From Parasphingopyxis algicola (GTDB lineage Bacteria > Pseudomonadota > Alphaproteobacteria > Sphingomonadales > Sphingomonadaceae), in the NCBI RefSeq assembly GCF_013378075.1, contig NZ_CP051131.1:3546501-3610500 (forward strand): DNA of 64,000 bases. Direction: 5' to 3'. Of this stretch, positions 1-64,000 are shown in pieces. The position numbers and the translations under genes are program-made. The notes under the pieces were generated by a model that did no database searches, had not been told where the DNA came from, and saw only the letters and a program-made list of their open reading frames with translations. Position 1 is the stretch's first letter; each line of letters begins with the position of its first letter.

Positions 1-2
1 AC

Positions 3-278
3 CCGGTGACCGGCGAGCGCATCCTCACGCCGCAGCGCTGCCGCCGCATCAATGCGGTGATGATGAGCTGCGGCCATTACGACAATTCGGGCGATTTCGC
101 CTTCCGCATCGGCCTGCCCGGCAAGAGCGGCGTGGGCGGCGGCGTGCTGGCGATCGTGCCGGGCGAGGGAGCGGTCGCGGTCTGGTCGCCGGGCCTGAAC
201 GACGCGGGCACGTCGACCGTCGGTTCGATCGCGCTCGAGGCGCTGGTCGCGGAGACCGGCTGGTCGGTCTTCGGGTAG
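3..278 (+). CDS. glsA: Glutaminase A, C-terminal fragment (gene runs off the left edge)
   Basis: The frame is open to the left edge and ends in TAG at 276-278, so only the last ~91 codons are present. The residues [13 protein letters not shown] followed by [11 protein letters not shown] are the conserved C-terminal block of serine-dependent glutaminases, which hydrolyse L-glutamine to glutamate and ammonia in the cytosol. The lysine of the SxxK pair and the other N-terminal active-site residues lie outside the window, so activity cannot be judged. An internal ATG at 6 is not a real start because the homologous reading continues upstream of it. Confidence 0.85.
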
Positions 279-327
279 CAGGGTTCGGGGTTCCGGCAAT
301 GATCGAGGGTCATTTCGTTCTAGGAAC

Positions 328-424
328 TCGTCATTGCGAGGAGCCGTAAGGCGACGCGGCAATCCAGGGCCGCAAAGCGCGTCGCCTGTTGCTCTGGATT
401 GCTTCGCTACGCTCGCAATGACGA
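328..424. repeat. Palindromic intergenic repeat (CGTCATTGCGAGG type)
   Basis: Two arms face each other: 328-366 starts TCGTCATTGCGAGGAGC and 394-424 ends GCTCGCAATGACGA, each carrying an internal CAATCCAG or CTGGATTG block. The unit would fold into a long imperfect hairpin in the gap between the glutaminase and zntB genes. Units of this type are common between genes in alphaproteobacteria. A role as a transcription terminator or message stabiliser is possible but not shown. Confidence 0.75.
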
Positions 425-529
425 AGCCCAGAACAAAGTAGCAATCGTCGTTCGGTTCCGAAATGTCGTGCGAGACAGCCCAATCTCTCGACATTTGGCG
501 TCTCGCCGGGTCTGGCCTAGGATCGCGAA

Positions 530-1546
530 ATGACCGGAACCGCCGATAACCTGACCGATCGCGCACCGCTCGAAGAGACGGAAGGCCTCATCTTCGCCTG
601 TTCGCTCGACGGTGCGGGCGGGGCGAAGCGGATCGGCTGGGACGGCGTGGAGAGCTGGACGCCCGAAGACGCGCCGCTCTGGCTGCATGTCAACGGCGCG
701 GCGGATCGCGTGCGGGACTGGCTGTCCGGCGCCGGCGGGCTGACCGAGCCGACCGCCGGCGCGATGCTGAGCCCCGAATCCCGCCCGCGCGTCTTTCACG
801 GAGCCAAGGGCTTCGTCGTGATCCTGCGCGGCATCAATCTCAATCCGGGCAGCGCGGTCGAGGATATGGTCGCGCTGCGCATGTGGAGCGACGGCAGACG
901 GCTGATCACGGTGCGCGAGGAAAAGCTGCGCACGGTCCGCGATCTCTACGAGAGATTGATCGCAAGCGATAACGGACCCAGGACGATCGCCGAACTGTTC
1001 GTCGAGTTGGTCGACCGGCTGACCGAACGGATCGGTTCGGTGGTTCTGGAATATGACGACCGGCTGGACGCGATCGAGGCGCAGGCGGATCAGGGGGATC
1101 CGGAAGATCTTCGCCGGCAGCTTGGCAATCTGCGGCAGGAATTGGTCGGTTTGCGCCGTTATCTCGGCCCGCAGCGCGAGGCGCTGAACCGGATGATGGC
1201 CGAAGCGCCCGACTGGATCGACGAACGCCAGAAGCTGACATTGCGGGAGACGACCGACCGGTCGCAGCGCCATATCGAAGAGATCGACGCCGCGCGCGAA
1301 CGGGCGATCGTGCTGAAGGACGATGTCGCCAACCGGCTCAACGAACAGCTTAACCGCAACCTCTATGTCTTGTCGATCGTCGCCGCGATCTTCTTGCCGC
1401 TGAGTTTTCTGACGGGTCTGCTGGGGATCAATGTCGGCGGCATGCCGGGCGTCGATGACGGTGACGCCTTCTGGATCACCTGCGCGGCGCTCGCGGTCCT
1501 GCTGATCGTCGAGCTGTTGATTTTCCGCAAACTCAAATGGCTTTGA
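530..1546 (+). CDS. zntB: CorA-family divalent cation transporter, ZntB type
   Basis: A 338-residue inner-membrane protein of the CorA/ZntB superfamily. It has a long cytosolic alpha/beta and helical N-terminal part (1 to about 270), then two C-terminal membrane helices. The loop between them reads GLLGINVGGMPG, the ZntB version of the GMN selectivity motif (G-I-N). The family forms pentamers; ZntB moves Zn2+ with protons. The helical stalk is rich in charged residues as expected, and the length matches the family. The ATG at 530 follows the palindromic repeat region without a strong ribosome-binding site. It stands alone upstream of the oxidase operon. Confidence 0.9.
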   Translation: MTGTADNLTDRAPLEETEGLIFACSLDGAGGAKRIGWDGVESWTPEDAPLWLHVNGAADRVRDWLSGAGGLTEPTAGAMLSPESRPRVFHGAKGFVVILRGINLNPGSAVEDMVALRMWSDGRRLITVREEKLRTVRDLYERLIASDNGPRTIAELFVELVDRLTERIGSVVLEYDDRLDAIEAQADQGDPEDLRRQLGNLRQELVGLRRYLGPQREALNRMMAEAPDWIDERQKLTLRETTDRSQRHIEEIDAARERAIVLKDDVANRLNEQLNRNLYVLSIVAAIFLPLSFLTGLLGINVGGMPGVDDGDAFWITCAALAVLLIVELLIFRKLKWL

Positions 1547-1634
1547 GAAACGATTGCATTTACTGCATTCGATGAGTTTGATTTTGCATATTTTCCGGGC
1601 TGCAATTTCGGGTCCTGCCCGCTAGATAGAGCCC

Positions 1635-3071
1635 ATGGCCGACGCCGAACTCGCCCTGCTTCTGGCGCGCATCCAGTTCGCCTTCACGGTCAGTTTCCAT
1701 TTCATCTTTCCGGCCTTTTCGATCGGCCTGGCCAGCTTTCTCGCGGTGCTCGAGGGGCTGTGGCTGAAGACGAAGGACGACGTCTATCTGCGGCTGTTCA
1801 AATATTGGCTGAAGATCTTCGCGATCACCTTCGCGATGGGCGTCGTCTCGGGCATCGTCATGTCCTACCAGTTCGGCACCAACTGGTCTGTCTTCTCCGA
1901 CCGGGCCGGGCCGATCATCGGGCCATTGATGGCCTATGAAGTGCTGACCGCCTTCTTCCTGGAAGCGGGTTTCCTGGGCGTCATGCTGTTCGGCATGGAT
2001 AAGGTCGGCAAGAAACTCCACTTCACGGCAACCCTGATGGTGGCGATCGGCACGGCGGTTTCGGCCTTCTGGATCCTCTCGGTCAACAGCTGGATGCAGA
2101 CGCCGGTCGGCTATGCGGTCAACGAGGCCGGGCAATATGTGCTCGACGGCAGCTGGTGGGACGTCGTCTTCACGCCGAGCTTTCACTACCGCCTCGTCCA
2201 CACCGTGATCGCCGCCTATCTGACGACGGCGCTCGTCGTCGGCGGCGTGGCGGCCTGGCATATGCTCAAGGGGCGAGACCTGCCGGCCGTGAAGAAGATG
2301 TTCTCGATGGCGATGTGGATGGCCGCGCTCGTCGCGCCGGTCCAGATTTTCGCGGGCGATCTCCACGGCCTCAACACGCTCGAACATCAGCCGATGAAGG
2401 TCGCGGCGATGGAAGGCCATTTCGACAGCTATGAGCGCGCCGCGCCGCTGATCCTGTTCGGGATCCCCGACAGCGAGGCGGAAGAAGTTCGGTACCAGAT
2501 CGCGATTCCCGGCCTCGGCTCGCTGATCCTCAAGCACGATATCAACGAGGGGCTGGACGGGCTGGACACGGTGGCGCGCGAGGATCGGCCGCCGGTCGGC
2601 ATCGTCTTCTGGTCGTTCCGGATCATGGTGGGCTTGGGCTTCCTGATGTTCGCGCTCGGCCTGTGGAGCCTCTGGGCGCGCTGGCGCAAGACGCTCTACG
2701 GCAGCCGCTGGCTGCACCGGTTCGCGCTGGCGATGAGCCCGGCCGGTTTCGTCGCCGTGATTGCCGGCTGGATCACGACCGAGGTCGGCCGCCAGCCCTG
2801 GGTGATCCACGAAGTGATGCGCACCGAGGACGCGGTTTCCGCGATCGGCGCGCCCGCCGTCGGCGGATCGCTGATCGCCTTCGTCATCGTTTATTTCTTC
2901 GTCTTCGGGGCGGGCACGCTCTATCTGCTCAAGCTGATGTCCCACCCGCCCGCGCCCGGCGAGACCGGCGTGGCCGACGCGCCGATCCGCACCGCGGGCA
3001 TCACCCCGGCCGCGGGTATCGACAAGGATGGTATAGAGCCCCGGCCGGACAAGCAGGAGGGCGCCGAATGA
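1635..3071 (+). CDS. cydA: Cytochrome bd-type quinol oxidase subunit I (cyanide-insensitive, CioA)
   Basis: A 478-residue multi-pass membrane protein. It carries the haem ligand region FHFIFPAFSIG (H22), the H189 area, the quinol-loop start HQPMKVAAMEG (251-261) and the signature GRQPW (385-389). The loop between the Q-loop motif and the next helix is short, and the total length is below that of E. coli CydA, which points to the CIO subfamily with a short Q loop. It oxidises quinol and reduces oxygen to water at high affinity without pumping protons. The stop overlaps the next start in an ATGA, so the two subunits are translationally coupled. Confidence 0.95.
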   Translation: MADAELALLLARIQFAFTVSFHFIFPAFSIGLASFLAVLEGLWLKTKDDVYLRLFKYWLKIFAITFAMGVVSGIVMSYQFGTNWSVFSDRAGPIIGPLMAYEVLTAFFLEAGFLGVMLFGMDKVGKKLHFTATLMVAIGTAVSAFWILSVNSWMQTPVGYAVNEAGQYVLDGSWWDVVFTPSFHYRLVHTVIAAYLTTALVVGGVAAWHMLKGRDLPAVKKMFSMAMWMAALVAPVQIFAGDLHGLNTLEHQPMKVAAMEGHFDSYERAAPLILFGIPDSEAEEVRYQIAIPGLGSLILKHDINEGLDGLDTVAREDRPPVGIVFWSFRIMVGLGFLMFALGLWSLWARWRKTLYGSRWLHRFALAMSPAGFVAVIAGWITTEVGRQPWVIHEVMRTEDAVSAIGAPAVGGSLIAFVIVYFFVFGAGTLYLLKLMSHPPAPGETGVADAPIRTAGITPAAGIDKDGIEPRPDKQEGAE

Positions 3072-4072
3072 GCGATCCCGTTCTCACCATCATCTGGGCG
3101 GGCATTATCGCCTTCGCGATCGGCGCCTATGTCGTGATGGACGGGTTCGATCTCGGCATCGGCATCCTCTTCAAGACGTTCCGGGTCGGCCAGGAACGGG
3201 ATATGGCGATGAACACCATTGCGCCGGTCTGGGACGGCAACGAGACCTGGCTGGTGCTCGGCGGCGGCGGATTGATGGCGGCGTTCCCGCTTGCCTATGC
3301 GGTCATCCTGCCGGCGCTCTACGCGCCGCTTACCGCGATGCTGCTCGCGCTCGTTTTCCGCGGCGTGGCGTTCGAGTTCCGCTGGCGCGATCCCGGCCAT
3401 CGCCGCTTCTGGGATTTCAGCTTCTCCGCCGGATCGCTGATCGCGACCTTTGCGCAGGGCATTACGCTCGGCGCATTGCTCCAGGGCATCGAAGTGCAGG
3501 ACCGGGCCTATGCGGGCGGCTGGTGGGACTGGCTGACGCCGTTCAGCCTGCTGTGCGGCGCGGCGCTGGTTATCGGCTATGCGATGCTCGGCGCGTGCTG
3601 GCTGGTGATGAAAGGCACGGGCAGGCTCCACAACAAGGCGCGGCGCATCGCGATTCTGTTGACCCCCGTGCTGCTCGGCGCGATCGGCGCCGTCAGCCTG
3701 GCGACGCCGTTCGTCGAGCCGCAATATTATGATCGCTGGTTCGACATGCCGGGGTTGCTGGTCACGCTCCCGATGCCGCTGCTCGTGGCGTTTTTTGCCT
3801 TCATGCTGTGGCGCGATCTGGAGAATAATTACGAGAACCGGCCGTTCTTCTGGGCGCTGGGCCTCTTCCTGCTCAGCATGGTCGGGCTCGCGATTTCGAT
3901 GTGGCCGGACGTCATTCCCGGCAGCGTGTCGATCTTCGATGCGGCGGCGCCGCGCGAAAGCCAGATCTTCATGCTGATCGGCGCAGCGATCCTCGTGCCC
4001 GTGATCCTCGCCTACACCGCCTGGGCCTATTGGGTATTTCGCGGCAAGGTCGACGAGGCCGGCTATCACTGA
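3068..4072 (+). CDS. cydB: Cytochrome bd-type quinol oxidase subunit II (CioB)
   Basis: A 334-residue membrane protein that pairs with subunit I. The start is the ATG at 3068, inside the ATGA overlap with cydA; the frame is open for another 135 codons upstream but that stretch is antisense-like noise. The N-terminus reads VMDGFDLGIG, the classic subunit II signature, and the WDGNETWLVLGGGG block follows near residue 55. Eight or nine hydrophobic segments are visible. It forms the oxidase heterodimer with CydA. A DUF2474-like small ORF follows in the same operon. Confidence 0.95.
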   Translation: MSDPVLTIIWAGIIAFAIGAYVVMDGFDLGIGILFKTFRVGQERDMAMNTIAPVWDGNETWLVLGGGGLMAAFPLAYAVILPALYAPLTAMLLALVFRGVAFEFRWRDPGHRRFWDFSFSAGSLIATFAQGITLGALLQGIEVQDRAYAGGWWDWLTPFSLLCGAALVIGYAMLGACWLVMKGTGRLHNKARRIAILLTPVLLGAIGAVSLATPFVEPQYYDRWFDMPGLLVTLPMPLLVAFFAFMLWRDLENNYENRPFFWALGLFLLSMVGLAISMWPDVIPGSVSIFDAAAPRESQIFMLIGAAILVPVILAYTAWAYWVFRGKVDEAGYH

Positions 4073-4193
4073 GGAGGGCGACCGCGCGGAGGACGGGCCG
4101 CTCTGGCGAAAGCTCGCCTGGTTCGCGGCGCTATGGGGCCTCGGCGTCGGTACCGTGGCGCTGGTGGCGCTGCTTATCCGATGGTGGTTGTGA
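4065..4193 (+). CDS. Small single-helix oxidase partner, DUF2474 family (start codon non-standard)
   Basis: Frame 4065-4193 encodes about 42 residues ending PLWRKLAWFAALWGL and a hydrophobic helix before RWWL. The PLW-R-L-W pattern followed by one membrane helix is typical of DUF2474, a family found right behind cioAB and thought to act like CydX. The frame has no ATG, GTG or TTG between the preceding stop at 4002-4004 and the conserved block. The ATC at 4065, overlapping the cydB stop, is the most likely initiation point because it sits exactly where ATGA coupling is expected: a single C-to-G change would give ATG. The function is inferred from position and pattern. The start is uncertain. 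Confidence 0.6.
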   Translation: MTEEGDRAEDGPLWRKLAWFAALWGLGVGTVALVALLIRWWL

Positions 4194-4205
4194 CGGACGG
4201 GTAGA

Positions 4206-4229
4206 CCGGGGCGGCCTCGGCTGCCCCGG
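4206..4229. terminator. GC-rich hairpin between convergent genes
   Basis: CCGGGGCGGC and GCTGCCCCGG can pair over ten positions with one mismatch around a four-base loop CTCG. The hairpin sits between the oxidase operon and the tail-collar gene, which converge here. There is no T-run on either strand, so it is only a plausible bidirectional transcription end. Confidence 0.4.
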
Positions 4230-4241
4230 CCTCCAGCGCCT

Positions 4242-4847
4242 TCAGTTCCGCGATGGATAGATTCCGTTCGTGACCACGCAATAACGGAGCACGAGATACG
4301 GATTGCGGCTGTCGAACGACACGCTGCCGCCGGTATTGTCGGTCTGGACCGTATTGGCGGCCATATCGACGTCCGGTGCCTGTTCGGAGTAGATGTCCTG
4401 CGGGTCGTTGAAGTCGGCCAGCGCCGCGTTGGTCGGATTGTCGATCGTCGCGGCGGTATTGGATGCGCGCATGCGGCCGGTATGGCTGTGCGAGGGCATG
4501 TTCTGGACCGTGAGCTGGATATTCTCGCGCCCGCCGCTCTGGCCCTGCTGGAACGGCGTCAGGCCCGGGCGGCTGCCGTGATTGATGCCCGAACGGCCGC
4601 GCAGATCGGGAATTCCGAAAGTCGTGCGCCCGTCGCCGCCATAGGTTGTGCCGAACAGCGAGAACAGCGCCGTGTTCTGGCTGATCGCTATCAGCTGCCC
4701 CGCCGCTTCGACCGTCGCGCGCGGGCAGAAGAGATAGCCGACTGTGATGATCTCGCCCATGACGCGTTCCTGCGCCATGGCGGGCTGCGGTGCCGACACG
4801 GCCGAAAGGCCGAGCGCGGCGGAAAGAATAGCTGTTTGAATTTTCAT
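4242..4847 (-). CDS. Secreted phage tail-collar domain protein (microcystin-dependent protein-like)
   Basis: A 201-residue protein with a Sec signal peptide (about 1-25, cleavage after a PAMA-Q type site). The mature part holds a tail-collar repeat: LFCPRATVEAAGQL, then ALFSLFGTTYGGDG and TTFGIPDLRGR. The middle has NMPSHSHTG, also typical of the MdpB/tail-collar group. No phage genes surround it, so it is a free-standing chromosomal member whose role is unknown. Export to the periplasm or surface is inferred from the signal peptide. The start is the first ATG of the signal-peptide frame, with an AGGGGAA ribosome-binding site upstream. Confidence 0.85.
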   Translation of the reverse strand: MKIQTAILSAALGLSAVSAPQPAMAQERVMGEIITVGYLFCPRATVEAAGQLIAISQNTALFSLFGTTYGGDGRTTFGIPDLRGRSGINHGSRPGLTPFQQGQSGGRENIQLTVQNMPSHSHTGRMRASNTAATIDNPTNAALADFNDPQDIYSEQAPDVDMAANTVQTDNTGGSVSFDSRNPYLVLRYCVVTNGIYPSRN

Positions 4848-5045
4848 GATATTCCCCTGTTCTGATCAAGTACGGTGGATACGCAGACTCGCAGATAATC
4901 GCCACATGCGCAGTCCCAATCTACTCTAATGGAGAATATAGTTACAGCATTAGTGGCGGGTTATTTTCCACTATCAGCACCAATCTGGTGCAGATTGTTC
5001 AGAAATTATTATCCAGCAAATAATGACAATATCGTTTCAATGCCG

Positions 5046-6080
5046 TTACTGATCTGTAATCGATCCCATCCGCGCCGCCATGATCGCCGACACGGTCATC
5101 ATCGGCACGTAATAGACGAGCAGCGGGACGATGATGAGCCCGGCTTCGGCGCCCGGGAACAGGATGCGCGCCATCGGGGTTCCCGAAATTACGCTTTTCT
5201 GCATCGCCGCGAACAGCAGGGCGGTGCCGTCGCCATAGTCGAAACCGAGCAGGCGCGAGGCGAGCATCGCGGTTGCGATCACGAGGACCAGGAGCACCAG
5301 CATTGCCGCGAGCAGAAGCAGGAAGCGGCCGAGCCCGATCCCTTCGAGCAGGCCGCCGCCGACCGCCGCCGACAGCGCGACATAGATGGCGAGCAGGATA
5401 GTCAGCCGGTCGAGCGTGCGGCCGACGACCGGATGCGCTTCGATCCACGCCCCGGCCAGCGGCCGGAACAGCTGACCGGTCGCGAAGGGGAGGGCGAGGA
5501 TCAGCACGACCGTGCCGATGCCGGACATATCGATCGGCGCGCCCGACGTCGAAAGCAGCGCGGCGAACATCAGCGGCGTCAGCACGACCCCGAGCATCGA
5601 GGAGAGGGCGGCTGCGATCACCGATGCCGCGACATTGCCGCGCGCCATGGAGACCATGGCGATCGAGGAGGCGACCGTCGTCGGCAGCGCACAGAGAAAG
5701 AGGATACCGGGCACAAAGGCGGGATCGATGAACGGTGCCGCGAGCGTCGTCAGCAGGAGCCCGAGCAGCGGAAAGGCGAGAAAGGTGAAGGCGACGATCG
5801 CGAGATGCAGCTTGAGCCGCCTGAACCCGCCGAGGACCGCCTGGCGGCTCAGCCGCGCGCCATGGACGAAGAACAGCGTGACAATGCAGGCGGTCGAGAT
5901 GGTGCCCAGCCAGTCCAGAGCGGCGCCGCGCGCGGGAAGCAGCGCGGCGATCCCGACCATTGCCAGCAGGATGATTATGAAGCGGTCGGGGATCAGGATC
6001 GTCGCGAGGCGCTGCATCGCGTCGCCATACCGCACTATCGCCTGAACACCAGTGCCCCCGGCTTCCGGTGGTTTGCGCAT
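5046..6080 (-). CDS. SBF-like (bile acid:sodium symporter family) membrane transporter
   Basis: About 344 residues with nine to ten hydrophobic segments. The pattern from IPDRFIIILLAMVGIAALLP through LPTTVASSIAMVSMARGN to GLIIVPLLVYY matches the SBF-like branch (YfeH type, PF13593). These proteins move organic anions with sodium; the substrate here is not known. Three in-frame starts are possible: GTG 6101, ATG 6080 (preceded by an AAGG-type ribosome site) and ATG 6017 just before the first membrane helix. I chose 6080. The gene is divergent from typA. Confidence 0.85.
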   Translation of the reverse strand: MRKPPEAGGTGVQAIVRYGDAMQRLATILIPDRFIIILLAMVGIAALLPARGAALDWLGTISTACIVTLFFVHGARLSRQAVLGGFRRLKLHLAIVAFTFLAFPLLGLLLTTLAAPFIDPAFVPGILFLCALPTTVASSIAMVSMARGNVAASVIAAALSSMLGVVLTPLMFAALLSTSGAPIDMSGIGTVVLILALPFATGQLFRPLAGAWIEAHPVVGRTLDRLTILLAIYVALSAAVGGGLLEGIGLGRFLLLLAAMLVLLVLVIATAMLASRLLGFDYGDGTALLFAAMQKSVISGTPMARILFPGAEAGLIIVPLLVYYVPMMTVSAIMAARMGSITDQ

Positions 6081-6157
6081 AGACGCCTTGTTGCGGCGCA
6101 CAAATCCCTATATAGGGCGCGACTAATCCGACGCTCCTGACAATTGAGAGAATTCCT

Positions 6158-7975
6158 ATGGGCCTTCGCAACGTGGCCATCATTGCTCACGTCGATCACG
6201 GCAAGACGACGCTGGTCGACGAGCTTTTCCGCCAGTCCGGCACCTTTCGCGAGAATGAGCGCGTAGAGGAGCGGGCGATGGATTCGAACGAGCTCGAAAA
6301 GGAGCGCGGGATCACGATCCTCGCCAAATGCACGAGCGTCGAGTGGAACGATCATCACATCAATATCGTCGACACGCCCGGCCACGCCGATTTCGGCGCC
6401 GAGGTCGAGCGCATCCTTTCGATGGTCGACGGTGTGATCCTGCTCGTCGACGCCGCCGAGGGCCCGATGCCGCAGACCAAGTTCGTCACCGGCAAGGCGC
6501 TGGCGCTCGGCCTCAGGCCGATCGTCGTCGTCAACAAGATCGACCGGCCCGATGCGCGGCCCGCCGAGGTGCTCGACGAATGTTTCGAGCTGTTCCTCGC
6601 ATTGGACGCCAATGACGAGCAGCTCGATTTCCCGACCCTCTATGCGAGCGGCCGTTCCGGTTACGCCGGTCGCGAGGATACGGTGCGCGACGGCGATCTG
6701 ACGCCGCTGTTCGAAACGATCGTCGAGCATGTTCCGGCGCCCGACGCCGATCCGGACGGCGAGTTCAGGATGCTCGCAACGCTGCTCGATCGCGACAATT
6801 TCATGGGGCGCGTGCTGACCGGGCGGATCGAATCCGGCCGGCTGGAAATGAACATGCCGATCAAGGCGATCGATGCCGAGGGCAAGGTCGTCGAGAGCGG
6901 GCGCGCGACGAAAATCTTGGCTTTCGAAGGGCTTGAACGGGTTTCTGTAGAATCCGCGAAAGCGGGCGATATCGTCGCGATTGCCGGCCTCACCGATGCG
7001 ACCGTCTCCAACACCATCTGTTCGATCGAGGTCGAGACGCCGATCGATGCGCAGCCGATCGATCCGCCGACGCTTGCCATGACCTTCGCGGTCAATGACA
7101 GCCCGTTCGCCGGCAAGGACGGCGACAAGGTGCAATCGCGCGTCATCCGCGAACGGCTGGAGAAGGAAGCCGAGGGCAATGTCGCGATCAAGATCAGCGA
7201 GAGCGCCGAGAAGGATGCGTTCGAGGTGGCCGGACGCGGCGAGCTTCAGCTCGGTGTGCTGATCGAAACGATGCGGCGCGAGGGGTTCGAGCTGTCCATT
7301 TCGCGCCCGCGCGTTCTCTTCCGCGATGGCCCGGATGGCCGCGAAGAGCCTTATGAAACCGTTGTGGTCGATGTCGACGATGAATTCTCCGGTACGGTCG
7401 TCGAGAAGATGGCGCTGCGCAAGGCCGAGATGACCGATATGTCGCCTTCGGGCGGCGGCAAGACACGGATCACCTTCTCCGCGCCGTCGCGCGGCCTGAT
7501 CGGCTATCATGGCGAATTCCTGTCCGACACGCGCGGCACCGGGATCATGAATCGGGTCTATGAGAAATACGGGCCGTACAAAGGCAATATCGAGGGCCGT
7601 CCCGTTGGCGTGCTGATCTCGATGGAGCAGGGTCAGGCGATTGCCTATTCGCTGAACACGCTCGAGGATCGTGGTATCATGTTCGTGTCGCCCGGCGAGG
7701 CTTTGTATCAGGGTATGGTGATCGGCGAGAATTCCAAGCCGCAGGATCTCGAGGTCAACCCGACCAAAACGAAGCAGCTCACGAACATCCGCTCATCGGG
7801 CAAGGACGACGCCATCCGCCTGACCCCGCCGCGCCGGATGACGCTGGAACAGGCGATCGCCTATATCCAGAATGACGAACTGGTCGAGGTGACGCCCAAG
7901 GCGATCCGCATCAGGAAGCGCCATCTGGACCCGCATGTCCGCAAGAAGGAATCTCGCAAGGCGGAGGCGGCCTAG
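6158..7975 (+). CDS. typA: Translational GTPase TypA/BipA
   Basis: A 605-residue ribosome-associated GTPase of the EF-G family. G motifs are clear: AHVDHGKTT (G1), the RGITI switch, DTPGHADF (G3) and NKID (G4). Domain order is GTPase, beta-barrel, two alpha/beta domains (with PRVLFRDG and GRGELQLG) and the TypA-specific C-terminal domain; the length is normal. It assists ribosome assembly and translation under stress such as cold. The last 19 codons (7916-7975) have a diverged second copy at 9168-9227, beyond the PiT gene. Its stop overlaps the PiT stop by four bases on the other strand. Confidence 0.97.
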
Positions 7976-9138
7976 GCGAGCAGCCCGAGACCGAAGGCGA
8001 TCCCCGCCGCGATCGGCAGGGTCGCGACCCAGGACAGCAGGACGTTGCGCACGACCGACAGGTCGAGCGTACCGCCCGCCGCGCCGGTGCCGATGATCGA
8101 GCCCACCGATACGTGCGTGGTCGAGACCGGGACGCCGATCCGGCTCGCGAACAGGACCAGCGTCGCCGTGATAAGGTTCGCCGAGATGCCCTGGGTCGTG
8201 TCGAGGTGATTGATCTTCAGGCTCATCGTTTCGGCCACGCGCCGCGACAATAGCCAGCCGCCGAGCGCCATGGCCGCGGTGCCGGCGACAGCCGCCGCGG
8301 TGCCGCTGAAGAGATTGGCGGCGATCAGCAGCGCGGCGAGCTTGGGCGCATCGTTGACCCCGCGCGCGAAACAGATCGTGCTGGCGGAGAACAGGTGGAG
8401 GCCGTCGAGTAGCCTGCCGACGGACGCGCGCGCGATCGGCCGGCCCGCCTGATCGCAAGCCTCGTCCGAGGCCATAACCAGATGCGGCGCCCGGCAGGCC
8501 ATATCCACCCTGGCCACCGAGCCGACATCTCCCGCGTTCAGCGGCCTGCCGTCCATGAGACAGATACATTCGCTTTCCGAAGGTCTTGGCCGCACATGTT
8601 TGAGGATCAGATAGGCGGCAAAGGCCATGAACGCGGAAAGAAACGGACTGACGAGAAGCGGAAAGACGAATTTCGATCCGAGATTGCCGAAATCGATCGC
8701 GCCGGCACTGTTTGCCAGCCCCGCGCCGATCAGTCCGCCGACCAGCGCATGGGTCGTCGAGACCGGAAAGCCGAGCCGCGTCGCCAGCATTACGGTGAAC
8801 GCGGCGCCGCCGCCGACCGCCAGCGCAAAAGCGGGCGTGCTTGCCAGCGCATCGGGCACCAGTCCCTTGCCGGAAAATTGCTGGACCAGGGTATCCGCGA
8901 TCAGCACCGATGCCAGGCCGCCGAGGATCGTCGCGCCCGTGGCGAGGATCAGCGCCTTGCGATAGCTGAGTGATGCCGATCCCCAAACGGTCGCGAAGCC
9001 CTTGAAATTATCGTTGGCGCCATTGCTGAAGGCGAGAAACAGGGCGGTCGAAGCGAGGAGTACGATGAGCAAGAGCAGCCTTTCAGGACGAGCGAACGGG
9101 ATCCGACTGTAGGGGTCGTTCCTGTTATACGCTGCCAA
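7972..9138 (-). CDS. pit: Inorganic phosphate transporter, PiT family
   Basis: A 388-residue inner-membrane protein with the two inverted PiT signatures: NGANDNFKG near residue 39 and GVNDAPK in the second half, each followed by a PVSTTH block. PiT carriers bring in metal-phosphate with protons. The central hydrophilic loop holds two ECICL/DMACRAPH cysteine segments. The start is TTG at 9138, the only reasonable start before the first helix. The gene lies between two copies of the typA 3' end, which suggests it arrived by recombination at that site. Confidence 0.92.
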   Translation of the reverse strand: MAAYNRNDPYSRIPFARPERLLLLIVLLASTALFLAFSNGANDNFKGFATVWGSASLSYRKALILATGATILGGLASVLIADTLVQQFSGKGLVPDALASTPAFALAVGGGAAFTVMLATRLGFPVSTTHALVGGLIGAGLANSAGAIDFGNLGSKFVFPLLVSPFLSAFMAFAAYLILKHVRPRPSESECICLMDGRPLNAGDVGSVARVDMACRAPHLVMASDEACDQAGRPIARASVGRLLDGLHLFSASTICFARGVNDAPKLAALLIAANLFSGTAAAVAGTAAMALGGWLLSRRVAETMSLKINHLDTTQGISANLITATLVLFASRIGVPVSTTHVSVGSIIGTGAAGGTLDLSVVRNVLLSWVATLPIAAGIAFGLGLLA

Positions 9139-9167
9139 GTCGATCCCGGTTACGGGCGGAGAAAGGC

Positions 9168-9227
9168 AAACGCCATCTCGATCCGCATAAGCGGAAGAAG
9201 GATGCGCGGAAAGCGGAGGTGGCCTAG
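9168..9227 (+). pseudogene. Second, diverged copy of the typA 3' end (19 codons plus stop)
   Basis: Read in frame this stretch gives KRHLDPHKRKKDARKAEVA and a TAG stop. The true TypA end at 7916-7975 reads [19 protein letters not shown] and TAG. By hand alignment 15 of 19 residues and 47 of 60 bases agree, with most mismatches at third positions, so both copies evolved as coding sequence before they were separated. There is no coding context upstream of this copy. It lies just beyond the start of the PiT gene, so the PiT gene is bracketed by two typA tails in the same orientation. Confidence 0.85.
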
Positions 9228-9242
9228 GCTAGTTCCGGTCTG

Positions 9243-10736
9243 TCAGGCTGGCTCTACGACAAAGATGTCGCCGTCGAAGTCGACGATATAGACATCGCCG
9301 GCATCGCTGCGGACAAGGGCGACGATTTGGTCGATACTACCGGCATCGGGTTCGAAATCCGCGTTGCGCCGTTCATATTCGCTCGAGGGCAGGATCATGT
9401 CGTCGTCCAGCGAACCGATCGGGACCGACCAGATATTACCGCTGACGAAATCGGCGAAGATGTATTTGCCGAACAAGTCCGCGATAGCTCCATCATAGAC
9501 CACGCCGCCGATCACCGAGGCACCTTCGCGCGGACCGTCGCCATTGGGATATTCGGTAACCGGGTCGGCCAGGTCGTCCGGCGGCGTGCCGCGAAAACTG
9601 GCGCTGCCTTCGCGGAACGGCCAGCCGAAATTGATGCCGCCGTCATCATCTGTCGAAAAACGGTTTACCTCTTCGAAACTGTCCTGCCCGACATCGCCGA
9701 CCAATATATCATCGTCGAGGAAGGAGGCGCGGAAGGGATTACGGAGCCCGAGCGCATATATTTCTCCCCTACCGCCGCCAGAGGCGAACGGATTATCCGG
9801 TGGGATCCTGTAAATTGGCTGGACGGAAGCACCGCAGGTCGCACATGGCACGACTTCAATTCGCAATATCTTGCCCAATAGCGAATTCGGATCTTGCGCA
9901 TTGTCGTCAGGGTCGCCCGAGCCCCCGCCGTCGCCAGTCGATATATAGAGATAGTCGTCAGGGCCGAAATCGATCCAGCCTCCATAATGGTTGGTAAAGT
10001 TGGGATGCGCGATTGTCATTTTGGTCTCGAAATCGCTGCCCGTGCCGAAGAGCGAGCGAATATTGATCGAGCCACCTTGGTCGACGACAAAGACATGGAC
10101 GGTGTCGTTCGTCGAAAAGCCTGGATCGGCGGCAATACCGAGAAGCCCGCCTTCGCCGGCGGTCGAGATATTGGTTACCGTACGGTATAGCGTGCGTTGT
10201 CCGCTGGACGGATCCAACCTGAATATCCGTCCGCCCCTTTCCGTCACGAAGAGTTCGGATGAACCCGGGATCAACTCGGCGAAGGTCGGTTCGTCGAATC
10301 CCGTCGCTATTCGCCGCACCGCAATTCCCTCGCGGTCGTTGGTGACGGTGATCGAGAGGTTGAGCGTGCCGGACGCCTGGCCGTCGTTCGCGGCGATGTT
10401 CACGCGATAGACGTTGTCCCGATTGGCGTCGGTCGGCAGTTCGAAATCGGGCGGACTGTTGAAACGCAAATTGCCCGCGGCATCCATTGAGAAGAGGCTT
10501 GCATCGGCGCCGCCCGATATCGACAAGGTCACTGCGTCGCCATCTGCATCGTTGGCTTGGGCCTGATAGTTGATCTGATCGTTTTCCGCGACTTGGGCGG
10601 TGGCCGCCGACGTGATTGTCGGCGCATTGTTGGCCGGCGGCGGAGGCGGTGCGGGAGTGCCGCTCCCGCCGCCGCATGCCGCCAAGGATATCAGGCAAGC
10701 GGTCGAAGTAAGAAATCGTGTCATGTCCGTTACCAT
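9243..10736 (-). CDS. PQQ-type sugar dehydrogenase-like beta-propeller lipoprotein
   Basis: A 497-residue lipoprotein: lipobox LAAC ending at C21, a Gly/Pro linker, a cadherin-like domain (about 40-133, with ANDADGDAV and FELPTDANRDN), then a six-bladed propeller of the soluble glucose dehydrogenase/sorbosone dehydrogenase family (EGGLLGIAADPGF, GDGGGSGDPDDNAQD, LRNPFRASF, GWPFREG). Such proteins may oxidise sugars with PQQ, but many members bind none. An alternative ATG lies four codons downstream. It is divergent from the next lipoprotein gene, with about 180 bases between them. Confidence 0.85.
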   Translation of the reverse strand: MVTDMTRFLTSTACLISLAACGGGSGTPAPPPPPANNAPTITSAATAQVAENDQINYQAQANDADGDAVTLSISGGADASLFSMDAAGNLRFNSPPDFELPTDANRDNVYRVNIAANDGQASGTLNLSITVTNDREGIAVRRIATGFDEPTFAELIPGSSELFVTERGGRIFRLDPSSGQRTLYRTVTNISTAGEGGLLGIAADPGFSTNDTVHVFVVDQGGSINIRSLFGTGSDFETKMTIAHPNFTNHYGGWIDFGPDDYLYISTGDGGGSGDPDDNAQDPNSLLGKILRIEVVPCATCGASVQPIYRIPPDNPFASGGGRGEIYALGLRNPFRASFLDDDILVGDVGQDSFEEVNRFSTDDDGGINFGWPFREGSASFRGTPPDDLADPVTEYPNGDGPREGASVIGGVVYDGAIADLFGKYIFADFVSGNIWSVPIGSLDDDMILPSSEYERRNADFEPDAGSIDQIVALVRSDAGDVYIVDFDGDIFVVEPA

Positions 10737-10919
10737 AAGCTTGGGGATGGTTCTCGCGCGATAAATGAATCGCGAACATCGTCAACGCCTTATGGGAAAA
10801 TAGTTTTCTTGCTCGGAATGCGGAAGCTGTCGGCGTTAACGCCTGGGATGGGCACACGGCGGCGATTGACCCGGTCGACCAAATCCCTATCTCCGGGACA
10901 GGCCGTATTTGGAGGTTCT

Positions 10920-11390
10920 GTGAAGCACAGATTGGTTCTAGCGATCGCAACGGGCGCCCTGGCGCTCACCGCCTGTAATCCGGATGTCGAGCAGACCAGC
11001 GGGTCGGGGACCGCCCCGCTCAATCGCGGCGAAGTCACCAATTCGGACGAACTCGTGCAGCCGGTCGTGGTCGGCCAGTTCGGGCCGCGTTTCGCTGCGT
11101 GCCAGGCGACCGGCCAGGTGCGTTCGGTCAGCGGAGACGGGGTTCTCCCCGTTCGCGCGGCGCCGTTCGACCGGGCGGCGCGGATCGACACGATCACCAA
11201 CGGCGACAATGTGTTCGTCTGCAACCGCAGCCACGACCAGAGCTGGCTGGCGGTCGTCTATACGGACAGCGGGGAATTGAGCGGCACCTGCGGTGTCTCG
11301 GCGCCGGTGCCCTCGCGCCGCCAATATGACGGGCCGTGCAACAGCGGCTGGGTGTCCTCCGCCTTTATCCAGCTGCGCGCCGCGCGCTAG
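10920..11390 (+). CDS. Small lipoprotein with SH3-like cysteine-rich domain
   Basis: A 156-residue protein. The start is GTG at 10920 with a strong GGAGG site at 10911-10915. A lipobox LTAC follows a short hydrophobic helix, so the protein is probably anchored in the membrane. The mature part has GDGVLPVRAAPFDRAARIDTI and VFVCNRSHDQSWLAVVY, which resemble bacterial SH3 domains in periplasmic proteins, plus four to five cysteines that could form disulfides. A frame-open extension upstream to 10557 is antisense to the dehydrogenase gene and not coding. Function unknown. Confidence 0.8.
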   Translation: MKHRLVLAIATGALALTACNPDVEQTSGSGTAPLNRGEVTNSDELVQPVVVGQFGPRFAACQATGQVRSVSGDGVLPVRAAPFDRAARIDTITNGDNVFVCNRSHDQSWLAVVYTDSGELSGTCGVSAPVPSRRQYDGPCNSGWVSSAFIQLRAAR

Positions 11391-11555
11391 GGCTTGCAAT
11401 GTAGGACAATGCCGGGCCTACTGGCCTGGCGATAGGCCCAGGCAGCTCCGGACGCCCGAAAAGACGCGCGCAAATCCGGCAAGCCTGTGTGTATACTATG
11501 TAAACTTATCGCAATAATGTTGCGTGCGAACCGACGCGCGCGCCGACAGCGCGGA

Positions 11556-12146
11556 TCAGTCGAGATCCTCGATCAGCTGGCCGATGCGGTCGCCTGCGCC
11601 GGGCTCATAGCTGGCGAGCAGCGCCCGGTTGGCATCGGTTTCGGTAGCCGCGATCTGGACCTCCGGTTCGGCGGGCTCGGCGGCTTCGGGATAGATGAAG
11701 CCGTAGACCGGATAGTTGGTGATGCCGAGCTGGCCGGTCGGCGTATGCCAGACCTTCACGACGCTCCAGTCATTGTTCGGGGAGACATCCTCCGCGAGCA
11801 CATCGCTCTCGACCATGCCGCGGCGCGACCAGTTGGCATGGTTCAGCCGGATCTGGCGGTCGTTGACGATTTCGCGGACCATCGCGACATGGCCGAGCCG
11901 CATCCGGCCGTGGGGCTGCAGGACCATGACGGAGCCCGCTTCGGGCATGCTGCCGCGCTCGTACCGGCCTTCAGCCGAGGCCCACCAGGTATGGGCGTTG
12001 CCGCGGATTTCGATGTCCGACACGCTGCGCGCATAGGTGACGCACTGCCAGCGCGGATCGCGGGCGTCGGCCGGCGCGGCGATGGTGAAAACGAGCAAGG
12101 CGACAGCGAGCAGGCTCGGAAAAGCCCGTAAACGACCCGGAAACAT
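11556..12146 (-). CDS. Secreted CHAP-domain protein (putative peptidoglycan amidase/endopeptidase)
   Basis: A 196-residue protein with a signal peptide (about 1-28). The CHAP domain follows directly: WQCVTYAR (catalytic Cys at 35), RLGHVAMV (His at 86) and the LNHANW block. CHAP enzymes cut peptidoglycan stem peptides or amide bonds, or related thiols such as glutathionylspermidine. The C-terminal 40 residues are acidic and without a known fold. No cell-wall-binding domain is present. It stands alone, on the same strand as the peptidase that lies upstream of it. Confidence 0.85.
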   Translation of the reverse strand: MFPGRLRAFPSLLAVALLVFTIAAPADARDPRWQCVTYARSVSDIEIRGNAHTWWASAEGRYERGSMPEAGSVMVLQPHGRMRLGHVAMVREIVNDRQIRLNHANWSRRGMVESDVLAEDVSPNNDWSVVKVWHTPTGQLGITNYPVYGFIYPEAAEPAEPEVQIAATETDANRALLASYEPGAGDRIGQLIEDLD

Positions 12147-12265
12147 ATGCGACCCCCGAAAGGCGATTTATGCGAATTGCGGATTTCGCATTCCCCGAAA
12201 CCCGCCGTCAGGGAAGCGCAAAGCGATAGACGGTGGGAAGTCGACGCTGGATCGCGGAACCTTTC

Positions 12266-14200
12266 CTATCCGTCGGACATACCGACCGTTTCATCGACGG
12301 TGTTCGTGGTTACCGAATGGTAACGTGGCCGCGCCTCGCCGTAGATTCGCCGGGCGAAGGGGCGGCCCCAGTCGCCCTCGGCCATCAGCGCCTCGAACAG
12401 GGGCGCGACGAATTTGCGCCGGCCCATGCCGAGCAGGAAGTCCTCGACCGAATCCCGCGCATCGTCATAGCGGTTGGCGATGGCGAGCTTGAGCCAGGCG
12501 AAGCGGATCTCGCTGTTGCGCGCGTCGTTGAGGTCGAAGGTGGATTCCAGCGCCTCGAGGCGTTCCTCGTCCAGCTCGCGCGGCAGGCCGTCCAGGAAAC
12601 GCAGGCGTTCCTGGGTGGTCCATTCGGGCCAGTTGATCACGGCGACTTCCCCGCTGTCGGTGAAGTTCGCGATCGCCTGGTCGACCGCGCGAAAGCGGTT
12701 CGACTGGACGTGCACCGCGTTCTCGGGAAGCCCGGGTTCGTAAATCCACTGATCGAGCCCGATCTGCGCGGCTTCCTCGCCCTGGAACAGATTGGCGTCC
12801 ATATCCGCGATCAGCCCGGCGCTGGTCTGCGGGCGGAAGGCGTTGCGGTCGAAATAGTCGCGCAGCCAGGCATCGAAGCGCGCGCGGCCGACCGTCTCCT
12901 CGACCGTGCGCAGGAATACCGCGCCCTTTTCATAGGCGATATTGGTCATCCCGTCGTCGGGATCGCGGCCTTCGAGATCGAGATGCAGCCGGGTGTCGGG
13001 CGAGGTCAGCCCGCCCAGATCCTCGACATCCGCCATCATGTCGGCCCAGCCGAGATCGGCGAGCATCGCCGCCTGTTCGGTGCCGTAGACGGCCTCCATG
13101 ATCCGGTTTTCGAAATAGACGGTGAACCCCTCGTTGAGCCAGAAATCGTCCCAGCTCGCATTGGTGACGAGATTGCCCGACCAACTGTGCGCGAGCTCGT
13201 GTGCGATCAGGCTGACGAGCGACTTGTCGCCCGCGAGGATCGTCGGCGTGACGAAGGTGAGGCGGGGATTTTCCATGCCCCCAAAGGGGAAGGACGGCGG
13301 CAGGACGAGCAGGTCGTACCGGCCCCAGCGATATTCGCCATAGAGCTCCTCGGCCGCGGCGATCATCTCTTCCAGATCCTCAAATTCGCTCGCCGCCGCC
13401 GACAGCATGGACGGCTCGGCATAGACCCCGCTGCGCTCGCCCAGTTCCTGGAAGGCGAGATCGCCGATCGCGATCGCGATCAGATAGGGCGCGACCGGAT
13501 CGGCCATGCGGAAGCGATAGGCGCGGCGCCCGGGTTCGCCGTCGACCGGTTCGCCTTCGGGCGTCAGCATCTCCGCGCTCATCACCGCGCGGAGCCCTTC
13601 GGGCACCGTGATCCGCGCATCCCAGCTCTGGCGGATGCCGGGGCTGTCCTGGGTCGGAATCCAGGTCCGATTGAGGATCGCCTGGCCCTGGCTGAACAGG
13701 AACGGATCTTCGCCGCCGGCCGTCTGTTCCGGAGAGAGCCATTGCAGCGCCGATGCGCCGGGAGCCGACGCATAGGTGATCGTGACCTGTTCGGCGCCAT
13801 CGAGCGCGATGGTCAGCGGCGCGCCGTGCACATCGCCGCTATCCGCGCCCATCTCCCAGCGCAGCGCTTCGCCGGAGCCATTGACGACCTCGCGGATTTC
13901 CAGCCCCTTGCTGTCGAGCACCACCTCTTCCCCGTCCTCGGCCACGTCGAGGTCGAGCGTGGCCGTTCCGACCATCCGCTGCTCGTCGAAATCGGCGTTG
14001 AGGTCGAGCGACACATGGATGACGCGCGCTTCGAGCGGTTGGGCGTAGCTGTGTCTGTCCTGCCCTTCGTCCGTCGCATAGATGCTGGTCCCGCCGATCA
14101 TCGGCGCGGCGCCCCTTTCGCTCGGTTCCGTCCCGCTGCCGCAGGCCGCCAGAATGGTCATGGCCGCAAATGGCGCCATCAGCTTGGCGATCTTGAACAT
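12266..14200 (-). CDS. M1-family zinc metallopeptidase lipoprotein (aminopeptidase N / LTA4H type)
   Basis: A 644-residue exported protein with a lipobox ending at C20. It has the M1 exopeptidase motif FGGMENP and, near residue 335, the zinc site HELAH with the downstream glutamate in NEGF, spaced as in the family. The C-terminal helical domain resembles that of leukotriene A4 hydrolase-like aminopeptidases. The likely role is trimming N-terminal residues from peptides at the periplasmic side. The antisense frame over this gene is open for 678 codons, a result of high GC content and not a gene. Confidence 0.93.
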   Translation of the reverse strand: MFKIAKLMAPFAAMTILAACGSGTEPSERGAAPMIGGTSIYATDEGQDRHSYAQPLEARVIHVSLDLNADFDEQRMVGTATLDLDVAEDGEEVVLDSKGLEIREVVNGSGEALRWEMGADSGDVHGAPLTIALDGAEQVTITYASAPGASALQWLSPEQTAGGEDPFLFSQGQAILNRTWIPTQDSPGIRQSWDARITVPEGLRAVMSAEMLTPEGEPVDGEPGRRAYRFRMADPVAPYLIAIAIGDLAFQELGERSGVYAEPSMLSAAASEFEDLEEMIAAAEELYGEYRWGRYDLLVLPPSFPFGGMENPRLTFVTPTILAGDKSLVSLIAHELAHSWSGNLVTNASWDDFWLNEGFTVYFENRIMEAVYGTEQAAMLADLGWADMMADVEDLGGLTSPDTRLHLDLEGRDPDDGMTNIAYEKGAVFLRTVEETVGRARFDAWLRDYFDRNAFRPQTSAGLIADMDANLFQGEEAAQIGLDQWIYEPGLPENAVHVQSNRFRAVDQAIANFTDSGEVAVINWPEWTTQERLRFLDGLPRELDEERLEALESTFDLNDARNSEIRFAWLKLAIANRYDDARDSVEDFLLGMGRRKFVAPLFEALMAEGDWGRPFARRIYGEARPRYHSVTTNTVDETVGMSDG

Positions 14201-14367
14201 GCTACTCCCCCGAACAAATACTTTGTTGCCAAAGGCCTAGCCGTTTGGCCCGTCCGCGTCACCCGATAAAGGCTGTCCGGCCGGTTTGCGCCATTATCGC
14301 CGAGCGCGGACTAACGCAGGCTGAACCGGCAGCCTTCTCTTGACCTTGCCCGTCATTTCGCCGACAA

Positions 14368-14383
14368 TTGACGTGAACGTAAA
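14368..14383. promoter_or_regulatory. LiuR-like operator upstream of acyl-CoA dehydrogenase
   Basis: TTGACGTGAACGTAAA, 26 bases before the start at 14409, has the form TTnACGT-2-ACGTnAA seen in LiuR (MerR family) operators of proteobacterial fatty- and branched-chain-acid catabolism. The flanks AA and GCA are also shared with the box at 24916-24931. Recognition by a LiuR-type regulator is inferred; no such gene is in the window. Confidence 0.6.
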
Positions 14384-14408
14384 GCAGCGCATTTTCAGGA
14401 GAGTCGCG

Positions 14409-15587
14409 ATGGCCGATCAGGAAACCTTTCGCACGGAGGTGCGCGACTGGCTCGCGGACAATTTCGATCCCGCGTTGAAGGGGCGCCACAATCCGATGGG
14501 CATGGTCGACGGGCCGACCGACATGTCGCCGGACATGGTCAAATGGCGCAAGGCGCTCGGCGAGCGCGGTTTCGGTACGCCGACCTGGCCGAAGGAATAT
14601 GGCGGCGCGGGGCTGTCGTCCAAGGAAGCCGCGATCCTCGAAGACGAGATGCGCAAGATCGGGGCCTATAACCCGATCGGCGGCCTGGCCGTCGGCATGT
14701 TCGCGCCGACGCTGATGGAGTATGGCACCGAGGAGCAGAAGCGGAAATGGCTGCCGCCACTGTCCGACGGTTCGCTGCGCGGCTGCCAGGGCTATTCGGA
14801 GCCGGGCGCCGGGTCCGATCTCGCCAATGTGCAGAGCTTTGCCGAGGACAAGGGCGATCATTATGTGATCAACGGCCAGAAGACCTGGCAGTCGGGCGGC
14901 CAATGGGCGGACTTCTGCTTCGGCCTGTTCCGGACGGACAAATCGACCAAGCATGACGGCATCACCTTCCTGATCGTCGATATGGACCAGCCGGGCGTCG
15001 AACGCCGACCGATCAAGATGATTTCGGGCCTTTCGCCGTTCTGCGAGACTTTTTTCACCGATGTGAAGGTGCCGAAGGAAAATCGTGTCGGCGAGGAAGG
15101 CAAGGGCTGGACGATCGGCAAGCGGTTGTTGCAGTTCGAGCGCGCGGGCATCGGCGGCGGCGGGGCGCGCGCGATGATGCGTTCGCTGGCCGATCACGCC
15201 AAGCAATATGTCGAGGTCACGGACGACGGCGAGATCGCCGACAGGGAATTGCGCCTGAAGGTGATCAAGCACGAGATGTCGGTGCGCAATTTCATGGGCA
15301 CCGTCGGCCGCGCCCAGCGCGAGGCGCGCGAACAGGGCGGCCCGAGCGCGACCAGTTCGGTCTTGAAGAATGTCGGCGCCAGGCTCGCCCAGGAACGCAC
15401 CGATCTGATGGTCGAGGTGATGGGCATGCAGGGTCTTGGCTGGGAAGGCGAGGGCTTCAACGAGGAAGAGCTTAAGACGACCCGCACCTGGCTCTGGAAC
15501 CGCGCGGTCACCATCTATGGCGGCTCGACGGAGATCCAGAACAACATCATCTCCAAGCGCGTGCTCGGGATGCTCGACCACCAGTAA
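14409..15587 (+). CDS. Acyl-CoA dehydrogenase
   Basis: A 392-residue flavoenzyme of the acyl-CoA dehydrogenase family, which introduces the alpha-beta double bond in acyl-CoA with FAD and passes electrons to ETF. FAD/substrate region motifs are visible: GCQGYSEPGAGSDLA, QKTWQSGGQWAD and the C-terminal GGSTEIQNNIISKRVLG block. Start at the ATG 14409; a frame extension to 14340 would read through the operator-like box. The gene heads an operon with the acyl-CoA ligase that follows, and is a close relative of the one at 25019 (shared YSEPGxGSDL and PFCETFF blocks). Confidence 0.95.
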   Translation: MADQETFRTEVRDWLADNFDPALKGRHNPMGMVDGPTDMSPDMVKWRKALGERGFGTPTWPKEYGGAGLSSKEAAILEDEMRKIGAYNPIGGLAVGMFAPTLMEYGTEEQKRKWLPPLSDGSLRGCQGYSEPGAGSDLANVQSFAEDKGDHYVINGQKTWQSGGQWADFCFGLFRTDKSTKHDGITFLIVDMDQPGVERRPIKMISGLSPFCETFFTDVKVPKENRVGEEGKGWTIGKRLLQFERAGIGGGGARAMMRSLADHAKQYVEVTDDGEIADRELRLKVIKHEMSVRNFMGTVGRAQREAREQGGPSATSSVLKNVGARLAQERTDLMVEVMGMQGLGWEGEGFNEEELKTTRTWLWNRAVTIYGGSTEIQNNIISKRVLGMLDHQ

Positions 15588-15603
15588 ACAAGGCGGCCAA
15601 GAT

Positions 15604-15632
15604 CGTCATTCCGGACTTGATCCGGAATGACG
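15604..15632. repeat. Perfect-arm hairpin repeat CGTCATTCCGGA
   Basis: CGTCATTCCGGA and TCCGGAATGACG pair around the five-base loop CTTGA. It sits in the 59-base gap between the dehydrogenase and the ligase gene of one operon, ending 14 bases before the ligase start. Units of this type are common in sphingomonad genomes. It may shape the message between the two cistrons. Confidence 0.75.
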
Positions 15633-15646
15633 TGTGAGGAGAGGAT

Positions 15647-17167
15647 ATGACGACCGCCGCCGAGATGCTGCAAAGTGAATTCGCGTCCTTCGCCGACGTG
15701 ATCCATGCCCATGCGGCCGAACGGCCGGACGATATCGTGATCGTCGCGGGTGACAGGCGGCTAAGTTTCGCCGAGTTCGATACCTATGGCGACCGGACCG
15801 CCGCCGGGCTGCAGCGCGCCGGCGTGCGATCGGGCGAGGCGGTCTCGATCTGCGGGCTCAACGGCTGGGCCTATGCGGTGCTCTGGCTCGGCATCCTGCG
15901 CGCCGGCGGCACCGTCGCGCCGCTCGCGCAAAGCGCGACGCCCGAGGCGTTGCGGTTGATGGTCGAGGATTGCGGCGCGCGCCTGTTCTTCGCCGATCGG
16001 GCGATCATGGATGCGATGACGTTGCCGGAGGGCGCAACCCGTGTTGCGCTCGACGACGATGCGGCGTTCGAGGCCTGGCTGCCCGAGGCCGGCACGAAGC
16101 CGGAGCCCGTGGAGATCGACCCCGAACAGGGCTTCAACATCATCTATTCGAGCGGCACGACGGGTACGCCCAAGGGCATCGTGCACTCGCACCAGATGCG
16201 CTGGCGGCAGATTACGGCCTTTGGCGGCCTGATCTTCACGCCCGCCGCCTCGGCGATCCTCTCGACGCCGCTCTATTCGAACACCACGCTCGTTACCTTC
16301 CTGCCGTGCATCGGCAATGGCGGGAAGGCGGTGCTGATGCAGAAATTCAGGACGAAAGAGTTTCTCGAGCTCAGCGAGCGCGAGAAGGTGACGACGGCGA
16401 TGCTCGTACCCGTCCAGTACAAGCGGCTGATGGAGGACCCCGATTTCGACAGTTACGACCTTTCCGCCTATCTAATGAAATTCTGCACCAGCGCGCCGTT
16501 CGCGGCGGAGCTGAAGGCGGACATCCTCAAACGCTGGCCTGGCGGGCTCGTCGAATTCTACGGCATGACCGAAGGCGGGGGGAGCTGCGCGCTGCGCGCC
16601 CATGAATTCCCCGACAAGCTGCATACGGTCGGCCAGCCCATGCCGGGCCACGAAATCCGCCTGATCGGCGAAGACGGCAAGGAAGTGCCGCAGGGCGAGA
16701 TCGGCGAAATCGTCGGCCGTTCGGGCACGATGATGAAGGGATACAAGAACCGCCCCGAGCAGACGCGCGAGACCGAATGGTATGATGGGGAAGGCAATCG
16801 CTTCATCCGCACCGGCGATGTCGGGCGGTTTGACGCGGACGGGTTCCTGACCCTGATGGATCGCCGCAAGGACATGATCATTTCGGGCGGATTCAACATC
16901 TATCCCAGTGACCTGGAAGCGGTTGTTGTCGAGCATCCGGAGGTCGAGGAGGTCGCGGTGATCGGCGTCCCTAGCGAGGATTGGGGCGAGACGCCGGTCG
17001 GCGTGGTCGTCGGCCCGAGCGATGCCGAGGCGATCCGGGAATGGGCGAACGCCAAGCTCGGCAAGACCCAGCGGCTCGCCGCCGTGCATATCGTCGACGA
17101 ACTGCCGCGCAGCGCGATTGGAAAAGTTCTGAAGCGCGAACTGCGGGATCAGCTAAAGCTGGGCTAA
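15647..17167 (+). CDS. AMP-dependent acyl-CoA synthetase/ligase
   Basis: A 506-residue adenylate-forming enzyme that activates a carboxylic acid to its CoA thioester using ATP. Core motifs: YSSGTTGTPKG (P-loop-like A3), FYGMTEGGG (A5), RTGDVGRFDADGFLTLMDR (A7/A8), the hinge DMIISGGFNIYPSD and the catalytic lysine region near the end, SAIGKVLKREL. The substrate cannot be read from sequence; its location behind an acyl-CoA dehydrogenase suggests a fatty, branched or isoprenoid acid. It is the second gene of the operon begun at 14409. Confidence 0.94.
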   Translation: MTTAAEMLQSEFASFADVIHAHAAERPDDIVIVAGDRRLSFAEFDTYGDRTAAGLQRAGVRSGEAVSICGLNGWAYAVLWLGILRAGGTVAPLAQSATPEALRLMVEDCGARLFFADRAIMDAMTLPEGATRVALDDDAAFEAWLPEAGTKPEPVEIDPEQGFNIIYSSGTTGTPKGIVHSHQMRWRQITAFGGLIFTPAASAILSTPLYSNTTLVTFLPCIGNGGKAVLMQKFRTKEFLELSEREKVTTAMLVPVQYKRLMEDPDFDSYDLSAYLMKFCTSAPFAAELKADILKRWPGGLVEFYGMTEGGGSCALRAHEFPDKLHTVGQPMPGHEIRLIGEDGKEVPQGEIGEIVGRSGTMMKGYKNRPEQTRETEWYDGEGNRFIRTGDVGRFDADGFLTLMDRRKDMIISGGFNIYPSDLEAVVVEHPEVEEVAVIGVPSEDWGETPVGVVVGPSDAEAIREWANAKLGKTQRLAAVHIVDELPRSAIGKVLKRELRDQLKLG

Positions 17168-17191
17168 ACTGAAGACACCGATTTTGCGCGG

Positions 17192-18190
17192 CTAGTCCTG
17201 GGAATTGCCGCCCGATTCGATCGCATCGCTGACGCCCTGCATCGCCGCCGTGATGTCGTTCAGCGCTTCGGCCTGTGCCCGCGCAGCGTCCTCGGCGCTG
17301 GTCTCCAGACGCGAGTTATCGGCTACCTCTTCGTCCTCGCCGAGAATGCGAATCCGCGATTCATGCATGTAGCCGCGCGTGCCGTCCGCGGTCTGGATCT
17401 CCCACCAGTCCGCGATCTGCTCCCGCGTCGAGAAGACTTCTCCATCGGGTACGCTGCGGAGCACGGCCGCGCCGCGCGCCGGGGCGTTGCGCATATAGGT
17501 GAAGCCGTCGCTGTCGTTGATAACGGCGTCGATCGGAAATTCCTCCTCGACCGCTTCCTCGGCAACCACCTCTTCGGCATCGTCGTCGATGATCGTCTCA
17601 TCGCCGCCCGGCAGCCGCAGGAACAGTGCGATCGCGATGACGGCAACGACTGCCCCGATACCGGCAATCAGCGGCAGCGTTTTCTTCCGTTCCTGCCACT
17701 CTTCCTCCGGCCATTCCTCCTCCGCCCATTCGGGCTCGGGCTCTGGCGGCGTGCTCGGCATTGCATGGCCGGGCTCTGCCGCGGCCGCGCCGTCGCCGGG
17801 CGGTCCGCACAGCTCGAACAGGCTCTCCCGGATCTTGCGCCAGCCGGTATGATCGTCCTCGCCCCGCCAATCGTCGAGCATGACGAACTGGATCTGGTTG
17901 AAGGGTAGGGGCGGCGGCGTCTCGTCGAGCGCGCTCTGGATAAGTTTCTTCTGATTGCGGGCGATATCCGCCTCGGCCCGCACCCATTCCGACGCGACGG
18001 CGGTTTTCGACCAGACGACGATCGCGGCTTTGGCCATGCCGATCTTCTCGGTGATGACGTCGCCATAGGATTTGTGCGGCGGCAGCTCTTCGTCCCACCA
18101 GACCGAATAGCCGAGCGCTCGGCATTTTTCCGCGAGCCGCCGGACGTCGCGCTGATTGTCGCGCGAATAGGAAATGAAGATATCGACCAT
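17192..18190 (-). CDS. TIR-domain protein with membrane helix and SH3-like domain
   Basis: A 332-residue protein: TIR domain (about 1-130, starting VDIFISYSRDN), acidic Pro/Glu/Trp-rich linker (135-170), one membrane helix (about 172-193), then a bacterial SH3-like domain (about 233-285, with GFTYMRNAPARGAAVL and DWWEI) and an Ala/Glu-rich tail. The TIR part keeps a WVRAE motif at 69-73; its glutamate E73 lines up with the NADase catalytic Glu of SARM1-type TIRs. The domain order puts the TIR in the cytosol and the SH3 in the periplasm, where it could sense peptidoglycan. No defence genes are adjacent. Function inferred only. Confidence 0.85.
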   Translation of the reverse strand: MVDIFISYSRDNQRDVRRLAEKCRALGYSVWWDEELPPHKSYGDVITEKIGMAKAAIVVWSKTAVASEWVRAEADIARNQKKLIQSALDETPPPLPFNQIQFVMLDDWRGEDDHTGWRKIRESLFELCGPPGDGAAAAEPGHAMPSTPPEPEPEWAEEEWPEEEWQERKKTLPLIAGIGAVVAVIAIALFLRLPGGDETIIDDDAEEVVAEEAVEEEFPIDAVINDSDGFTYMRNAPARGAAVLRSVPDGEVFSTREQIADWWEIQTADGTRGYMHESRIRILGEDEEVADNSRLETSAEDAARAQAEALNDITAAMQGVSDAIESGGNSQD

Positions 18191-18259
18191 GGCAGCCCCG
18201 CTCTCGCCCGCAGGCTAGCGCGTCGCTGCGGGGACATAAAGAGATGGCACGGGCGGCGC

Positions 18260-18607
18260 CTACTCGCCGTCGTCGGTCACCCGGTCGCAATTGAGCCTGG
18301 GGGCGCCCGTCACATCGGTCGTGTAGCGGCAATCGACCGCCATCTCCGTCCCGCTTTCCGGATCGCGGACCGTCGCCCGGCCTTCATAGCGCGACCCGTC
18401 GGGGCTGAGCGCCATGGAGATGGCCGTTACTTCGGCGCCTTCGTCCTCATAGGCGCTGCGCACCGCGTTTTCGACCGCCAGGCGGTCCTCCTCGGCGGTG
18501 TTTTCCGCAGCGGTCGCCCGGTCCGCGCCATCCGTATCCGGCGAGGAGCAGGCGGTGGCCAACAATGCGGCGGCGAATAGCGAAATGGCGTGACGATGCG
18601 CTCTCAT
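18260..18607 (-). CDS. Small lipoprotein of unknown function
   Basis: A 115-residue protein with a lipobox LLATAC ending at C20. The mature part is acidic (DTDGADRATAAENTAEEDR), followed by a compact domain with one cysteine pair (VDCRYT and LNCDRV) that could close a disulfide. The last part EVTAISMALSPDGSRYEGRATV suggests a small alpha/beta fold like DUF4333-type lipoproteins, but I am not certain. The start is the ATG at 18607. The frame is open far upstream, but that stretch lies antisense to the serine hydrolase gene. Confidence 0.75.
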   Translation of the reverse strand: MRAHRHAISLFAAALLATACSSPDTDGADRATAAENTAEEDRLAVENAVRSAYEDEGAEVTAISMALSPDGSRYEGRATVRDPESGTEMAVDCRYTTDVTGAPRLNCDRVTDDGE

Positions 18608-18699
18608 AAGACTCCCCGATTGACTGGATTGTGAATCTACCCGTCCCGTCGCGTCTTTGCCAGTGCGAAGCGGGAGACGATTCAAAGAGGGACGGCCGG

Positions 18700-19917
18700 T
18701 CAGGCGAGCGCCGAATAGATGAGCGTCTTCAGCTCGCGGCGGATCGGATAGATGTTCGAGGGCTGGAGCTGGGTCATGAAAACCATGGTCAGATCCTCGA
18801 CCGGGTCGACGAAAAAGGCGGTCGAATACATGCCGCCCCAGTAGAATTCGCCCTTGGAACCCGGGATCATCGTGCGCGCGACATCGTCGGTCACCGCGAA
18901 GCCGAGGCCGAAGCCGGTGCCCGCATTCTGCGCCTCGCTGAACAGCGCCTGCGACATGTCGGTCAGGTCCTGGCCGCCGGGCAGGTGGTTCTGCGTCATC
19001 AGCGCGATCGTCTTGCGGCCGACGATCCGCGCATCGCTCAGCGTGCCCTTGCCGAGCAGCATCCTGCAGAAGCGGTGATAATCGGCGCTCGTCGATACCA
19101 GCCCGCCGCCGCCGGACAGCAGCTTGGGCGGTTTCGACCAGAGGCTCTTTTCGGCGCGGTCGAACATTACCGGTTCCTTGGGCGTCCAGGCCCAGCAATC
19201 GCCGAGCCGGTCCGTCTTGTCCCCCGGCACGGTGAAGAACGTGTCCGCCATGCCGAGCGGCGCGAAGATATGCTCGGCGAAATAGGCGTCGAGCGATTGT
19301 CCCGAAACACGCTGCACCACCGCGCCGAGCACGTCGGTCGACACCGAATAGTTCCAAGCGGTGCCAGGCGAGAATTCGAGCGGCAGGATACCGAGTTCGG
19401 CGATAAAGCTGTCGAGATCGTGATTGCCGTGCCAGTTTTCGAGCTTCCGCTCGCGATAGGCGAGATCGACATTGGAGCGGTTCTGGAAGGCGTAGGTCAG
19501 CCCCGAGGTGTGGCGGAGCAGGTCGACCATCCGCATGGGCGCATCGGTCGGCCGGGTGACGAAGGGGAGCTGCCCGCCGCCGCCCGCATAAACCCCGATA
19601 TCCTTGAACTCGGGCAGTATGCGATGGACCGGATCGTCGAGCGCGACCTTGCCCCGTTCGACCAGCTGCATGAAGGCGATCGAGGTGATGGGCTTGGTCA
19701 TCGAAGCGATGCGGAACAGCTGGTCGTCGGCGAGCGGCGTACCATCCGCGCGCGCGATGCCGTCCGAGGCGAACAGCGCGACGTCATCGCCGCGCCCGAT
19801 CGTCAGCTGGAAATTCTTGAGTTTTCCGCTCGCGATATAGCGCTCCCTCAGAAAGGCCGGGATGTAATCCAAGCGTTCGGGAACGAAGCCCAGGCTGTCG
19901 GCATCGGCAGTTTGCAT
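18700..19917 (-). CDS. Serine hydrolase, class C beta-lactamase / EstB esterase family
   Basis: About 405 residues. The family signature SxxK appears as S72-M-T-K75 and the second motif as Y190-S-V (EstB-like esterases have YxS/YSV in place of YxN). A WGGMYST block follows near the C-terminus. Such enzymes hydrolyse esters, lactones or amides; no signal peptide is seen, so it is cytosolic. The frame continues nine codons upstream to an ATG at 19944, but that ATG lies inside a palindromic repeat, so I chose 19917. It belongs to the catabolic cluster and reads away from the alcohol dehydrogenase promoter. Confidence 0.88.
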   Translation of the reverse strand: MQTADADSLGFVPERLDYIPAFLRERYIASGKLKNFQLTIGRGDDVALFASDGIARADGTPLADDQLFRIASMTKPITSIAFMQLVERGKVALDDPVHRILPEFKDIGVYAGGGGQLPFVTRPTDAPMRMVDLLRHTSGLTYAFQNRSNVDLAYRERKLENWHGNHDLDSFIAELGILPLEFSPGTAWNYSVSTDVLGAVVQRVSGQSLDAYFAEHIFAPLGMADTFFTVPGDKTDRLGDCWAWTPKEPVMFDRAEKSLWSKPPKLLSGGGGLVSTSADYHRFCRMLLGKGTLSDARIVGRKTIALMTQNHLPGGQDLTDMSQALFSEAQNAGTGFGLGFAVTDDVARTMIPGSKGEFYWGGMYSTAFFVDPVEDLTMVFMTQLQPSNIYPIRRELKTLIYSALA

Positions 19918-19938
19918 AGGTGTTGTCTTCTTTTCTGT

Positions 19939-20029
19939 CGTCATCCTGAACTCGTTTCAGGATCCACTTTTCAACACGCGCCTACGTCGCAAGAGGATGA
20001 GTGGATGCTGAAACGAGTTCAGCATGACG
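19939..20029. repeat. Inverted repeat with CGTCATCCTGAACTCG arms
   Basis: Arms at 19939-19966 and 20001-20029 carry CCTGAACTCGTTTCAGG and its mirror CTGAAACGAGTTCAG, each also a short palindrome. The element fills most of the gap between the serine hydrolase and the alcohol dehydrogenase, so it lies within the upstream region of the first and downstream of the second. Confidence 0.75.
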
Positions 20030-20040
20030 GGATGGTGATT

Positions 20041-21123
20041 TTAATCGAACACGATGACCGAGCGCGCCGCATCGCCGCCGCGCAGCTTGTCGAACCCGTC
20101 ATTGATCTGCTCGAGCGTGATCCGTTCGGCGATCACCGTGTCGAGATCGAGCCGGCCGTCGAGATAGAAGGCGACGAGCCGCGGCATATCGCGCATGAAA
20201 TGGCCCGACCCCATCAAGGAGCCCATGATCGACTTGCCCTGGAGGAATTCGGGCCCGTGGATCTCTACCATCTCGCCGGGCGGGATCATGCCGACGACGA
20301 CGGCCTTGCCGCCGCGCCGGACGACCTTCCAGGCGGTCTGCGTCGTATCGGTGCGGCCGACGCATTCGACCGCATAGTCGACACCGCCACCTGTCGCTTC
20401 GATCACCTGCTCGACAACGTCTTCTTGCGAGGCATCGAACGTCTTGGTCGCGCCCATCTTCGTCGCGAGTTCGCGTTTCGATTCGACCGGATCGACGGCG
20501 ATGATATCCCCGGCGCCCGCTATCTTCGCCGAGTTGATCGCCGACAGGCCGATGCCGCCCGCGCCGATCACGGCGACGGTCTCGCCCGGCCTGAGGCCGC
20601 AGGCGTTGAAGATCGAGCCCGATCCGGTGATCACCGAACAGCCGATCAGCGCCGCCCGGTCCATCGGCATCTCCTTGTCGATCGCGACGCAGGCGTTTTC
20701 GTGGACGAGCATTTCCTCGGCGAAGCCCGACAGGTTGAGAAATTGCACCATCGGCTCGCCGTTGAGCGACAGCCGCGGAGACGCGTGCTCGGGCCGCTGC
20801 AACGAACTGTCCTGGCACAGCGTGTGCTGGCCGTTCTGGCACAGCCCGCACGTGCCGCAAGCCGGTGCGAGAAAGGTCACGACATGATCGCCCGGCGCGA
20901 CATGCCGGACCTCGCTGCCGACGGCCGTCACGACGCCCGCCGCTTCATGGCCGAGAACCGTGGGCAGCGGATAGGGATAGACGCCGTCGAGAAAATGGAG
21001 GTCCGACCGGCACAGGCCGACCGCGGCGGTCTTGATCCGTACCTCGCGCGGACCGGGATCGTCGATATCGACCTCCGCGATCTCCATCGGCTTGCCGGGT
21101 TCGGTAAGTAGGGCAGCTTTCAT
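20041..21123 (-). CDS. Zinc-dependent alcohol dehydrogenase (class III-like)
   Basis: A 360-residue medium-chain dehydrogenase. Catalytic zinc ligands are in GLCRSDLHF (Cys37) and GHEAAG; the structural zinc loop is CGTCGLCQNGQHTLC. The NAD-binding turn is VIGAGGIGLSAI. It oxidises a primary or secondary alcohol, or reduces the aldehyde, with NAD; the substrate is unknown. It sits with acyl-CoA dehydrogenases and an MFS carrier, so an alcohol intermediate of lipid or isoprenoid breakdown is likely. The preceding gene on the strand, at 21182, ends 58 bases upstream. Confidence 0.93.
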   Translation of the reverse strand: MKAALLTEPGKPMEIAEVDIDDPGPREVRIKTAAVGLCRSDLHFLDGVYPYPLPTVLGHEAAGVVTAVGSEVRHVAPGDHVVTFLAPACGTCGLCQNGQHTLCQDSSLQRPEHASPRLSLNGEPMVQFLNLSGFAEEMLVHENACVAIDKEMPMDRAALIGCSVITGSGSIFNACGLRPGETVAVIGAGGIGLSAINSAKIAGAGDIIAVDPVESKRELATKMGATKTFDASQEDVVEQVIEATGGGVDYAVECVGRTDTTQTAWKVVRRGGKAVVVGMIPPGEMVEIHGPEFLQGKSIMGSLMGSGHFMRDMPRLVAFYLDGRLDLDTVIAERITLEQINDGFDKLRGGDAARSVIVFD

Positions 21124-21147
21124 TTTATTCCTCTTTGCGTTTCTGAA

Positions 21148-21174
21148 GCCCTCTCTCCTTCAGGGGAAAGGGGG
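21148..21174. repeat. Degenerate CTCTCCTTCAGGGG palindrome
   Basis: GCCCTCTCTCCTTCAGGGG followed by AAAGGGGGC is a weaker copy of the palindrome that brackets the DUF559 gene at 26.2-26.6 kb. It lies between the alcohol dehydrogenase and the acyl-CoA dehydrogenase. Confidence 0.55.
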
Positions 21175-21181
21175 CAAATGC

Positions 21182-22468
21182 CTAGCGCGTGACGCCGATA
21201 TCGCCGCTGGAGATCGCACCGTCGTCTTCGGTCGGCGCATGGCGGCCGAATTCCCAGCGGGCGATGGCACGCGCATGGACTTCGTCCGGGCCGTCCGCAA
21301 GACGCAGCGTCCGCTGGCTCGCATAGGCGCGGGCGAGGCCGGGGTCGGTGGTGACGCCGGCACCGCCAAAGGCCTGGATCGCATCGTCGATGATGCGCAG
21401 CGCCATGGTCGGCGCCGAGACCTTGATCATCGCGATCTCGTTGCGCGCCGTCTTGTTGCCGGCCCGGTCCATCATATCGGCGGCCTTGAGGCAGAGCAGA
21501 CGGTTCATCTCGATATCGATCCGGGCCTGCGCGACACGCCATTCCCAGATGCTGTGATCGGAGATCGTTTTGCCGAAGGCGACGCGCGACTGGAGCCGCT
21601 TGCACATTTTTTCCAGCGCCACTTCGGCAACGCCGATCGTGCGCATGCAGTGATGAATGCGGCCCGGGCCCAGACGGCCCTGGGCGATCTCGAAGCCGCG
21701 GCCTTCGCCGAGCAGGAGGTTCGTCGCGGGGACGCGCACGTCCTTGAGTTCGACCTCCATATGGCCGTGCGGCGCATCGTCATAGCCGAAGACCGGCAGG
21801 TGGCGGATGATGTTCACACCGTCGGCGTCGGTCGGCATCAGAATCTGCGATTGCTGCTGGTGGCGATTGGCTTCGAAATCGGTCTTGCCCATCACGATCG
21901 CGATTTTGCAGCGCGGATCGCCGAGTCCGGACGACCACCATTTGCGGCCGTTGATGACATAGTCGTCGCCATCGCGCTCGATCCGGGTTTCGATGTTGGT
22001 GGCGTCGGAAGAGGCGACCTGCGGTTCGGTCATGAGGAAGGCCGAGCGAATCTCGCCGTTCATCAGCGGGCGGAGCCATTGTTCTTTCTGCTCAAGCGTA
22101 CCGTAGCGGTGGAAGACCTCCATATTGCCGGTATCGGGCGCGGAACAGTTGAAACATTCCGAGGCGATGCCGACCCGGCCCATCTCCTCGGCGCACAGGG
22201 CGTACTCGAGGTTGGTCAGCTGCTCGCCCTCGAACTCGAACGTGTCGTCGACATGCTGCTGGCCGGAATGGGGCGGCATGAAGAAGTTCCAGAGGCCCTT
22301 GGCCTTGGCCTTCGCTTTCAGTTCCTCGAGCACCTCGCTCGTACCCCAGCGATTGTCGGCGGGAAATTCGGCTTCATAGTCGGCGACGCGCGGCCGGACT
22401 TCGGCTTCGATGAAATCGCGGACGCGATCGCGGAAATGGGTCTCGCGGTCGGAAAGGGTGAAATCCAT
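21182..22468 (-). CDS. Acyl-CoA dehydrogenase, ACAD10/11-like
   Basis: A 428-residue flavoenzyme. It has the ACAD10/11-type pattern: [36 protein letters not shown] and the C-terminal [18 protein letters not shown]. Related enzymes act on long-chain, branched or hydroxy-derived acyl-CoAs. It has the conserved FAD-adjoining [12 protein letters not shown] block near residue 150. It probably shares a transcript with the alcohol dehydrogenase downstream and lies behind the MFS carrier gene on the same strand. Confidence 0.94.
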
Positions 22469-22500
22469 TGGAGGTCTCCTTTGTCTTATCTATTTGAAAT

Positions 22501-23970
22501 CTATGTGGTTTCTGTGAGGCCGCGCATCCGGGCGATGCGGGCATGATGATCATCCTCGTTAATCGGAAAGCGGTTCATGAAATAGGCGGCGGCCGAGCCG
22601 AGTATCATGATCAGCGCGACGTAGATCAACGCCAGATCGCGCAGCACGGTATCGGCGACTTCACCGGGCACGGCCTGGTCCGGGAAGGCGGCGGCGGTCA
22701 GGATAGCCGCCGAGATGAACACCCCGGCGCCCGACACGCATTTTTGCAGGAAGAACTGCCCGGCGAAGAACAGTCCTTCGGACCGCCGGCCGGTCTTTTC
22801 AGCGTCATCCTCGATCACGTCTGTTAGCATCGAGGATTTGAGGATCAGCGACGCGACCAGCCCGCCTGTGCCGATTGCCAGGAAAACGAGGATCGAGGGC
22901 AGCAGCATCGGATCGCCATTTTCCGGGAAGAAGCCGATCGTGCGTGCGATATAGGGGATCGGCTGCAGGGCGACGGCCAGGAGCAGGCAGAGCATCGCGG
23001 CCCTGGGTTTGCCGACGCGGCGCGACAGCCAGGTCGATCCGAGAACCGCGCCGAGAATGCCGAACATCAGGACGAAAATGTACCAGGCGAGCGCGGTCGA
23101 ATCCAACTGCCAGTAATAGGTGATGAAATAGGTGAGGAGGCCGAAAGATATGCCTTGGCTGACATAGGCACAGAGCCCGCCGAGCATCAGGATCAGGAAG
23201 GCCCGGTTGCTCAGCGATCCGAAAATACCCCGGAACGTCTGGCCGAGCGTCATTTTCACGCGCTCCACCTTAGGCAGATATTTGATCTCGCTATGCGTGC
23301 CGAGTGCCGAGAGCAGGATGACGCTCGACATGATTACCGAGGCGATGATCGCATAGTCGCTATAGCCGGCCGGATTGAGCTGGCCGTTCGGATATTCGGG
23401 CGTCGGGGCCAGTAACACGGCGAATGTGAACAGCAACATGGTCGCGCCGCCGAGCCAGCCGAAGAAGAAGCGCAGACCGAAGATGCGCGTCCGCTCGTGA
23501 TATTCGCTCGTCAGCTCGGGGCCGAGCGCCGCCATCGGCACTTCGAAACAGGACATCGTCGCGCGGACGAGAAAAGCGATGCCAAATATGTAGAAGAACA
23601 TGCCGGTATTGGATGCTTCCGGGGGATTCCAGAGCAGCAGGAAGAAAAGGCCGGCGGGTATGGCCGACAAGTAGATGAAAGGGTGTCGCCGTCCCCACCG
23701 GGTGCGCAGATTGTCCGAGAAATGGCCGACGATGGGATCGATAAAGGCGTCCATCACCAGCGCGATCAGGACGGCGGCACCGACGATCGCCGCCGGTACT
23801 CCGATGACCTGGTTGTAATAGATCAGGAGCAGCAGGGAGAAGCCGTTGTCCTTGATGCCGAAGGCGATCGCTCCGAAGCCGAATGCGAATTTCACGCGGG
23901 TCGGGACCTTCCGTTCGAGCGGAACGGCCAGATCGCGCGGTGCGCTTTGGGAGGGAGTGGCATCGGCCAT
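22501..23970 (-). CDS. MFS sugar/organic anion carrier, GPH (MelB-like) family
   Basis: A 489-residue protein with about twelve membrane helices. The DAFIDPIVGHFSDNLRTRWGRRHPF loop between helices 2 and 3 is the mark of the glycoside-pentoside-hexuronide:cation symporter family. Sphingomonads often place such carriers next to acyl-CoA catabolism genes, so the real cargo here may be a lipid-derived acid rather than a sugar; this is inference. It ends 33 bases before the dehydrogenase at 21182 starts, and its own start lies 8 bases after the upstream SDR ends, so the three form one operon. Confidence 0.9.
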   Translation of the reverse strand: MADATPSQSAPRDLAVPLERKVPTRVKFAFGFGAIAFGIKDNGFSLLLLIYYNQVIGVPAAIVGAAVLIALVMDAFIDPIVGHFSDNLRTRWGRRHPFIYLSAIPAGLFFLLLWNPPEASNTGMFFYIFGIAFLVRATMSCFEVPMAALGPELTSEYHERTRIFGLRFFFGWLGGATMLLFTFAVLLAPTPEYPNGQLNPAGYSDYAIIASVIMSSVILLSALGTHSEIKYLPKVERVKMTLGQTFRGIFGSLSNRAFLILMLGGLCAYVSQGISFGLLTYFITYYWQLDSTALAWYIFVLMFGILGAVLGSTWLSRRVGKPRAAMLCLLLAVALQPIPYIARTIGFFPENGDPMLLPSILVFLAIGTGGLVASLILKSSMLTDVIEDDAEKTGRRSEGLFFAGQFFLQKCVSGAGVFISAAILTAAAFPDQAVPGEVADTVLRDLALIYVALIMILGSAAAYFMNRFPINEDDHHARIARMRGLTETT

Positions 23971-23978
23971 TCGGTCGC

Positions 23979-24824
23979 TCAGCTGCTCCCTTCTTCCGGC
24001 ATGATGAGTTCTAGCAAGCCGGGCGTGTTCGGATCCCAGCTATGGCGGTGGCCGATCGTGATCCCGCCGTCGACGGTCAGGTCGATCCCGTTGACGAAGC
24101 CGCCCTGATCGGAGGCGAGGTAGAGGACGGCCTGGGCGATATCGTCCGGCATGCCGGATCGCGCCACCGGCTGCGCCATCGGCGAGATCGCGTGGATCGC
24201 TTCGTCGATCCGCCTGGCTTCCTCGGGTTCGTCCTTGCGGGAATCGGCGAAGATGTTGGTCATGATGAAGCCGGGGCTGATCGAATTGACCCGGATATTG
24301 TGCTGGGCGAGCTGCGCCGCCGACAGTTTCGACAGATGCCGGACACCGGCCTTGGCGGTCGCATAGGCGATCGGTCCCCAGCCCGCCTCGTGCGCGTTGA
24401 TCGACGAGGTATTGATGATCACCCCGCCGCCCGCTTGCTTCATATGGTCGACGACATAACGCGTGCCCATCGCCACCGACCGCAGCAACAGGTTCATGGT
24501 CATGTCCCAATCCTCGGCCGTGATCTCGTCGATCCGCTCCTGGGCGCCGCCGGCGCCGGCATTGTTGAACAATATGTCGACGCCGCCGAAATGCCCGGCG
24601 GCATTGTCGATCAGGCTCCTGATGTCGCCGACGTCGCAAACATCGGTCGTCTGGAAGGCGAGGCGATTATCGAAGCGCGATTCGGCGGCCAACGCGTCGC
24701 CGGCCTCTGCATTGAGATCGCCCATCATCACCTGGGCTCCCTCGGCTATGAACGCCTCGACCGTCGCTTTGCCGATGCCGGACGCTCCGCCGGTCACCAC
24801 CACGCGCTTGCCTTCGAATCTCAT
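23979..24824 (-). CDS. Short-chain dehydrogenase/reductase (SDR)
   Basis: A 281-residue classical SDR: cofactor motif TGGASGIGKA near the start, NNAGAG at about 88, catalytic serine in NTSSINAHE and Y-x3-K as YATAK. It oxidises or reduces a hydroxyl/keto group with NAD(P). The start is ATG 24824 after an AGAGGA site; a 47-codon upstream extension crosses the LiuR-like box and is not coding. It is the first gene of the leftward operon SDR-MFS-ACAD-ADH and is divergent from the dehydrogenase at 25019, with the operator box between them. Confidence 0.93.
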   Translation of the reverse strand: MRFEGKRVVVTGGASGIGKATVEAFIAEGAQVMMGDLNAEAGDALAAESRFDNRLAFQTTDVCDVGDIRSLIDNAAGHFGGVDILFNNAGAGGAQERIDEITAEDWDMTMNLLLRSVAMGTRYVVDHMKQAGGGVIINTSSINAHEAGWGPIAYATAKAGVRHLSKLSAAQLAQHNIRVNSISPGFIMTNIFADSRKDEPEEARRIDEAIHAISPMAQPVARSGMPDDIAQAVLYLASDQGGFVNGIDLTVDGGITIGHRHSWDPNTPGLLELIMPEEGSS

Positions 24825-24915
24825 GCTGTTCCTCTCCTGTGCGACGCTAGGCGAAAGCGATGACGCTCGAAAGCCCGTTGCGACCCAAAACTTTTTCTTG
24901 TGGCTTAGACGATAA

Positions 24916-24931
24916 TTGACGTAAACGTAAA
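24916..24931. promoter_or_regulatory. LiuR-like operator in the divergent SDR/ACAD promoter region
   Basis: TTGACGTAAACGTAAA matches the box at 14368-14383 in 15 of 16 positions, and the shared flanks AA and GCA extend the match to about 21 bases. It lies 92 bases from the leftward SDR start and 88 bases from the rightward dehydrogenase start, so one factor could control both operons. The ACGT-2-ACGT form fits the LiuR family of acyl-CoA-catabolism repressors. Confidence 0.65.
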
Positions 24932-25018
24932 GCAAGAGTCGATACCGGAAATGGCTTTTTCGCATATCGGTATCCGGCCCATGCTAGTTTGCGTTCGCGC
25001 ACGAAGAGGAGATTCGCG

Positions 25019-26200
25019 ATGTCCGACCTTGAAACCTTCCGCAGCGAAACCCGCGCCTGGCTGGAAGAAAATTGCCCGCCGGAAATGCGCGAACCGGTTC
25101 GCGACGAGGCCGATATCTATTGGGGCGGGCGCAACGCGACGTTCAAGAACGATGCGCAGAAGGCCTGGTTCGAAGCCTGCGTAGAAAAAGGCTACACGGT
25201 TCCCGAATGGCCGAAGGACTATGGCGGGGCGGGGCTGTCGCCGGCCGAAGGCAAGGTCCTCAAACAGGAAATGGCGCGGATCAAGGCGCGCCCGCCGCTC
25301 TCCAGTTTCGGCATCTGGATGCTCGGCCCCGCCCTCCTGCAATTCGGCACCGAAGAGCAGAAAGTGCACTATCTGAACGAGATAGCCCAGGGCAAAATCC
25401 GCTGGTGCCAGGGCTATTCGGAACCGGGCTCGGGATCGGACCTCGTATCCTTGCAGACATTCGGCGAAGACAAGGGCGATCACTGGGTCGTCAACGGCCA
25501 GAAGATATGGACCAGCTATGCCGACCAGGCCGACTGGATCTTCTGTCTCGTCCGCACCGACAAGTCCGACAAATATCGCGGCATCACCTTCATGCTGTTC
25601 GACATGGAATCGGCAGGTGTGTCGACCAAGCCGATCCTCCTCATCTCCGGCAGCTCGCCTTTCTGCGAGACATTCTTCGACGATGTGAAGGTGCCGAAGG
25701 ACCAGTTTGTCGGCGAAATCAATCGCGGCTGGGATGTCGCCAAATATCTGCTTGGCCATGAGCGCGAGATGATTTCGGGCATGGGCGGCGGTGGCGGCAT
25801 GGGTTCGCTCGGCAAGGCGGTGATGCCGGGTTTTGGCGAGGATGCCATGGGCCGGCTCGACGATCCGCTCCTCCGGGCCCAGCTAGCAGAACTCGACGTC
25901 GAGGCGCTGGCCTTCAAGGCGATGGCGGAGCGCTTCATGGATGAATTGAAGGCGAAGAAGAACCATCCGGCGACGCCGAACATGATGAAATATGTCGGGA
26001 CCGAGCTGAACAAGCGCCGCCACGAGCTGGTGATGGCGGCGGGCGGCTCCGAAGCGCTCGAATGGGAAAGCGAAGCATCGGATGGTGGCGCGAAATCGCG
26101 CGACTGGCTGCGAACCAAGGCCAACAGCATCGAGGGCGGCACGAGCGAGGTAATGCTCAATGTGATTTCGAAGCGGATTCTCGAGCTGCCGGACGCTTAG
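25019..26200 (+). CDS. Acyl-CoA dehydrogenase
   Basis: A 393-residue flavoenzyme, closely similar to the product of the gene at 14409: both have the EYGGAG/DYGGAG block, GYSEPGxGSDL, a KIW/KTW tryptophan block and a SGxSPFCETFF motif. The C-terminus ends with the usual SIEGGTSEVMLNVISKRIL. The start is ATG 25019 after an AAGAGGAGA site. It probably forms one operon with the dehydrogenase at 26645; such neighbours often make alpha2-beta2 heterotetramers in steroid side-chain oxidation, but this is not visible here. Confidence 0.95.
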   Translation: MSDLETFRSETRAWLEENCPPEMREPVRDEADIYWGGRNATFKNDAQKAWFEACVEKGYTVPEWPKDYGGAGLSPAEGKVLKQEMARIKARPPLSSFGIWMLGPALLQFGTEEQKVHYLNEIAQGKIRWCQGYSEPGSGSDLVSLQTFGEDKGDHWVVNGQKIWTSYADQADWIFCLVRTDKSDKYRGITFMLFDMESAGVSTKPILLISGSSPFCETFFDDVKVPKDQFVGEINRGWDVAKYLLGHEREMISGMGGGGGMGSLGKAVMPGFGEDAMGRLDDPLLRAQLAELDVEALAFKAMAERFMDELKAKKNHPATPNMMKYVGTELNKRRHELVMAAGGSEALEWESEASDGGAKSRDWLRTKANSIEGGTSEVMLNVISKRILELPDA

Positions 26201-26209
26201 TACAAAATT

Positions 26210-26246
26210 CCTCTCCCCTTCAGGGGAGAGGCTAGGAGAGGGGGAG
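26210..26246. repeat. Left inverted repeat boxing the DUF559 gene
   Basis: CCTCTCCCCTTCAGGGGAG plus AGGCTAGGAGAGGGGGAG. It is itself a palindrome, and it matches in reverse complement the copy at 26598-26634. Its AGGAGAGGGGGAG part directly precedes the GTG start at 26249 and would serve as ribosome-binding site of the nuclease-like gene. Confidence 0.8.
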
Positions 26247-26248
26247 TC

Positions 26249-26611
26249 GTGCGAAACCAAGCACTTCTCGACCATGCAAAGGACATGCGATCCGCACCTA
26301 CGCCGCCGGAGAAGGCGCTCTGGAACGCCTTGCGCGCTGGTCGCTTGGACGGAGCCAAGTTTCGAAGGCAGGTTGTGATAGGCAGATACATCGCCGATTT
26401 TGCTTGCCGCACACCGACCAAGATCGTTGTGGAGGCCGATGGAGAATCGCATGCGGCACAGCATGATTATGATGCCGAACGCACGGCTTTTCTGGAACGC
26501 AAAGGTTATCGCGTTCTGCGTTTCACAAACAGCGAAATATCGAACAATTTGGAGGGTGTGCTTGAAGCGATCCGGCAAGAGCTGCCGGAAGCGGATGCCC
26601 CCTCTCCCTAA
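26249..26611 (+). CDS. DUF559 endonuclease-like protein inside inverted repeats
   Basis: A 120-residue protein. DUF559 is related to the very-short-patch-repair/restriction endonuclease fold. The pattern APTPPEKALWNALRAG, FRRQVVIGRYIADFAC, VVEADG and YDAERTAFLERKGYRVLRF matches it, with D and E-A-D supplying the PD-(D/E)xK-type metal residues. GTG start at 26249 directly after the left repeat; the TAA stop at 26609-26611 lies inside the right repeat. It interrupts an acyl-CoA dehydrogenase operon. The family often sits next to such palindromes, so repeat propagation or a small mobile unit is possible. Function not known. Confidence 0.85.
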   Translation: MRNQALLDHAKDMRSAPTPPEKALWNALRAGRLDGAKFRRQVVIGRYIADFACRTPTKIVVEADGESHAAQHDYDAERTAFLERKGYRVLRFTNSEISNNLEGVLEAIRQELPEADAPSP

Positions 26612-26634
26612 CCCTCTCCCCTGAAGGGGAGAGG
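26598..26634. repeat. Right inverted repeat boxing the DUF559 gene
   Basis: The reverse complement of the copy at 26210-26246 with few differences: CCCTCTCCCCTGAAGGGG is the core palindrome. The stop codon of the nuclease-like gene (26609-26611) lies inside it, and the dehydrogenase gene starts 11 bases after its end. Confidence 0.8.
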
Positions 26635-26644
26635 GCATGAAAGG

Positions 26645-27790
26645 ATGAACATGCCCCTTTATCACGACGACGATCAGACGATGCTGCAGGACACGGTTCG
26701 CCCCTTCATGGCGGCCGAAGGCGGCATCGAGAAACAGCTGCGCCACTGGCGCGACCGGGACTGCAAGGACGGGTTCAGCCATGCGCTGTGGAAGCAGTTC
26801 GCCGAAATGGGCTTTACCGGCATGCTGGCCGGCGAAGAGGATGGCGGGCTCGGTATGGGCAATGTCGAAGCCGGTATCGTGCTCGAAGAAATTGGCCGCA
26901 ATCTGACGCCGTCGCCATTCCTGACCACCTCGGTCGTCGGCGTGACCGCGCTGAACGACGCGAGCAAGGCCATGCGCGATCAGTGGCTTCCCGGAATCAT
27001 CGGCGGCGATACGGTGCTGGGCATCGCAATCGACGAGAGCGCCAAGTTCCGCCCGACGCATATCGCCATGACAGCGGAGCGTTCGGGTAACGGCTTCAAG
27101 CTCAATGGCAAGAAGCAGTTCGTCGTGCAGGGCGCTTCGGCCGACATGCTGATCGTCGCCGCGCGGACTGGCGGCAGCGCCGGCGAAACGGACGGCATCA
27201 CGCTGTTTGCGGTCGAAAAAGATGCCGCCGGGCTATCGGCCGAGGTCGCGCGGCTGGTGGATAGCGCGATGGCCGCGCATGTCGAATTCGATAATGTCGA
27301 GGTCACGGCCGATGCGGTGATCGGCGAGGTCGATCAGGGTTGGGGCGTCATGACGAAAATGCTCCACGCCGGACAGACGGGCGCATCGGCCGAGATGGTC
27401 GGCGTCGGAGCCGGCGCGATGGACATGACCGTCGACTATCTCAAGGAGCGCAAGCAGTTCGGCCGGACGATCGGCAGTTTCCAGGCGCTGCAGCACCGCA
27501 CCGCGCATCTCTACAGCGAGATGGAAGTGGCGCGCTCGACTGTCCTCAAGGCGCAGCAGCTGCTCGACGAAGGAGACGAGGGCGCGCTGCTGATGGTATC
27601 CGTCGCCAAGGCCAAGGCCGGGCGGGCCACGAACCTCGCCGTGCGCGAGGGCGTGCAGATGCATGGCGGCATCGGTATGACCGACGAATATGATATCGGC
27701 CTCTATATGAAGCGGGACCGGGCGCTGGCCGAATTCATGGGCGACGCCAATTATCACGCCAATCGCGTTGCGGAGATGAGCGGCTATTGA
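26645..27790 (+). CDS. Acyl-CoA dehydrogenase
   Basis: A 381-residue member of the acyl-CoA dehydrogenase family, more divergent than the one at 25019. Recognisable blocks are GEEDGGLGMGNVEAG, NGKKQFVVQGASAD, the FAD loop LKERKQFGRTIGSFQALQHR and VQMHGGIGMTDEYDI. The usual TEP block is replaced, so it may be the partner subunit lacking one of the FAD contacts, as in heterotetrameric steroid or branched-acyl dehydrogenases; that is inference. It follows the DUF559 insertion in the operon begun at 25019. Confidence 0.92.
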   Translation: MNMPLYHDDDQTMLQDTVRPFMAAEGGIEKQLRHWRDRDCKDGFSHALWKQFAEMGFTGMLAGEEDGGLGMGNVEAGIVLEEIGRNLTPSPFLTTSVVGVTALNDASKAMRDQWLPGIIGGDTVLGIAIDESAKFRPTHIAMTAERSGNGFKLNGKKQFVVQGASADMLIVAARTGGSAGETDGITLFAVEKDAAGLSAEVARLVDSAMAAHVEFDNVEVTADAVIGEVDQGWGVMTKMLHAGQTGASAEMVGVGAGAMDMTVDYLKERKQFGRTIGSFQALQHRTAHLYSEMEVARSTVLKAQQLLDEGDEGALLMVSVAKAKAGRATNLAVREGVQMHGGIGMTDEYDIGLYMKRDRALAEFMGDANYHANRVAEMSGY

Positions 27791-27798
27791 GGCTAATA

Positions 27799-27907
27799 GC
27801 CCTCCCCCTTGATGGGGGAGGGTTGGGTGGGGGTGAGCCATCCATTCGCGATGTCTCCAGCTGGAAGATCACCCCACCCCAAACCCCTCCCCATCAAGGG
27901 GAGGGGC
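27799..27907. repeat. Inverted repeat pair CCTCCCCCTTGATGGGGGAGG
   Basis: The left arm is 27799-27836 and the right arm 27869-27907, with a 32-base spacer. Each arm holds a palindrome of the TCCCC-TTGATGGGGA kind plus GGGTGGGGGTGA or its mirror. It fills the gap between two acyl-CoA dehydrogenase genes and ends just before the start of the next one. It has the same general build as the DUF559 repeats but a different core. Confidence 0.75.
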
Positions 27908-27923
27908 TTTAATGGAGACTAGA

Positions 27924-29069
27924 ATGGTACTAGACCCCGAAACCTTCGATCAGTTGCTCGAAACGATCCGCCGTTTCGTCCAGGAACGGCTCCGCCCGCT
28001 CGAAGGCGAGGTCGAGGCCAATGATGCTATCCCGGACGACGTGGTCGAGGAAATGAAGGCGATGGGCCTGTTCGGCATATCCATTGCGCCCGAATATGGC
28101 GGGATCGGCCTGACGATGAGCGAAGAGGTGCGCGTCGCCTTCGAACTGGGCGGAACGACCCCGGCCTTCCGTTCGACCTTCGGCACCAATGTCGGGATCG
28201 GCAGCCAAGGCGTGGCGATCGCCGGCACCGACGAGCAGAAAGCCGAATGGCTGCCGAAAATGGCGAGCGGAGAGGTCATCGCGAGCTTCGCGCTGACCGA
28301 GCCCGATGTCGGATCGGATTCGGGCGCGGTGAAAGCCAAGGCGATGCGAGACGGCGATGTCTACCGGCTCTCCGGGACCAAGCGCTATATCACCAATGCC
28401 GACAAGGCCTCGGTCTTCACCGTCATGGCGCGGACCGGCGAGGAAGCGGGCGGGCGCGGGGTCTCGGCCTTTCTCGTGCCGCGCGACCTGCCGGGCGTGT
28501 CGGTCGGCGAGCCGGAAAAGAAGATGGGGCAGCAGGGCGCCAAGGTCTGCGACGTCAATTTCGACGACACGCCGGTGCCCGCCGCCAATCGCCTCGGCGC
28601 GGAAGGCGAGGGGTTCAAGGTCGCGATGCAGGTGCTCGACCGCGGCCGGCTGCACATCAGCGCCGTCTGTGTCGGGATCGCCGAACGGCTGATCGCCGAT
28701 TGCGTTGCCTATGCGACCGAGCGCAAGCAGTTCGGCCAGGCGCTGTCCGAGTTTCAGCTGATCCAGGCGATGATCGCCGACAGCAAGGCCGAAGCCATGG
28801 CCGCCAAGGCGCTCGTCCTCGAAGCCGCAGCGAAGAAGGACGCAGGTGAACGGATCACGCTCGAGGCCGCGGCCGCAAAATATTTCGCCAGCGAGATGGT
28901 CGGCCGTGTTGCCGATCGCGCCGTGCAGATCCATGGCGGTGCGGGCTATATCGCCGATTACGGCATCGAACGCTTTTACCGCGATGTCCGGCTGTTCCGG
29001 ATCTATGAGGGCACGAGCCAGATCCAGCAGCTGATCATCGCCAGAGAAACGATAAAAAACGGCGGATAA
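27924..29069 (+). CDS. Acyl-CoA dehydrogenase
   Basis: About 381 residues. It carries FALTEPDVGSDSGAVKAKA, the GTKRYITNADKASVFTV block and the C-terminal IHGGAGYIADYGIERFYRDVRLFRIYEGTSQIQ motif with catalytic-site residues of the short/medium-chain branch. Two starts compete: ATG 27912 and ATG 27924; the second has GGAG at the right distance. It is followed closely by an SDR (26 bases), with which it probably forms one transcript. Confidence 0.94.
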   Translation: MVLDPETFDQLLETIRRFVQERLRPLEGEVEANDAIPDDVVEEMKAMGLFGISIAPEYGGIGLTMSEEVRVAFELGGTTPAFRSTFGTNVGIGSQGVAIAGTDEQKAEWLPKMASGEVIASFALTEPDVGSDSGAVKAKAMRDGDVYRLSGTKRYITNADKASVFTVMARTGEEAGGRGVSAFLVPRDLPGVSVGEPEKKMGQQGAKVCDVNFDDTPVPAANRLGAEGEGFKVAMQVLDRGRLHISAVCVGIAERLIADCVAYATERKQFGQALSEFQLIQAMIADSKAEAMAAKALVLEAAAKKDAGERITLEAAAAKYFASEMVGRVADRAVQIHGGAGYIADYGIERFYRDVRLFRIYEGTSQIQQLIIARETIKNGG

Positions 29070-29095
29070 CGCTGCTTCAGGAAGGAAATAAAGAC

Positions 29096-29887
29096 ATGGA
29101 TATCGGAAGCCTTTTCAGCCTTGAGGGCCGCACGGCGCTCGTCACCGGCGGTTCGCGCGGCATCGGCAAGATGATCGTGCAGGGCCTGCTCGCCGCCGGA
29201 TGCCGCAAGGTCTATATCTCGGCGCGCAAGGAAGAGCAGATCGCCGCCGCGGTCGAGGACCTTGGCGAGAAGGTCGTCGGCATCCCGATGGATATTTCGA
29301 CGGTCGAGGGCTGCAAGGCGCTCGCCGCGGCGATTGCCGAACAGGAGGACAAGCTCGATATCCTCGTCAACAATGCGGGGGCGGCCTGGGGCGAGGACTA
29401 TCTCCAGTTTTCCGAAAAGGGCTGGGATCGGGCGATGGATCTCAACGTTAAATCGCCTTTCTTCCTCACCCAGGCGCTGCACCAGCTGTTGGTGAACGCG
29501 GCGAGCGACGAGCAGCCGGCCAAGGTGATCAATATCGGTTCGATCGACGGGATGCGGCTCAATCCCTGGGAAACCTACAGCTATCATGCGTCCAAGGCGG
29601 CGATCCTGTGGCTGACCAAGCGGATGGCGGCGCGGCTGATCCGCGACAATATCGTGGCGTCGGCGATCGCGCCGGGCGCCTTCGCGTCGGACATGAACAA
29701 GGCCGCCCGCGATGCCGGTGACGCCGTCGCGCAGTCGATCCCGGCGAAACGGATCGGCGAGGCGGAGGACATGGCCGCTGCCGCAATCTATCTGGCGAGC
29801 CGGGCGGGCGATTATGTCGTCGGCGACGCGATCACCGTCGATGGCGGTCTCGTCCATGCCGATACGCGTACCAGTATCGACGGGTAG
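29096..29887 (+). CDS. Short-chain dehydrogenase/reductase (SDR)
   Basis: A 263-residue classical SDR: TGGSRGIGKM cofactor turn, NNAGAAWGE, serine in NIGSIDGMR and catalytic YHASK. The C-terminus VVGDAITVDGGLVHAD is typical of the family. It sits 26 bases behind the dehydrogenase at 27924, consistent with a shared step in acyl-chain oxidation such as 3-hydroxyacyl-CoA oxidation or a ketoacyl reduction. Exact substrate unknown. Confidence 0.93.
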   Translation: MDIGSLFSLEGRTALVTGGSRGIGKMIVQGLLAAGCRKVYISARKEEQIAAAVEDLGEKVVGIPMDISTVEGCKALAAAIAEQEDKLDILVNNAGAAWGEDYLQFSEKGWDRAMDLNVKSPFFLTQALHQLLVNAASDEQPAKVINIGSIDGMRLNPWETYSYHASKAAILWLTKRMAARLIRDNIVASAIAPGAFASDMNKAARDAGDAVAQSIPAKRIGEAEDMAAAAIYLASRAGDYVVGDAITVDGGLVHADTRTSIDG

Positions 29888-29980
29888 GGCTGAGCGAACG
29901 GGCCGTTTTTCATATGGATTTTGGCTGCTTAGACCAATTCTGATACAGTGATGCCCTGTCCAATGGCGAGGATGTGTCTC

Positions 29981-30328
29981 ATGAATCGCTGGCTCGTGAC
30001 ATTTGCTAGTGTCGCCGCGATGGCCGCACCTGCCTCGGCGGTTGCAATGCAGTCCGAAGAGATTGTGGAAGAGGGCGTAGTCGAGGAGATCGAGGAAGCC
30101 AGAACCTGCCGTCAGTTTCGGCCTACCGGTTCACGGGCGCGAGTCATTAATGCGTGCTTGACGCGCAGCGATTGGCGGCGGGTTTATGCATATTGGGGAC
30201 AAGGATTGAGCCAGATGATGGGATCCGTCACCCCGACCCCCACCCTCGGACCATTGGACAATCCGGCCAATTGGCGCTCGGAAAGACGGGAAGGCCGTGT
30301 GTACTTGGAAGGGGCGGAGGAAGAATAG
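29981..30328 (+). CDS. Small secreted protein of unknown function
   Basis: A 115-residue protein starting at ATG 29981 (another in-frame ATG at 29948 is less likely because no signal follows). The first 25 residues form a signal peptide (NRWLVTFASVAAMAAPASA). The mature part starts with an acidic EEIVEEGVVEEIEEA run, then has two cysteines (TCRQF, NACL) and a Pro/Thr/Trp-rich tail. I do not recognise a family. It converges on the thioesterase gene. Confidence 0.65.
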   Translation: MNRWLVTFASVAAMAAPASAVAMQSEEIVEEGVVEEIEEARTCRQFRPTGSRARVINACLTRSDWRRVYAYWGQGLSQMMGSVTPTPTLGPLDNPANWRSERREGRVYLEGAEEE

Positions 30329-30356
30329 CCGCGAGAGGTAGTTTTCCCCGGCGCGG

Positions 30357-30749
30357 TTATGATCGCACGATCAGGAAATTGAGGCGCGCCGCCGCGATCG
30401 GCTTGTCCTCGCTTTCCTGCCAGGCGAAGCTTTCGACATTGGCCATCCGCTGCCCGAGCCGCGAGATGGTCGCCGCGGAATAGGTCAGCCGTTCGCGCCC
30501 GCCGCGCATATAATCGGTCGTCACGGTGATCGGCTTGGCCTGCGGGCGCTCATCCTCTTCGCCGAGCGCGTCCCAGAGCGTCGCAAAGGCCGCGATCTCG
30601 AGCAATCCGGCAATCGCGCCGCCGTGCAGGAAGTTGGGCCGGCCCTGGACATGCGGGCCGAACGGCATCGTCAGCACGATCCGGCCGTCATCGTCGCGCC
30701 CGGCCTCGATGCCGAGCGCCTGCGCATAGGGCGGTAGCTTCATCGTCAT
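30357..30749 (-). CDS. PaaI-like hotdog-fold thioesterase
   Basis: A 130-residue protein with the core hotdog helix pattern NFLHGGAIAGLLEIAAF, typical of PaaI-type thioesterases that hydrolyse aryl- or acyl-CoA. The TVTTDYMRGG strand and FAWQ strand complete the fold. Its ATG overlaps the stop of the upstream hotdog gene by ATGA, so the two are co-translated and could form a heteromeric or sequential pair. A second ATG lies two codons downstream. Confidence 0.88.
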   Translation of the reverse strand: MTMKLPPYAQALGIEAGRDDDGRIVLTMPFGPHVQGRPNFLHGGAIAGLLEIAAFATLWDALGEEDERPQAKPITVTTDYMRGGRERLTYSAATISRLGQRMANVESFAWQESEDKPIAAARLNFLIVRS

Positions 30750-31219
30750 TGCGGCCCCAGAAACATGAAGGTGCCCGTGACATTGGCGATCGGGCTGTCG
30801 GCATCGCCGTCATGGGCATAACCGCGGACAAAGGCGACGCTCTTCGTGTGGCGGTAGCATTCCATATGGCCGGTCACCCGATGGCCGACCTTGGCGGGGC
30901 GCAGATAGTCGACGCGCAAATCGATGGTGACGGTCTGGAAGAATTTGCCCGTGGTCAGCATGATGCACATGCCCGACGCCATGTCGCACAGGCTGATGAT
31001 CGGGCCGGAGGCGAGGATGCCGGTCTTCGGATCGCCGATCAGCTTCTCGTCATAGTCGATCGCGAGCTCGACCCAGTTGTCCGCGTTCGCGACATACTGC
31101 ACGCCGATCAGCCCATTATGGCTGTGCTGGTTGAGCATGTCGAAAAAGGCGCGCGGATCGAGCTCGCCGGAGGTCAGCTTTTCGCGGATCGCGATGATAT
31201 CGTTCTGGTCAGGCGGCAC
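30746..31219 (-). CDS. Hotdog-fold (PaaI/YbgC-like) thioesterase
   Basis: About 157 residues (174 if it begins further upstream). It carries the region SHNGLIGVQYVANADNWVE, then ASGPIISLCDMASGMC, the helix that packs on the sheet, and FQTVTIDLRVDYLRPAKVG, matching PaaI-type thioesterases. It lies behind wecC with overlap; GTG 31219 would overlap the wecC stop slightly, while ATG 31249 and a GTG at 31270 are other options. The start is uncertain. Together with the next gene it adds two thioesterases at the end of the sugar-nucleotide operon. Confidence 0.83.
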   Translation of the reverse strand: MPPDQNDIIAIREKLTSGELDPRAFFDMLNQHSHNGLIGVQYVANADNWVELAIDYDEKLIGDPKTGILASGPIISLCDMASGMCIMLTTGKFFQTVTIDLRVDYLRPAKVGHRVTGHMECYRHTKSVAFVRGYAHDGDADSPIANVTGTFMFLGPQ

Positions 31220-32459
31220 GGGACGGCTCGCGCCAGAGGCCCACGGCATCGATGACGACTTTGTCGCCAACGTCGCCCTTGCGTTTCACAAAGGCTTTAT
31301 GCCCGACAAGCAGAACGACAATATCCGATTTGGCCATCGCCTCGTCGAATCCGGCCAGCCGGATATTGTCATGCCGCCAGAGCTTTTCGGGCAGCGCATT
31401 GACATGCGGCTCCACCGCGCAAACTTCGAACCCTTCTGCGGCAAGACCTATCGCGATATCCACGGCCGGGCTTTCGCGTAAATCGTCGACATTGGGTTTG
31501 AAAGCTAGGCCGAGGCACGCAACCTTTCTCGATCCACGTTCGGCGCTTGCTGAACGGATCTTGGCGATCACCGTCTCGGGCCGCCCGTCGTTCACCCGGC
31601 GGGCCTCGGCCATCAGCCCGGTAAGCTCCCCATCGGCGGAGATCAGGAACCAGGGGTCGACCGCGATGCAATGGCCGCCAACGCCCGGGCCCGGATTGAG
31701 GATGTTCACGCGCGGATGCCGGTTGGCGAGATCGATCGCCTCCCAGGGATTGAGCCGGTGCGCTTCTCCGATATTGGCCACCTCGTTGGCAAAGGCGATA
31801 TTGACGTCGCGATAGGCATTTTCGATCAGCTTGACGAGTTCGGCTGTCTTTGCGTCGGTGAGGTGGATTTCGCCGCGCACGAAGCTTTGGTAGAGATCGC
31901 GCGCGCGTTCCGCATCTGCCGCTGTCAGACCGCCGACAATACGGTCATTCTGGACGAGTTCGCGTACCATCTGGCCGGGCAGGATGCGTTCCGGACAATA
32001 GGCGACGGCGACCTGGAGGGTGTCGTCCTCGACGAGATCCGGACGCACTTCGCGGATGATTGCGGCCATATTGTCGGTGGCGCCGACCGGGCTGGTCGAT
32101 TCCAGGATAACGAGATTGCCGGGTTCGAGGATCGGCGCGACCGATCGAGTCGCGGCCTCGACGAACGACATGTCCGGCGACTTGTCTTCCCGGATCGGTG
32201 TCGGGACCGTGATGACGAACGCATCGGCGGGTTGCGGTTCGGAAAGGGCCTCGAGCCTCCCGCTGTTCACCGCGCCGCGCACCAGCATGTCGAGATCGGG
32301 CTCTGGGAAATGGGCGCGTCCCTCGTTGAGCTCGTCCACGATATCCGGGTCGACATCGGCGCCTTTGACCGCGAAACCGGCCGATGCCAGCGTCGCGGCG
32401 GTCGGCAGGCCGATATAGCCGAGGCCGACGACGCAAACTGTTTTGAACTCATGAGGCAT
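31209..32459 (-). CDS. wecC: UDP-N-acetyl-D-mannosamine dehydrogenase
   Basis: A 416-residue NAD-dependent nucleotide-sugar dehydrogenase. It has the N-terminal Rossmann GLGYIGLP, STSPVGATDNMA, the catalytic-region YCPERILPGQM and PGVGGHCIAVDPWF with the active-site cysteine, fitting the WecC branch (UDP-ManNAc to UDP-ManNAcA, four-electron oxidation). Its start overlaps the stop of wecB by 11 bases, so product of the first enzyme is passed to the second. ManNAcA is used in enterobacterial-common-antigen-like or capsule polymers. Confidence 0.93.
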   Translation of the reverse strand: MPHEFKTVCVVGLGYIGLPTAATLASAGFAVKGADVDPDIVDELNEGRAHFPEPDLDMLVRGAVNSGRLEALSEPQPADAFVITVPTPIREDKSPDMSFVEAATRSVAPILEPGNLVILESTSPVGATDNMAAIIREVRPDLVEDDTLQVAVAYCPERILPGQMVRELVQNDRIVGGLTAADAERARDLYQSFVRGEIHLTDAKTAELVKLIENAYRDVNIAFANEVANIGEAHRLNPWEAIDLANRHPRVNILNPGPGVGGHCIAVDPWFLISADGELTGLMAEARRVNDGRPETVIAKIRSASAERGSRKVACLGLAFKPNVDDLRESPAVDIAIGLAAEGFEVCAVEPHVNALPEKLWRHDNIRLAGFDEAMAKSDIVVLLVGHKAFVKRKGDVGDKVVIDAVGLWREPSRAA

Positions 32460-33576
32460 TTTTCATCGCTTCCACAATTCGGGCCGCGGCCGTGCCGTCG
32501 CCAAAGGGGTTCTTGATGGCACTTATCCGCGCATATTCCTCCTGATCGTCGATTAAGGTTTCCGTTTCCCTAACGATGCGATCCGTATCGGTACCGACCA
32601 GACGGCAGGTGCCTGCCTTGATCGCTTCGGGTCGTTCGGTAACGTCGCGCGTCACCAGTACGGGCTTGCCGAGCGAGGGCGCTTCTTCCTGGATGCCGCC
32701 GGAATCGGAAATGACGAGATGGGCGCGGTCCATCAGATAGACGAACGGCAGGTAATCCTGCGGTTCGATCAGATGCACGGCGGGAGTGTTCGAAAGGGTT
32801 TCCCTGGCGGCCCGCTGCACGTTGGTGTTGAGGTGGACGGGATAGACGATCTCGGTATCACCCCGCGCGGCGAGACGGACGAGCGCTTCGCACATCCGCG
32901 CCAAGCCGCCGTCGAAATTTTCCCGTCTGTGACCGGTCACCACGATCAGCCGTTTATCGACATCGAGAAAATCGAATTGCGCGTCGAGTTCGGCCTTTTG
33001 CGAGCTGTCCGAATGGATATCGTCAACCACGGAGAGCAAGGCATCGATAACGGTGTTACCGGTTACGAAGACATGATCGGGATTTACCTTTTCGTGGATC
33101 AGCGCTTCGGCGGCTGTTCGGGTCGGTGCAAAAAGCCAACGGCTGACGAGATCGATGAACCGGCGGTTCATTTCCTCCGGCCAAGGCGCATACAGATTGC
33201 CGGTGCGCAGCCCCGCCTCGACATGGCCGATCGGAATTTGCGCGTAAAAAGCCGCCATAGCGGCGGCCATGGCGGATGTGGTGTCGCCATGGACAAACAC
33301 GGCATCGGGCCGGCCCGCCGCAAATATATCCGTGAGACCCGTCATTGTCGCGACCGTTACGTCGGTAAGCGTCTGATCGGTCTTCATGATATCAAGATCG
33401 ATATCGGGAACGATATCGAACAGAGAGAGAACCTGGTCGAGCATCGATCGATGCTGGCCGGTAACGCAGACGGTCGTCTCGAACGCGGGCTCGGCCTGGA
33501 AAGCTTTGATTACGGGCGCCATCTTGATGGCTTCCGGCCGCGTGCCGAAGACGATGAAGATTTTCACGATTTTCAT
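32449..33576 (-). CDS. wecB: UDP-N-acetylglucosamine 2-epimerase (non-hydrolysing)
   Basis: A 375-residue GT-B-fold epimerase making UDP-ManNAc from UDP-GlcNAc. It shows FGTRPEAIKMAPV, TGQHRSMLDQVL, VHGDTTSAMAAAMAAFY, HVEAGLRTGNLYAPWPEEMNR and the C-terminal SGGIQEEAPSLGKPVLVTRD. These are the known UDP-binding and catalytic blocks of WecB/MnaA. It is the first gene of the leftward wecB-wecC-thioesterase operon. The 300-base gap before it separates it from the more A+T-rich glycan genes to the right. Confidence 0.95.
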   Translation of the reverse strand: MKIVKIFIVFGTRPEAIKMAPVIKAFQAEPAFETTVCVTGQHRSMLDQVLSLFDIVPDIDLDIMKTDQTLTDVTVATMTGLTDIFAAGRPDAVFVHGDTTSAMAAAMAAFYAQIPIGHVEAGLRTGNLYAPWPEEMNRRFIDLVSRWLFAPTRTAAEALIHEKVNPDHVFVTGNTVIDALLSVVDDIHSDSSQKAELDAQFDFLDVDKRLIVVTGHRRENFDGGLARMCEALVRLAARGDTEIVYPVHLNTNVQRAARETLSNTPAVHLIEPQDYLPFVYLMDRAHLVISDSGGIQEEAPSLGKPVLVTRDVTERPEAIKAGTCRLVGTDTDRIVRETETLIDDQEEYARISAIKNPFGDGTAAARIVEAMKNAS

Positions 33577-33877
33577 CAGGCTGGCCCCCGGCGATAACGG
33601 GTCGATAAATTGGCGTCGACAGCCCGTTGCTTGAAGACGGCCGATATCATCAAGTCAACAGCCTTCTCGGGACTCCCCGCGAGTAAGCGGGATCGCCTAC
33701 GAACTGGTCATCACAGCCCTTGTCGGGTTTCGAAGATATCTTTCCGATGCGGCTATTCCGCCCGTAATTCGTATCGGATCATCCGCTCGCGATGCAGAAA
33801 GGCGGATATGTCCGCAGCGTCTTGAGTTAATCGCCGTCTGGAAAGCCTTGAATTCTAACGCGTTACTTGATTTGAAA
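33577..33877. other. Gene-free stretch before wecB
   Basis: 301 bases between the wecB start and the stop of the GT-B-like gene. It holds the likely wecB promoter region and a short stem CCCGC-6-GCGGG. A 71-codon frame at 33610-33825 has no recognisable features. No repeat, tRNA or riboswitch-like structure was seen. Confidence 0.5.
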
Positions 33878-35323
33878 TTATCTGGCGGACTGAGAGGCCG
33901 TCAGCATTTCCGTCAACTCTACGGCGGGCGGGAAATTTTCGCCCTTATGCGCTTTGAGCTTCTCGAGCCATTTCGCCGCTTCGCCGTAAGAACCTTTCAG
34001 GATATAGGTTTCGACCAAATTCCTCATGTGCAGACCGTTTTTCGGGTCCTCTTGAACGACGTTCAAAGAAATCTTGATCGCCTCGTCATATTTTTTCTTG
34101 CGCTTCAACGCCCTGGCCCTGTCAATTGGCCGGTGCCCGTCGGAGTCAATGATGCTCCGAAACAGATCCGGATCATTGACCAGATCGCCGAAGCTCGAAA
34201 TGTCTCGATTTTTTGAGCGCGCGTATCGATCGAGTTCGCTGATCGGAAGAAACTCATTTCGCGCCCAGAAACTATCATTGTAACTCCGCTTCGGCGCCTG
34301 AAGCTGAAGCTTCACCTCCTGGTTGCCAATCTTGTCCTCCAGCCAGGATGAATTCACTTTGTAGGGTTCATCACCGAATAATGATTCGAGATTTCGCAAC
34401 ATCCCGGATCCCATGAAGTAACTGTTGCCCAAAGTCTCTCTGATGCCCAGATCGGTCAGGGCAACGGCCGGGATACCTGAGCTGGCAGCCTCCAGAAGCG
34501 CCGTCGAACTTACGCTCAGCGCGACTGTTCCGTCAGATATCAGGCTTTCGACCGGCTCAAACGTAATCGCGAAATTGGGAAGTCGGCGCTCTCGTTTTTC
34601 AACGATCTCCAGAAAGACGGTTTCGTAATTGTATTTCGGTTTGTGGGCCGTGAACTTTTCACCTCGCATGAACCGAGGTTTGATCAGGAAAACCTTGTCT
34701 CGGTGTTGATCCGCAAGTCTTTCCAACTTGCTGACAATATACTCCGCCTCTGCCAGATTGGGGATGTCTGGTTGTCCGAAAAAGACAAACCGATCCGCTT
34801 TGTCGAGTCGTTCGGAAATGCGTTCGGCGGTGTCGGTTTTGTCTCCAAAGATCGGCAATTTCGTAACGGTCGTTCTAGGTGGAGTGGCGCTCATATCAGA
34901 GTAAAGCGAGTTGGCCAGCTCGGCCTCGGAGCTGTTTGCGCACACAACCAGATCGGCACATTCCCGAAACTGGTAGGCTCCCACGATAACGCCGGGCAAA
35001 TTGATGCCCACGGGATAGGATATGATCAAAGGTCGTTCTTCGTGGGCGAAATAGTGATGCAGGTGCAACCACAGGACGAGCATATCGCGGGCCGCTATAA
35101 AACAGATCAGTGCATCGTGATCGGTCGTTCCAGTCGTGCATTGCTGGAGAAAGTCATCGAGTTCGATTGTATCGAGGCTTTGGCCGAGTGTCCGGCCGAG
35201 CGACTTTGCCATTTTCGATTGAGAGTCATTCGAAACCACACCGAGTGGACTCAGCTCCCGATTCAGCGCGTTTTTCAAAAATTTCACAGCCAATTGCTTT
35301 CCATCCAAGGAACCAAGTTGCAA
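33878..35323 (-). CDS. GT-B-fold glycan-locus protein (DUF6716-like) with C-terminal TPR-like helices
   Basis: A 481-residue protein of a family found in glycan loci. Residues 80-330 look like a GT-B transferase: YPVGINLPGVIVGAY, FFGQPDIP, FLIKPRFMRGE and SVSSTALLEAASSGIPAVALTD; the KP and SST blocks lie where bacterial sialyl/polysialyl transferases carry HP and SS motifs. The last 80 residues form two helical repeats like TPRs (ALKRKKKYDEAIKISLNVV, ETYILKGSYGEAAKWLEKL). Start TTG 35323 is chosen; GTG 35287 is possible. The donor and acceptor are not known. Confidence 0.65.
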   Translation of the reverse strand: MQLGSLDGKQLAVKFLKNALNRELSPLGVVSNDSQSKMAKSLGRTLGQSLDTIELDDFLQQCTTGTTDHDALICFIAARDMLVLWLHLHHYFAHEERPLIISYPVGINLPGVIVGAYQFRECADLVVCANSSEAELANSLYSDMSATPPRTTVTKLPIFGDKTDTAERISERLDKADRFVFFGQPDIPNLAEAEYIVSKLERLADQHRDKVFLIKPRFMRGEKFTAHKPKYNYETVFLEIVEKRERRLPNFAITFEPVESLISDGTVALSVSSTALLEAASSGIPAVALTDLGIRETLGNSYFMGSGMLRNLESLFGDEPYKVNSSWLEDKIGNQEVKLQLQAPKRSYNDSFWARNEFLPISELDRYARSKNRDISSFGDLVNDPDLFRSIIDSDGHRPIDRARALKRKKKYDEAIKISLNVVQEDPKNGLHMRNLVETYILKGSYGEAAKWLEKLKAHKGENFPPAVELTEMLTASQSAR

Positions 35324-35578
35324 GAGCGATAAGGATTAGCGTAGCTGAAAATCATGGCTACACTAAAGACATAGATTTATGTCCACAGGCCGATACTGGT
35401 CGGGCAGGGCAAAATTTGAGACTAGCTGTTCCTGTGACAGATGGATTTTGGGAAAGTCGTCCTTCGTCCCTGGCTCGACCAAACTCTACTGTGAGTTGCA
35501 TGTTGTGCCTCCCCGTCGAAAGTGATCCATTTTAAGAGTTCGGATTCCGGCTATTCGAGGTTTGAAAAGAGCTGAGGA

Positions 35579-35710
35579 ATGGCACGGAAGAGATACACGC
35601 CGGAGCGGATTATCGGGATGCTGCGGGAGGCCGAGGTTTGGTTTTCGCAGGGAGACAAGGTTGGCGGGGTGAGTATGGCGGGCTGAAGGTGGTGCAAGCG
35701 CGACGAGGTT
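35579..35710 (+). pseudogene. IS3-family transposase (OrfA) remnant, internally deleted
   Basis: ATG 35579 opens 35 codons, MARKRYTPERIIGMLREAEV and so on, ending in TGA at 35686. This is the N-terminus of IS3-group OrfA (helix-turn-helix). Right after, in another frame, 35671 onward reads EYGGLKVVQARR, which in intact OrfA follows about 15-20 residues later, so an internal deletion with a frameshift removed the recognition helix. No OrfB or second end is visible. The 255 bases before it (35324-35578) contain nothing else that I recognise except a possible IS end near 35522 (TGATCCATTTTAAG). Confidence 0.75.
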
Positions 35711-35718
35711 GTCATTTT

Positions 35719-36738
35719 CTAATTTTCGGACTGAGACATTACCTTCAGATGACTTGCCTCAATCGCACGAAGACGTGAAATTATGTCGCGCCAGTCTTCT
35801 TTGAACTGCGGTGATATACTCTCTTGGCGCTTGGTTGAAAAGCTTCGAACGCTGTCATCGATGCGTCGAATACCAAAGCCGCTCATGGTAAGTACGTTCG
35901 CTAGCGATTTGCGGCTGAAATAGAAGTTATGCGCGTTCTGAAGTGTTTTTAGTAAGTCGCCGCCAACATGCGTGGGGGCCGTGGACATGGAATCGACACC
36001 GGGTACTTCGACATAAAGCATGCCGGTACCGCGTCGGCATATCGCAGCGATTTTCCTTAGCTCTTCTATGGGATTGTCGAGATGTTCGAGCACATGGCGG
36101 TAGATGACCAGATCCGGCCGAAAGGAAAGTTTTAAGTGATCGATCGTTTCGAGTCTGAGATTCAGCCAACGCTGCCGGCCATACTCGAGATAGCTTGCGT
36201 CTAGATCGAGACCGAGGCCGATGGCACCGTCCCGGCACAGATATTCCAGTGTACCACCGGCCCCGGTTCCGACCTCCAGAATGCGCGTGCCCGGACCCCA
36301 GTGGACATCGTCTCCCAGATATCTTCGGATTCGTGCGCCAATCCTCTGTTGCTTTCTAAAAAACTCGCGGAGGTCGAGCGTGCGTCCCACATAGAGATCG
36401 CGGTAGAGCGTCGCGTAGAAGTCTTTATAGTCGTTTGGCCGCAATCTGGGGTTCAACTGAACAAGACCGCATTCCCTGCAGATGCACGTTTGTACAGGGA
36501 GATCATAACGGTCACGTTCAGCGATGATCACGAACTGAGTTCCGGCGCATACGACGCATGCTTGCCAGACCATCGAATACTCACCCTCGGCCAATTTTCC
36601 GACGAAGGCGGCTCGCGCCTCTAATTGCCGTCCGGTAAGGGCCAACACCGGACCCGCGTCGGTATGAGCATAACGCGATCCGATCAGATCCACGTCGACC
36701 GTGAAGCCGCTGGGAGGGGGCGGCGAGCATTTGGACAT
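35719..36738 (-). CDS. Class I SAM methyltransferase with N-terminal zinc knuckle (family member 1)
   Basis: A 339-residue protein. A zinc knuckle uses C61/C64 and C87/C90 (CVVC, CREC). The SAM-binding motif ILEVGTGAGG is at about 153 and a VLEHLDNP block follows. The C-terminal part YVEVPGVDSM and NFYFSRKSLANVLTMSGF is shared with the genes at 37080, 37994 and 48075. The overall build resembles sugar C-methyltransferases with a PF08421-like zinc domain. It is divergent from the gene at 37080 with a 341-base gap. The target sugar is not known. Confidence 0.8.
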   Translation of the reverse strand: MSKCSPPPPSGFTVDVDLIGSRYAHTDAGPVLALTGRQLEARAAFVGKLAEGEYSMVWQACVVCAGTQFVIIAERDRYDLPVQTCICRECGLVQLNPRLRPNDYKDFYATLYRDLYVGRTLDLREFFRKQQRIGARIRRYLGDDVHWGPGTRILEVGTGAGGTLEYLCRDGAIGLGLDLDASYLEYGRQRWLNLRLETIDHLKLSFRPDLVIYRHVLEHLDNPIEELRKIAAICRRGTGMLYVEVPGVDSMSTAPTHVGGDLLKTLQNAHNFYFSRKSLANVLTMSGFGIRRIDDSVRSFSTKRQESISPQFKEDWRDIISRLRAIEASHLKVMSQSEN

Positions 36739-37079
36739 GTAAATCGCTCCGGTATTGGCGTTTTCTCAAGTCGCTTCTGCGGGGACAAGTCGCGAACATT
36801 TTTCGGTATGTCCTACCGAGCCACTCCGTCAGCGGCTACGCGTAACGCCTTCTCTCTGCAAGAATCTCTTCAGCTCAAAATTCTCGTGAAGCAGTTATGA
36901 CCAATGTCCCAACGCTGTCCGTTATTGGCCGGCATAGCGTCGAACTCCCTCGTTGCAGCTGTCGTTTGAGCACTGATTGGGCTCTACAAAGCTGGAGTTT
37001 GAAGGGTGGATGATTTGCAGCGCTGGAGTTTTAGATGTAGGCCGCCGCTCTTCTATACCGTGCCGAGAAGGGAATTGAA
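36739..37079. other. Gene-free divergent region between two methyltransferase genes
   Basis: 341 bases serving as the shared upstream region of the leftward gene at 35719 and the rightward gene at 37080. A short direct repeat GCTGGAGTTT occurs twice near 37000 and 37020. I see no recognisable operator, RNA or IS element. Confidence 0.45.
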
Positions 37080-37991
37080 TTGGCTCTATGTGAAATATGT
37101 TCGTCCGAGACTGATTTGAGATATTCCGAAATTCGCAATGGTAGGGGTGAATCAGCTGAAATTTTCGAAGGCCTGGAGGTTGCGATTTGCGATAATTGCC
37201 GATCCTGTTGGGCCGTGGCGTCTCCGTCACCCGATAGGCTCGGGGAATATTACGATCGGCAATATGGCGTTGCTCTTCATGAGAGCCAAGACCTCGAAAT
37301 TCCTTTGCGGTGGGATAGCCGCGCCACGTCCTTGATTGCGCTAGGCCGATTATTCTCGCGTTTCGCGCCCGACGACGTGTTCATGGACATCGGGCCCGGT
37401 TATGGGGACGCACTGAGATTGGCCCGTCACATGCTGCCAGAGCCTCGTCTCGCTTGTGTCGAATTCAATCAGGACCTTGTCAGATTCTATCGCTCGGTCA
37501 TGCCTCAGATATCCGCTCACACTTCCATCAAAGGGGCTTTGGAAGAATTCGGTCCCGGCGGTGTCAAATATGTATACGCCGCTCATTCGCTGGAGCATTT
37601 CGATATCAAGGATCTCAAAATCGAATTGCAGAATATTCGAAATTTGCTTCACAAAAACGGTGCGTTCATTATCGAAGTGCCCCATGTTCCCGAACATGCA
37701 TTCAACGCGGCACGCAATCATACGCCGCATTTGATATTTTTTAGCCGTAAAGGTCTTGGGAAAATGCTTCAGGGCGCGGGCTTCAGGGTCAGACTTTGTG
37801 TCGAGGTAATCGGCAAATATGGTGCTGGTAAGAACTACGCCGCTTCGATGCGGCAAAAGGCTCCCGAAGAAACCGAAAAGGCACTTGCTCAGCAATTGGC
37901 TGCCGTGAACGCCGGCGATTGGATCGGTGCTCCAGATAACGCCAAACGCGGCAAAATCCTCAAATGCGTAGTTCAGAAGATGGGCGATTAA
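37080..37991 (+). CDS. Class I SAM methyltransferase with N-terminal zinc knuckle (family member 2)
   Basis: A 303-residue protein starting with TTG 37080 after an AGAAGGGAA site. Zinc ligands are C4/C7 (CEIC) and C37/C40 (CDNC). The SAM site is FMDIGPGYGDALRLA, followed by HSLEHFDIKDL, then IEVPHVPEHA and THHLIFFSRKG-like (HTPHLIFFSRKGL). It may methylate a nucleotide-linked sugar or its glycan. It is two bases ahead of the next methyltransferase, so they are one transcript. Confidence 0.82.
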   Translation: MALCEICSSETDLRYSEIRNGRGESAEIFEGLEVAICDNCRSCWAVASPSPDRLGEYYDRQYGVALHESQDLEIPLRWDSRATSLIALGRLFSRFAPDDVFMDIGPGYGDALRLARHMLPEPRLACVEFNQDLVRFYRSVMPQISAHTSIKGALEEFGPGGVKYVYAAHSLEHFDIKDLKIELQNIRNLLHKNGAFIIEVPHVPEHAFNAARNHTPHLIFFSRKGLGKMLQGAGFRVRLCVEVIGKYGAGKNYAASMRQKAPEETEKALAQQLAAVNAGDWIGAPDNAKRGKILKCVVQKMGD

Positions 37992-37993
37992 CA

Positions 37994-38968
37994 ATGGGAC
38001 ACGCGAACAGCGACACGATAGTCGATGGGATCGCCGAATCTGCGTCCAGTGAACCCGGGCCGATTCCGGCATGCCCGATCTGCGGATGCGATCAAGGGTG
38101 GCGCCCTGCCTACAGGGTCATAAAAGAGAGCCACGAGCCGATTTTTGGTGATCGCTTCATCGCATTGTGCAGCGAATGCGGGTTCGGCAATTCACAGCCG
38201 AACATCCCCAACCACCTTCTTGCACAATATTACGCCAGTGACTTTGCGCCGCGGTTTCGCGGAAAAGTCGCAAAAGGCGAATGGCCTATTCTCGATGAAC
38301 GGTCAGTCGCGCAGATTTCGCTGGCCCGACTGTTTTGTCATTTCGAGGCCGGAGATGGCTTTCTCGATCTCGGCCCCGGCGCTGGCGTGTCTTTCTTCAC
38401 CGCCAGTCAACTGCTTCCCGAACCCAAGATGTTCGGTGTCGAAATGAACGAGGAAATGATCGACAACATCGGAAAACGTATTCCCGATGTCCGATTTGCT
38501 CCAGACATTGAAGGGATTGCCAGGATCAAAGACGCGCCAATCCGGTTGGCGCTGACGTCGCATTCTCTCGAGCACTTCAACGGCGATGGGGTGATCGATG
38601 CCTTGAGGGATGTATACACAATACTCGAATACGGCGGGACATTGTTCGTCGAAGTACCCCATTGGGACCTTCGCGAATTCGACAAGCGCCGCAACGACGT
38701 GCCCCATCTTTGCTTTTTCAGCAAAGATTCTCTGGATCGCGCATTGCGGGCGGCTGGCTTCGAAATAGAGCTGATCCGGACCTTTGGCATACCGCGAGGC
38801 GCGCCTAAGACGTTCGAATCCCAAAGGCGAAAGGATTGCGATCCCGATCTCGTGAAAGGCGATGCCGGCCGGGCGCTACTGTTGGCCAACAGCCCCGATA
38901 ACATGCCGCGCGACGGGGGCAAAATATTACGCGCGATAGCGCGCAAACGCGGCAGGAAAAATGGCTAG
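37994..38968 (+). CDS. Class I SAM methyltransferase with N-terminal zinc knuckle (family member 3)
   Basis: A 324-residue protein, start ATG 37994. Zinc ligands C27/C30 (CPIC) and C59/C62 (CSEC). SAM motif FLDLGPGAGVSFFTA, then HSLEHFNGDGV, VEVPHWDLREFD and VPHLCFFSKDSLDRALRAAGF. It is the paralog of the preceding gene in domain order and motif spacing. Its C-terminus is Lys/Arg-rich. Substrate not known. It converges on the gene at 38965, overlapping it by 4 bases. Confidence 0.82.
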   Translation: MGHANSDTIVDGIAESASSEPGPIPACPICGCDQGWRPAYRVIKESHEPIFGDRFIALCSECGFGNSQPNIPNHLLAQYYASDFAPRFRGKVAKGEWPILDERSVAQISLARLFCHFEAGDGFLDLGPGAGVSFFTASQLLPEPKMFGVEMNEEMIDNIGKRIPDVRFAPDIEGIARIKDAPIRLALTSHSLEHFNGDGVIDALRDVYTILEYGGTLFVEVPHWDLREFDKRRNDVPHLCFFSKDSLDRALRAAGFEIELIRTFGIPRGAPKTFESQRRKDCDPDLVKGDAGRALLLANSPDNMPRDGGKILRAIARKRGRKNG

Positions 38969-39624
38969 CTTTTAGGCACCCATATCGAAGTCTGCCCCCA
39001 ATCCGCGCCTCTGGAAATCCGCTCCTTTTGAGAGTCGGCGAAATCCACGCGTTCATGCGTGTCGGGGAAAATTTCGTTGGCGCGTTCGCCATATCGGCCT
39101 TCGGTATTGTCGACGACCGCCAGCATTTTCGGATTTTCGCGCATCCATTTGGCCACGACGTCCAGCGACAAATACCGGACCGCGCCGTCAACCAGGGCGA
39201 CGTCGACTTTGGTCGGCAGGCCAATTTCCAAGAATGCAGTCTCCATGGCAGATTGCTCCTCGCGGCTCAGTTCGTCGATATGCTTATTCCAGAAGCCTTT
39301 CGTCTCGCTCACCGAACCGTCCAAGTTGACGTGCCAAGTGCAGTTCACGAAATGCAGGACCCATTTCTTTCTGAGTTCGACCGACTTGGAGATCGTATCG
39401 AGCAGTCCGATACTCCAGTTGTGGTCCGCTTCGAAGGTATATAGCAGCTTAAGGCGTTTGCAGAGCCACAGGGTCGAGCCTCCTCCGCCGAATTCCACGC
39501 CGATCATGTCCTCGGTAAGATTTTTGTCCAAATAGTCGATTGCGCCACCGGCAAGCCAAGGCTCTGCACGTTCTATCACCTCCTGGGCATCATCTCGGAA
39601 TGTAATGTTATAGAAGGGCGGCAT
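38965..39624 (-). CDS. Methyltransferase-like protein of unknown substrate
   Basis: A 219-residue protein with a Rossmann-type MT core: IGVEFGGGGSTLWLC in the N-terminal third, FEADHNWSIG (possible SAM acidic residue), KVDVALVDGAVRYLSLDVVA in the middle and DWGQTSIWVP at the end. It has no zinc knuckle. I infer a SAM methyltransferase of the glycan locus, but catalytic residues cannot be assigned. It is the last of a leftward run beginning at 45794. Confidence 0.65.
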   Translation of the reverse strand: MPPFYNITFRDDAQEVIERAEPWLAGGAIDYLDKNLTEDMIGVEFGGGGSTLWLCKRLKLLYTFEADHNWSIGLLDTISKSVELRKKWVLHFVNCTWHVNLDGSVSETKGFWNKHIDELSREEQSAMETAFLEIGLPTKVDVALVDGAVRYLSLDVVAKWMRENPKMLAVVDNTEGRYGERANEIFPDTHERVDFADSQKERISRGADWGQTSIWVPKS

Positions 39625-39650
39625 CGCAATCCTTTCGTTTATACAAAAGT

Positions 39651-40412
39651 TTAACTTTCTTGATATTCGGGCATTTTTAATTTCTCAACGCTCCAAATAT
39701 ACTTCTTTTGCAGTCGGGGTATATCTATTTCAGACTTGCCGTAATAATAATTGGTCATTGCATATCGCGACCCATCTTCTATTGGTATCCCTGAATGTAT
39801 CAATGAGCTATTGAATACTATTAAAGTTCCCGATCTTGCTTCAAATACATGATGGAACTTTTTGGCAGCAGCAAGAAAAGGGTGAAATTCGTTTTGAGAC
39901 CAGCGCTGGCTCTCAAAATTGAAATCCGTTTCCCGCGATATTTTTGCGTAGGGCCAAAGCCGGTCCGATCCCTCGAATATCGAAAACGGGCCGTTGGTTA
40001 GTTTCACGTCGGAAAGGTAAACCATAGCCTTGAATTGAGGCCTGAGGCGATCCCTGTGCCAGTTTCCGCCCGATCGCCTTAGCTCGCCTTCTGTTGCCTT
40101 AAGCCGGTTCGCCATGACGAACAGGCACTTCTGTTCGATGCCGGTCAGCATATGCCCAATACGTTCAAGGGTTGGATCAACCTTGAACTCCTGCGCGTCG
40201 GCACTGACTTCTTCGAAGCCGAATATGCGCTGATCCGAACCGGTCCAGACATTTTCGGGCCGCGCCGTTATGAAATCGTCCATTTCATTCCGGATGCGTT
40301 CGCAGCGCGACGCGTCCCAATAATTTTCGACGACGAAGAAACCTTTCTTGAAAAGCTCGTAAACGTGTCGATCGAAGTCAGTTTCCAGAAGGGAGCAATC
40401 CGCGAGTGCCAT
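39651..40412 (-). CDS. Phytanoyl-CoA dioxygenase-family Fe(II)/2-oxoglutarate oxygenase
   Basis: A 253-residue member of the PhyH family. The metal ligands appear as HRD (in GNWHRDRLRP) and the distal His in SLIHSGIPI, with YAMTNYYYG after it. Such enzymes hydroxylate a carbon using Fe(II), oxygen and 2-oxoglutarate; some modify sugars or lipids of surface polymers. The substrate here is not known. It is followed by the methyltransferase-like gene (26 bases) and preceded by the FkbM gene (1 base). Confidence 0.8.
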   Translation of the reverse strand: MALADCSLLETDFDRHVYELFKKGFFVVENYWDASRCERIRNEMDDFITARPENVWTGSDQRIFGFEEVSADAQEFKVDPTLERIGHMLTGIEQKCLFVMANRLKATEGELRRSGGNWHRDRLRPQFKAMVYLSDVKLTNGPFSIFEGSDRLWPYAKISRETDFNFESQRWSQNEFHPFLAAAKKFHHVFEARSGTLIVFNSSLIHSGIPIEDGSRYAMTNYYYGKSEIDIPRLQKKYIWSVEKLKMPEYQES

Positions 40413-40413
40413 A

Positions 40414-41109
40414 TCAGCTGTCCAGGCTATCCTTGTGCACGAAGGTCATTTCCGATGCCTTGTGACCAACGAAGCAGAGTAGGTATCCGCGATCCCGAAG
40501 GCGCTCCATATATTCGTTGGTAATCTCGATGCCCTTGGACCGGTCACCTTCGCCAATATAAGTGAAATGCCATTCCAATGCCAGCTGGTTGGGCAAGATA
40601 TCGCACGCTAACAGGTCGTCGATGACACCATATTCCGCACCCTCGATATCGATTTTCAAAAGATCGATCTTGTCATGCCCCAACTGGCGCATGACGGAGG
40701 GGATTCTCACTGTGGCGAATTTTAGGGTCTGTTCCGCGCTCGCCTCGCCTTTGTCCGTAGAGCCCAAAGACACCGAGGTGTAATAAGCCGATGGCTTCTT
40801 GTTGAGGGAGAATTCCTGTTCACCGTCCTTGTCGGAAAGTCCGGCGTGGAAGAATTCGAAGCGGTCCGGTCTATATCGCCGCAAAAATCGCGCGCAGGTG
40901 TCTGTCGGATCGAAGCCCACGATACGTGCCTTGTAGTCGCGGATCATCCTGGCTTCGAAATCTATCTGATTTCCCAAGCCGCCTGAGTAAACCAGTGGTT
41001 TGGAAGGAAGCCCCCGAGGATATATGAAATACGCACCGGTAGTTTCCAGGCCGACGAGTATGCCCGGCAGGTGTATATCGAGACGAGTATCGAGATCAGG
41101 CACGTCCAT
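40414..41109 (-). CDS. FkbM-family methyltransferase
   Basis: About 231 residues from ATG 41109 (the frame is open to 41205, but the upstream gene ends at 41096 so the shorter start gives a natural 14-base overlap). The signature LLKIDIEGAEYGVIDDLL and the preceding FEFFHAGLSDKDGEQEF fit the FkbM SAM O-methyltransferase family, common in polysaccharide and glycopeptide loci, where it methylates sugar hydroxyls. Target unknown. It is in an operon with its neighbours on both sides. Confidence 0.85.
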   Translation of the reverse strand: MDVPDLDTRLDIHLPGILVGLETTGAYFIYPRGLPSKPLVYSGGLGNQIDFEARMIRDYKARIVGFDPTDTCARFLRRYRPDRFEFFHAGLSDKDGEQEFSLNKKPSAYYTSVSLGSTDKGEASAEQTLKFATVRIPSVMRQLGHDKIDLLKIDIEGAEYGVIDDLLACDILPNQLALEWHFTYIGEGDRSKGIEITNEYMERLRDRGYLLCFVGHKASEMTFVHKDSLDS

Positions 41110-41677
41110 GCTCTTGAAAAGGTTCCTCGATCGCTTCAGCTTGGAGCGTGTAACGGGAAGATCTGATAACGTTGTTGTGTGCATCGGCCAAGCGCAACAC
41201 ATCATCCATAGTCCGCTTTCCGACTTTCACGTCACGATGGAAGCGTTCCGTAAGATCATGTTCGACATCGACGATGGAGAAGGCGATGCCGAGCTTCAGG
41301 GAAAAAGGTGTATCGCCCGCCAGATTTAGTGATCGCTTGGTGTTCAAGAGCTGCTGCAAGCCGCGCTCATAGATGGGGCGAGTACGCTCCGGATGGAATC
41401 GGAATTCGTCCGAATGGGGATGATAGCATTGTAGGGTCACTTTCGCGCCGGTTTTGCAAACCCGGTACAGCTCCTTCCAAAATGAAAAGTATGATTCCTT
41501 GCTCTCGTATAGGAATTCCAATGCGTGGGACACCTGGACCTCCTCCACGGAATTATCATCCCATGGCCAAGGGAATTCAGTCAGATTCGAGGCGTCGTCC
41601 GGAGAGTATTCGAGCCTGTGGTCCACGTTAACAAAGCCGTCAACATAGGTTGGCCCGCAAAATAGATTAATTTTCAT
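41096..41677 (-). CDS. SAM-dependent methyltransferase-like protein
   Basis: A 193-residue protein. It begins INLFCGPTYVDGFVNVDHR, a G-x-G-bearing SAM region in which the usual LNLGCG motif has become LFCG. The central VSHALEFLYESKESYFSFWKELYRVCKTGAKVTL fits the EHF-KELxRVLKPGG block of class I methyltransferases. Probably modifies a glycan precursor. It overlaps the FkbM gene start. Confidence 0.72.
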   Translation of the reverse strand: MKINLFCGPTYVDGFVNVDHRLEYSPDDASNLTEFPWPWDDNSVEEVQVSHALEFLYESKESYFSFWKELYRVCKTGAKVTLQCYHPHSDEFRFHPERTRPIYERGLQQLLNTKRSLNLAGDTPFSLKLGIAFSIVDVEHDLTERFHRDVKVGKRTMDDVLRLADAHNNVIRSSRYTLQAEAIEEPFQEHGRA

Positions 41678-41702
41678 GATAACATTCCGATTCTGTATCC
41701 GA

Positions 41703-42440
41703 TTATTTCGACGCAGTCTTTTTTATTAGATTGAAGGTCAGGTAATTCGTTCGAGTTACAATACTAGACATGTAAAGGACCTTGAATCCAACGTCTTCGC
41801 AAAGATCGTGAAATTCGTGAATCGGGAATGATGTGGCCGTGATATGCCGTTCTTCATAGTCCTCAAGCGATTCGATCGGCCTGTATTTTTCCTTCCCGTC
41901 GTCATATCGTATCTGGATATGGCCTATCGCGCGCGGCGCCGTGACGGCATGGATCGCCTGTAACACCTCCGCTCCATAGTCCTTTGACGGGAAGTGCTGG
42001 AAAACCGCGCTCGAAAGGAAGGTGTCGACGGGCTCGTCGATTTTATCCACGATTGACATCGGATCTCCATCGAGGAGCGCTTCTCGGAAGCCGTCGAAGT
42101 GTTCAGCCTTTGCGAGGCGGCTGCATTCCGAAAGATTCTTTTGCGAAATATCGACGCCATAATAACGATGCGCGTAGCGCATATGGGCGAAAAGATTCGC
42201 TCCGCCGCCAGGGCCCCACTCTAGAAACGTTCTCGGTTTTGTCCAAATTCCCGGCTGGGCACCGATATGGGTCATCAGTGTATTGAGCTTTTCGAGGCTG
42301 GTTTGTCCGATACGTTGCCACTTTTCATCGTCTTTCCATCGCCCGTAGCCGCGCCAGTGCGACTGGTCTCGCCGGTATTCTTCGTCGGTGTAATTCTCCC
42401 AGACGCCGGCGATAGTCTTGAGGACCGGGTTATCTTTCAC
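41703..42440 (-). CDS. Class I SAM-dependent methyltransferase
   Basis: A 245-residue protein with a clear SAM site FLEWGPGGGANLFAHM and an acidic partner YYGVDISQKNLSEC; the FQHFPSKDYGAEVLQAI block follows. It is one of several methyltransferases on the leftward strand here. The substrate is likely a saccharide unit, because of the locus. Its start at 42440 faces a 222-base gap before the DUF115 gene. Confidence 0.82.
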   Translation of the reverse strand: MKDNPVLKTIAGVWENYTDEEYRRDQSHWRGYGRWKDDEKWQRIGQTSLEKLNTLMTHIGAQPGIWTKPRTFLEWGPGGGANLFAHMRYAHRYYGVDISQKNLSECSRLAKAEHFDGFREALLDGDPMSIVDKIDEPVDTFLSSAVFQHFPSKDYGAEVLQAIHAVTAPRAIGHIQIRYDDGKEKYRPIESLEDYEERHITATSFPIHEFHDLCEDVGFKVLYMSSIVTRTNYLTFNLIKKTASK

Positions 42441-42662
42441 GTGTGGCTCCTATTTTGCCGCGGTTTAATAATGTGGTTTCGGTGCAGAGCATCAGCTCTC
42501 ATGTAGATGAGGCTCATATGCAGAAGCGATGTGTTTGTCGAACACCATGCGGGCCGAGGTATGAAGTCTTCTGGATGTGGGCGGATCGAGCGCGGTTCCC
42601 AGTTTTCACTATTTCACTATAACGTCACCTTATCTGGCGCCTCGGATACGAGAAGACGGCCT

Positions 42663-44486
42663 TCAGCTCCGGCCGCCTGCTGCCAAGGCTTCTTCCAACG
42701 AAATGCGCGGGAGCACGTTCAGCCGGCCGCCGGGCGTCGCGTTGAAATATTCGATGCCGCGTGCTGCCAGCTGGTTTCGAGCTACTTCATAGACTTGAAA
42801 AACCGGCCCGTCGTCCGCCCAGATTCGCATGATGCTCGACGCTCTTGTCGAACTCGTCGCGTGTTCGCTTGCCGGATAGAAATATTTGCGCGGTCCTTCG
42901 TCCGATTCCGAGGTAATCCCATAATCGCAATCGCATCCGAGCATGTAGATCTCGCTTATGCCCATGTGCACCGCCAAAGGCAGACAGAAAGTAAGCAAGA
43001 CCGTGTAGCCGTCGTTCATCGGGAGAGAGAGATCATATTGCAGCCCGCCTACCTCGTCCGCCAGGAATTTGGGCTGATCGAATATGAGATAGCGCGATGT
43101 ATATCGTTCGAACCGCTGGTCTTCCTCGATCACCGATTTGAATCGATGGCTGAAAAACAGTTCGGGATGATGTTCGTGCGCCATCAGTTTTTGGATGAAT
43201 TTTTCGTTTAGAGCCGGGTCGGGGTTTCGCCAACCGCCAAACATCTCATGCGACGAAATTGCATAATAGGTGGGCTGCAGAGCATCGAAATCGGGATGAT
43301 TGGCAAACCAGTTCGCCACGAAAGTTATCTCGCCATCGAGTTTCGAAAGATCGTGCTGAGCCAGGGACGGGCCGTTGCCGATAATGAAAGCCCGTTTTCC
43401 CTGATGGACGTTCTTCAAAGCTGCGATTCTCGAAAACTCGCCATCCGCTTTAAAAGCTTCGACTTGAGTCTGTCTCTCTCCTTGAGCGTTGGCCGCTGCT
43501 GCCGCACTCAAAAGCTTACCCTTGAGTATTGGAACGCGCGGCATGATTCTGCCGGAAGGTGTAGATGCGTTTTCATCGCTTCTTACGCTGCCATCTGCTG
43601 GCAAGGACATCCCGTCCACGTCCTCATCGCCTTCCCAGGCCAAATCGAGCCCGACCATGCCGATTTCCAAAAACGGTAACTCGTTGTTGGACTCCGCGTC
43701 CGATCCTTTTCCGGCAAGTTTCGGAACGATGGATAGAATGGGAAAATGGCCTCCGTCCAAAGGCAATTTGATTTCCATAAACGTCCAGCCATCTGCCGCC
43801 TTGGTGAACGTAGCCTCAACGCCGGCATTCTGCTGCTTACTATCTGGGACGATAGCCCAAGGACTTGTCCCTATATCCACCTGGGTACGGGGCATTGGAA
43901 GGCTTGCACGATACTGCACAGTGAATTTCCGATAGCCGGTTAATCTTAGCGCGAAAGTCAAACGGCAGGATGTATAGGGCGCCCACCGCCGCCAATCGGC
44001 GCCACAGCGCAGTAGAACGGCGGCATGGGAGCTTCGGTCGAACGGCCTGAACTTTGCGAACCGGTCAAAAGCGAAATCGGCTTCTTCGATATTCGGTTCG
44101 ATATCCATGCCGAGCTGGGGACGATCCGAATTTTCCATCGCCATCCGGACAACGTCCAGCTTCAAGGTCTCATTGAAATCGATCTGGGATCGTTCGATCG
44201 CTCCTTCGATATCGTCCCCGGCAACTGATGCGATGGCCCTCGCCAACGCCGCGGCCGTTTCTGCACGATCCTCCGTCAGTGCGTTGACAAACGTTTTTCT
44301 TGTGATCGGGCTTTCGCCCGCTTTGGGATCAGCAGCGATATCGAGAATTGCCCGGAGCTGAGCACGTTTCTCCCGCAGCGCCATGTTTTCTCTGAGCAAT
44401 GCGCCGACCTGATGCTCGAGTTGCTGGCACAAGTCCGTTACGGCTAACAATTCTTGCTTCAGCGCTTCTCTCTGGGTCACAGTCAA
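42663..44486 (-). CDS. DUF115/Maf-like (MptE-like) protein with N-terminal coiled coil
   Basis: A 607-residue protein. Residues 1-50 form a coiled coil (QLEHQVGALLRENMALREKRAQLR). About 150-290 may be a beta-sandwich (FALRLTGYRKFTVQYRAS). The C-terminal third is DUF115: RAFIIGNGPSLAQHDLSKLDGEITFVANW, YYAISSHEM, YMLGCDCDYG and IEYFNATPGG. DUF115 proteins include the Maf flagellin glycosylation factors and the archaeal MptE pyrophosphokinases, all with a sialyltransferase-like Rossmann core. It could therefore move nonulosonate. Its N-terminus is paralogous to the adjacent gene at 44523. Confidence 0.78.
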   Translation of the reverse strand: MTVTQREALKQELLAVTDLCQQLEHQVGALLRENMALREKRAQLRAILDIAADPKAGESPITRKTFVNALTEDRAETAAALARAIASVAGDDIEGAIERSQIDFNETLKLDVVRMAMENSDRPQLGMDIEPNIEEADFAFDRFAKFRPFDRSSHAAVLLRCGADWRRWAPYTSCRLTFALRLTGYRKFTVQYRASLPMPRTQVDIGTSPWAIVPDSKQQNAGVEATFTKAADGWTFMEIKLPLDGGHFPILSIVPKLAGKGSDAESNNELPFLEIGMVGLDLAWEGDEDVDGMSLPADGSVRSDENASTPSGRIMPRVPILKGKLLSAAAAANAQGERQTQVEAFKADGEFSRIAALKNVHQGKRAFIIGNGPSLAQHDLSKLDGEITFVANWFANHPDFDALQPTYYAISSHEMFGGWRNPDPALNEKFIQKLMAHEHHPELFFSHRFKSVIEEDQRFERYTSRYLIFDQPKFLADEVGGLQYDLSLPMNDGYTVLLTFCLPLAVHMGISEIYMLGCDCDYGITSESDEGPRKYFYPASEHATSSTRASSIMRIWADDGPVFQVYEVARNQLAARGIEYFNATPGGRLNVLPRISLEEALAAGGRS

Positions 44487-44522
44487 AAAACTTCCTTGAT
44501 AGATCTTGCATGGAGAGCCGTC

Positions 44523-44855
44523 TCACTTATTGGAGACGGCTTGTCCTTCGCCTCGTTTTTCGTCTGAATTTTCCATGTTATCGAAGTCCACCCCGTTCAG
44601 AATGGTCGATATCTCCTGTGTGGTCGCATCACCAGCAGGCATAGCTGCCGCGACTATAACCATCGCGCGTAACCGCGCGAGTTCACGCTCAAGCGCCGAA
44701 TTTTCAGACAGCAGCGTATCGACTTCCTGCTTCAGGAGTTGACTGCGCTCGGTTTCGGCTGTCAATTCCTTGACCGTCAATTTGGTATGCCGTCTGGAAG
44801 CTCCTTCAGGCTGCGAAGGCTGCCGCCCCGAGGGCTTCTGCTTGAAGAGCCGCAC
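44523..44855 (-). CDS. Small coiled-coil protein, paralog of the DUF115 N-terminus
   Basis: A 110-residue protein. Residues 28-65 are a coiled coil (LKQEVDTLLSENSALERELARLRA) that aligns with residues 18-48 of the next gene's product (Q..L..ENxAL..KRAxLRAI), and the following MPAGDATTQEISTIL matches AGESPITRKTF of the paralog. It lacks all later domains. Perhaps it pairs with the large protein through the coiled coil. It is close to the glycosyltransferase gene (3 bases). Confidence 0.72.
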   Translation of the reverse strand: MRLFKQKPSGRQPSQPEGASRRHTKLTVKELTAETERSQLLKQEVDTLLSENSALERELARLRAMVIVAAAMPAGDATTQEISTILNGVDFDNMENSDEKRGEGQAVSNK

Positions 44856-44858
44856 GAC

Positions 44859-45794
44859 CTAAAAAACCTTCTCGATAAAGGACGCTTCGATTGCGGATTC
44901 GTCCTTCCTCGAAAGTTTATTCTTCGAGAGCCGTTTGGTCGTCGCGGTTTGGAGAACAGAAGTTTGCCTGATATATGCACGCACCAGTTTTCGCAAAGTG
45001 CTACGCGCGAGAAACCGGAAGGCATGCTGCCACCAGATTTCTTCCAAACCGATATAGTTTCGTTCACTTTCTTTGACTTTAACATTCCATGGTTTTTCGC
45101 CAAGAAAGTGAAGTATGCGAACATCCTTTTTCTGCAAATAGCTCCAAGCCGGCTGCCCAGCGCTCTCGACCAGCCTCTTGCTGTAATTGTAGCGTTCGCC
45201 GAGCCAGTATTTGGGAGTGTCGCGCAGGGCGATATTCAATACCGCCTGATCTGCCCGGCCTTGGCTCTTGTCGATTTCAGAAACGTCGAGAGCGTCTGCG
45301 AGGTGTTCGAACTCGACGACACCGGCCACGTCGCGGCGGATGACCATCGTGCCAGTGTTGAAATAGGGCAAATAACGACCGCGTTTGGCGTCAAAGGCGC
45401 GTACGACTGAAAAGGGCTCTGTTCTTTCGAACAAAACGCTGAGGTCCCCCATCACAAGCATGTCGCTATCAAGCGTTACGACATAATCATATGGCGATCT
45501 CAGCGCTTCTAATATGTAGAAGGCGGCCCTTAGCCGTTTAGGCGTTTTTGCGACCTCTTCCGCAAAACGGAATACATTTCCATAGTGCTCGTTTTCTACT
45601 TCGCGGAATTCGAGATTCTCGATCTCGTTATTCATCATGGCTTTCATGTGCTCGCTGAGCGGCGCGTTTTCCCGGTTCCATAATATGACAATCGGGTCGT
45701 CAAAATACGGGTTATGATTCAAGAAGCTCTTGATCATAACGATGGCGCCGAAGACAAATGGGTCGCTCACCACGGTCATCACGCAGCGTTTCAT
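44859..45794 (-). CDS. Glycosyltransferase family 8-like protein
   Basis: A 311-residue GT-A type transferase. Metal-binding DxD is D109-S-D111 (VVTLDSDMLVMGDL). The N-terminal MTVVSDPFVFGAIVMIKSF and the ADQAVLNIAL block near 180-190 match GT8, whose members transfer galactose or glucose from UDP-sugars. The Lys/Arg-rich tail may hold the enzyme on the membrane. It is the first gene of the leftward operon and is divergent from the nonulosonate genes, 212 bases away. Confidence 0.82.
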   Translation of the reverse strand: MKRCVMTVVSDPFVFGAIVMIKSFLNHNPYFDDPIVILWNRENAPLSEHMKAMMNNEIENLEFREVENEHYGNVFRFAEEVAKTPKRLRAAFYILEALRSPYDYVVTLDSDMLVMGDLSVLFERTEPFSVVRAFDAKRGRYLPYFNTGTMVIRRDVAGVVEFEHLADALDVSEIDKSQGRADQAVLNIALRDTPKYWLGERYNYSKRLVESAGQPAWSYLQKKDVRILHFLGEKPWNVKVKESERNYIGLEEIWWQHAFRFLARSTLRKLVRAYIRQTSVLQTATTKRLSKNKLSRKDESAIEASFIEKVF

Positions 45795-46006
45795 CGAAAT
45801 TTTCTTTTTCCTTACCCGCTAGTTAAGCCTGCGGGATAACGGCCGCCGACCGTTTGTCAATGGTCTCCGAGGACTCTTCCGACGTGAAGGGGAAGTTGCA
45901 ATTTCGTGCCGTTTTTTCGTCGGTAGCGCGGCATTTGCTGGTTGCGATGAGCGTTGATTTGCGTTAGACGCCCGCGCTGCCTTTCCTCAAAAAATCGAGA
46001 CAACAA

Positions 46007-46882
46007 ATGGTTCAAATTATTGCCGAAATCGGCTGCAATCATAAGGGCGATGTCGAGATCGCAAAGGAACTGATCTCGGTCGCCGCGCGCGTCTGCAAAG
46101 CGAATGTCGCGAAGTTTCAGAAGCGCAACAATATAGAGCTGCTATCGGCGGATCAATATGAGGCGCCGCATCCGGTGCCGGCAAACTCTTATGGCGATAC
46201 TTACGGCGCGCATCGGGAAGCGCTGGAGTTTACGCCCGACCAGCACCAGGAGTTGCTCGATCATTGTCGTTCGGAACGAATCGAATATTCGACTTCCGTT
46301 TGGGATCTCACCTCGGCGAAACAGATGGCAGCGCTCAATCCCCGGCTGTTGAAAATTCCGTCGGCGACGAACCTGCACTGGTCATTGCAGGAATGGCTAT
46401 GCCGCAACTACGACGGCGAAATCCACGTTTCGACCGGAATGACCACGCGCGCAGAAATCTCGGAAATCGTGGATTTCTACGAGAAGTTCGATCGCGCCAA
46501 GGACTTGGTTCTCTACTCGTGCACGTCCGGTTATCCGGTTGCCTTCGAAGATATCTGTTTGCGGGAAATCGAAACCCTGCGGGAACATTATGGCGACCGC
46601 GTCAAGGCGATCGGATTTTCGGGCCATCATCTCGGTATTGCTGCCGATGTCGCGGCGCTTGCACTCGGTGTTGAATATGTCGAGCGGCACTTCACGCTTG
46701 ATCGCACATGGAAGGGCACCGACCATGCGGCCAGCCTCGAACCCGATGGGCTGCGGCGCCTTGTTCGTGATCTTAACCATGTCGAACAAGCGCTAACCTT
46801 CAAGCGCGAGGATATCCTGCCGGTTGAACAGGTTCAGCGCGACAAGCTCAAATGGCAGGACAGCACGAGCGAAGCTGCCTGA
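46007..46882 (+). CDS. Nonulosonate (sialic-acid-type) synthase, NeuB family without SAF domain
   Basis: A 291-residue TIM-barrel enzyme: AEIGCNHKGDVEIAKELI, AKFQKRNN (the KFQ PEP-site block), a YSTSVWDLTS pair, KIPSATNLHW, HVSTGMTT and the C-terminal IGFSGHHLGIAADVAALALG, EYVERHFTLDRTWKGTDHAASLEPDGL. It condenses PEP with a hexose such as ManNAc, ManNAc-6-P or Man-6-P. The usual C-terminal SAF (antifreeze-like) lid is missing; length ends right after the barrel. The substrate is not settled by sequence. The stop is 2 bases from the NeuA start, so it is one operon. Confidence 0.85.
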   Translation: MVQIIAEIGCNHKGDVEIAKELISVAARVCKANVAKFQKRNNIELLSADQYEAPHPVPANSYGDTYGAHREALEFTPDQHQELLDHCRSERIEYSTSVWDLTSAKQMAALNPRLLKIPSATNLHWSLQEWLCRNYDGEIHVSTGMTTRAEISEIVDFYEKFDRAKDLVLYSCTSGYPVAFEDICLREIETLREHYGDRVKAIGFSGHHLGIAADVAALALGVEYVERHFTLDRTWKGTDHAASLEPDGLRRLVRDLNHVEQALTFKREDILPVEQVQRDKLKWQDSTSEAA

Positions 46883-46884
46883 CC

Positions 46885-48078
46885 ATGGGGGCTACGGTCG
46901 CGGTCATTCCAGCGCGCGGCGGCTCGAAGGGTATTCCCGGGAAAAATCTGGCCAAGGTTGGTGGGGTGCCTCTCGTGGGACGCGCAGTAGCGGCTGCGCG
47001 TGCTGCTGCGCGGATCGATCATGTATTCGTTTCGAGCGACGACGCGGCAATCCTCGCCTGCGCGCGCAAGCATGGTGCAGGTGCAATCGAAAGGCCGGCG
47101 GAAATCGCCGGCGATACCGCTTCATCCGAATCCGCGCTCCTCGATGCGCTCGATCGACCGGAGATCCAAGCGCTCGATCCGGAGCGTGTCGTCATGATCC
47201 AGTGTACGTCGCCATTTACACGTGCCGAGGAGCTTGATGCACTCGTAGCCGCACTGGATAGAGAGGGCGTAGATTGCGCACTGACCGTTGCCGAAGACCA
47301 CGGCTTTCTCTGGATACGAGACGAGAGCGAGACGGGTGTCGGAGTCAATCACGATCACCGCGCACCCCGGCAGCGCCGCCAAGATCTGTCGCCGCAATAT
47401 CGGGAAACAGGCGCCGCCTATGCGATGGACGTTGCGGCTTTTCGTGCCGCGGGCACCCGCTTTTGCGGCGATCCGGCGTTGGTCGAGACGGCCGCGGCCG
47501 CGCCCGAGATCGATACGCGTCGCGATCTTGAGGTTGTTCGCGCGATCGCCGCACAAATTGGCGCGCATCCGCAGAAAAACCTTGCGAAGAATATCGCGGC
47601 ACTCGTGACCGATTTTGACGGTGTCCATACCGACGATCGAGTGATTGTCGATCAAGCTGGGCACGAGGCTGTCCGATGCTCGCGCAGCGACGGCATGGGC
47701 GTCGAGCGGCTTCGCGAGGCGGGTATGCCGATCCTCATCCTTTCGAAGGAAACGAACAGCGTTGTAGCGCGCCGCGCACAGAAGCTCAGGGTTCCTGTGC
47801 TCCACGGCGAGAATGACAAGCTGGGAACGCTACGGCAATGGGCAAAAAAGCAGGCGTTGACACTCGATCAAATCTGTTTTGTCGGCAATGATGTGAACGA
47901 TGTTGCCTGTATGCAGGCCGTCGGGCTTTCAGTCGCTCCGTCAGATGCGCGTCCGGAGGCGCATAGGGCTGCGGACCTCGTATTGAGGGCGACCGGCGGC
48001 AATGGAGCGGTGCGCGAGATATGCGAATACCTGCTCTTATCCTTTCCGGCTGGCAAAAAGTCTGGTGAGGCCCGATGA
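46885..48078 (+). CDS. Bifunctional CMP-nonulosonate synthetase with C-terminal KdsC/CMAS-like HAD phosphatase
   Basis: A 397-residue fusion. The N-terminal cytidylyltransferase has ARGGSKGIPGKN (9-21), MIQCTSPF, and EIDTRRDL (D210, D214) metal residues. The C-terminal HAD domain begins ALVTDFDGVHTDD (nucleophile D243, acid D245), then ILSKETNSVVARRAQKL and FVGNDVNDVACMQAVGLS, close to the tail of vertebrate CMAS and to KdsC. The fusion implies that a 9-phosphate of the nonulosonate is removed and the product activated by the same protein. ATG 46885 is right after the synthase stop; it overlaps the next start by four bases. Confidence 0.85.
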   Translation: MGATVAVIPARGGSKGIPGKNLAKVGGVPLVGRAVAAARAAARIDHVFVSSDDAAILACARKHGAGAIERPAEIAGDTASSESALLDALDRPEIQALDPERVVMIQCTSPFTRAEELDALVAALDREGVDCALTVAEDHGFLWIRDESETGVGVNHDHRAPRQRRQDLSPQYRETGAAYAMDVAAFRAAGTRFCGDPALVETAAAAPEIDTRRDLEVVRAIAAQIGAHPQKNLAKNIAALVTDFDGVHTDDRVIVDQAGHEAVRCSRSDGMGVERLREAGMPILILSKETNSVVARRAQKLRVPVLHGENDKLGTLRQWAKKQALTLDQICFVGNDVNDVACMQAVGLSVAPSDARPEAHRAADLVLRATGGNGAVREICEYLLLSFPAGKKSGEAR

Positions 48079-49031
48079 CCGGAAACATTGAACGAGAGAA
48101 GTGCGAGCATCGTGCTGCTGCACTCAGGCGGCACCGGAATTTTGCCGATGACCTGCGCAACGAGCCCTTGGCTTTTTGGGACTTGCGGAAAATCGAAACA
48201 ATCGAGTGTGTATGTTGTGATGCCCAACCTTCGCATGTTTCCGCTTATCCCTTCGCATCTAGCGAACGTTTCGCGCGGCAGATCATTGTCTGGTGTGAAA
48301 ATTGCGGTTTTGGCATGGTGCCGCAAACCTCGTTTCCGCTCGAAGACTATTATCGCGAGGAGTATGCTCTACAAAATCGGGGCGACCGCCACGCGGATCC
48401 GGAACTCTATTTCGCGAAGATGGACTCCGAACATCCGCCGAAGAATCTGGCGCGTTACATTGCGAGGGCTCGCTACCAGATCAAAAACATCCGACGCTTT
48501 ATACCGCGCATCGGAGCGATGCTCGATGTCGGTGCGGGACCCGGTTACGCTCTTCGAGCATCCGGTGCGGATAAGAAATTCGCACTCGAGCATGACGAAT
48601 ATTCGAGAAAGTTTCTCCACCATATCGGCGCGACCTTGGTCGAATGGGAGACGGCGTCGCGCCATCGCTATGATGTGATTCTTCTCTCGCATAGTCTCGA
48701 GCATTTCGAGTATTCGGATGTCGTCAAACGGCTCCGGATGCTCGTGAGTTCGTTGAATCCCGGCGGATTGCTTTATGTCGAGGTCCCGCCGGGCGGGTTG
48801 GGCTGGAAGCATTACAGCTACAAGCATGAACCACATACGCTGTTCTTCACTCCCGAGGCGCTACGCCGGCTGGCGACGAAACTGGGCGGCGAGGTATTAA
48901 AATGTGAGCCGACGATCAGGAATTACAACTTGGTCAGCGATCTCGAGTCGCCGATTTATCACGGCGCGAAGGCTCGCCGGTTGAACGACCCCCGTGGTCG
49001 GTTGACGCTGATATTGAGAAACCAAGGATAG
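48075..49031 (+). CDS. Class I SAM methyltransferase with zinc knuckle (family member 4)
   Basis: A 318-residue protein. Zinc ligands C45/C48 (CVCC) and C74/C77 (CENC). The SAM site is LDVGAGPGYALRA, then HSLEHFEYSDV and VEVPPGGLGWKHY, EPHTLFFTPEALRRLA. It overlaps the NeuA-HAD gene by four bases (ATGA), so it is produced together with the nonulosonate enzymes and could methylate the nonulosonate or its polymer. It converges on the GT29-like gene, with 30 bases between their stops. Confidence 0.82.
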   Translation: MTGNIEREKCEHRAAALRRHRNFADDLRNEPLAFWDLRKIETIECVCCDAQPSHVSAYPFASSERFARQIIVWCENCGFGMVPQTSFPLEDYYREEYALQNRGDRHADPELYFAKMDSEHPPKNLARYIARARYQIKNIRRFIPRIGAMLDVGAGPGYALRASGADKKFALEHDEYSRKFLHHIGATLVEWETASRHRYDVILLSHSLEHFEYSDVVKRLRMLVSSLNPGGLLYVEVPPGGLGWKHYSYKHEPHTLFFTPEALRRLATKLGGEVLKCEPTIRNYNLVSDLESPIYHGAKARRLNDPRGRLTLILRNQG

Positions 49032-49061
49032 TAGGCGCGACCTTCGAAACGCGGTTTGAAT

Positions 49062-52000
49062 TCACACGAATTTCGCGTGACGTCCGTAAGGAACGATCAG
49101 CTGGTTCACCAGATCGCGTTCGAAATCGATGGCGTGAACCTCGCCCACCTGCAGATGCGTTTCGCCGACGTCGAAATAGTGCATTTCCCCGGACGAAAAG
49201 AAATCGAAACCGAACGCCGTGAACGGGCATTGAACGAGAAATTCGAGAATCTGGATAACCCGGAAACCTGTACTGGGAAAAGGATAGGAAAGATTTTCGC
49301 TCATCATCTTTACGCAGGGTGCCAGATATCCGGTTTCCGCGGGATCCAGTTCGAAGCCCAGCCGCCCTCGGCTGAATGCGGCGATATCGGGGAAATGGCG
49401 CGCATGCGGCTGCATCATCAAGGTTTTCGCGCGCTCGACGCTCGCCCGGTGCGGTGACGCTTGGCGATTGGCGGACGAATACCAATAGTCGGTTTTCGTT
49501 CCCAGATCCTTTTCATAGCCTTCGATGACGAAATCGTTCAGCCGGATCACGGTATCGAACGCATCGATTGCCGGTCCGCGCCCCTGTTCGAGCAATGACG
49601 GCGAATTGCCGATCAGCGCATTGGAGCCGTGTCTCAGAGTGTCCGTCCAGATATCGAAATTCCGATGCACATGCTCGGCGATATCGCTGGGATGGTCGGC
49701 GTAACCGCCGTTGAGCAGGTAGGTAGTGCGCGGATCGCGGGCAACGCCCTCGCGATACGCGTCCATCACCTGTGCGCATTTCCGATAGACCGAGTCCAGC
49801 GCCCGTTTCGCGTCGTCGGCGTCGCCGTTTCTGGCGTGGAGAAATGCGCGCAGTGTGTCCGTCCACAGGCTTTCGTCCCGAGCGTTTGCGCAATCGCCTA
49901 GCCAATCCAGAGCATCCTGGGTGCGATCGAGGTAAATCAGCGCGCGTCCGACCGCCGATCGGGCGCTTTCCTCTTCCGGGTCCAGCGCCAACATTTCGGT
50001 GAAGTTGTAGAGCATCCCGTCATAGTCGCGCCGACGCTCGCAGACTTGGCCCGCCTTTTTCCAGAAGGCCGGCACGCCGGGAAACCGTTGCTTCATGCGT
50101 TCGCAGAGTTCGGCGGCTTCCTGGAATTCACCCGTCGCGAAAACAGCGTTAAGCTGTCGATGGTAATCGTTCACATGTTGCGTCCGCTCGGCCACCGCGG
50201 CCCGGATTTCCACCGCCGAATTCACGTTTCCGACGGCCAGGTCGTGATCCGAAAGAGCCCGGAACAGATTGACATTGTCGCGTTCGACCGCCGTTCCCTC
50301 ATATGATCGCGGCGCCGGCTTACCGGTCTCGAAACCGGTCCGCACCAGGTCGCCGGCTACGACCTGGCAGTCGGGGAACCGTTCCGACAGCCTTTCCGCT
50401 TCCTCTCTTGCGGCAACCAGCTTGCCTTGCCTTGAAAGCATCAGGACCCGGTTTCGAAGCAGGGTCGACTGGTCAGGGGACTTGTCGACAAGATCGGCGA
50501 TCACCGCATCGGCTTCGTCGTAGCGAAGCCCGTCGATCAGGGCAGCAGCATAGGAGACTAGAAAGGCCGGGCTCCGATAGCGCTCGGTCAACGACCTCCA
50601 TATCGAAATCCGCTCTTCGGGACGCTTGTGACTGTCCAGCGCCCGGCCGAACAGCAGAGCCGCGGTCTGGGAGGATTCGACGTAGCCACTGACGAGCGCG
50701 GCCGTCAGAATGTCGAAGCCCTGAGAACGGAGCGCTTTCGCGAGGCTCAGTTTCAGGCTCTGTGACGCGTTTTCGAGGCTCGCGAGACTGTGCAGCGCGA
50801 TCCGCAGAGCGCCGTTCTCGCTGAGCTCTGCAGCCTCGCTCGAAAGAAGCCTCAGATCGGTTTCGTGGCCCGCATCAAGCGCGATCGTGAGTTTGACGAT
50901 GTGTCGCCATCGCGCCAACCCGTTGTGCTCCGGTTCGTCCGCATCCGGTGCCGTTTCCGCGAATGCCTTTTTTCGCCGATAGCGCTCGAGCCATTGGTCT
51001 ATCGCCGGAAGTGCTGCGCTCGTCATCGGATTCCCGTCGCCGCACATCTGCTCGAGTAGGGCTTGCTGCGTTTCCGCATATGCGGCGGCCGTTTCGGGTT
51101 CCGAACTGCCATAATGGATTTTGCCCAGCAGATAGTGCGGGCTTGTGGCCCCTTGACCCCGTTCGACGGCTTCTTCTGTCGAGTTGTCATATGCAATGGT
51201 GAGCAATGGCGTCCGCTTGACAATCGATCTCAAAAGACCGTGACTCAACGGGTTGACGATCAGCCAATCGGCAAAGTCTGCCAAGGCGTTCGTTTGCTCT
51301 CTCTTTTCGAGAACTCTGACAAGCGCGCCTGTGCCAATTTGTTGGGCCACGGCCAGAGCCAGTTCCTGGTCGGCGCCGGACGCCGAATCCGGCATCCGGC
51401 TTTTTGCGAAAGCCCGGGCCAGCGACGACCGGGCCATTTTCTTCAGTCTGCGCGGCAGCGACTCGGCTTCCACCAGAAGCTCGTACATGAGGGCGAAATT
51501 GCCGGGTCCAGCCTGTTTCTCGCGGACAATCTTGGCGGCCGAAAGGATGTGTGCGCGCAATGATTGCCGCGTATCTGGCCGCTGTCGGTCGGAGCTGCCC
51601 GGATCCCGGTTCGCATCCAGGTGCCCCCCGGTTTCGAAAATTCTGAGAGCTAGGTCATAGATCGATGCACGATCCGCCGTGCGCGAATAAGATTCGGCAA
51701 GATGTTCGAAGAGCCCCTCATCATCCGCCCGGCCGGTCCGGACCAAAATCTTGGCCAGGACGGCATGAGCGGTGGGCATGCTCGCCAACACGGATAAAAA
51801 GGGCCAGTTCGGCGTCTTTCCGCCGTTCACCGAGTTCACCAGCTGCCAGTTAGGTATATGCGCGGCGACGGCGCAGATCGAGGCTCGTCTGGCGAGCGGC
51901 AGTTCGAGATCGTACCGCATTGCGACCATCGATTGCGCCAGCAGTTCGTCGGTTTCGACACGTGCCTCATGATCGAAGGGGTTGGTATAGAGAAGCAGCT

Positions 52001-52100
52001 TCTTGGCTACCGCCACCCAAAGACGGTGATCGTTCGACAGCTGTGCGAGCTTCAGAACATCCTTCAAGCTGTCAATCTGCATCGGTTTTCTGGAGCTCAC
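49062..52100 (-). CDS. TPR-repeat protein with C-terminal GT29 sialyltransferase-like domain
   Basis: A 1012-residue protein. Residues 1-810 are helical repeats (TPR-like). The last ~185 residues carry the eukaryotic sialylmotif set: L motif NALIGNSPSLL with IDAFDTVIRLND (828-858), S motif PSTGFRVIQILEF with AFGFDFF (942-965), motif III HYFD (974-977), and motif VS HAIDFE (H989, E994; HX4E; HLQVGE also fits). In GT29 enzymes L and S bind CMP-sialic acid, motif VS provides a catalytic His. No membrane helix is seen. It faces the NeuA gene, so it would use CMP-nonulosonate made next door. The call is by motifs, not a search. Confidence 0.72.
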   Translation of the reverse strand: MSSRKPMQIDSLKDVLKLAQLSNDHRLWVAVAKKLLLYTNPFDHEARVETDELLAQSMVAMRYDLELPLARRASICAVAAHIPNWQLVNSVNGGKTPNWPFLSVLASMPTAHAVLAKILVRTGRADDEGLFEHLAESYSRTADRASIYDLALRIFETGGHLDANRDPGSSDRQRPDTRQSLRAHILSAAKIVREKQAGPGNFALMYELLVEAESLPRRLKKMARSSLARAFAKSRMPDSASGADQELALAVAQQIGTGALVRVLEKREQTNALADFADWLIVNPLSHGLLRSIVKRTPLLTIAYDNSTEEAVERGQGATSPHYLLGKIHYGSSEPETAAAYAETQQALLEQMCGDGNPMTSAALPAIDQWLERYRRKKAFAETAPDADEPEHNGLARWRHIVKLTIALDAGHETDLRLLSSEAAELSENGALRIALHSLASLENASQSLKLSLAKALRSQGFDILTAALVSGYVESSQTAALLFGRALDSHKRPEERISIWRSLTERYRSPAFLVSYAAALIDGLRYDEADAVIADLVDKSPDQSTLLRNRVLMLSRQGKLVAAREEAERLSERFPDCQVVAGDLVRTGFETGKPAPRSYEGTAVERDNVNLFRALSDHDLAVGNVNSAVEIRAAVAERTQHVNDYHRQLNAVFATGEFQEAAELCERMKQRFPGVPAFWKKAGQVCERRRDYDGMLYNFTEMLALDPEEESARSAVGRALIYLDRTQDALDWLGDCANARDESLWTDTLRAFLHARNGDADDAKRALDSVYRKCAQVMDAYREGVARDPRTTYLLNGGYADHPSDIAEHVHRNFDIWTDTLRHGSNALIGNSPSLLEQGRGPAIDAFDTVIRLNDFVIEGYEKDLGTKTDYWYSSANRQASPHRASVERAKTLMMQPHARHFPDIAAFSRGRLGFELDPAETGYLAPCVKMMSENLSYPFPSTGFRVIQILEFLVQCPFTAFGFDFFSSGEMHYFDVGETHLQVGEVHAIDFERDLVNQLIVPYGRHAKFV

Positions 52101-52133
52101 CCGTCATGAAACGATCATCTTGTTATCGCTGCT

Positions 52134-52146
52134 TGAACACTGTTCA
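52134..52146. promoter_or_regulatory. 13-base palindrome TGAACACTGTTCA in divergent region
   Basis: TGAACA-C-TGTTCA is symmetric around one base. It lies 34 bases upstream of the GT29-like gene's start in the 256-base divergent gap to the GSCFA gene. It could be an operator; no known factor was matched. Confidence 0.4.
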
Positions 52147-52184
52147 TACGCGTAAGACCTGCGCGCGGTGTCCAAGAAAGATCG

Positions 52185-52197
52185 ATGCACAGTGCAT
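52185..52197. promoter_or_regulatory. 13-base palindrome ATGCACAGTGCAT in divergent region
   Basis: ATGCAC-A-GTGCAT is symmetric around one base, 38 bases from the other palindrome and 160 bases from the GSCFA start. Two different short palindromes in one divergent gap may be operator sites or chance. Confidence 0.35.
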
Positions 52198-52356
52198 TGC
52201 CCAATTATTTCAACAGGATCAACATTTTGTGGTTTTGTCGGAATAACGCCGGTTTGTCGCGTTTCGGCGTTTCTCCGTTCCGCTGACAGGCGATTATCTG
52301 CCTTGCGGACGTTGGTTTGGCTTGCGGTCTCCGTTCCAGGCCATAGATAGTCGCCT

Positions 52357-54015
52357 ATGCCTATTATCGCGTTGAACGGGCCCGAAGCGATGCGTATTCG
52401 CAAGGCCAACGATCTTGCCACATGGGGCAGCCGAACGAAGGAAAATCGCGTCGAACCGGTCGCAAAACCGGCGTTCGATACGCCGTTTCAACTCCAGCCG
52501 GGCGAAAAGATCTTCACGATCGGTTCCTGTTTCGCCCGCCATGTCGAGGGCGAGCTCGTAAATCGCGGTTTCGAGATTCCGATGCGAGACCTGTTTCGGA
52601 AGGGGGCATTTGAGGGTCTCGCGCCGGAGATCGTGAACAATTTCGGTACGCCCTCGATCTACAACGAGTTTGCATGGGCCTTCGGCGAACAGGCGTTCGA
52701 CGAAGACAAAGCCATAGTCGAGGTCGGCAAGGACAGATTTGTCGATCTGCATATGGTGAACAGCATCCGTCCCGGGCCGTTCGACGAGGTCCTCGCCCGT
52801 CGCAAAGGCCTGTTGAGCGCGACACGGTCGCTCGCCGATTGCCGGGTTCTCATCATGACGCTCGGATTGGCCGAGGTATGGTGGGACGAGGAGGCGCAAA
52901 CCTATTTGAACACGGCGCCCTTGCCGACCGTTTTGAACGCGGCGGCCGACCGGTTCTCGCTGCACGTGCTAGATTTCGCCGAATGTCACGACTATCTCAA
53001 GCGCGCTCTGGACATCGCCTTTGCGCATGGCCGGGACGATCTGCGCGTTATCCTGACCGTTTCTCCGGTGCCGATGATGGCGACGCACCGGCGCACCGAC
53101 GTGATTACGGCCAACAGCTATTCGAAGTCCGTGCTGCGAACCGTTGCCGAGCATATAGTGCAAGCGGACGACCGGATCAGCTATTTCCCCAGCTATGAAA
53201 CGGTGACGCTGAGCGATCGCCGTTTGGCGTGGATGGACGATTTGGTCCATGTGTCCAAAGAGATGGTCGGGCTCAACGTGGACAGGATGGTCGACGCGTT
53301 CACCGGCAACCCCCATCCGGTCGAGCGCCAATTGCCCGCCACGGCCAGTCTTTCGAACGAAAATGCGGCCGCCCTGTTCCTTGCCGATCAGGCGCGCAGC
53401 GCGCGGGCTCTGGATGACGAGGCCTTTTTCGAAGAGCATCGCGACGAGGCTCGAAAATCGCCCGCCTTTGCTCTTGAATATGCGAAATTCCTATTCGCCA
53501 AGAAAGATCTCGAGGCGGCGCTCGATATCCTCGATAATGCGCAAGGCGTCGAAGCCGAATTGCTCCGCGCCAGTCTATTGCGTGCGACGGGAGCCTATGA
53601 CGAGGCGGCGGCTGTTGCGGCAAATGTCTGTCGGACCAATCCCAAGGGACAAGAGCAGTGGCGGCTCAGGCTCGACATCGCGGCCGCCCGCAAGGACCTG
53701 GAGGATATTGCGGTCATCGAGAAAGAGTGGCTGCAGGCCGCGCCGGCGAGGCGGGGAATCATCCTGTCTTTCGTCGGCAGCGCTTTTCGCCGGGCCGGGA
53801 ACGATCACGAAGCGCTCGATCGCCTGCGCGATTCCGGGATCGATCCCGCCGATGCCGAAGGCTTTGTGGCCGTCGAATGGGCTTGGGCCCTTCTCAGCTT
53901 GCAGGAATATGGCGAAGCCAGGGGCGTCATCGAAAAATTCGTCCCGCGTTCCGATTGGCAGGTCAACCAGGTCAAGCAGATCAGGAAAAAACTCGCCGCC
54001 GCCGAGGCCGCATAA
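52357..54015 (+). CDS. GSCFA-domain protein (SGNH-like) with C-terminal TPR
   Basis: A 552-residue protein. The GSCFA domain occupies about 40-320: FTIGSCFARHVEG, NNFGTPSIYNEFAWAF, MTLGLAEVWWDEEAQ and TVSPVPMMATHRRTDV, a family related to SGNH esterases and found in glycan loci; its natural activity is not well known. The last 200 residues form TPR-like helices (ALEYAKFLFAKKDLEAALDIL). The start ATG at 52357 is the one that begins a well-conserved head region. The gene points away from the GT29-like gene. Confidence 0.82.
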   Translation: MPIIALNGPEAMRIRKANDLATWGSRTKENRVEPVAKPAFDTPFQLQPGEKIFTIGSCFARHVEGELVNRGFEIPMRDLFRKGAFEGLAPEIVNNFGTPSIYNEFAWAFGEQAFDEDKAIVEVGKDRFVDLHMVNSIRPGPFDEVLARRKGLLSATRSLADCRVLIMTLGLAEVWWDEEAQTYLNTAPLPTVLNAAADRFSLHVLDFAECHDYLKRALDIAFAHGRDDLRVILTVSPVPMMATHRRTDVITANSYSKSVLRTVAEHIVQADDRISYFPSYETVTLSDRRLAWMDDLVHVSKEMVGLNVDRMVDAFTGNPHPVERQLPATASLSNENAAALFLADQARSARALDDEAFFEEHRDEARKSPAFALEYAKFLFAKKDLEAALDILDNAQGVEAELLRASLLRATGAYDEAAAVAANVCRTNPKGQEQWRLRLDIAAARKDLEDIAVIEKEWLQAAPARRGIILSFVGSAFRRAGNDHEALDRLRDSGIDPADAEGFVAVEWAWALLSLQEYGEARGVIEKFVPRSDWQVNQVKQIRKKLAAAEAA

Positions 54016-54193
54016 CACTGGCGCCGAGACACGAATGCGGGCCGGTTCTCGGCCTACCGCACAAGATGCCGAGCTTGTCGCTCGGTGCATTGCAGAGCCG
54101 ATAAATTGGCGCGCTTGGACGGAGGATCGCCGAACCCGAGACGCGTTGGCCAACCGCCGGGCCGCTCCAAGGATGGCCAACTCATCATGCCGG

Positions 54194-54230
54194 CTCAAAA
54201 GTACACGGAGCGAAGCGAGGGACTTTTGAG
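54194..54230 (-). terminator. Hairpin downstream of tRNA-Arg
   Basis: CTCAAAAGT (54194-54202) and ACTTTTGAG (54222-54230) form a nine-base perfect stem with a GC-rich loop. It lies just behind the 3' end of the minus-strand tRNA-Arg, so it is a reasonable transcript end. There is no following T-run. Confidence 0.5.
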
Positions 54231-54238
54231 CGAGATAG

Positions 54239-54315
54239 TGGCGCGCCCGGCAGGAGTCGAACCTGCGGCCTCAAGATTAGAAGTCTCGTGCTCTATCCAG
54301 CTGAGCTACGGGCGC
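54239..54315 (-). tRNA. tRNA-Arg (anticodon TCT), CCA encoded
   Basis: Reading the minus strand from 54315: acceptor GCGCCCG, D arm with GCTC/GAGC, anticodon loop CTTCTAA (TCT), T arm GCAGG-TTCGACT-CCTGC, acceptor CGGGCGC, discriminator G and CCA at 54239-54241. The cloverleaf closes perfectly in all stems. TCT reads AGA and AGG, arginine codons that are rare in high-GC genomes. It is a typical integration target and marks the right edge of the glycan region. Confidence 0.95.
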
Positions 54316-54433
54316 GTCCGAAGGTGCTGTAGCCAGCACGAACGGCGAAGGAAAGGTAGCATCGGGGATGGCCGGGCGATGACGCGCTCGATATCAAGAT
54401 GATACGCTCCAACCCCTTATCGGGAAGGGATAT

Positions 54434-55024
54434 ATGCCCGAACCGCGTACCAAGGCAGACAAGCTGTTCCGCCAGCGGCTCCTGAGCTGTTCGGATTTCT
54501 ACACCGATACGCTCGATGGTATCTGGGGCCCGAACTCCCGGGCGGCGGATCAGGCCTTCGAACGCAAAAGTGCGGCGATCGCGGCGGCCGAGGGCACCTT
54601 CGATCCGCGATCCGAGAAAAACATATCGGGCCTGCGCCCGGACGCCCAGGAACTGGCCCGCAAATCGCTGATGGCGGTCCGGACCGCGGGGATCGATGCG
54701 CGCATCATCTCGGGCACGCGCACCTATGCGGAACAGGATGAGCTGTACAGGCAAGGGCGGAGCAGGCCCGGGAGGATCGTGACCAACGCACAGGGAGGGC
54801 AAAGCTGGCACAATTTCGGCCTCGCCTGGGATATCGGCATATTCGTCGACGGTGCGTATCAGACCGCCGCCGAACCGTACAAAGCCGCCGCGGCGCACGG
54901 GAAGGTATCCGGCGTTTCCTGGGGCGGCGACTGGCTGCGGTTCAAGGACTTTCCCCATTATTTCCAAACCACGGCACTTGGCATGGCGCAGTTGCGCGCA
55001 CGATTCGAAAAAGGGTGCCGCTGA
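54434..55024 (+). CDS. M15-family D,D-/L,D-carboxypeptidase-like protein (endolysin type)
   Basis: A 196-residue protein. The zinc site is H126, D133 in SWHNFGLAWD and H175 in FPHYFQ, matching the S-x-H-x2-G-x-A-x-D motif of M15 enzymes that cut peptidoglycan stem peptides. The GTRTYAEQDELYRQGR block is also standard. No signal peptide is seen, as in phage L-alanyl-D-glutamate endopeptidases that need a holin; its source may be an old phage. It lies next to the tRNA-Arg gene. Confidence 0.85.
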   Translation: MPEPRTKADKLFRQRLLSCSDFYTDTLDGIWGPNSRAADQAFERKSAAIAAAEGTFDPRSEKNISGLRPDAQELARKSLMAVRTAGIDARIISGTRTYAEQDELYRQGRSRPGRIVTNAQGGQSWHNFGLAWDIGIFVDGAYQTAAEPYKAAAAHGKVSGVSWGGDWLRFKDFPHYFQTTALGMAQLRARFEKGCR

Positions 55025-55033
55025 GGCGGCGCC

Positions 55034-55945
55034 TCAGGAACCGATCGGGACGAAGGGCTGCGGGCGGTGATTGCCGTAGAGCGATAGCCGGCGGGTGCCG
55101 GGCACCGCATCGCCGCGCCGGTGAAAGCCGAAAACGTTGGCGACGACGAGCGTATTGCCGGGCACCGGATAGGCCTTCGGTTCCGGCAGGCCCATGGCCG
55201 CCATTTCCTCTTCCTCGATGCGGAACGAACCGGTCATGCCGCGGTGATCCTTCTGCACGCGGGCTTCGACGGCCGCCTCGGCCTTCTTCTCTTCCCAGGC
55301 AAGGCGCTCGGGCGTCAGCTTGTGGCTTCCGGGTACATAGACGAACGGGCCGTCCTCTTCGCGCACCGGATCGATGAAGAACCAGTATTTCATACAGTTG
55401 AAAAAGGTATCGCGGTGAAATTCGCGCTGCTGGTCGGGGATCTCGGTCTCGTCGCCGTTGACCGTCTGATAGATCCAGTTGCGGCGCGGCGACATGGTCT
55501 TGCCGGTCACGAGCCGGGCGAGGCGCTTGAACTGCGCGTTGCGCGGGAAGGCCGCAGCCAGCGGCCCGGGCTTGATGAAGCGATTGAGGGTGCCGCCGTC
55601 GAACCGGTCGAAACCCCAGTCATGCCGATCGCTGTCGCCGAACCCCCAGACTTCGGGTTTGTCGGGCAGCGGGGTGGCGGTCCTCGCCGCCTCTTCCGCG
55701 GCATGACATTCGTTGCGCAGCGCGGCGAATTCCTCGTCGGGCAGAAAATTCTCAATCGCGACGAAACCGTGATCCATCAGATGCTGTTCGTCGGCGTCGC
55801 GTACCCGCACCGTTTGCGCGCGGCGGAAACGGCAAATGGCCAGGGCGGCCTTGACGCGCTTGCGATGCATGCCCAGCCGGTTAAGGCCCGGATGGCCGAC
55901 CCAGGGATCGCTGAACACCTTCATGGATGTGAAAATCGAGTACAT
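55034..55945 (-). CDS. Phytanoyl-CoA dioxygenase-family oxygenase
   Basis: About 303 residues, with Fe ligands HRD (in REFHRDTFF) and a distal His in FGFHRRGDAVPG, with R in TRRLSL for 2-oxoglutarate. The PSHKL-like VPGSHKLTPERLAWEEKK block before it is typical of PhyH proteins that hydroxylate small molecules. The frame extends to 56020, but the ORF would then overlap the start of the queuosine-precursor transporter, so 55945 or 55924 are more likely. The substrate is unknown. It is divergent from the transporter at 56008. Confidence 0.83.
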   Translation of the reverse strand: MYSIFTSMKVFSDPWVGHPGLNRLGMHRKRVKAALAICRFRRAQTVRVRDADEQHLMDHGFVAIENFLPDEEFAALRNECHAAEEAARTATPLPDKPEVWGFGDSDRHDWGFDRFDGGTLNRFIKPGPLAAAFPRNAQFKRLARLVTGKTMSPRRNWIYQTVNGDETEIPDQQREFHRDTFFNCMKYWFFIDPVREEDGPFVYVPGSHKLTPERLAWEEKKAEAAVEARVQKDHRGMTGSFRIEEEEMAAMGLPEPKAYPVPGNTLVVANVFGFHRRGDAVPGTRRLSLYGNHRPQPFVPIGS

Positions 55946-56007
55946 GGCCGGGTTTTCACGCCAAAATCGGCTGGAATGCAAGATGGATATGGGGCAGGGG
56001 GACCGAT

Positions 56008-56742
56008 ATGAGCGACGCAACTATCGAGAAAATCGACGCTTCCGCGCTGGGCGGACGGCGGATGCGTTATTTCGATTTCGTGATGGTGGCGTTCGTCGTC
56101 ATCCTGTTGCTGTCCAATGTGATCGGTGCCGGCAAGGTCGCCAATGTCGATCTGCCGCTGATCGGTGCCTATGCTTTCGGCGCCGGAATCCTCTTCTTTC
56201 CGCTGTCCTATGTGATCGGCGACGTGCTGACCGAGGTGTACGGCTATGCCCGGGCGCGGCGCTGCATCTGGGCGGGCTTCGTCGCGATGTTGTTCATGGC
56301 GCTGATGGCGACGATCGTCGTAGCGATGCCGCCGGACGCCAGCTGGACGGGTCAGGCGGCTTATGAACAGGTGTTCGGCCAGGTGCCGCGGATCGTCTTC
56401 GCTTCGATCATCGCCTTCTGGGCCGGCGAGTTCGTCAATTCCTACGTCATGGCGCGCATGAAGGTCTGGACCGACGGCAAATATCTGTGGACCCGGACGA
56501 TCGGCTCTACGGTGTTCGGCCAGGGCGTCGACAGCCTGCTCTTCTACCCGCTCGCCTTTTGGGGCGTGTGGACCAACGAGCTGGTGGTCACGGTGATGAT
56601 CACCAACTGGCTGCTCAAGGTGGCATGGGAGGCGCTGCTCACGCCCGTCACCTATATCGTGGTCGGCTGGCTCAAGCGGCACGAGGGGCTCGACGTGTAC
56701 GACGCGCATACCGGTTTCACGCCGTTCAAGACGACGGTCTGA
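56008..56742 (+). CDS. yhhQ: Queuosine precursor transporter (YhhQ/VUT family)
   Basis: A 244-residue protein with about six membrane helices. VLTEVYGYARARRCIWAGF and FWAGEFVNSYVMARMK match the VUT/YhhQ family, which imports 7-cyano-7-deazaguanine or 7-aminomethyl-7-deazaguanine for tRNA queuosine. The motif-rich loop carries an RTIGSTVFGQGVDSLLF block typical of the family. It is followed by a small membrane protein 32 bases on, likely the same transcript. Confidence 0.9.
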   Translation: MSDATIEKIDASALGGRRMRYFDFVMVAFVVILLLSNVIGAGKVANVDLPLIGAYAFGAGILFFPLSYVIGDVLTEVYGYARARRCIWAGFVAMLFMALMATIVVAMPPDASWTGQAAYEQVFGQVPRIVFASIIAFWAGEFVNSYVMARMKVWTDGKYLWTRTIGSTVFGQGVDSLLFYPLAFWGVWTNELVVTVMITNWLLKVAWEALLTPVTYIVVGWLKRHEGLDVYDAHTGFTPFKTTV

Positions 56743-56774
56743 TGATGCGGCACCGGCCGGAAGGCCGATAGGAA

Positions 56775-57089
56775 ATGAGCATCTTCCAGGAGACCAAGCT
56801 TCTGCTCATCGACACTTTCGGGCTCTCCAAGGACGCGCTGCACATCTATGTCGGGCTGATCGTGTTTTTCGGCACCGCGCTCGTCTTCCGGCTGCCGCTG
56901 CGCGATATCCGGCCGGTACTCGCGGTGCTGCTAGCGGCGCTGGCTGGCGAGCTATGGGACATCTACGACACCGAAGCCATCGGTGCGCAGCAGGTCTATG
57001 CCGGCAATTGGCATGACATCTGGAATACGATGTTCTGGCCGCTGGCGATCATGCTGCTCGCGCGGTTTACGGGCGTCGCGAAGCGTTAG
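56775..57089 (+). CDS. Small membrane protein of unknown function
   Basis: A 104-residue protein with two to three hydrophobic segments (LHIYVGLIVFFGTALVF, PVLAVLLAALAGELWDIYD, MFWPLAIMLLARF). Start ATG 56775. The acidic WDIYDTEA loop with NWHD later is conserved-looking and resembles VanZ-like small proteins, but I do not recognise it firmly. It is probably cotranscribed with yhhQ. Confidence 0.7.
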   Translation: MSIFQETKLLLIDTFGLSKDALHIYVGLIVFFGTALVFRLPLRDIRPVLAVLLAALAGELWDIYDTEAIGAQQVYAGNWHDIWNTMFWPLAIMLLARFTGVAKR

Positions 57090-57148
57090 GGCCTAATCTA
57101 TCAGAATTTTCCTTGCGGCGCCTGAGCGTTAGCGAAGGTCTGACAAAA

Positions 57149-57814
57149 CTAAACCAGCGCTGCGACCAGCCCGTCGAAGAGCCGCTTGCCGTCGGTGCCG
57201 CCATGGGCGGGTTCGATCATCCGTTCGGGATGTGGCATCATGCCGAGCACATTGCCGGCCTCGTTGACGATCCCGGCGATATCCCGCGCCGAACCGTTCA
57301 CCCTCTCGCCGTAGCGGAAGGCCACCCGGCCTTCGCCCTCGATCCGGTCGAGCGTCGCCTCGTCGGCAAAATAATTGCCGTCATGATGGGCGACGGGGAT
57401 CGTGATCGCCTCGTTCGCCTCGTACCGGCTGGTAAAGGCCGTCTGGCTCGACGCCACGGTCAGCGCGACATCGCGGCAGATGAAATTGATCCCGGCATTG
57501 CGGAGCAGCGCGCCGGGGAGCAGCCCGGCCTCGGTCAGCAGCTGAAAGCCGTTGCAGACGCCGAGCACGGCGACGCCGCGGTCCGCTGCCGCCTTCACTT
57601 CGCGCATGATCGGCGAATTGGCGCCGATCGCGCCCGACCGCAGATAGTCGCCATAGGAAAAGCCGCCGGGCAGCGCGATCAGGCCGAGGCCGTTCGGCAG
57701 TTCGGTCTCGCGGTGCCAGACCATGTGCGGCCGGGTGCCGGTCGCCTGTTCGAGCGCCACCGCCATGTCGCGGTCGCAATTGGATCCGGGAAAGACGATG
57801 ACCGCGCTTTGCAT
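57149..57814 (-). CDS. purQ: Phosphoribosylformylglycinamidine synthase, glutaminase subunit
   Basis: A 221-residue class I glutamine amidotransferase: [11 protein letters not shown] at the start, [19 protein letters not shown], catalytic cysteine in [11 protein letters not shown], and the His/Glu in GMMPHPERM. It delivers ammonia to PurL for step four of purine synthesis. The start ATG 57814 overlaps the purS stop by one base (TGATG). PurL is not in the window. Confidence 0.96.
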
Positions 57815-58065
57815 CACGCCGCCGCCGCTTCGCTGTGGTCGCGCTCGATCTCGAAATTCTCGATCACCATGTTCGCGAGCAGCTTGCGGCACATTGCCTC
57901 GATATCCGCGTCCGAGACGTCGTCATCGAGATCGAGTTCGATCAGCTTGCCCTGGCGGACATCGTTGACGCCCTCGAAGCCGAGCGATTCGAGCGCATGA
58001 TGAATGGCCTTGCCCTGGGGGTCGAGAACCCCGTTCTTCAAGGTCACATGGATACGGGTTTTCAC
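57814..58065 (-). CDS. purS: Phosphoribosylformylglycinamidine synthase subunit PurS
   Basis: An 83-residue protein starting with GTG 58065 after a GGAGAT site. It reads [20 protein letters not shown] and [23 protein letters not shown], the PurS pattern; PurS bridges PurL and PurQ in the bacterial complex. Coupled to purQ by a one-base overlap. Confidence 0.95.
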
Positions 58066-58174
58066 GGGCTGATCTCCTGCAGGGCCAGAGTCGCGCGCTC
58101 TATGCTGCGATCGTCGCCTTGTGGCAAGGGGAGGGCGGCGATAGGTTGTGTGTTCGGGGCCGGAACAGCCGAGG

Positions 58175-59041
58175 ATGGTTGCATTGCAGGTGGAATCCAA
58201 AGGCTGGCTACGCGCCCTATTGCAAATCATTCTCTTCATCCTGGTGCTGGCCGGCGCGGTTGCGCCGCTGCTCCTCGTTCCCAACAGCCTGATCCAGTTT
58301 CTGCTCGCCACTATGGTCCTTGTCGCACTGCTGTTTGTCTGGGCGCGCCATGTCGATCGCAGACCCTTTTCCGACTATGGCCTGATGCCGTTTGGCAGAC
58401 TCCTTTCGGCTACTCTTGCAGGTCTGGTGATCGGCACGGTGTCGGTGGCAATTGTGTTCGGAGTATCGGTCGCGCTGGGCGCCATCGAGGTATCGGAATT
58501 GCCTGTCACGATCGCGTTCGCGGCCATTCTCTCATTCTTCCTCAAGATGCTTGTCGTCGGCGTCTGGGAGGAGATATTTTTTAGAGGGTTCCTGTTCACG
58601 AGCCTTCGGGATGTGTTCGCTTCCAAGTCCAACGCCCGGGCCGGCATTTTCGGAGCCTTGCTGGTGTCGTCCCTCGCGTTCGGCATAGCCCATTCCATGA
58701 CGGATCACGCATCGATTGCCTCGCTGGCTATCCTTGCCGTCAACGGAGCGATGCTCTGCATCCCTTTTGTGCTCACGGGCAATCTCGGCCTATCGATCGG
58801 ATTCCACGCCGCCTGGAATTTCGCTCAATCCAAGATTTTCGGGTTTGCGATGAGCGGAAATCCGGCCGAAGGATCGTTGATCGCGATAGAACAACAGGGA
58901 CCGGTCTTTTGGACCGGGGGCGCGTATGGACCCGAGGCCGGACTGGCTGGTCTGTTGGGATTGGCGGTCGGTCTGGCGCTGTTCGTTGCCGTCATTGCCC
59001 TGTTCCCCCGTCTGACCGGAAAATCCGGCACTTCGGGGTAA
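58175..59041 (+). CDS. CPBP-family intramembrane protease (CAAX-like)
   Basis: About 288 residues with eight membrane helices. Catalytic motifs are EEIFFRGFL (E-E-x3-R), FGIAHSM and HAAWNF. The family are glutamate intramembrane endopeptidases related to type II CAAX prenyl proteases; in bacteria they are tied to bacteriocin immunity or membrane protein turnover. The start is uncertain: ATG 58175 or GTG 58148. No prenylated substrate gene is visible nearby. Confidence 0.85.
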   Translation: MVALQVESKGWLRALLQIILFILVLAGAVAPLLLVPNSLIQFLLATMVLVALLFVWARHVDRRPFSDYGLMPFGRLLSATLAGLVIGTVSVAIVFGVSVALGAIEVSELPVTIAFAAILSFFLKMLVVGVWEEIFFRGFLFTSLRDVFASKSNARAGIFGALLVSSLAFGIAHSMTDHASIASLAILAVNGAMLCIPFVLTGNLGLSIGFHAAWNFAQSKIFGFAMSGNPAEGSLIAIEQQGPVFWTGGAYGPEAGLAGLLGLAVGLALFVAVIALFPRLTGKSGTSG

Positions 59042-59218
59042 CGATCGGTTCCCGCTATCCGGTCGCGGATCGATATCGGCATTCCCTCTTGCCGTCGGGA
59101 AATCCCTGACAAATCCCTTCTTCCTCGTTAACCCGATTTCAAAACCTTCTCCGTTAACAATCGGGCAGCGCGCATCTTACGCGCGGCGTATGACGATTCG
59201 TATCGGGGAGGCATCACC

Positions 59219-59368
59219 ATGGTTGCTTTGGCGTTGGGCATGTTCATCGCATTGTTCGCCTTTGGCGGCGATCTGCTGGGCTATCGCGATCCGGACGGCA
59301 TGGTGCAGCTGGCGCTCGTCGCGACCTTCGTATTCGGCATTATCTGCGGCAACAAACTCGGCCGCTGA
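59219..59368 (+). CDS. 49-residue membrane protein
   Basis: ATG 59219 with a strong GGGGAGG site nine bases upstream and a TGA at 59366-59368. The product (MVALALGMFIALFAFGGDLL and so on) has one hydrophobic N-terminal helix and one after a GYRDPDGMVQ turn, and ends CGNKLGR. It is too short for usual gene callers. It lies between the CPBP gene and purC. I do not know its role. Confidence 0.6.
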   Translation: MVALALGMFIALFAFGGDLLGYRDPDGMVQLALVATFVFGIICGNKLGR

Positions 59369-59398
59369 ACCGCGGATTTCCGGTGCCGGCGACGGCGG

Positions 59399-60178
59399 CT
59401 ATTTACCCCGCTTCTTGCGATGCTGTTCGAGGTCGAGCACTTCGTTTTCCGCACCCTCGGGCAACAGGCCCAACCGCCGCGCGACTTCCTGATAAGCCTC
59501 GACCTCGCCGCCGAGATCGCGGCGGAACCGGTCCTTGTCGAGCTTCTCGTCCGACTCCATGTCCCACAGACGGCAGCCGTCGGGACTGATCTCGTCGGCG
59601 AGAATCAGCCGCGAATATTCATTCTCCCAGATCCGGCCGAATTCGAGTTTGAAGTCGATCAGACGGATGTTGATGCCGGCAAACAGCCCGCTCATGAAAT
59701 CGTTCACGCGGATCGCCATGTCCGCGATCTCGTTCATCTCGTCCTGGCTGGCCCAGCCGAAACAGGCGATATGCTCTTCGGCGATCAGCGGATCGCCCAG
59801 CGCGTCGTCCTTGTAGCAATATTCGATCAGGGTGCGGGGCAGGGGCGTCCCTTCCTCGATGCCCAGCCGCTTGGAAAGCGAACCGGCCGCGACATTGCGG
59901 ACGACGACCTCGATCGGCACGATCTCGACCTGGCGCACCAGTTGCTCGCGCATGTTGAGGCGGCGGATGAAGTGGTGCGGTACGCCGATATGGCCAAGCC
60001 GGGTGAAAATATGCTCGGAAATCCGGTTGTTGAGCACGCCCTTGCCGTTGATCGTGCCCTTTTTCTGGTTGTTGAACGCGGTCGCGTCATCCTTGAAATA
60101 TTGGATGATCGTTCCGGGTTCGGGGCCCTCATAGAGGATCTTGGCCTTGCCTTCGTAGATCTGGCGGCGGCGGGACAT
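59399..60178 (-). CDS. purC: Phosphoribosylaminoimidazole-succinocarboxamide synthase
   Basis: A 259-residue SAICAR synthetase, starting ATG 60178. It shows [46 protein letters not shown] and [10 protein letters not shown], with the final [14 protein letters not shown] block. It joins CAIR and aspartate with ATP in purine synthesis. It lies one gene away from purQ/purS on the same strand. The frame extends upstream but that lies in the histidine kinase promoter area. Confidence 0.96.
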
Positions 60179-60425
60179 TGGCGTGACTCCCAAGAAAGAA
60201 GCGCGCCCCGGACGCGACGGTGAAAACGCGCGGGCCGGGGCGAAGGCGCTTGCTATAGCGAATGCCGCGCACCGGCGCAATTGCCGCGGCTACGGTGGGG
60301 CGCGGCAGAAAATCCACAGTACACAGGAATTGTCGCACGCCGCTCGTCACTTAAGAATTTGTAGGGTATTTGAGGCGACAACGAGACTGTTCGGCAAGAA
60401 CATCTCGTCCAGGGGGGGAGGAGCT

Positions 60426-62699
60426 TTGCGCATAAGGTTGCAGCATTTTGTCGTGCTGGCCGGGTTGTTGACCGGCCTGTTGGTTTCCGTACTCGTTGCC
60501 ATGCAACTATCGCGCACGAATGACGCGCGGGTCGGCGATCGTTTTTCGAGTTCGGCGGAGTCGATCGTCGGCGCGGTCGAAAACCAGATCCAGACTCAGC
60601 TGACCCTGTTGCGCGGCGCGGCCGGATTCTTCGGGGCGTCCGACATGGTCAGCGCCGAGGAATTCGGCACATATATCGGGCGGCTCGATCTGGAGCGGAA
60701 TTACCCCGGGGTGTTGGGCATCGGTTTTGCCGTCACGCATCCCGAACGGGCCAGCCTTGAACGGCTGGCCATCCGGCTCGATCCCGACCGCCGGGTGGAA
60801 ACCGAGGCCTGGCCCGCGGGAGAGCGGACGCCCTATTCGACGATCCTCTTTCTCGAGCCGCGCAACGAGATGAACCTTCAGGCGATCGGCTTCGACATGA
60901 TGAGCGAAGACACGCGCCGTGCCGCGATGATGGCGGCGGCGCGAACCGGCCGGACGACCGTCAGCGGCAGGGTTCAGCTCGTCCAGGAGATCGACCCCGT
61001 CAAGCAGCCCGGCTTCCTCGTCTATTCGGCGCTCTATGACGAAAGCGGCGATGGCGATCCTGTCCATTATGGCTGGGTTTACAGCCCGCTGCGCGCCTAT
61101 GATCTTTTCGAGACACTGTTCCCCCAGGACGAGCGCGCCGATATTTCCATCAGCATCTATGACGGGCCGCCGTCGGAAAGCGGCCTCCTCTATCGCTCTG
61201 CTCCCCCGCCGGAGGATGCCCGTTACACGATTGTGCGGACGATCGATGTCGGTGGCCGCGAATGGCATATCGAGATGGTGGCGTTGCCGAGTTTCGCCTC
61301 CGGGATAAACTTCGCCCTGCCCTGGATCGTCGGGCTCGTCGGCGCGCTGCTCTCGATCCTCCTGGCGCTCCTCCTGTGGCAGCAGGCGCGGGCGGCCGAT
61401 CGGGTCGAACGCCAAGTGGAGCGACGCACGGCGGAACTGCAGGCGACGAACTCTCGCCTGCGCGACGAGGTGGCAGCGCGGGAAAAGGCCGAGTCGGCGG
61501 TTCGCCAAATGCACAGGGTCGAGTCCGTCGGTCAGCTGACGGGGGGTATCGCCCATGATTTCAATAATATGCTGGCGATCGTTGTCGGGAATCTTGAAAT
61601 GGCAAAGCGGCGTCTCGCCGATCCCGAAAAGCTCGAACGGTTCGTCGATCAGGCAAAACTCGGTGCGGAACGGGCGGCCGCGCTCACCCAGCGCCTGCTG
61701 GCCTTTTCACGTCAGCAGCCATTGTCCCCGACCCGGGTCGACGCCAATGCGCTGATCGCGGAGATGAGCAACCTGCTCGAACGGACGATCGGAAAGCAGA
61801 TCGATGTTCGAACCGAGTTCGCCGAGGATCTCTGGCCGACCCTGGCCGATGCGAGCCAGCTCGAAAATGCCGTCCTCAATCTGGCGATCAATGCACGCGA
61901 TGCCATGGCCGATGGCGATACGCTGACCATCGCGACGCGAAACGAGATCCGCGAGATCGCCGCCGGGGAAAATCGCGGGGCGCCGGCCGAATTTGTCGTG
62001 ATCACCGTCAGCGACACCGGTTCGGGGATGTCGTCCGAGGTCAAGGCCAAGGCGCTCGATCCGTTTTTCACCACGAAGGAAGTCGGCAAGGGAACCGGCC
62101 TCGGCCTCAGTCAGGTTTTCGGTTTCGTTCGCCAGTCGGGCGGCGATCTGGCGATCGAGTCGACAGAAGGCGAGGGCACGGCGATCAAGATCTTCCTGCC
62201 GCGGTTCCGGGGTGAAGAGGTGGAGAGCGACGACGACCGCCGGGTCGGCGCTCATGGTGAAGCGCCGACGGGGATCGCGCAGGAAATCGTCCTCGTCGTC
62301 GACGACGAGGAGCAGGTATTGTCGATGACGGTCGAGCTGCTGCGCGAGCTGGGCTACACCGTCGTCCATGCGGCGGATGGCGAGACGGCGCTCGAAAAAC
62401 TCGCCGGCAATCCGGGCATTCGCGTGGTGCTGACGGATATCGTCATGCCGGGGATGAACGGAAACGAGCTGGCCGAGCGCGCACTGGCCCGGATACCCGA
62501 TCTGAAATTCGTCTTTGTCAGCGGCTTCGACACGATCACGGAAACCTCCGCCGTTGCCAAGGAACACAAGATCGCGAAACTGCAGAAACCGTTCACGCAG
62601 CAGGAACTGGCCGACGCGATCCGGACGGCGTTCGATTCCGCCAGGGGCGCGCCGGAAGACGAGGGCAGGGCCCCATCGTCCTCCGGCCAGACGGCCTAG
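60426..62699 (+). CDS. Hybrid sensor histidine kinase with CHASE domain and receiver
   Basis: A 757-residue protein. Start TTG 60426 directly behind a GGAGGAG site (60416-60422); an upstream in-frame extension has no signal. Domain order: TM 1 (8-27), periplasmic CHASE sensor (about 60-285, GVLGIGFAVTHPE), TM 2 (295-318), coiled linker, HisKA with H377 in TGGIAHDFNN, HATPase with NAVLNLAINA, DTGSG and GKGTGLGL, then a receiver with D671 in VLTDIVMPG. CHASE binds small ligands such as cytokinin-like or peptides in other organisms. Its output partner is not in the window. Confidence 0.93.
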   Translation: MRIRLQHFVVLAGLLTGLLVSVLVAMQLSRTNDARVGDRFSSSAESIVGAVENQIQTQLTLLRGAAGFFGASDMVSAEEFGTYIGRLDLERNYPGVLGIGFAVTHPERASLERLAIRLDPDRRVETEAWPAGERTPYSTILFLEPRNEMNLQAIGFDMMSEDTRRAAMMAAARTGRTTVSGRVQLVQEIDPVKQPGFLVYSALYDESGDGDPVHYGWVYSPLRAYDLFETLFPQDERADISISIYDGPPSESGLLYRSAPPPEDARYTIVRTIDVGGREWHIEMVALPSFASGINFALPWIVGLVGALLSILLALLLWQQARAADRVERQVERRTAELQATNSRLRDEVAAREKAESAVRQMHRVESVGQLTGGIAHDFNNMLAIVVGNLEMAKRRLADPEKLERFVDQAKLGAERAAALTQRLLAFSRQQPLSPTRVDANALIAEMSNLLERTIGKQIDVRTEFAEDLWPTLADASQLENAVLNLAINARDAMADGDTLTIATRNEIREIAAGENRGAPAEFVVITVSDTGSGMSSEVKAKALDPFFTTKEVGKGTGLGLSQVFGFVRQSGGDLAIESTEGEGTAIKIFLPRFRGEEVESDDDRRVGAHGEAPTGIAQEIVLVVDDEEQVLSMTVELLRELGYTVVHAADGETALEKLAGNPGIRVVLTDIVMPGMNGNELAERALARIPDLKFVFVSGFDTITETSAVAKEHKIAKLQKPFTQQELADAIRTAFDSARGAPEDEGRAPSSSGQTA

Positions 62700-62920
62700 A
62701 TGCCGGCAATCGGCGTTACGGTCGCGAAGATCGTGCTGCCGCTGACGACAAGCGCGGCGATCATGACCGCGCTGTGAAAACCCGCGCTGCGGATCTTGCG
62801 CAAGAGCATTTCGCGGGCGTTGGTCAGTCCGCGGGCGCAATCCTGTGAAATCCGCGCAACGGCGTCGCAGGCTGCGTCGTGATGGGCGTCCCAAATCCGG
62901 TGGTCGAGTTCATCGCGCAT
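62696..62920 (-). CDS. Small one-helix membrane protein
   Basis: A 74-residue protein starting ATG 62920 behind AAGGAGA. The N-terminal two-thirds are hydrophilic with HH and a DC/DC pair (CDAVARISQDC), then one helix VMIAALVVSGSTIFATV at the end, so it is a tail-anchored protein. It overlaps the kinase gene end by four bases on the opposite strand. I do not recognise a family. Confidence 0.7.
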   Translation of the reverse strand: MRDELDHRIWDAHHDAACDAVARISQDCARGLTNAREMLLRKIRSAGFHSAVMIAALVVSGSTIFATVTPIAGI

Positions 62921-63020
62921 GGTCTGTCTCCTTATGGTCGGTCGGGTGACAAGTAAGGAGATACGCAGCCCGTCTGGCGATTCCCAACTAAAAGCTCGAC
63001 TCTATTCATAAGGAGGGCTT

Positions 63021-63971
63021 ATGATATGCGGCATGCGTAGCCTGCCGCCCCTTGCGTCGATCCGGGTATTCGAAGCCGCTGCGCGCCACGAGAATTTCAC
63101 CAGTGCGGCCGAAGAGCTCGGCATGACGCAGGCCGCCGTCAGCTATCAGGTCAAATCGCTCGAGGCGTGGCTTGGAGCGCCGTTGTTTCGCCGCGAGCGG
63201 GGACGCGTTGCCCTGCTCGAGACCGCCACGCCGCTGGCGACCCAGGCGACGGCGGCCTTCGATCTCCTCAACGATGCGGTGTCCCGGATGCGCGCGGCGG
63301 ACGAGGCGCAGCTGACGATCAGCAGCTATGGCACCTTCTCCAACCGTTTTCTCGCGCCTCGCCTCGGCGGCTTCCAGCTCGATCAGCCGGATCTTGCGGT
63401 CCGGCTGGACGTCAATGACGCGCTGGTCGATTTCGCGCGCGACGATGCCGATGTCGCGATCCGCGTCGGGCGCGGCGACTGGCCCGGGCTTTACAGCCAG
63501 TTCCTGATGCGCGTGCAGTACGCGCCGATGGCGAGCCCCGACTTCATCGAGACTTACGGCCCGCTCGACACGCCGCAGCGGATTCTCGCATCGCGCGTGC
63601 TCAGCCCCGACGATCGCTGGTGGATCAACTGGTCGGCGCATTTCGGTATCACCGATACGCCGCCCGTGCCCGCGATCCGCCTCGACTCGCAGATGATCGA
63701 GGGCAACGCCGCACTTGCGGGGCAGGGTATTGCGATGCTCGATCTCGCCTTATGGACGGACGAGATCGGCGACGGCCGGCTCGTCCGGCTCGGCCCGGCC
63801 ATTTACGGCCGCTCCAGCGTCTGGATCGCCTGCCCCGAGCACCAGCGCAACCAGCCCAAGCTCAAGGCGTTTCGCGACTGGCTCGTCGCGGAAGCGGAGA
63901 ACCACCCGATGAAGGCGATCATCCGCCGCGATCCGGACGACCCGCGCCGCGAGGTGGACCTGGACGGGTGA
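63021..63971 (+). CDS. LysR-family transcriptional regulator (GcvA-like)
   Basis: A 316-residue protein. The winged helix (10-70) reads LPPLASIRVFEAAARHENFTSAAEELGMTQAAVSYQVKSLE and continues FRRERGR. The effector domain shows DLAVRLDVNDALVDFARDDADVAIRVGRGDWPGLYSQFLM, close to GcvA-type proteins. Start ATG 63021 with AGGAGGG upstream. The regulated gene is probably near the right edge, outside the window. Confidence 0.9.
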   Translation: MICGMRSLPPLASIRVFEAAARHENFTSAAEELGMTQAAVSYQVKSLEAWLGAPLFRRERGRVALLETATPLATQATAAFDLLNDAVSRMRAADEAQLTISSYGTFSNRFLAPRLGGFQLDQPDLAVRLDVNDALVDFARDDADVAIRVGRGDWPGLYSQFLMRVQYAPMASPDFIETYGPLDTPQRILASRVLSPDDRWWINWSAHFGITDTPPVPAIRLDSQMIEGNAALAGQGIAMLDLALWTDEIGDGRLVRLGPAIYGRSSVWIACPEHQRNQPKLKAFRDWLVAEAENHPMKAIIRRDPDDPRREVDLDG

Positions 63972-64000
63972 GCGCGGCACAACGGGACCCACAGGAGACG

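What the first reader, a model, noticed from the sequence alone, without database searches (positions are those of the whole stretch)
46007..52100. Possible compact nonulosonic-acid pathway with animal-like architecture
Three consecutive parts fit as make (NeuB-type synthase, 46007-46882), dephosphorylate and activate (NeuA fused to a CMAS/KdsC-like HAD domain, 46885-48078) and transfer (GT29-like domain at the end of a TPR protein, 49062-52100). In vertebrates the same order of steps is done by NANS, CMAS (with the same C-terminal HAD domain) and GT29. Most bacteria use a separate NeuC, a HAD-free NeuA and GT42, GT52 or GT80 transferases. No NeuC is visible, and the synthase could use Man-6-P to make Kdn. 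The combination in one locus is the best candidate for an undescribed system here.
Basis: partly seen in the sequence, partly recalled or inferred. Interest (0 to 1): 0.85.

Follow-up and report, generated by a model that had tools for sequence, protein, structure and literature searches.

The report
Sialic-acid-type pathway with animal-like sialyltransferase
A bacterium carries a compact set of genes that look able to make, dephosphorylate, activate and attach a sialic-acid-like sugar (probably Kdn), and the likely attaching enzyme belongs to the family that decorates animal cells; the sugar-making half is a known bacterial type, while the pairing with this animal-type enzyme is unusual and untested.

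The parts
46007..46882 (+). NeuB-family synthase, 291 aa, no SAF domain; probably Kdn-9-phosphate synthase (Man-6-P + PEP)
   Evidence: PF03102 E 3.8e-64; 65-71% identical to NeuB on 10 alphaproteobacterial plasmids
46885..48078 (+). NeuA (46885 to about 47568) fused to HAD phosphatase (about 47569-48075); CMP-nonulosonate synthetase with 9-phosphatase
   Evidence: PF02348 and HAD; 53% identical to the Sinorhizobium meliloti fusion; Asp-x-Asp and later HAD motifs intact
48075..49031 (+). SAM methyltransferase whose ATG overlaps the neuA stop (ATGA); candidate sugar methyltransferase
   Evidence: PF13489 E 3.4e-11; junction read
49062..52100 (-). 1012-aa protein: TPR repeats and a C-terminal GT29 domain; candidate CMP-nonulosonate transferase
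   Evidence: PF00777 and TPR; structure model and fold searches
49065..49650 (-). GT29 domain with sialylmotifs L, S, III, VS
   Evidence: alignment A6; hmmsearch against PDB, best ST3Gal1 E 1.7e-32
33878..35323 (-). DUF6716 putative glycosyltransferase, neighbour of NeuB/NeuA-HAD on plasmids; rival transferase
   Evidence: PF20471 E 2.1e-43
44859..45794 (-). GT8 glycosyltransferase, related to the GT8 half of the S. meliloti GT42-GT8 fusion
   Evidence: PF01501 E 4e-11; blastp E 4e-12
42663..44486 (-). Protein with C-terminal MptE-like domain; second rival transferase
   Evidence: PF01973 E 1.8e-7, under its cut-off; CstII E 2.4, not significant
32449..33576 (-). WecB, UDP-GlcNAc 2-epimerase (not NeuC)
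   Evidence: TIGR00236 486 bits, cut-off 210
31209..32459 (-). UDP-ManNAc dehydrogenase (WecC type)
   Evidence: NF008286 518 bits, cut-off 459
52357..54015 (+). GSCFA-domain protein with weak TPR-like C-terminus, next to the TPR-GT29 gene
   Evidence: PF08885 E 1.3e-45

Best explanation
The island encodes a surface glycan that carries a nonulosonic acid, most likely Kdn. NeuB condenses a mannose-type 6-phosphate (Man-6-P for Kdn) with PEP to the 9-phosphate; the HAD half of the fusion removes the phosphate; the NeuA half makes the CMP-sugar; the GT29 domain of the TPR protein transfers it from CMP to an acceptor, with the TPR part binding the acceptor or partner enzymes. The methyltransferase coupled to neuA may methylate the sugar. 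Shown here: the families, intact HAD motifs, the GT29 fold and motifs, and the gene neighbourhoods. Inferred: the substrate (Kdn), that GT29 rather than DUF6716 or the MptE-like protein uses this donor, the acceptor, and methylation.
Against: NeuB was not found in 6 of 13 GT29-bearing genomes (some of those are incomplete), so GT29 need not go with a nonulosonate. The own genome has KdsA and KdsB, so CMP-Kdo should be available. In two searches of 385 class genomes (apparently the same draw), NeuA/HAD relatives at E <= 1e-40 were in 8 and GT29 in 4; only the window's genome is in both lists. 22 of 25 phage NeuB loci show no GT29 in the stretch fetched. 11 of 19 viral GT29 groups show no NeuA (several on short contigs). 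DUF6716 accompanies all 7 plasmid NeuA-HAD loci examined, so it may be the real transferase. NCBIfam scores are under cut-off for every specific sugar. The GT29 gene is on the opposite strand, not in the neuBA run. The control loci were taken by one arbitrary DNA pattern; a control matched for glycan genes was not run.
Confidence: 0.5

Rival explanations
1. The DUF6716 protein (33878-35323) is the CMP-Kdn transferase or polymerase; the GT29 domain has another donor or a side role.
For: DUF6716 lies beside NeuB/NeuA-HAD in 7 of 9 plasmid loci examined (all 7 that have NeuA-HAD), GT42 in only 3 of 9, GT29 in 0 of 9; the window has a DUF6716.
Against: It is about 11 kb from neuB in the window; three of those loci carry both DUF6716 and a GT42 sialyltransferase, so two transferases per locus is not unusual; GT29 domains elsewhere sit with NeuA in a part of the cases.
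Confidence: 0.25
2. The GT29 domain transfers Kdo or another CMP-ulosonate, as is proposed for plant GT29, not the locus's nonulosonate.
For: KdsA and KdsB are in the own genome; NeuB not found in 6 of 13 GT29 genomes; in G637, which has no NeuB hit, a methyltransferase-GT29 fusion (my reading) lies in a cluster with an ORF that I read by eye as KdsA and a weak cytidylyltransferase hit (E 7e-5) that I take for KdsB; phage families pair GT29 with a cytidylyltransferase fused to HMGL-like or RraA-like domains; a Kdo role in plants is proposed in PMC5811610 (section read).
Against: The window's kds genes are about 185 kb away if the contig is circular, whereas neuB/neuA are close convergent neighbours.
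Confidence: 0.15
3. The MptE-like protein (42663-44486), of a fold family shared with Maf and GT42 transferases (recalled), adds the nonulosonate.
For: PF01973 E 1.8e-7; local similarity to the S. meliloti GT42-GT8 protein, E 1e-4; a GT8 gene lies close by.
Against: Under the Pfam cut-off; no significant PDB match (CstII E 2.4); a GT42 profile from three plasmid loci scores the TPR-GT29 protein best in the window, though only at E 0.057 (output cut to its head); the genome has no PF00669 flagellin for a Maf.
Confidence: 0.08

Closest known systems
Kdn route of Bacteroides thetaiotaomicron (Kdn-9-P synthase, KDN-9-phosphatase, CMP-Kdn synthetase)
   Same: Same steps with a 9-phosphate intermediate (PMC6200933, passages); HAD domain aligns with chain 3e81 (E 1.2e-23), which I recall as its phosphatase
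   Different: Phosphatase fused to NeuA here; the Bacteroides transferase was not examined
NeuB + NeuA-HAD + DUF6716 loci on Sinorhizobium, Ensifer, Rhizobium, Maritalea and Pseudorhodobacter plasmids
   Same: NeuB 65-71% identical, NeuA-HAD 53% for S. meliloti, DUF6716 present
   Different: GT42 in 3 of 9 loci and no recognised sialyltransferase within 9 kb in the rest; GT29 here
Eukaryotic GT29 sialyltransferases (ST3Gal, ST6Gal, ST6GalNAc, ST8Sia)
   Same: Fold, motifs L, S, III, VS
   Different: Bacterial fusion to TPR repeats; domain of about 190 residues; activity untested
Bacterial GT29-like sequences of Petit et al. 2018 (PMC5811610)
   Same: Same kind of domain, mostly alphaproteobacterial
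   Different: In the passages read they were not tied to NeuB/NeuA genes, TPR fusions or phages; supplement not read
FlmG of Caulobacter (PMC7591256, passages)
   Same: TPR N-terminal part plus a C-terminal transferase that uses a nonulosonate
   Different: FlmG modifies flagellin; this genome has no PF00669 flagellin; the transferase domains were not compared

Membership tests
GT29 sialyltransferase family | Profile match over the curated cut-off | tested here: met
   46.3 bits in two stretches, cut-off 23
GT29 sialyltransferase family | Sialylmotifs L, S, III and VS in order | tested here: met
   GN..ID..D.VIR.N...G.KT, STG...GF, HYF, H....E in alignment A6, assigned by eye; motif names from PMC5811610, their residues recalled
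GT29 sialyltransferase family | GT29 fold | tested here: met
   Foldseek and VIA-align; model pLDDT 77, pTM 0.78
GT29 sialyltransferase family | Transfer from a CMP-ulosonate donor | not testable with these tools
   needs an enzyme assay; only gene neighbourhoods support it
Kdn 9-phosphate pathway | NeuB-family synthase | tested here: met
   PF03102 E 3.8e-64
Kdn 9-phosphate pathway | HAD phosphatase with intact catalytic residues | tested here: met
   Asp-x-Asp present, unlike chain 3ewi
Kdn 9-phosphate pathway | KDN-9-phosphatase model NF058599 over its cut-off | tested here: not met
   104 bits, cut-off 180
Kdn 9-phosphate pathway | Use of Man-6-P and formation of Kdn | not testable with these tools
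   needs an enzyme assay
N-acetylneuraminate pathway (NeuC/NeuB/NeuA) | NeuC hydrolysing epimerase in the locus | tested here: not met
   The epimerase is WecB; rest of genome not tested
N-acetylneuraminate synthase NnaB | TIGR03569 over cut-off | tested here: not met
   190 bits, cut-off 400
Maf / FlmG flagellin glycosylation | Flagellin in the genome | tested here: not met
   PF00669 none at E <= 0.001; control rang in 4 of 14

The most novel reading that the evidence does not exclude
GT29, the animal sialyltransferase family, is a working CMP-ulosonate transferase family of bacteria and their phages that travels with whatever CMP-sugar route is at hand (NeuB/NeuA, KdsB-type, or cytidylyltransferases fused to HMGL-like or RraA-like aldolase domains), and phages carry NeuB-GT29-NeuA cassettes to rewrite surface sugars; the animal enzymes would then descend from a prokaryotic pool much wider than alphaproteobacteria.
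Probability: 0.4. Interest if true: 0.75.

Novelty: new variant of a known kind. Interest (0 to 1): 0.52.

Why it matters
Bacterial GT29 proteins have been listed from sequence, but no assay of one showed up in the listings of my paper searches (open-licence papers only). A locus with donor synthesis next to the GT29 gene makes their function directly testable, bears on where animal sialyltransferases came from, and could give soluble enzymes for Kdn or sialic acid chemistry.

Tried and rejected
Flagellin glycosylation: rejected, no PF00669 flagellin. NeuC: the locus's epimerase is WecB. GT42 elsewhere in the genome: no PF06002 hit, but no control rang, so this shows nothing. GT29 on plasmids: no tblastn match of P0001 at 1e-3. 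The same query in phage records: two uncultured large phages at about 25%. DUF6716 fold: a PDB profile search gave no significant match; a single-sequence structure job was still unfinished and was not collected. First genome-contig scan found no relative; the second gave 6 loci. Close NeuB relatives in the phylum of Luteimicrobium: best 40% in 119 genomes. Reverse check: of 25 phage NeuB loci, 3 have GT29. Promoter scan of 45700-52500: none found, shuffles give 2.6. In the VIA-align second look, families not listed are not excluded. Dropped rows: L127 and L128 had no GT29 profile hit and were left out (46 viral GT29 loci used); 80 listed loci of 120 control stretches were examined; 9 of the 10 closest plasmid loci were examined (H9 not).
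Full report
What is there. The window lies at 3,546,501-3,610,500 of a 3.67 Mb single-contig genome. No call names the organism; the ten closest plasmid NeuB relatives are alphaproteobacteria (taxonomy lines), and I infer the same for the host. The finding lies in a stretch of lower G+C, 0.49-0.61 from 33 to 53 kb against 0.61-0.66 on either side, with a tRNA-Arg at 54239-54315, which looks like an island. NeuB, NeuA-HAD and a methyltransferase form a tight run on the + strand (the neuA stop and the methyltransferase ATG overlap); the TPR-GT29 gene converges on it from the other side.

NeuB. PF03102 E 3.8e-64 with no SAF domain. Scores for Neu5Ac and pseudaminic synthase models are far under cut-off (190 of 400 and 137 of 340 bits). 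tblastn against 72,556 plasmid records gave 36 records, 10 of them at 60-80% identity (65-71%), from Sinorhizobium, Ensifer, Rhizobium, Marinovum, Tritonibacter, Pseudorhodobacter and Maritalea. I examined 9 of those 10.

NeuA-HAD. NeuA and HAD domains lie beside NeuB in 7 of those 9 plasmid loci (in L262 the HAD is split over two frames), each with a DUF6716 glycosyltransferase; the two without (Marinovum, Tritonibacter) show none of them within 9 kb. GT42 (CST-I type) is in 3 of 9; GT29 in 0 of 9, apart from a cross-hit of the GT29 profile on a GT42 protein. The window protein is 53% identical to the S. meliloti one. In 385 class genomes, 8 including the window's had a match at E <= 1e-40. 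In four of the other seven (G138, G436, G439, G067) a NeuB 58-66% identical to the window's lies near NeuA and HAD domains, fused or separate. The HAD domain's best PDB match is 3mmz (1.9e-40), then 3n1u, 3e81, 4um5 and 3ewi at 7e-24 to 7e-23; I recall 3e81 as the B. thetaiotaomicron KDN-9-phosphatase and 3ewi as mouse CMAS. The window has Asp-x-Asp where 3ewi has Asn-x-Asp, and it shares a Glu and a Lys with 3e81 at places where KdsC chain 4um5 has Arg and Glu. That these residues set specificity is recalled, not from a call.

How common. Counts include the window's genome: PF00777 in 2 of 60 relatives and 2 of 385 class genomes; P0001 in 3 of 396 order genomes; profile A6 in 4 of 385 class genomes. 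The genome-contig scan gave six named hits: Falsiroseomonas, a Spirochaetes MAG, Luteimicrobium, Rhodoblastus, a Prosthecobacter MAG and an Atribacteria MAG. So GT29 is rare but spread over several phyla, and it is in phage contigs. In several cases it is the C-terminal part of a longer protein: TPR in the window and G376, methyltransferase in L010.

Link to CMP-sugar genes. With NeuA and NeuB profiles built only from loci without GT29, 44 viral GT29 loci fall into 19 groups (GT29 proteins linked at 60% identity); 8 of 19 have a NeuA-type gene within 10 kb (E <= 1e-5) and 3 of 19 also NeuB; 80 control loci (677 kb) have none. With the window's NeuA, tblastn matched 1 of 50,697 phage records, a less sensitive test. 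Not all NeuA-type hits are NeuA proper: L014 is a cytidylyltransferase fused to an HMGL-like domain, L026 one fused to an RraA-like domain, and L009 is weak (1e-8). In the other direction the link is loose: of 25 phage NeuB loci 3 have GT29, one of them the contig already seen. Among 13 bacterial GT29 loci including the window, 4 have a NeuA-type gene in the fetched stretch, and a fifth, in G637, has an ORF that I read as KdsA and a weak hit that I take for KdsB. NeuB was found in 7 of the 13 genomes; some of the others are incomplete.

Reading. The sugar-making half is a known alphaproteobacterial module, probably for Kdn. Sinorhizobium fredii is on record for a 5-O-methyl-Kdn polysaccharide (reference seen in PMC9000132), though not shown to come from this locus, and Serratia marcescens KL1/KL2 strains make Kdn, with neuB needed for sialic acid in a KL1 isolate (same paper, passages). 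In the window the sialyltransferase slot that GT42 fills in three plasmid loci appears to be filled by GT29. The pairing of NeuA-HAD with GT29 was seen only here in the two searches of 385 class genomes, so this looks like an island assembled from parts rather than a conserved system. The genome also has KdsA and KdsB, so CMP-Kdo is a possible donor, and DUF6716 and the MptE-like protein remain rivals.

Literature. 'bacterial GT29' is in one held paper; 'sialylmotif' with 'alphaproteobacteria' in none; GT29 + bacteria + sialyltransferase in 41, of which 30 were listed. I read passages and one section of PMC5811610 and passages of PMC6200933, PMC9000132 and PMC7591256. I saw no report tying bacterial GT29 to NeuB/NeuA genes, but subscription papers and supplements were not searched.

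Noticed in passing
L014:5926-7635 and L026:5539-6837: Phage genes next to GT29 that fuse a cytidylyltransferase to an HMGL-like or RraA-like aldolase domain: possible new CMP-ulosonate routes.
   Followed up: partly
L016, L121, L131, L095: Phage contigs with NeuB, NeuA and GT29 within about 10 kb.
   Followed up: partly
L029:9404-13567: Spirochaetes MAG locus with two tandem GT29 genes, NeuA and a GT42-like gene.
   Followed up: no
35719-42440: Run of methyltransferase-type genes (SAM and FkbM) with a PhyH dioxygenase: a methylated glycan is likely.
   Followed up: no
33000-54315: Lower-G+C stretch ending near a tRNA-Arg: island-like; no integrase searched for.
   Followed up: no
L064:7158-9551 and L065:3242-5635: NeuB in a long open frame of about 798 codons, recalling the Serratia NeuB with an extra domain.
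   Followed up: no
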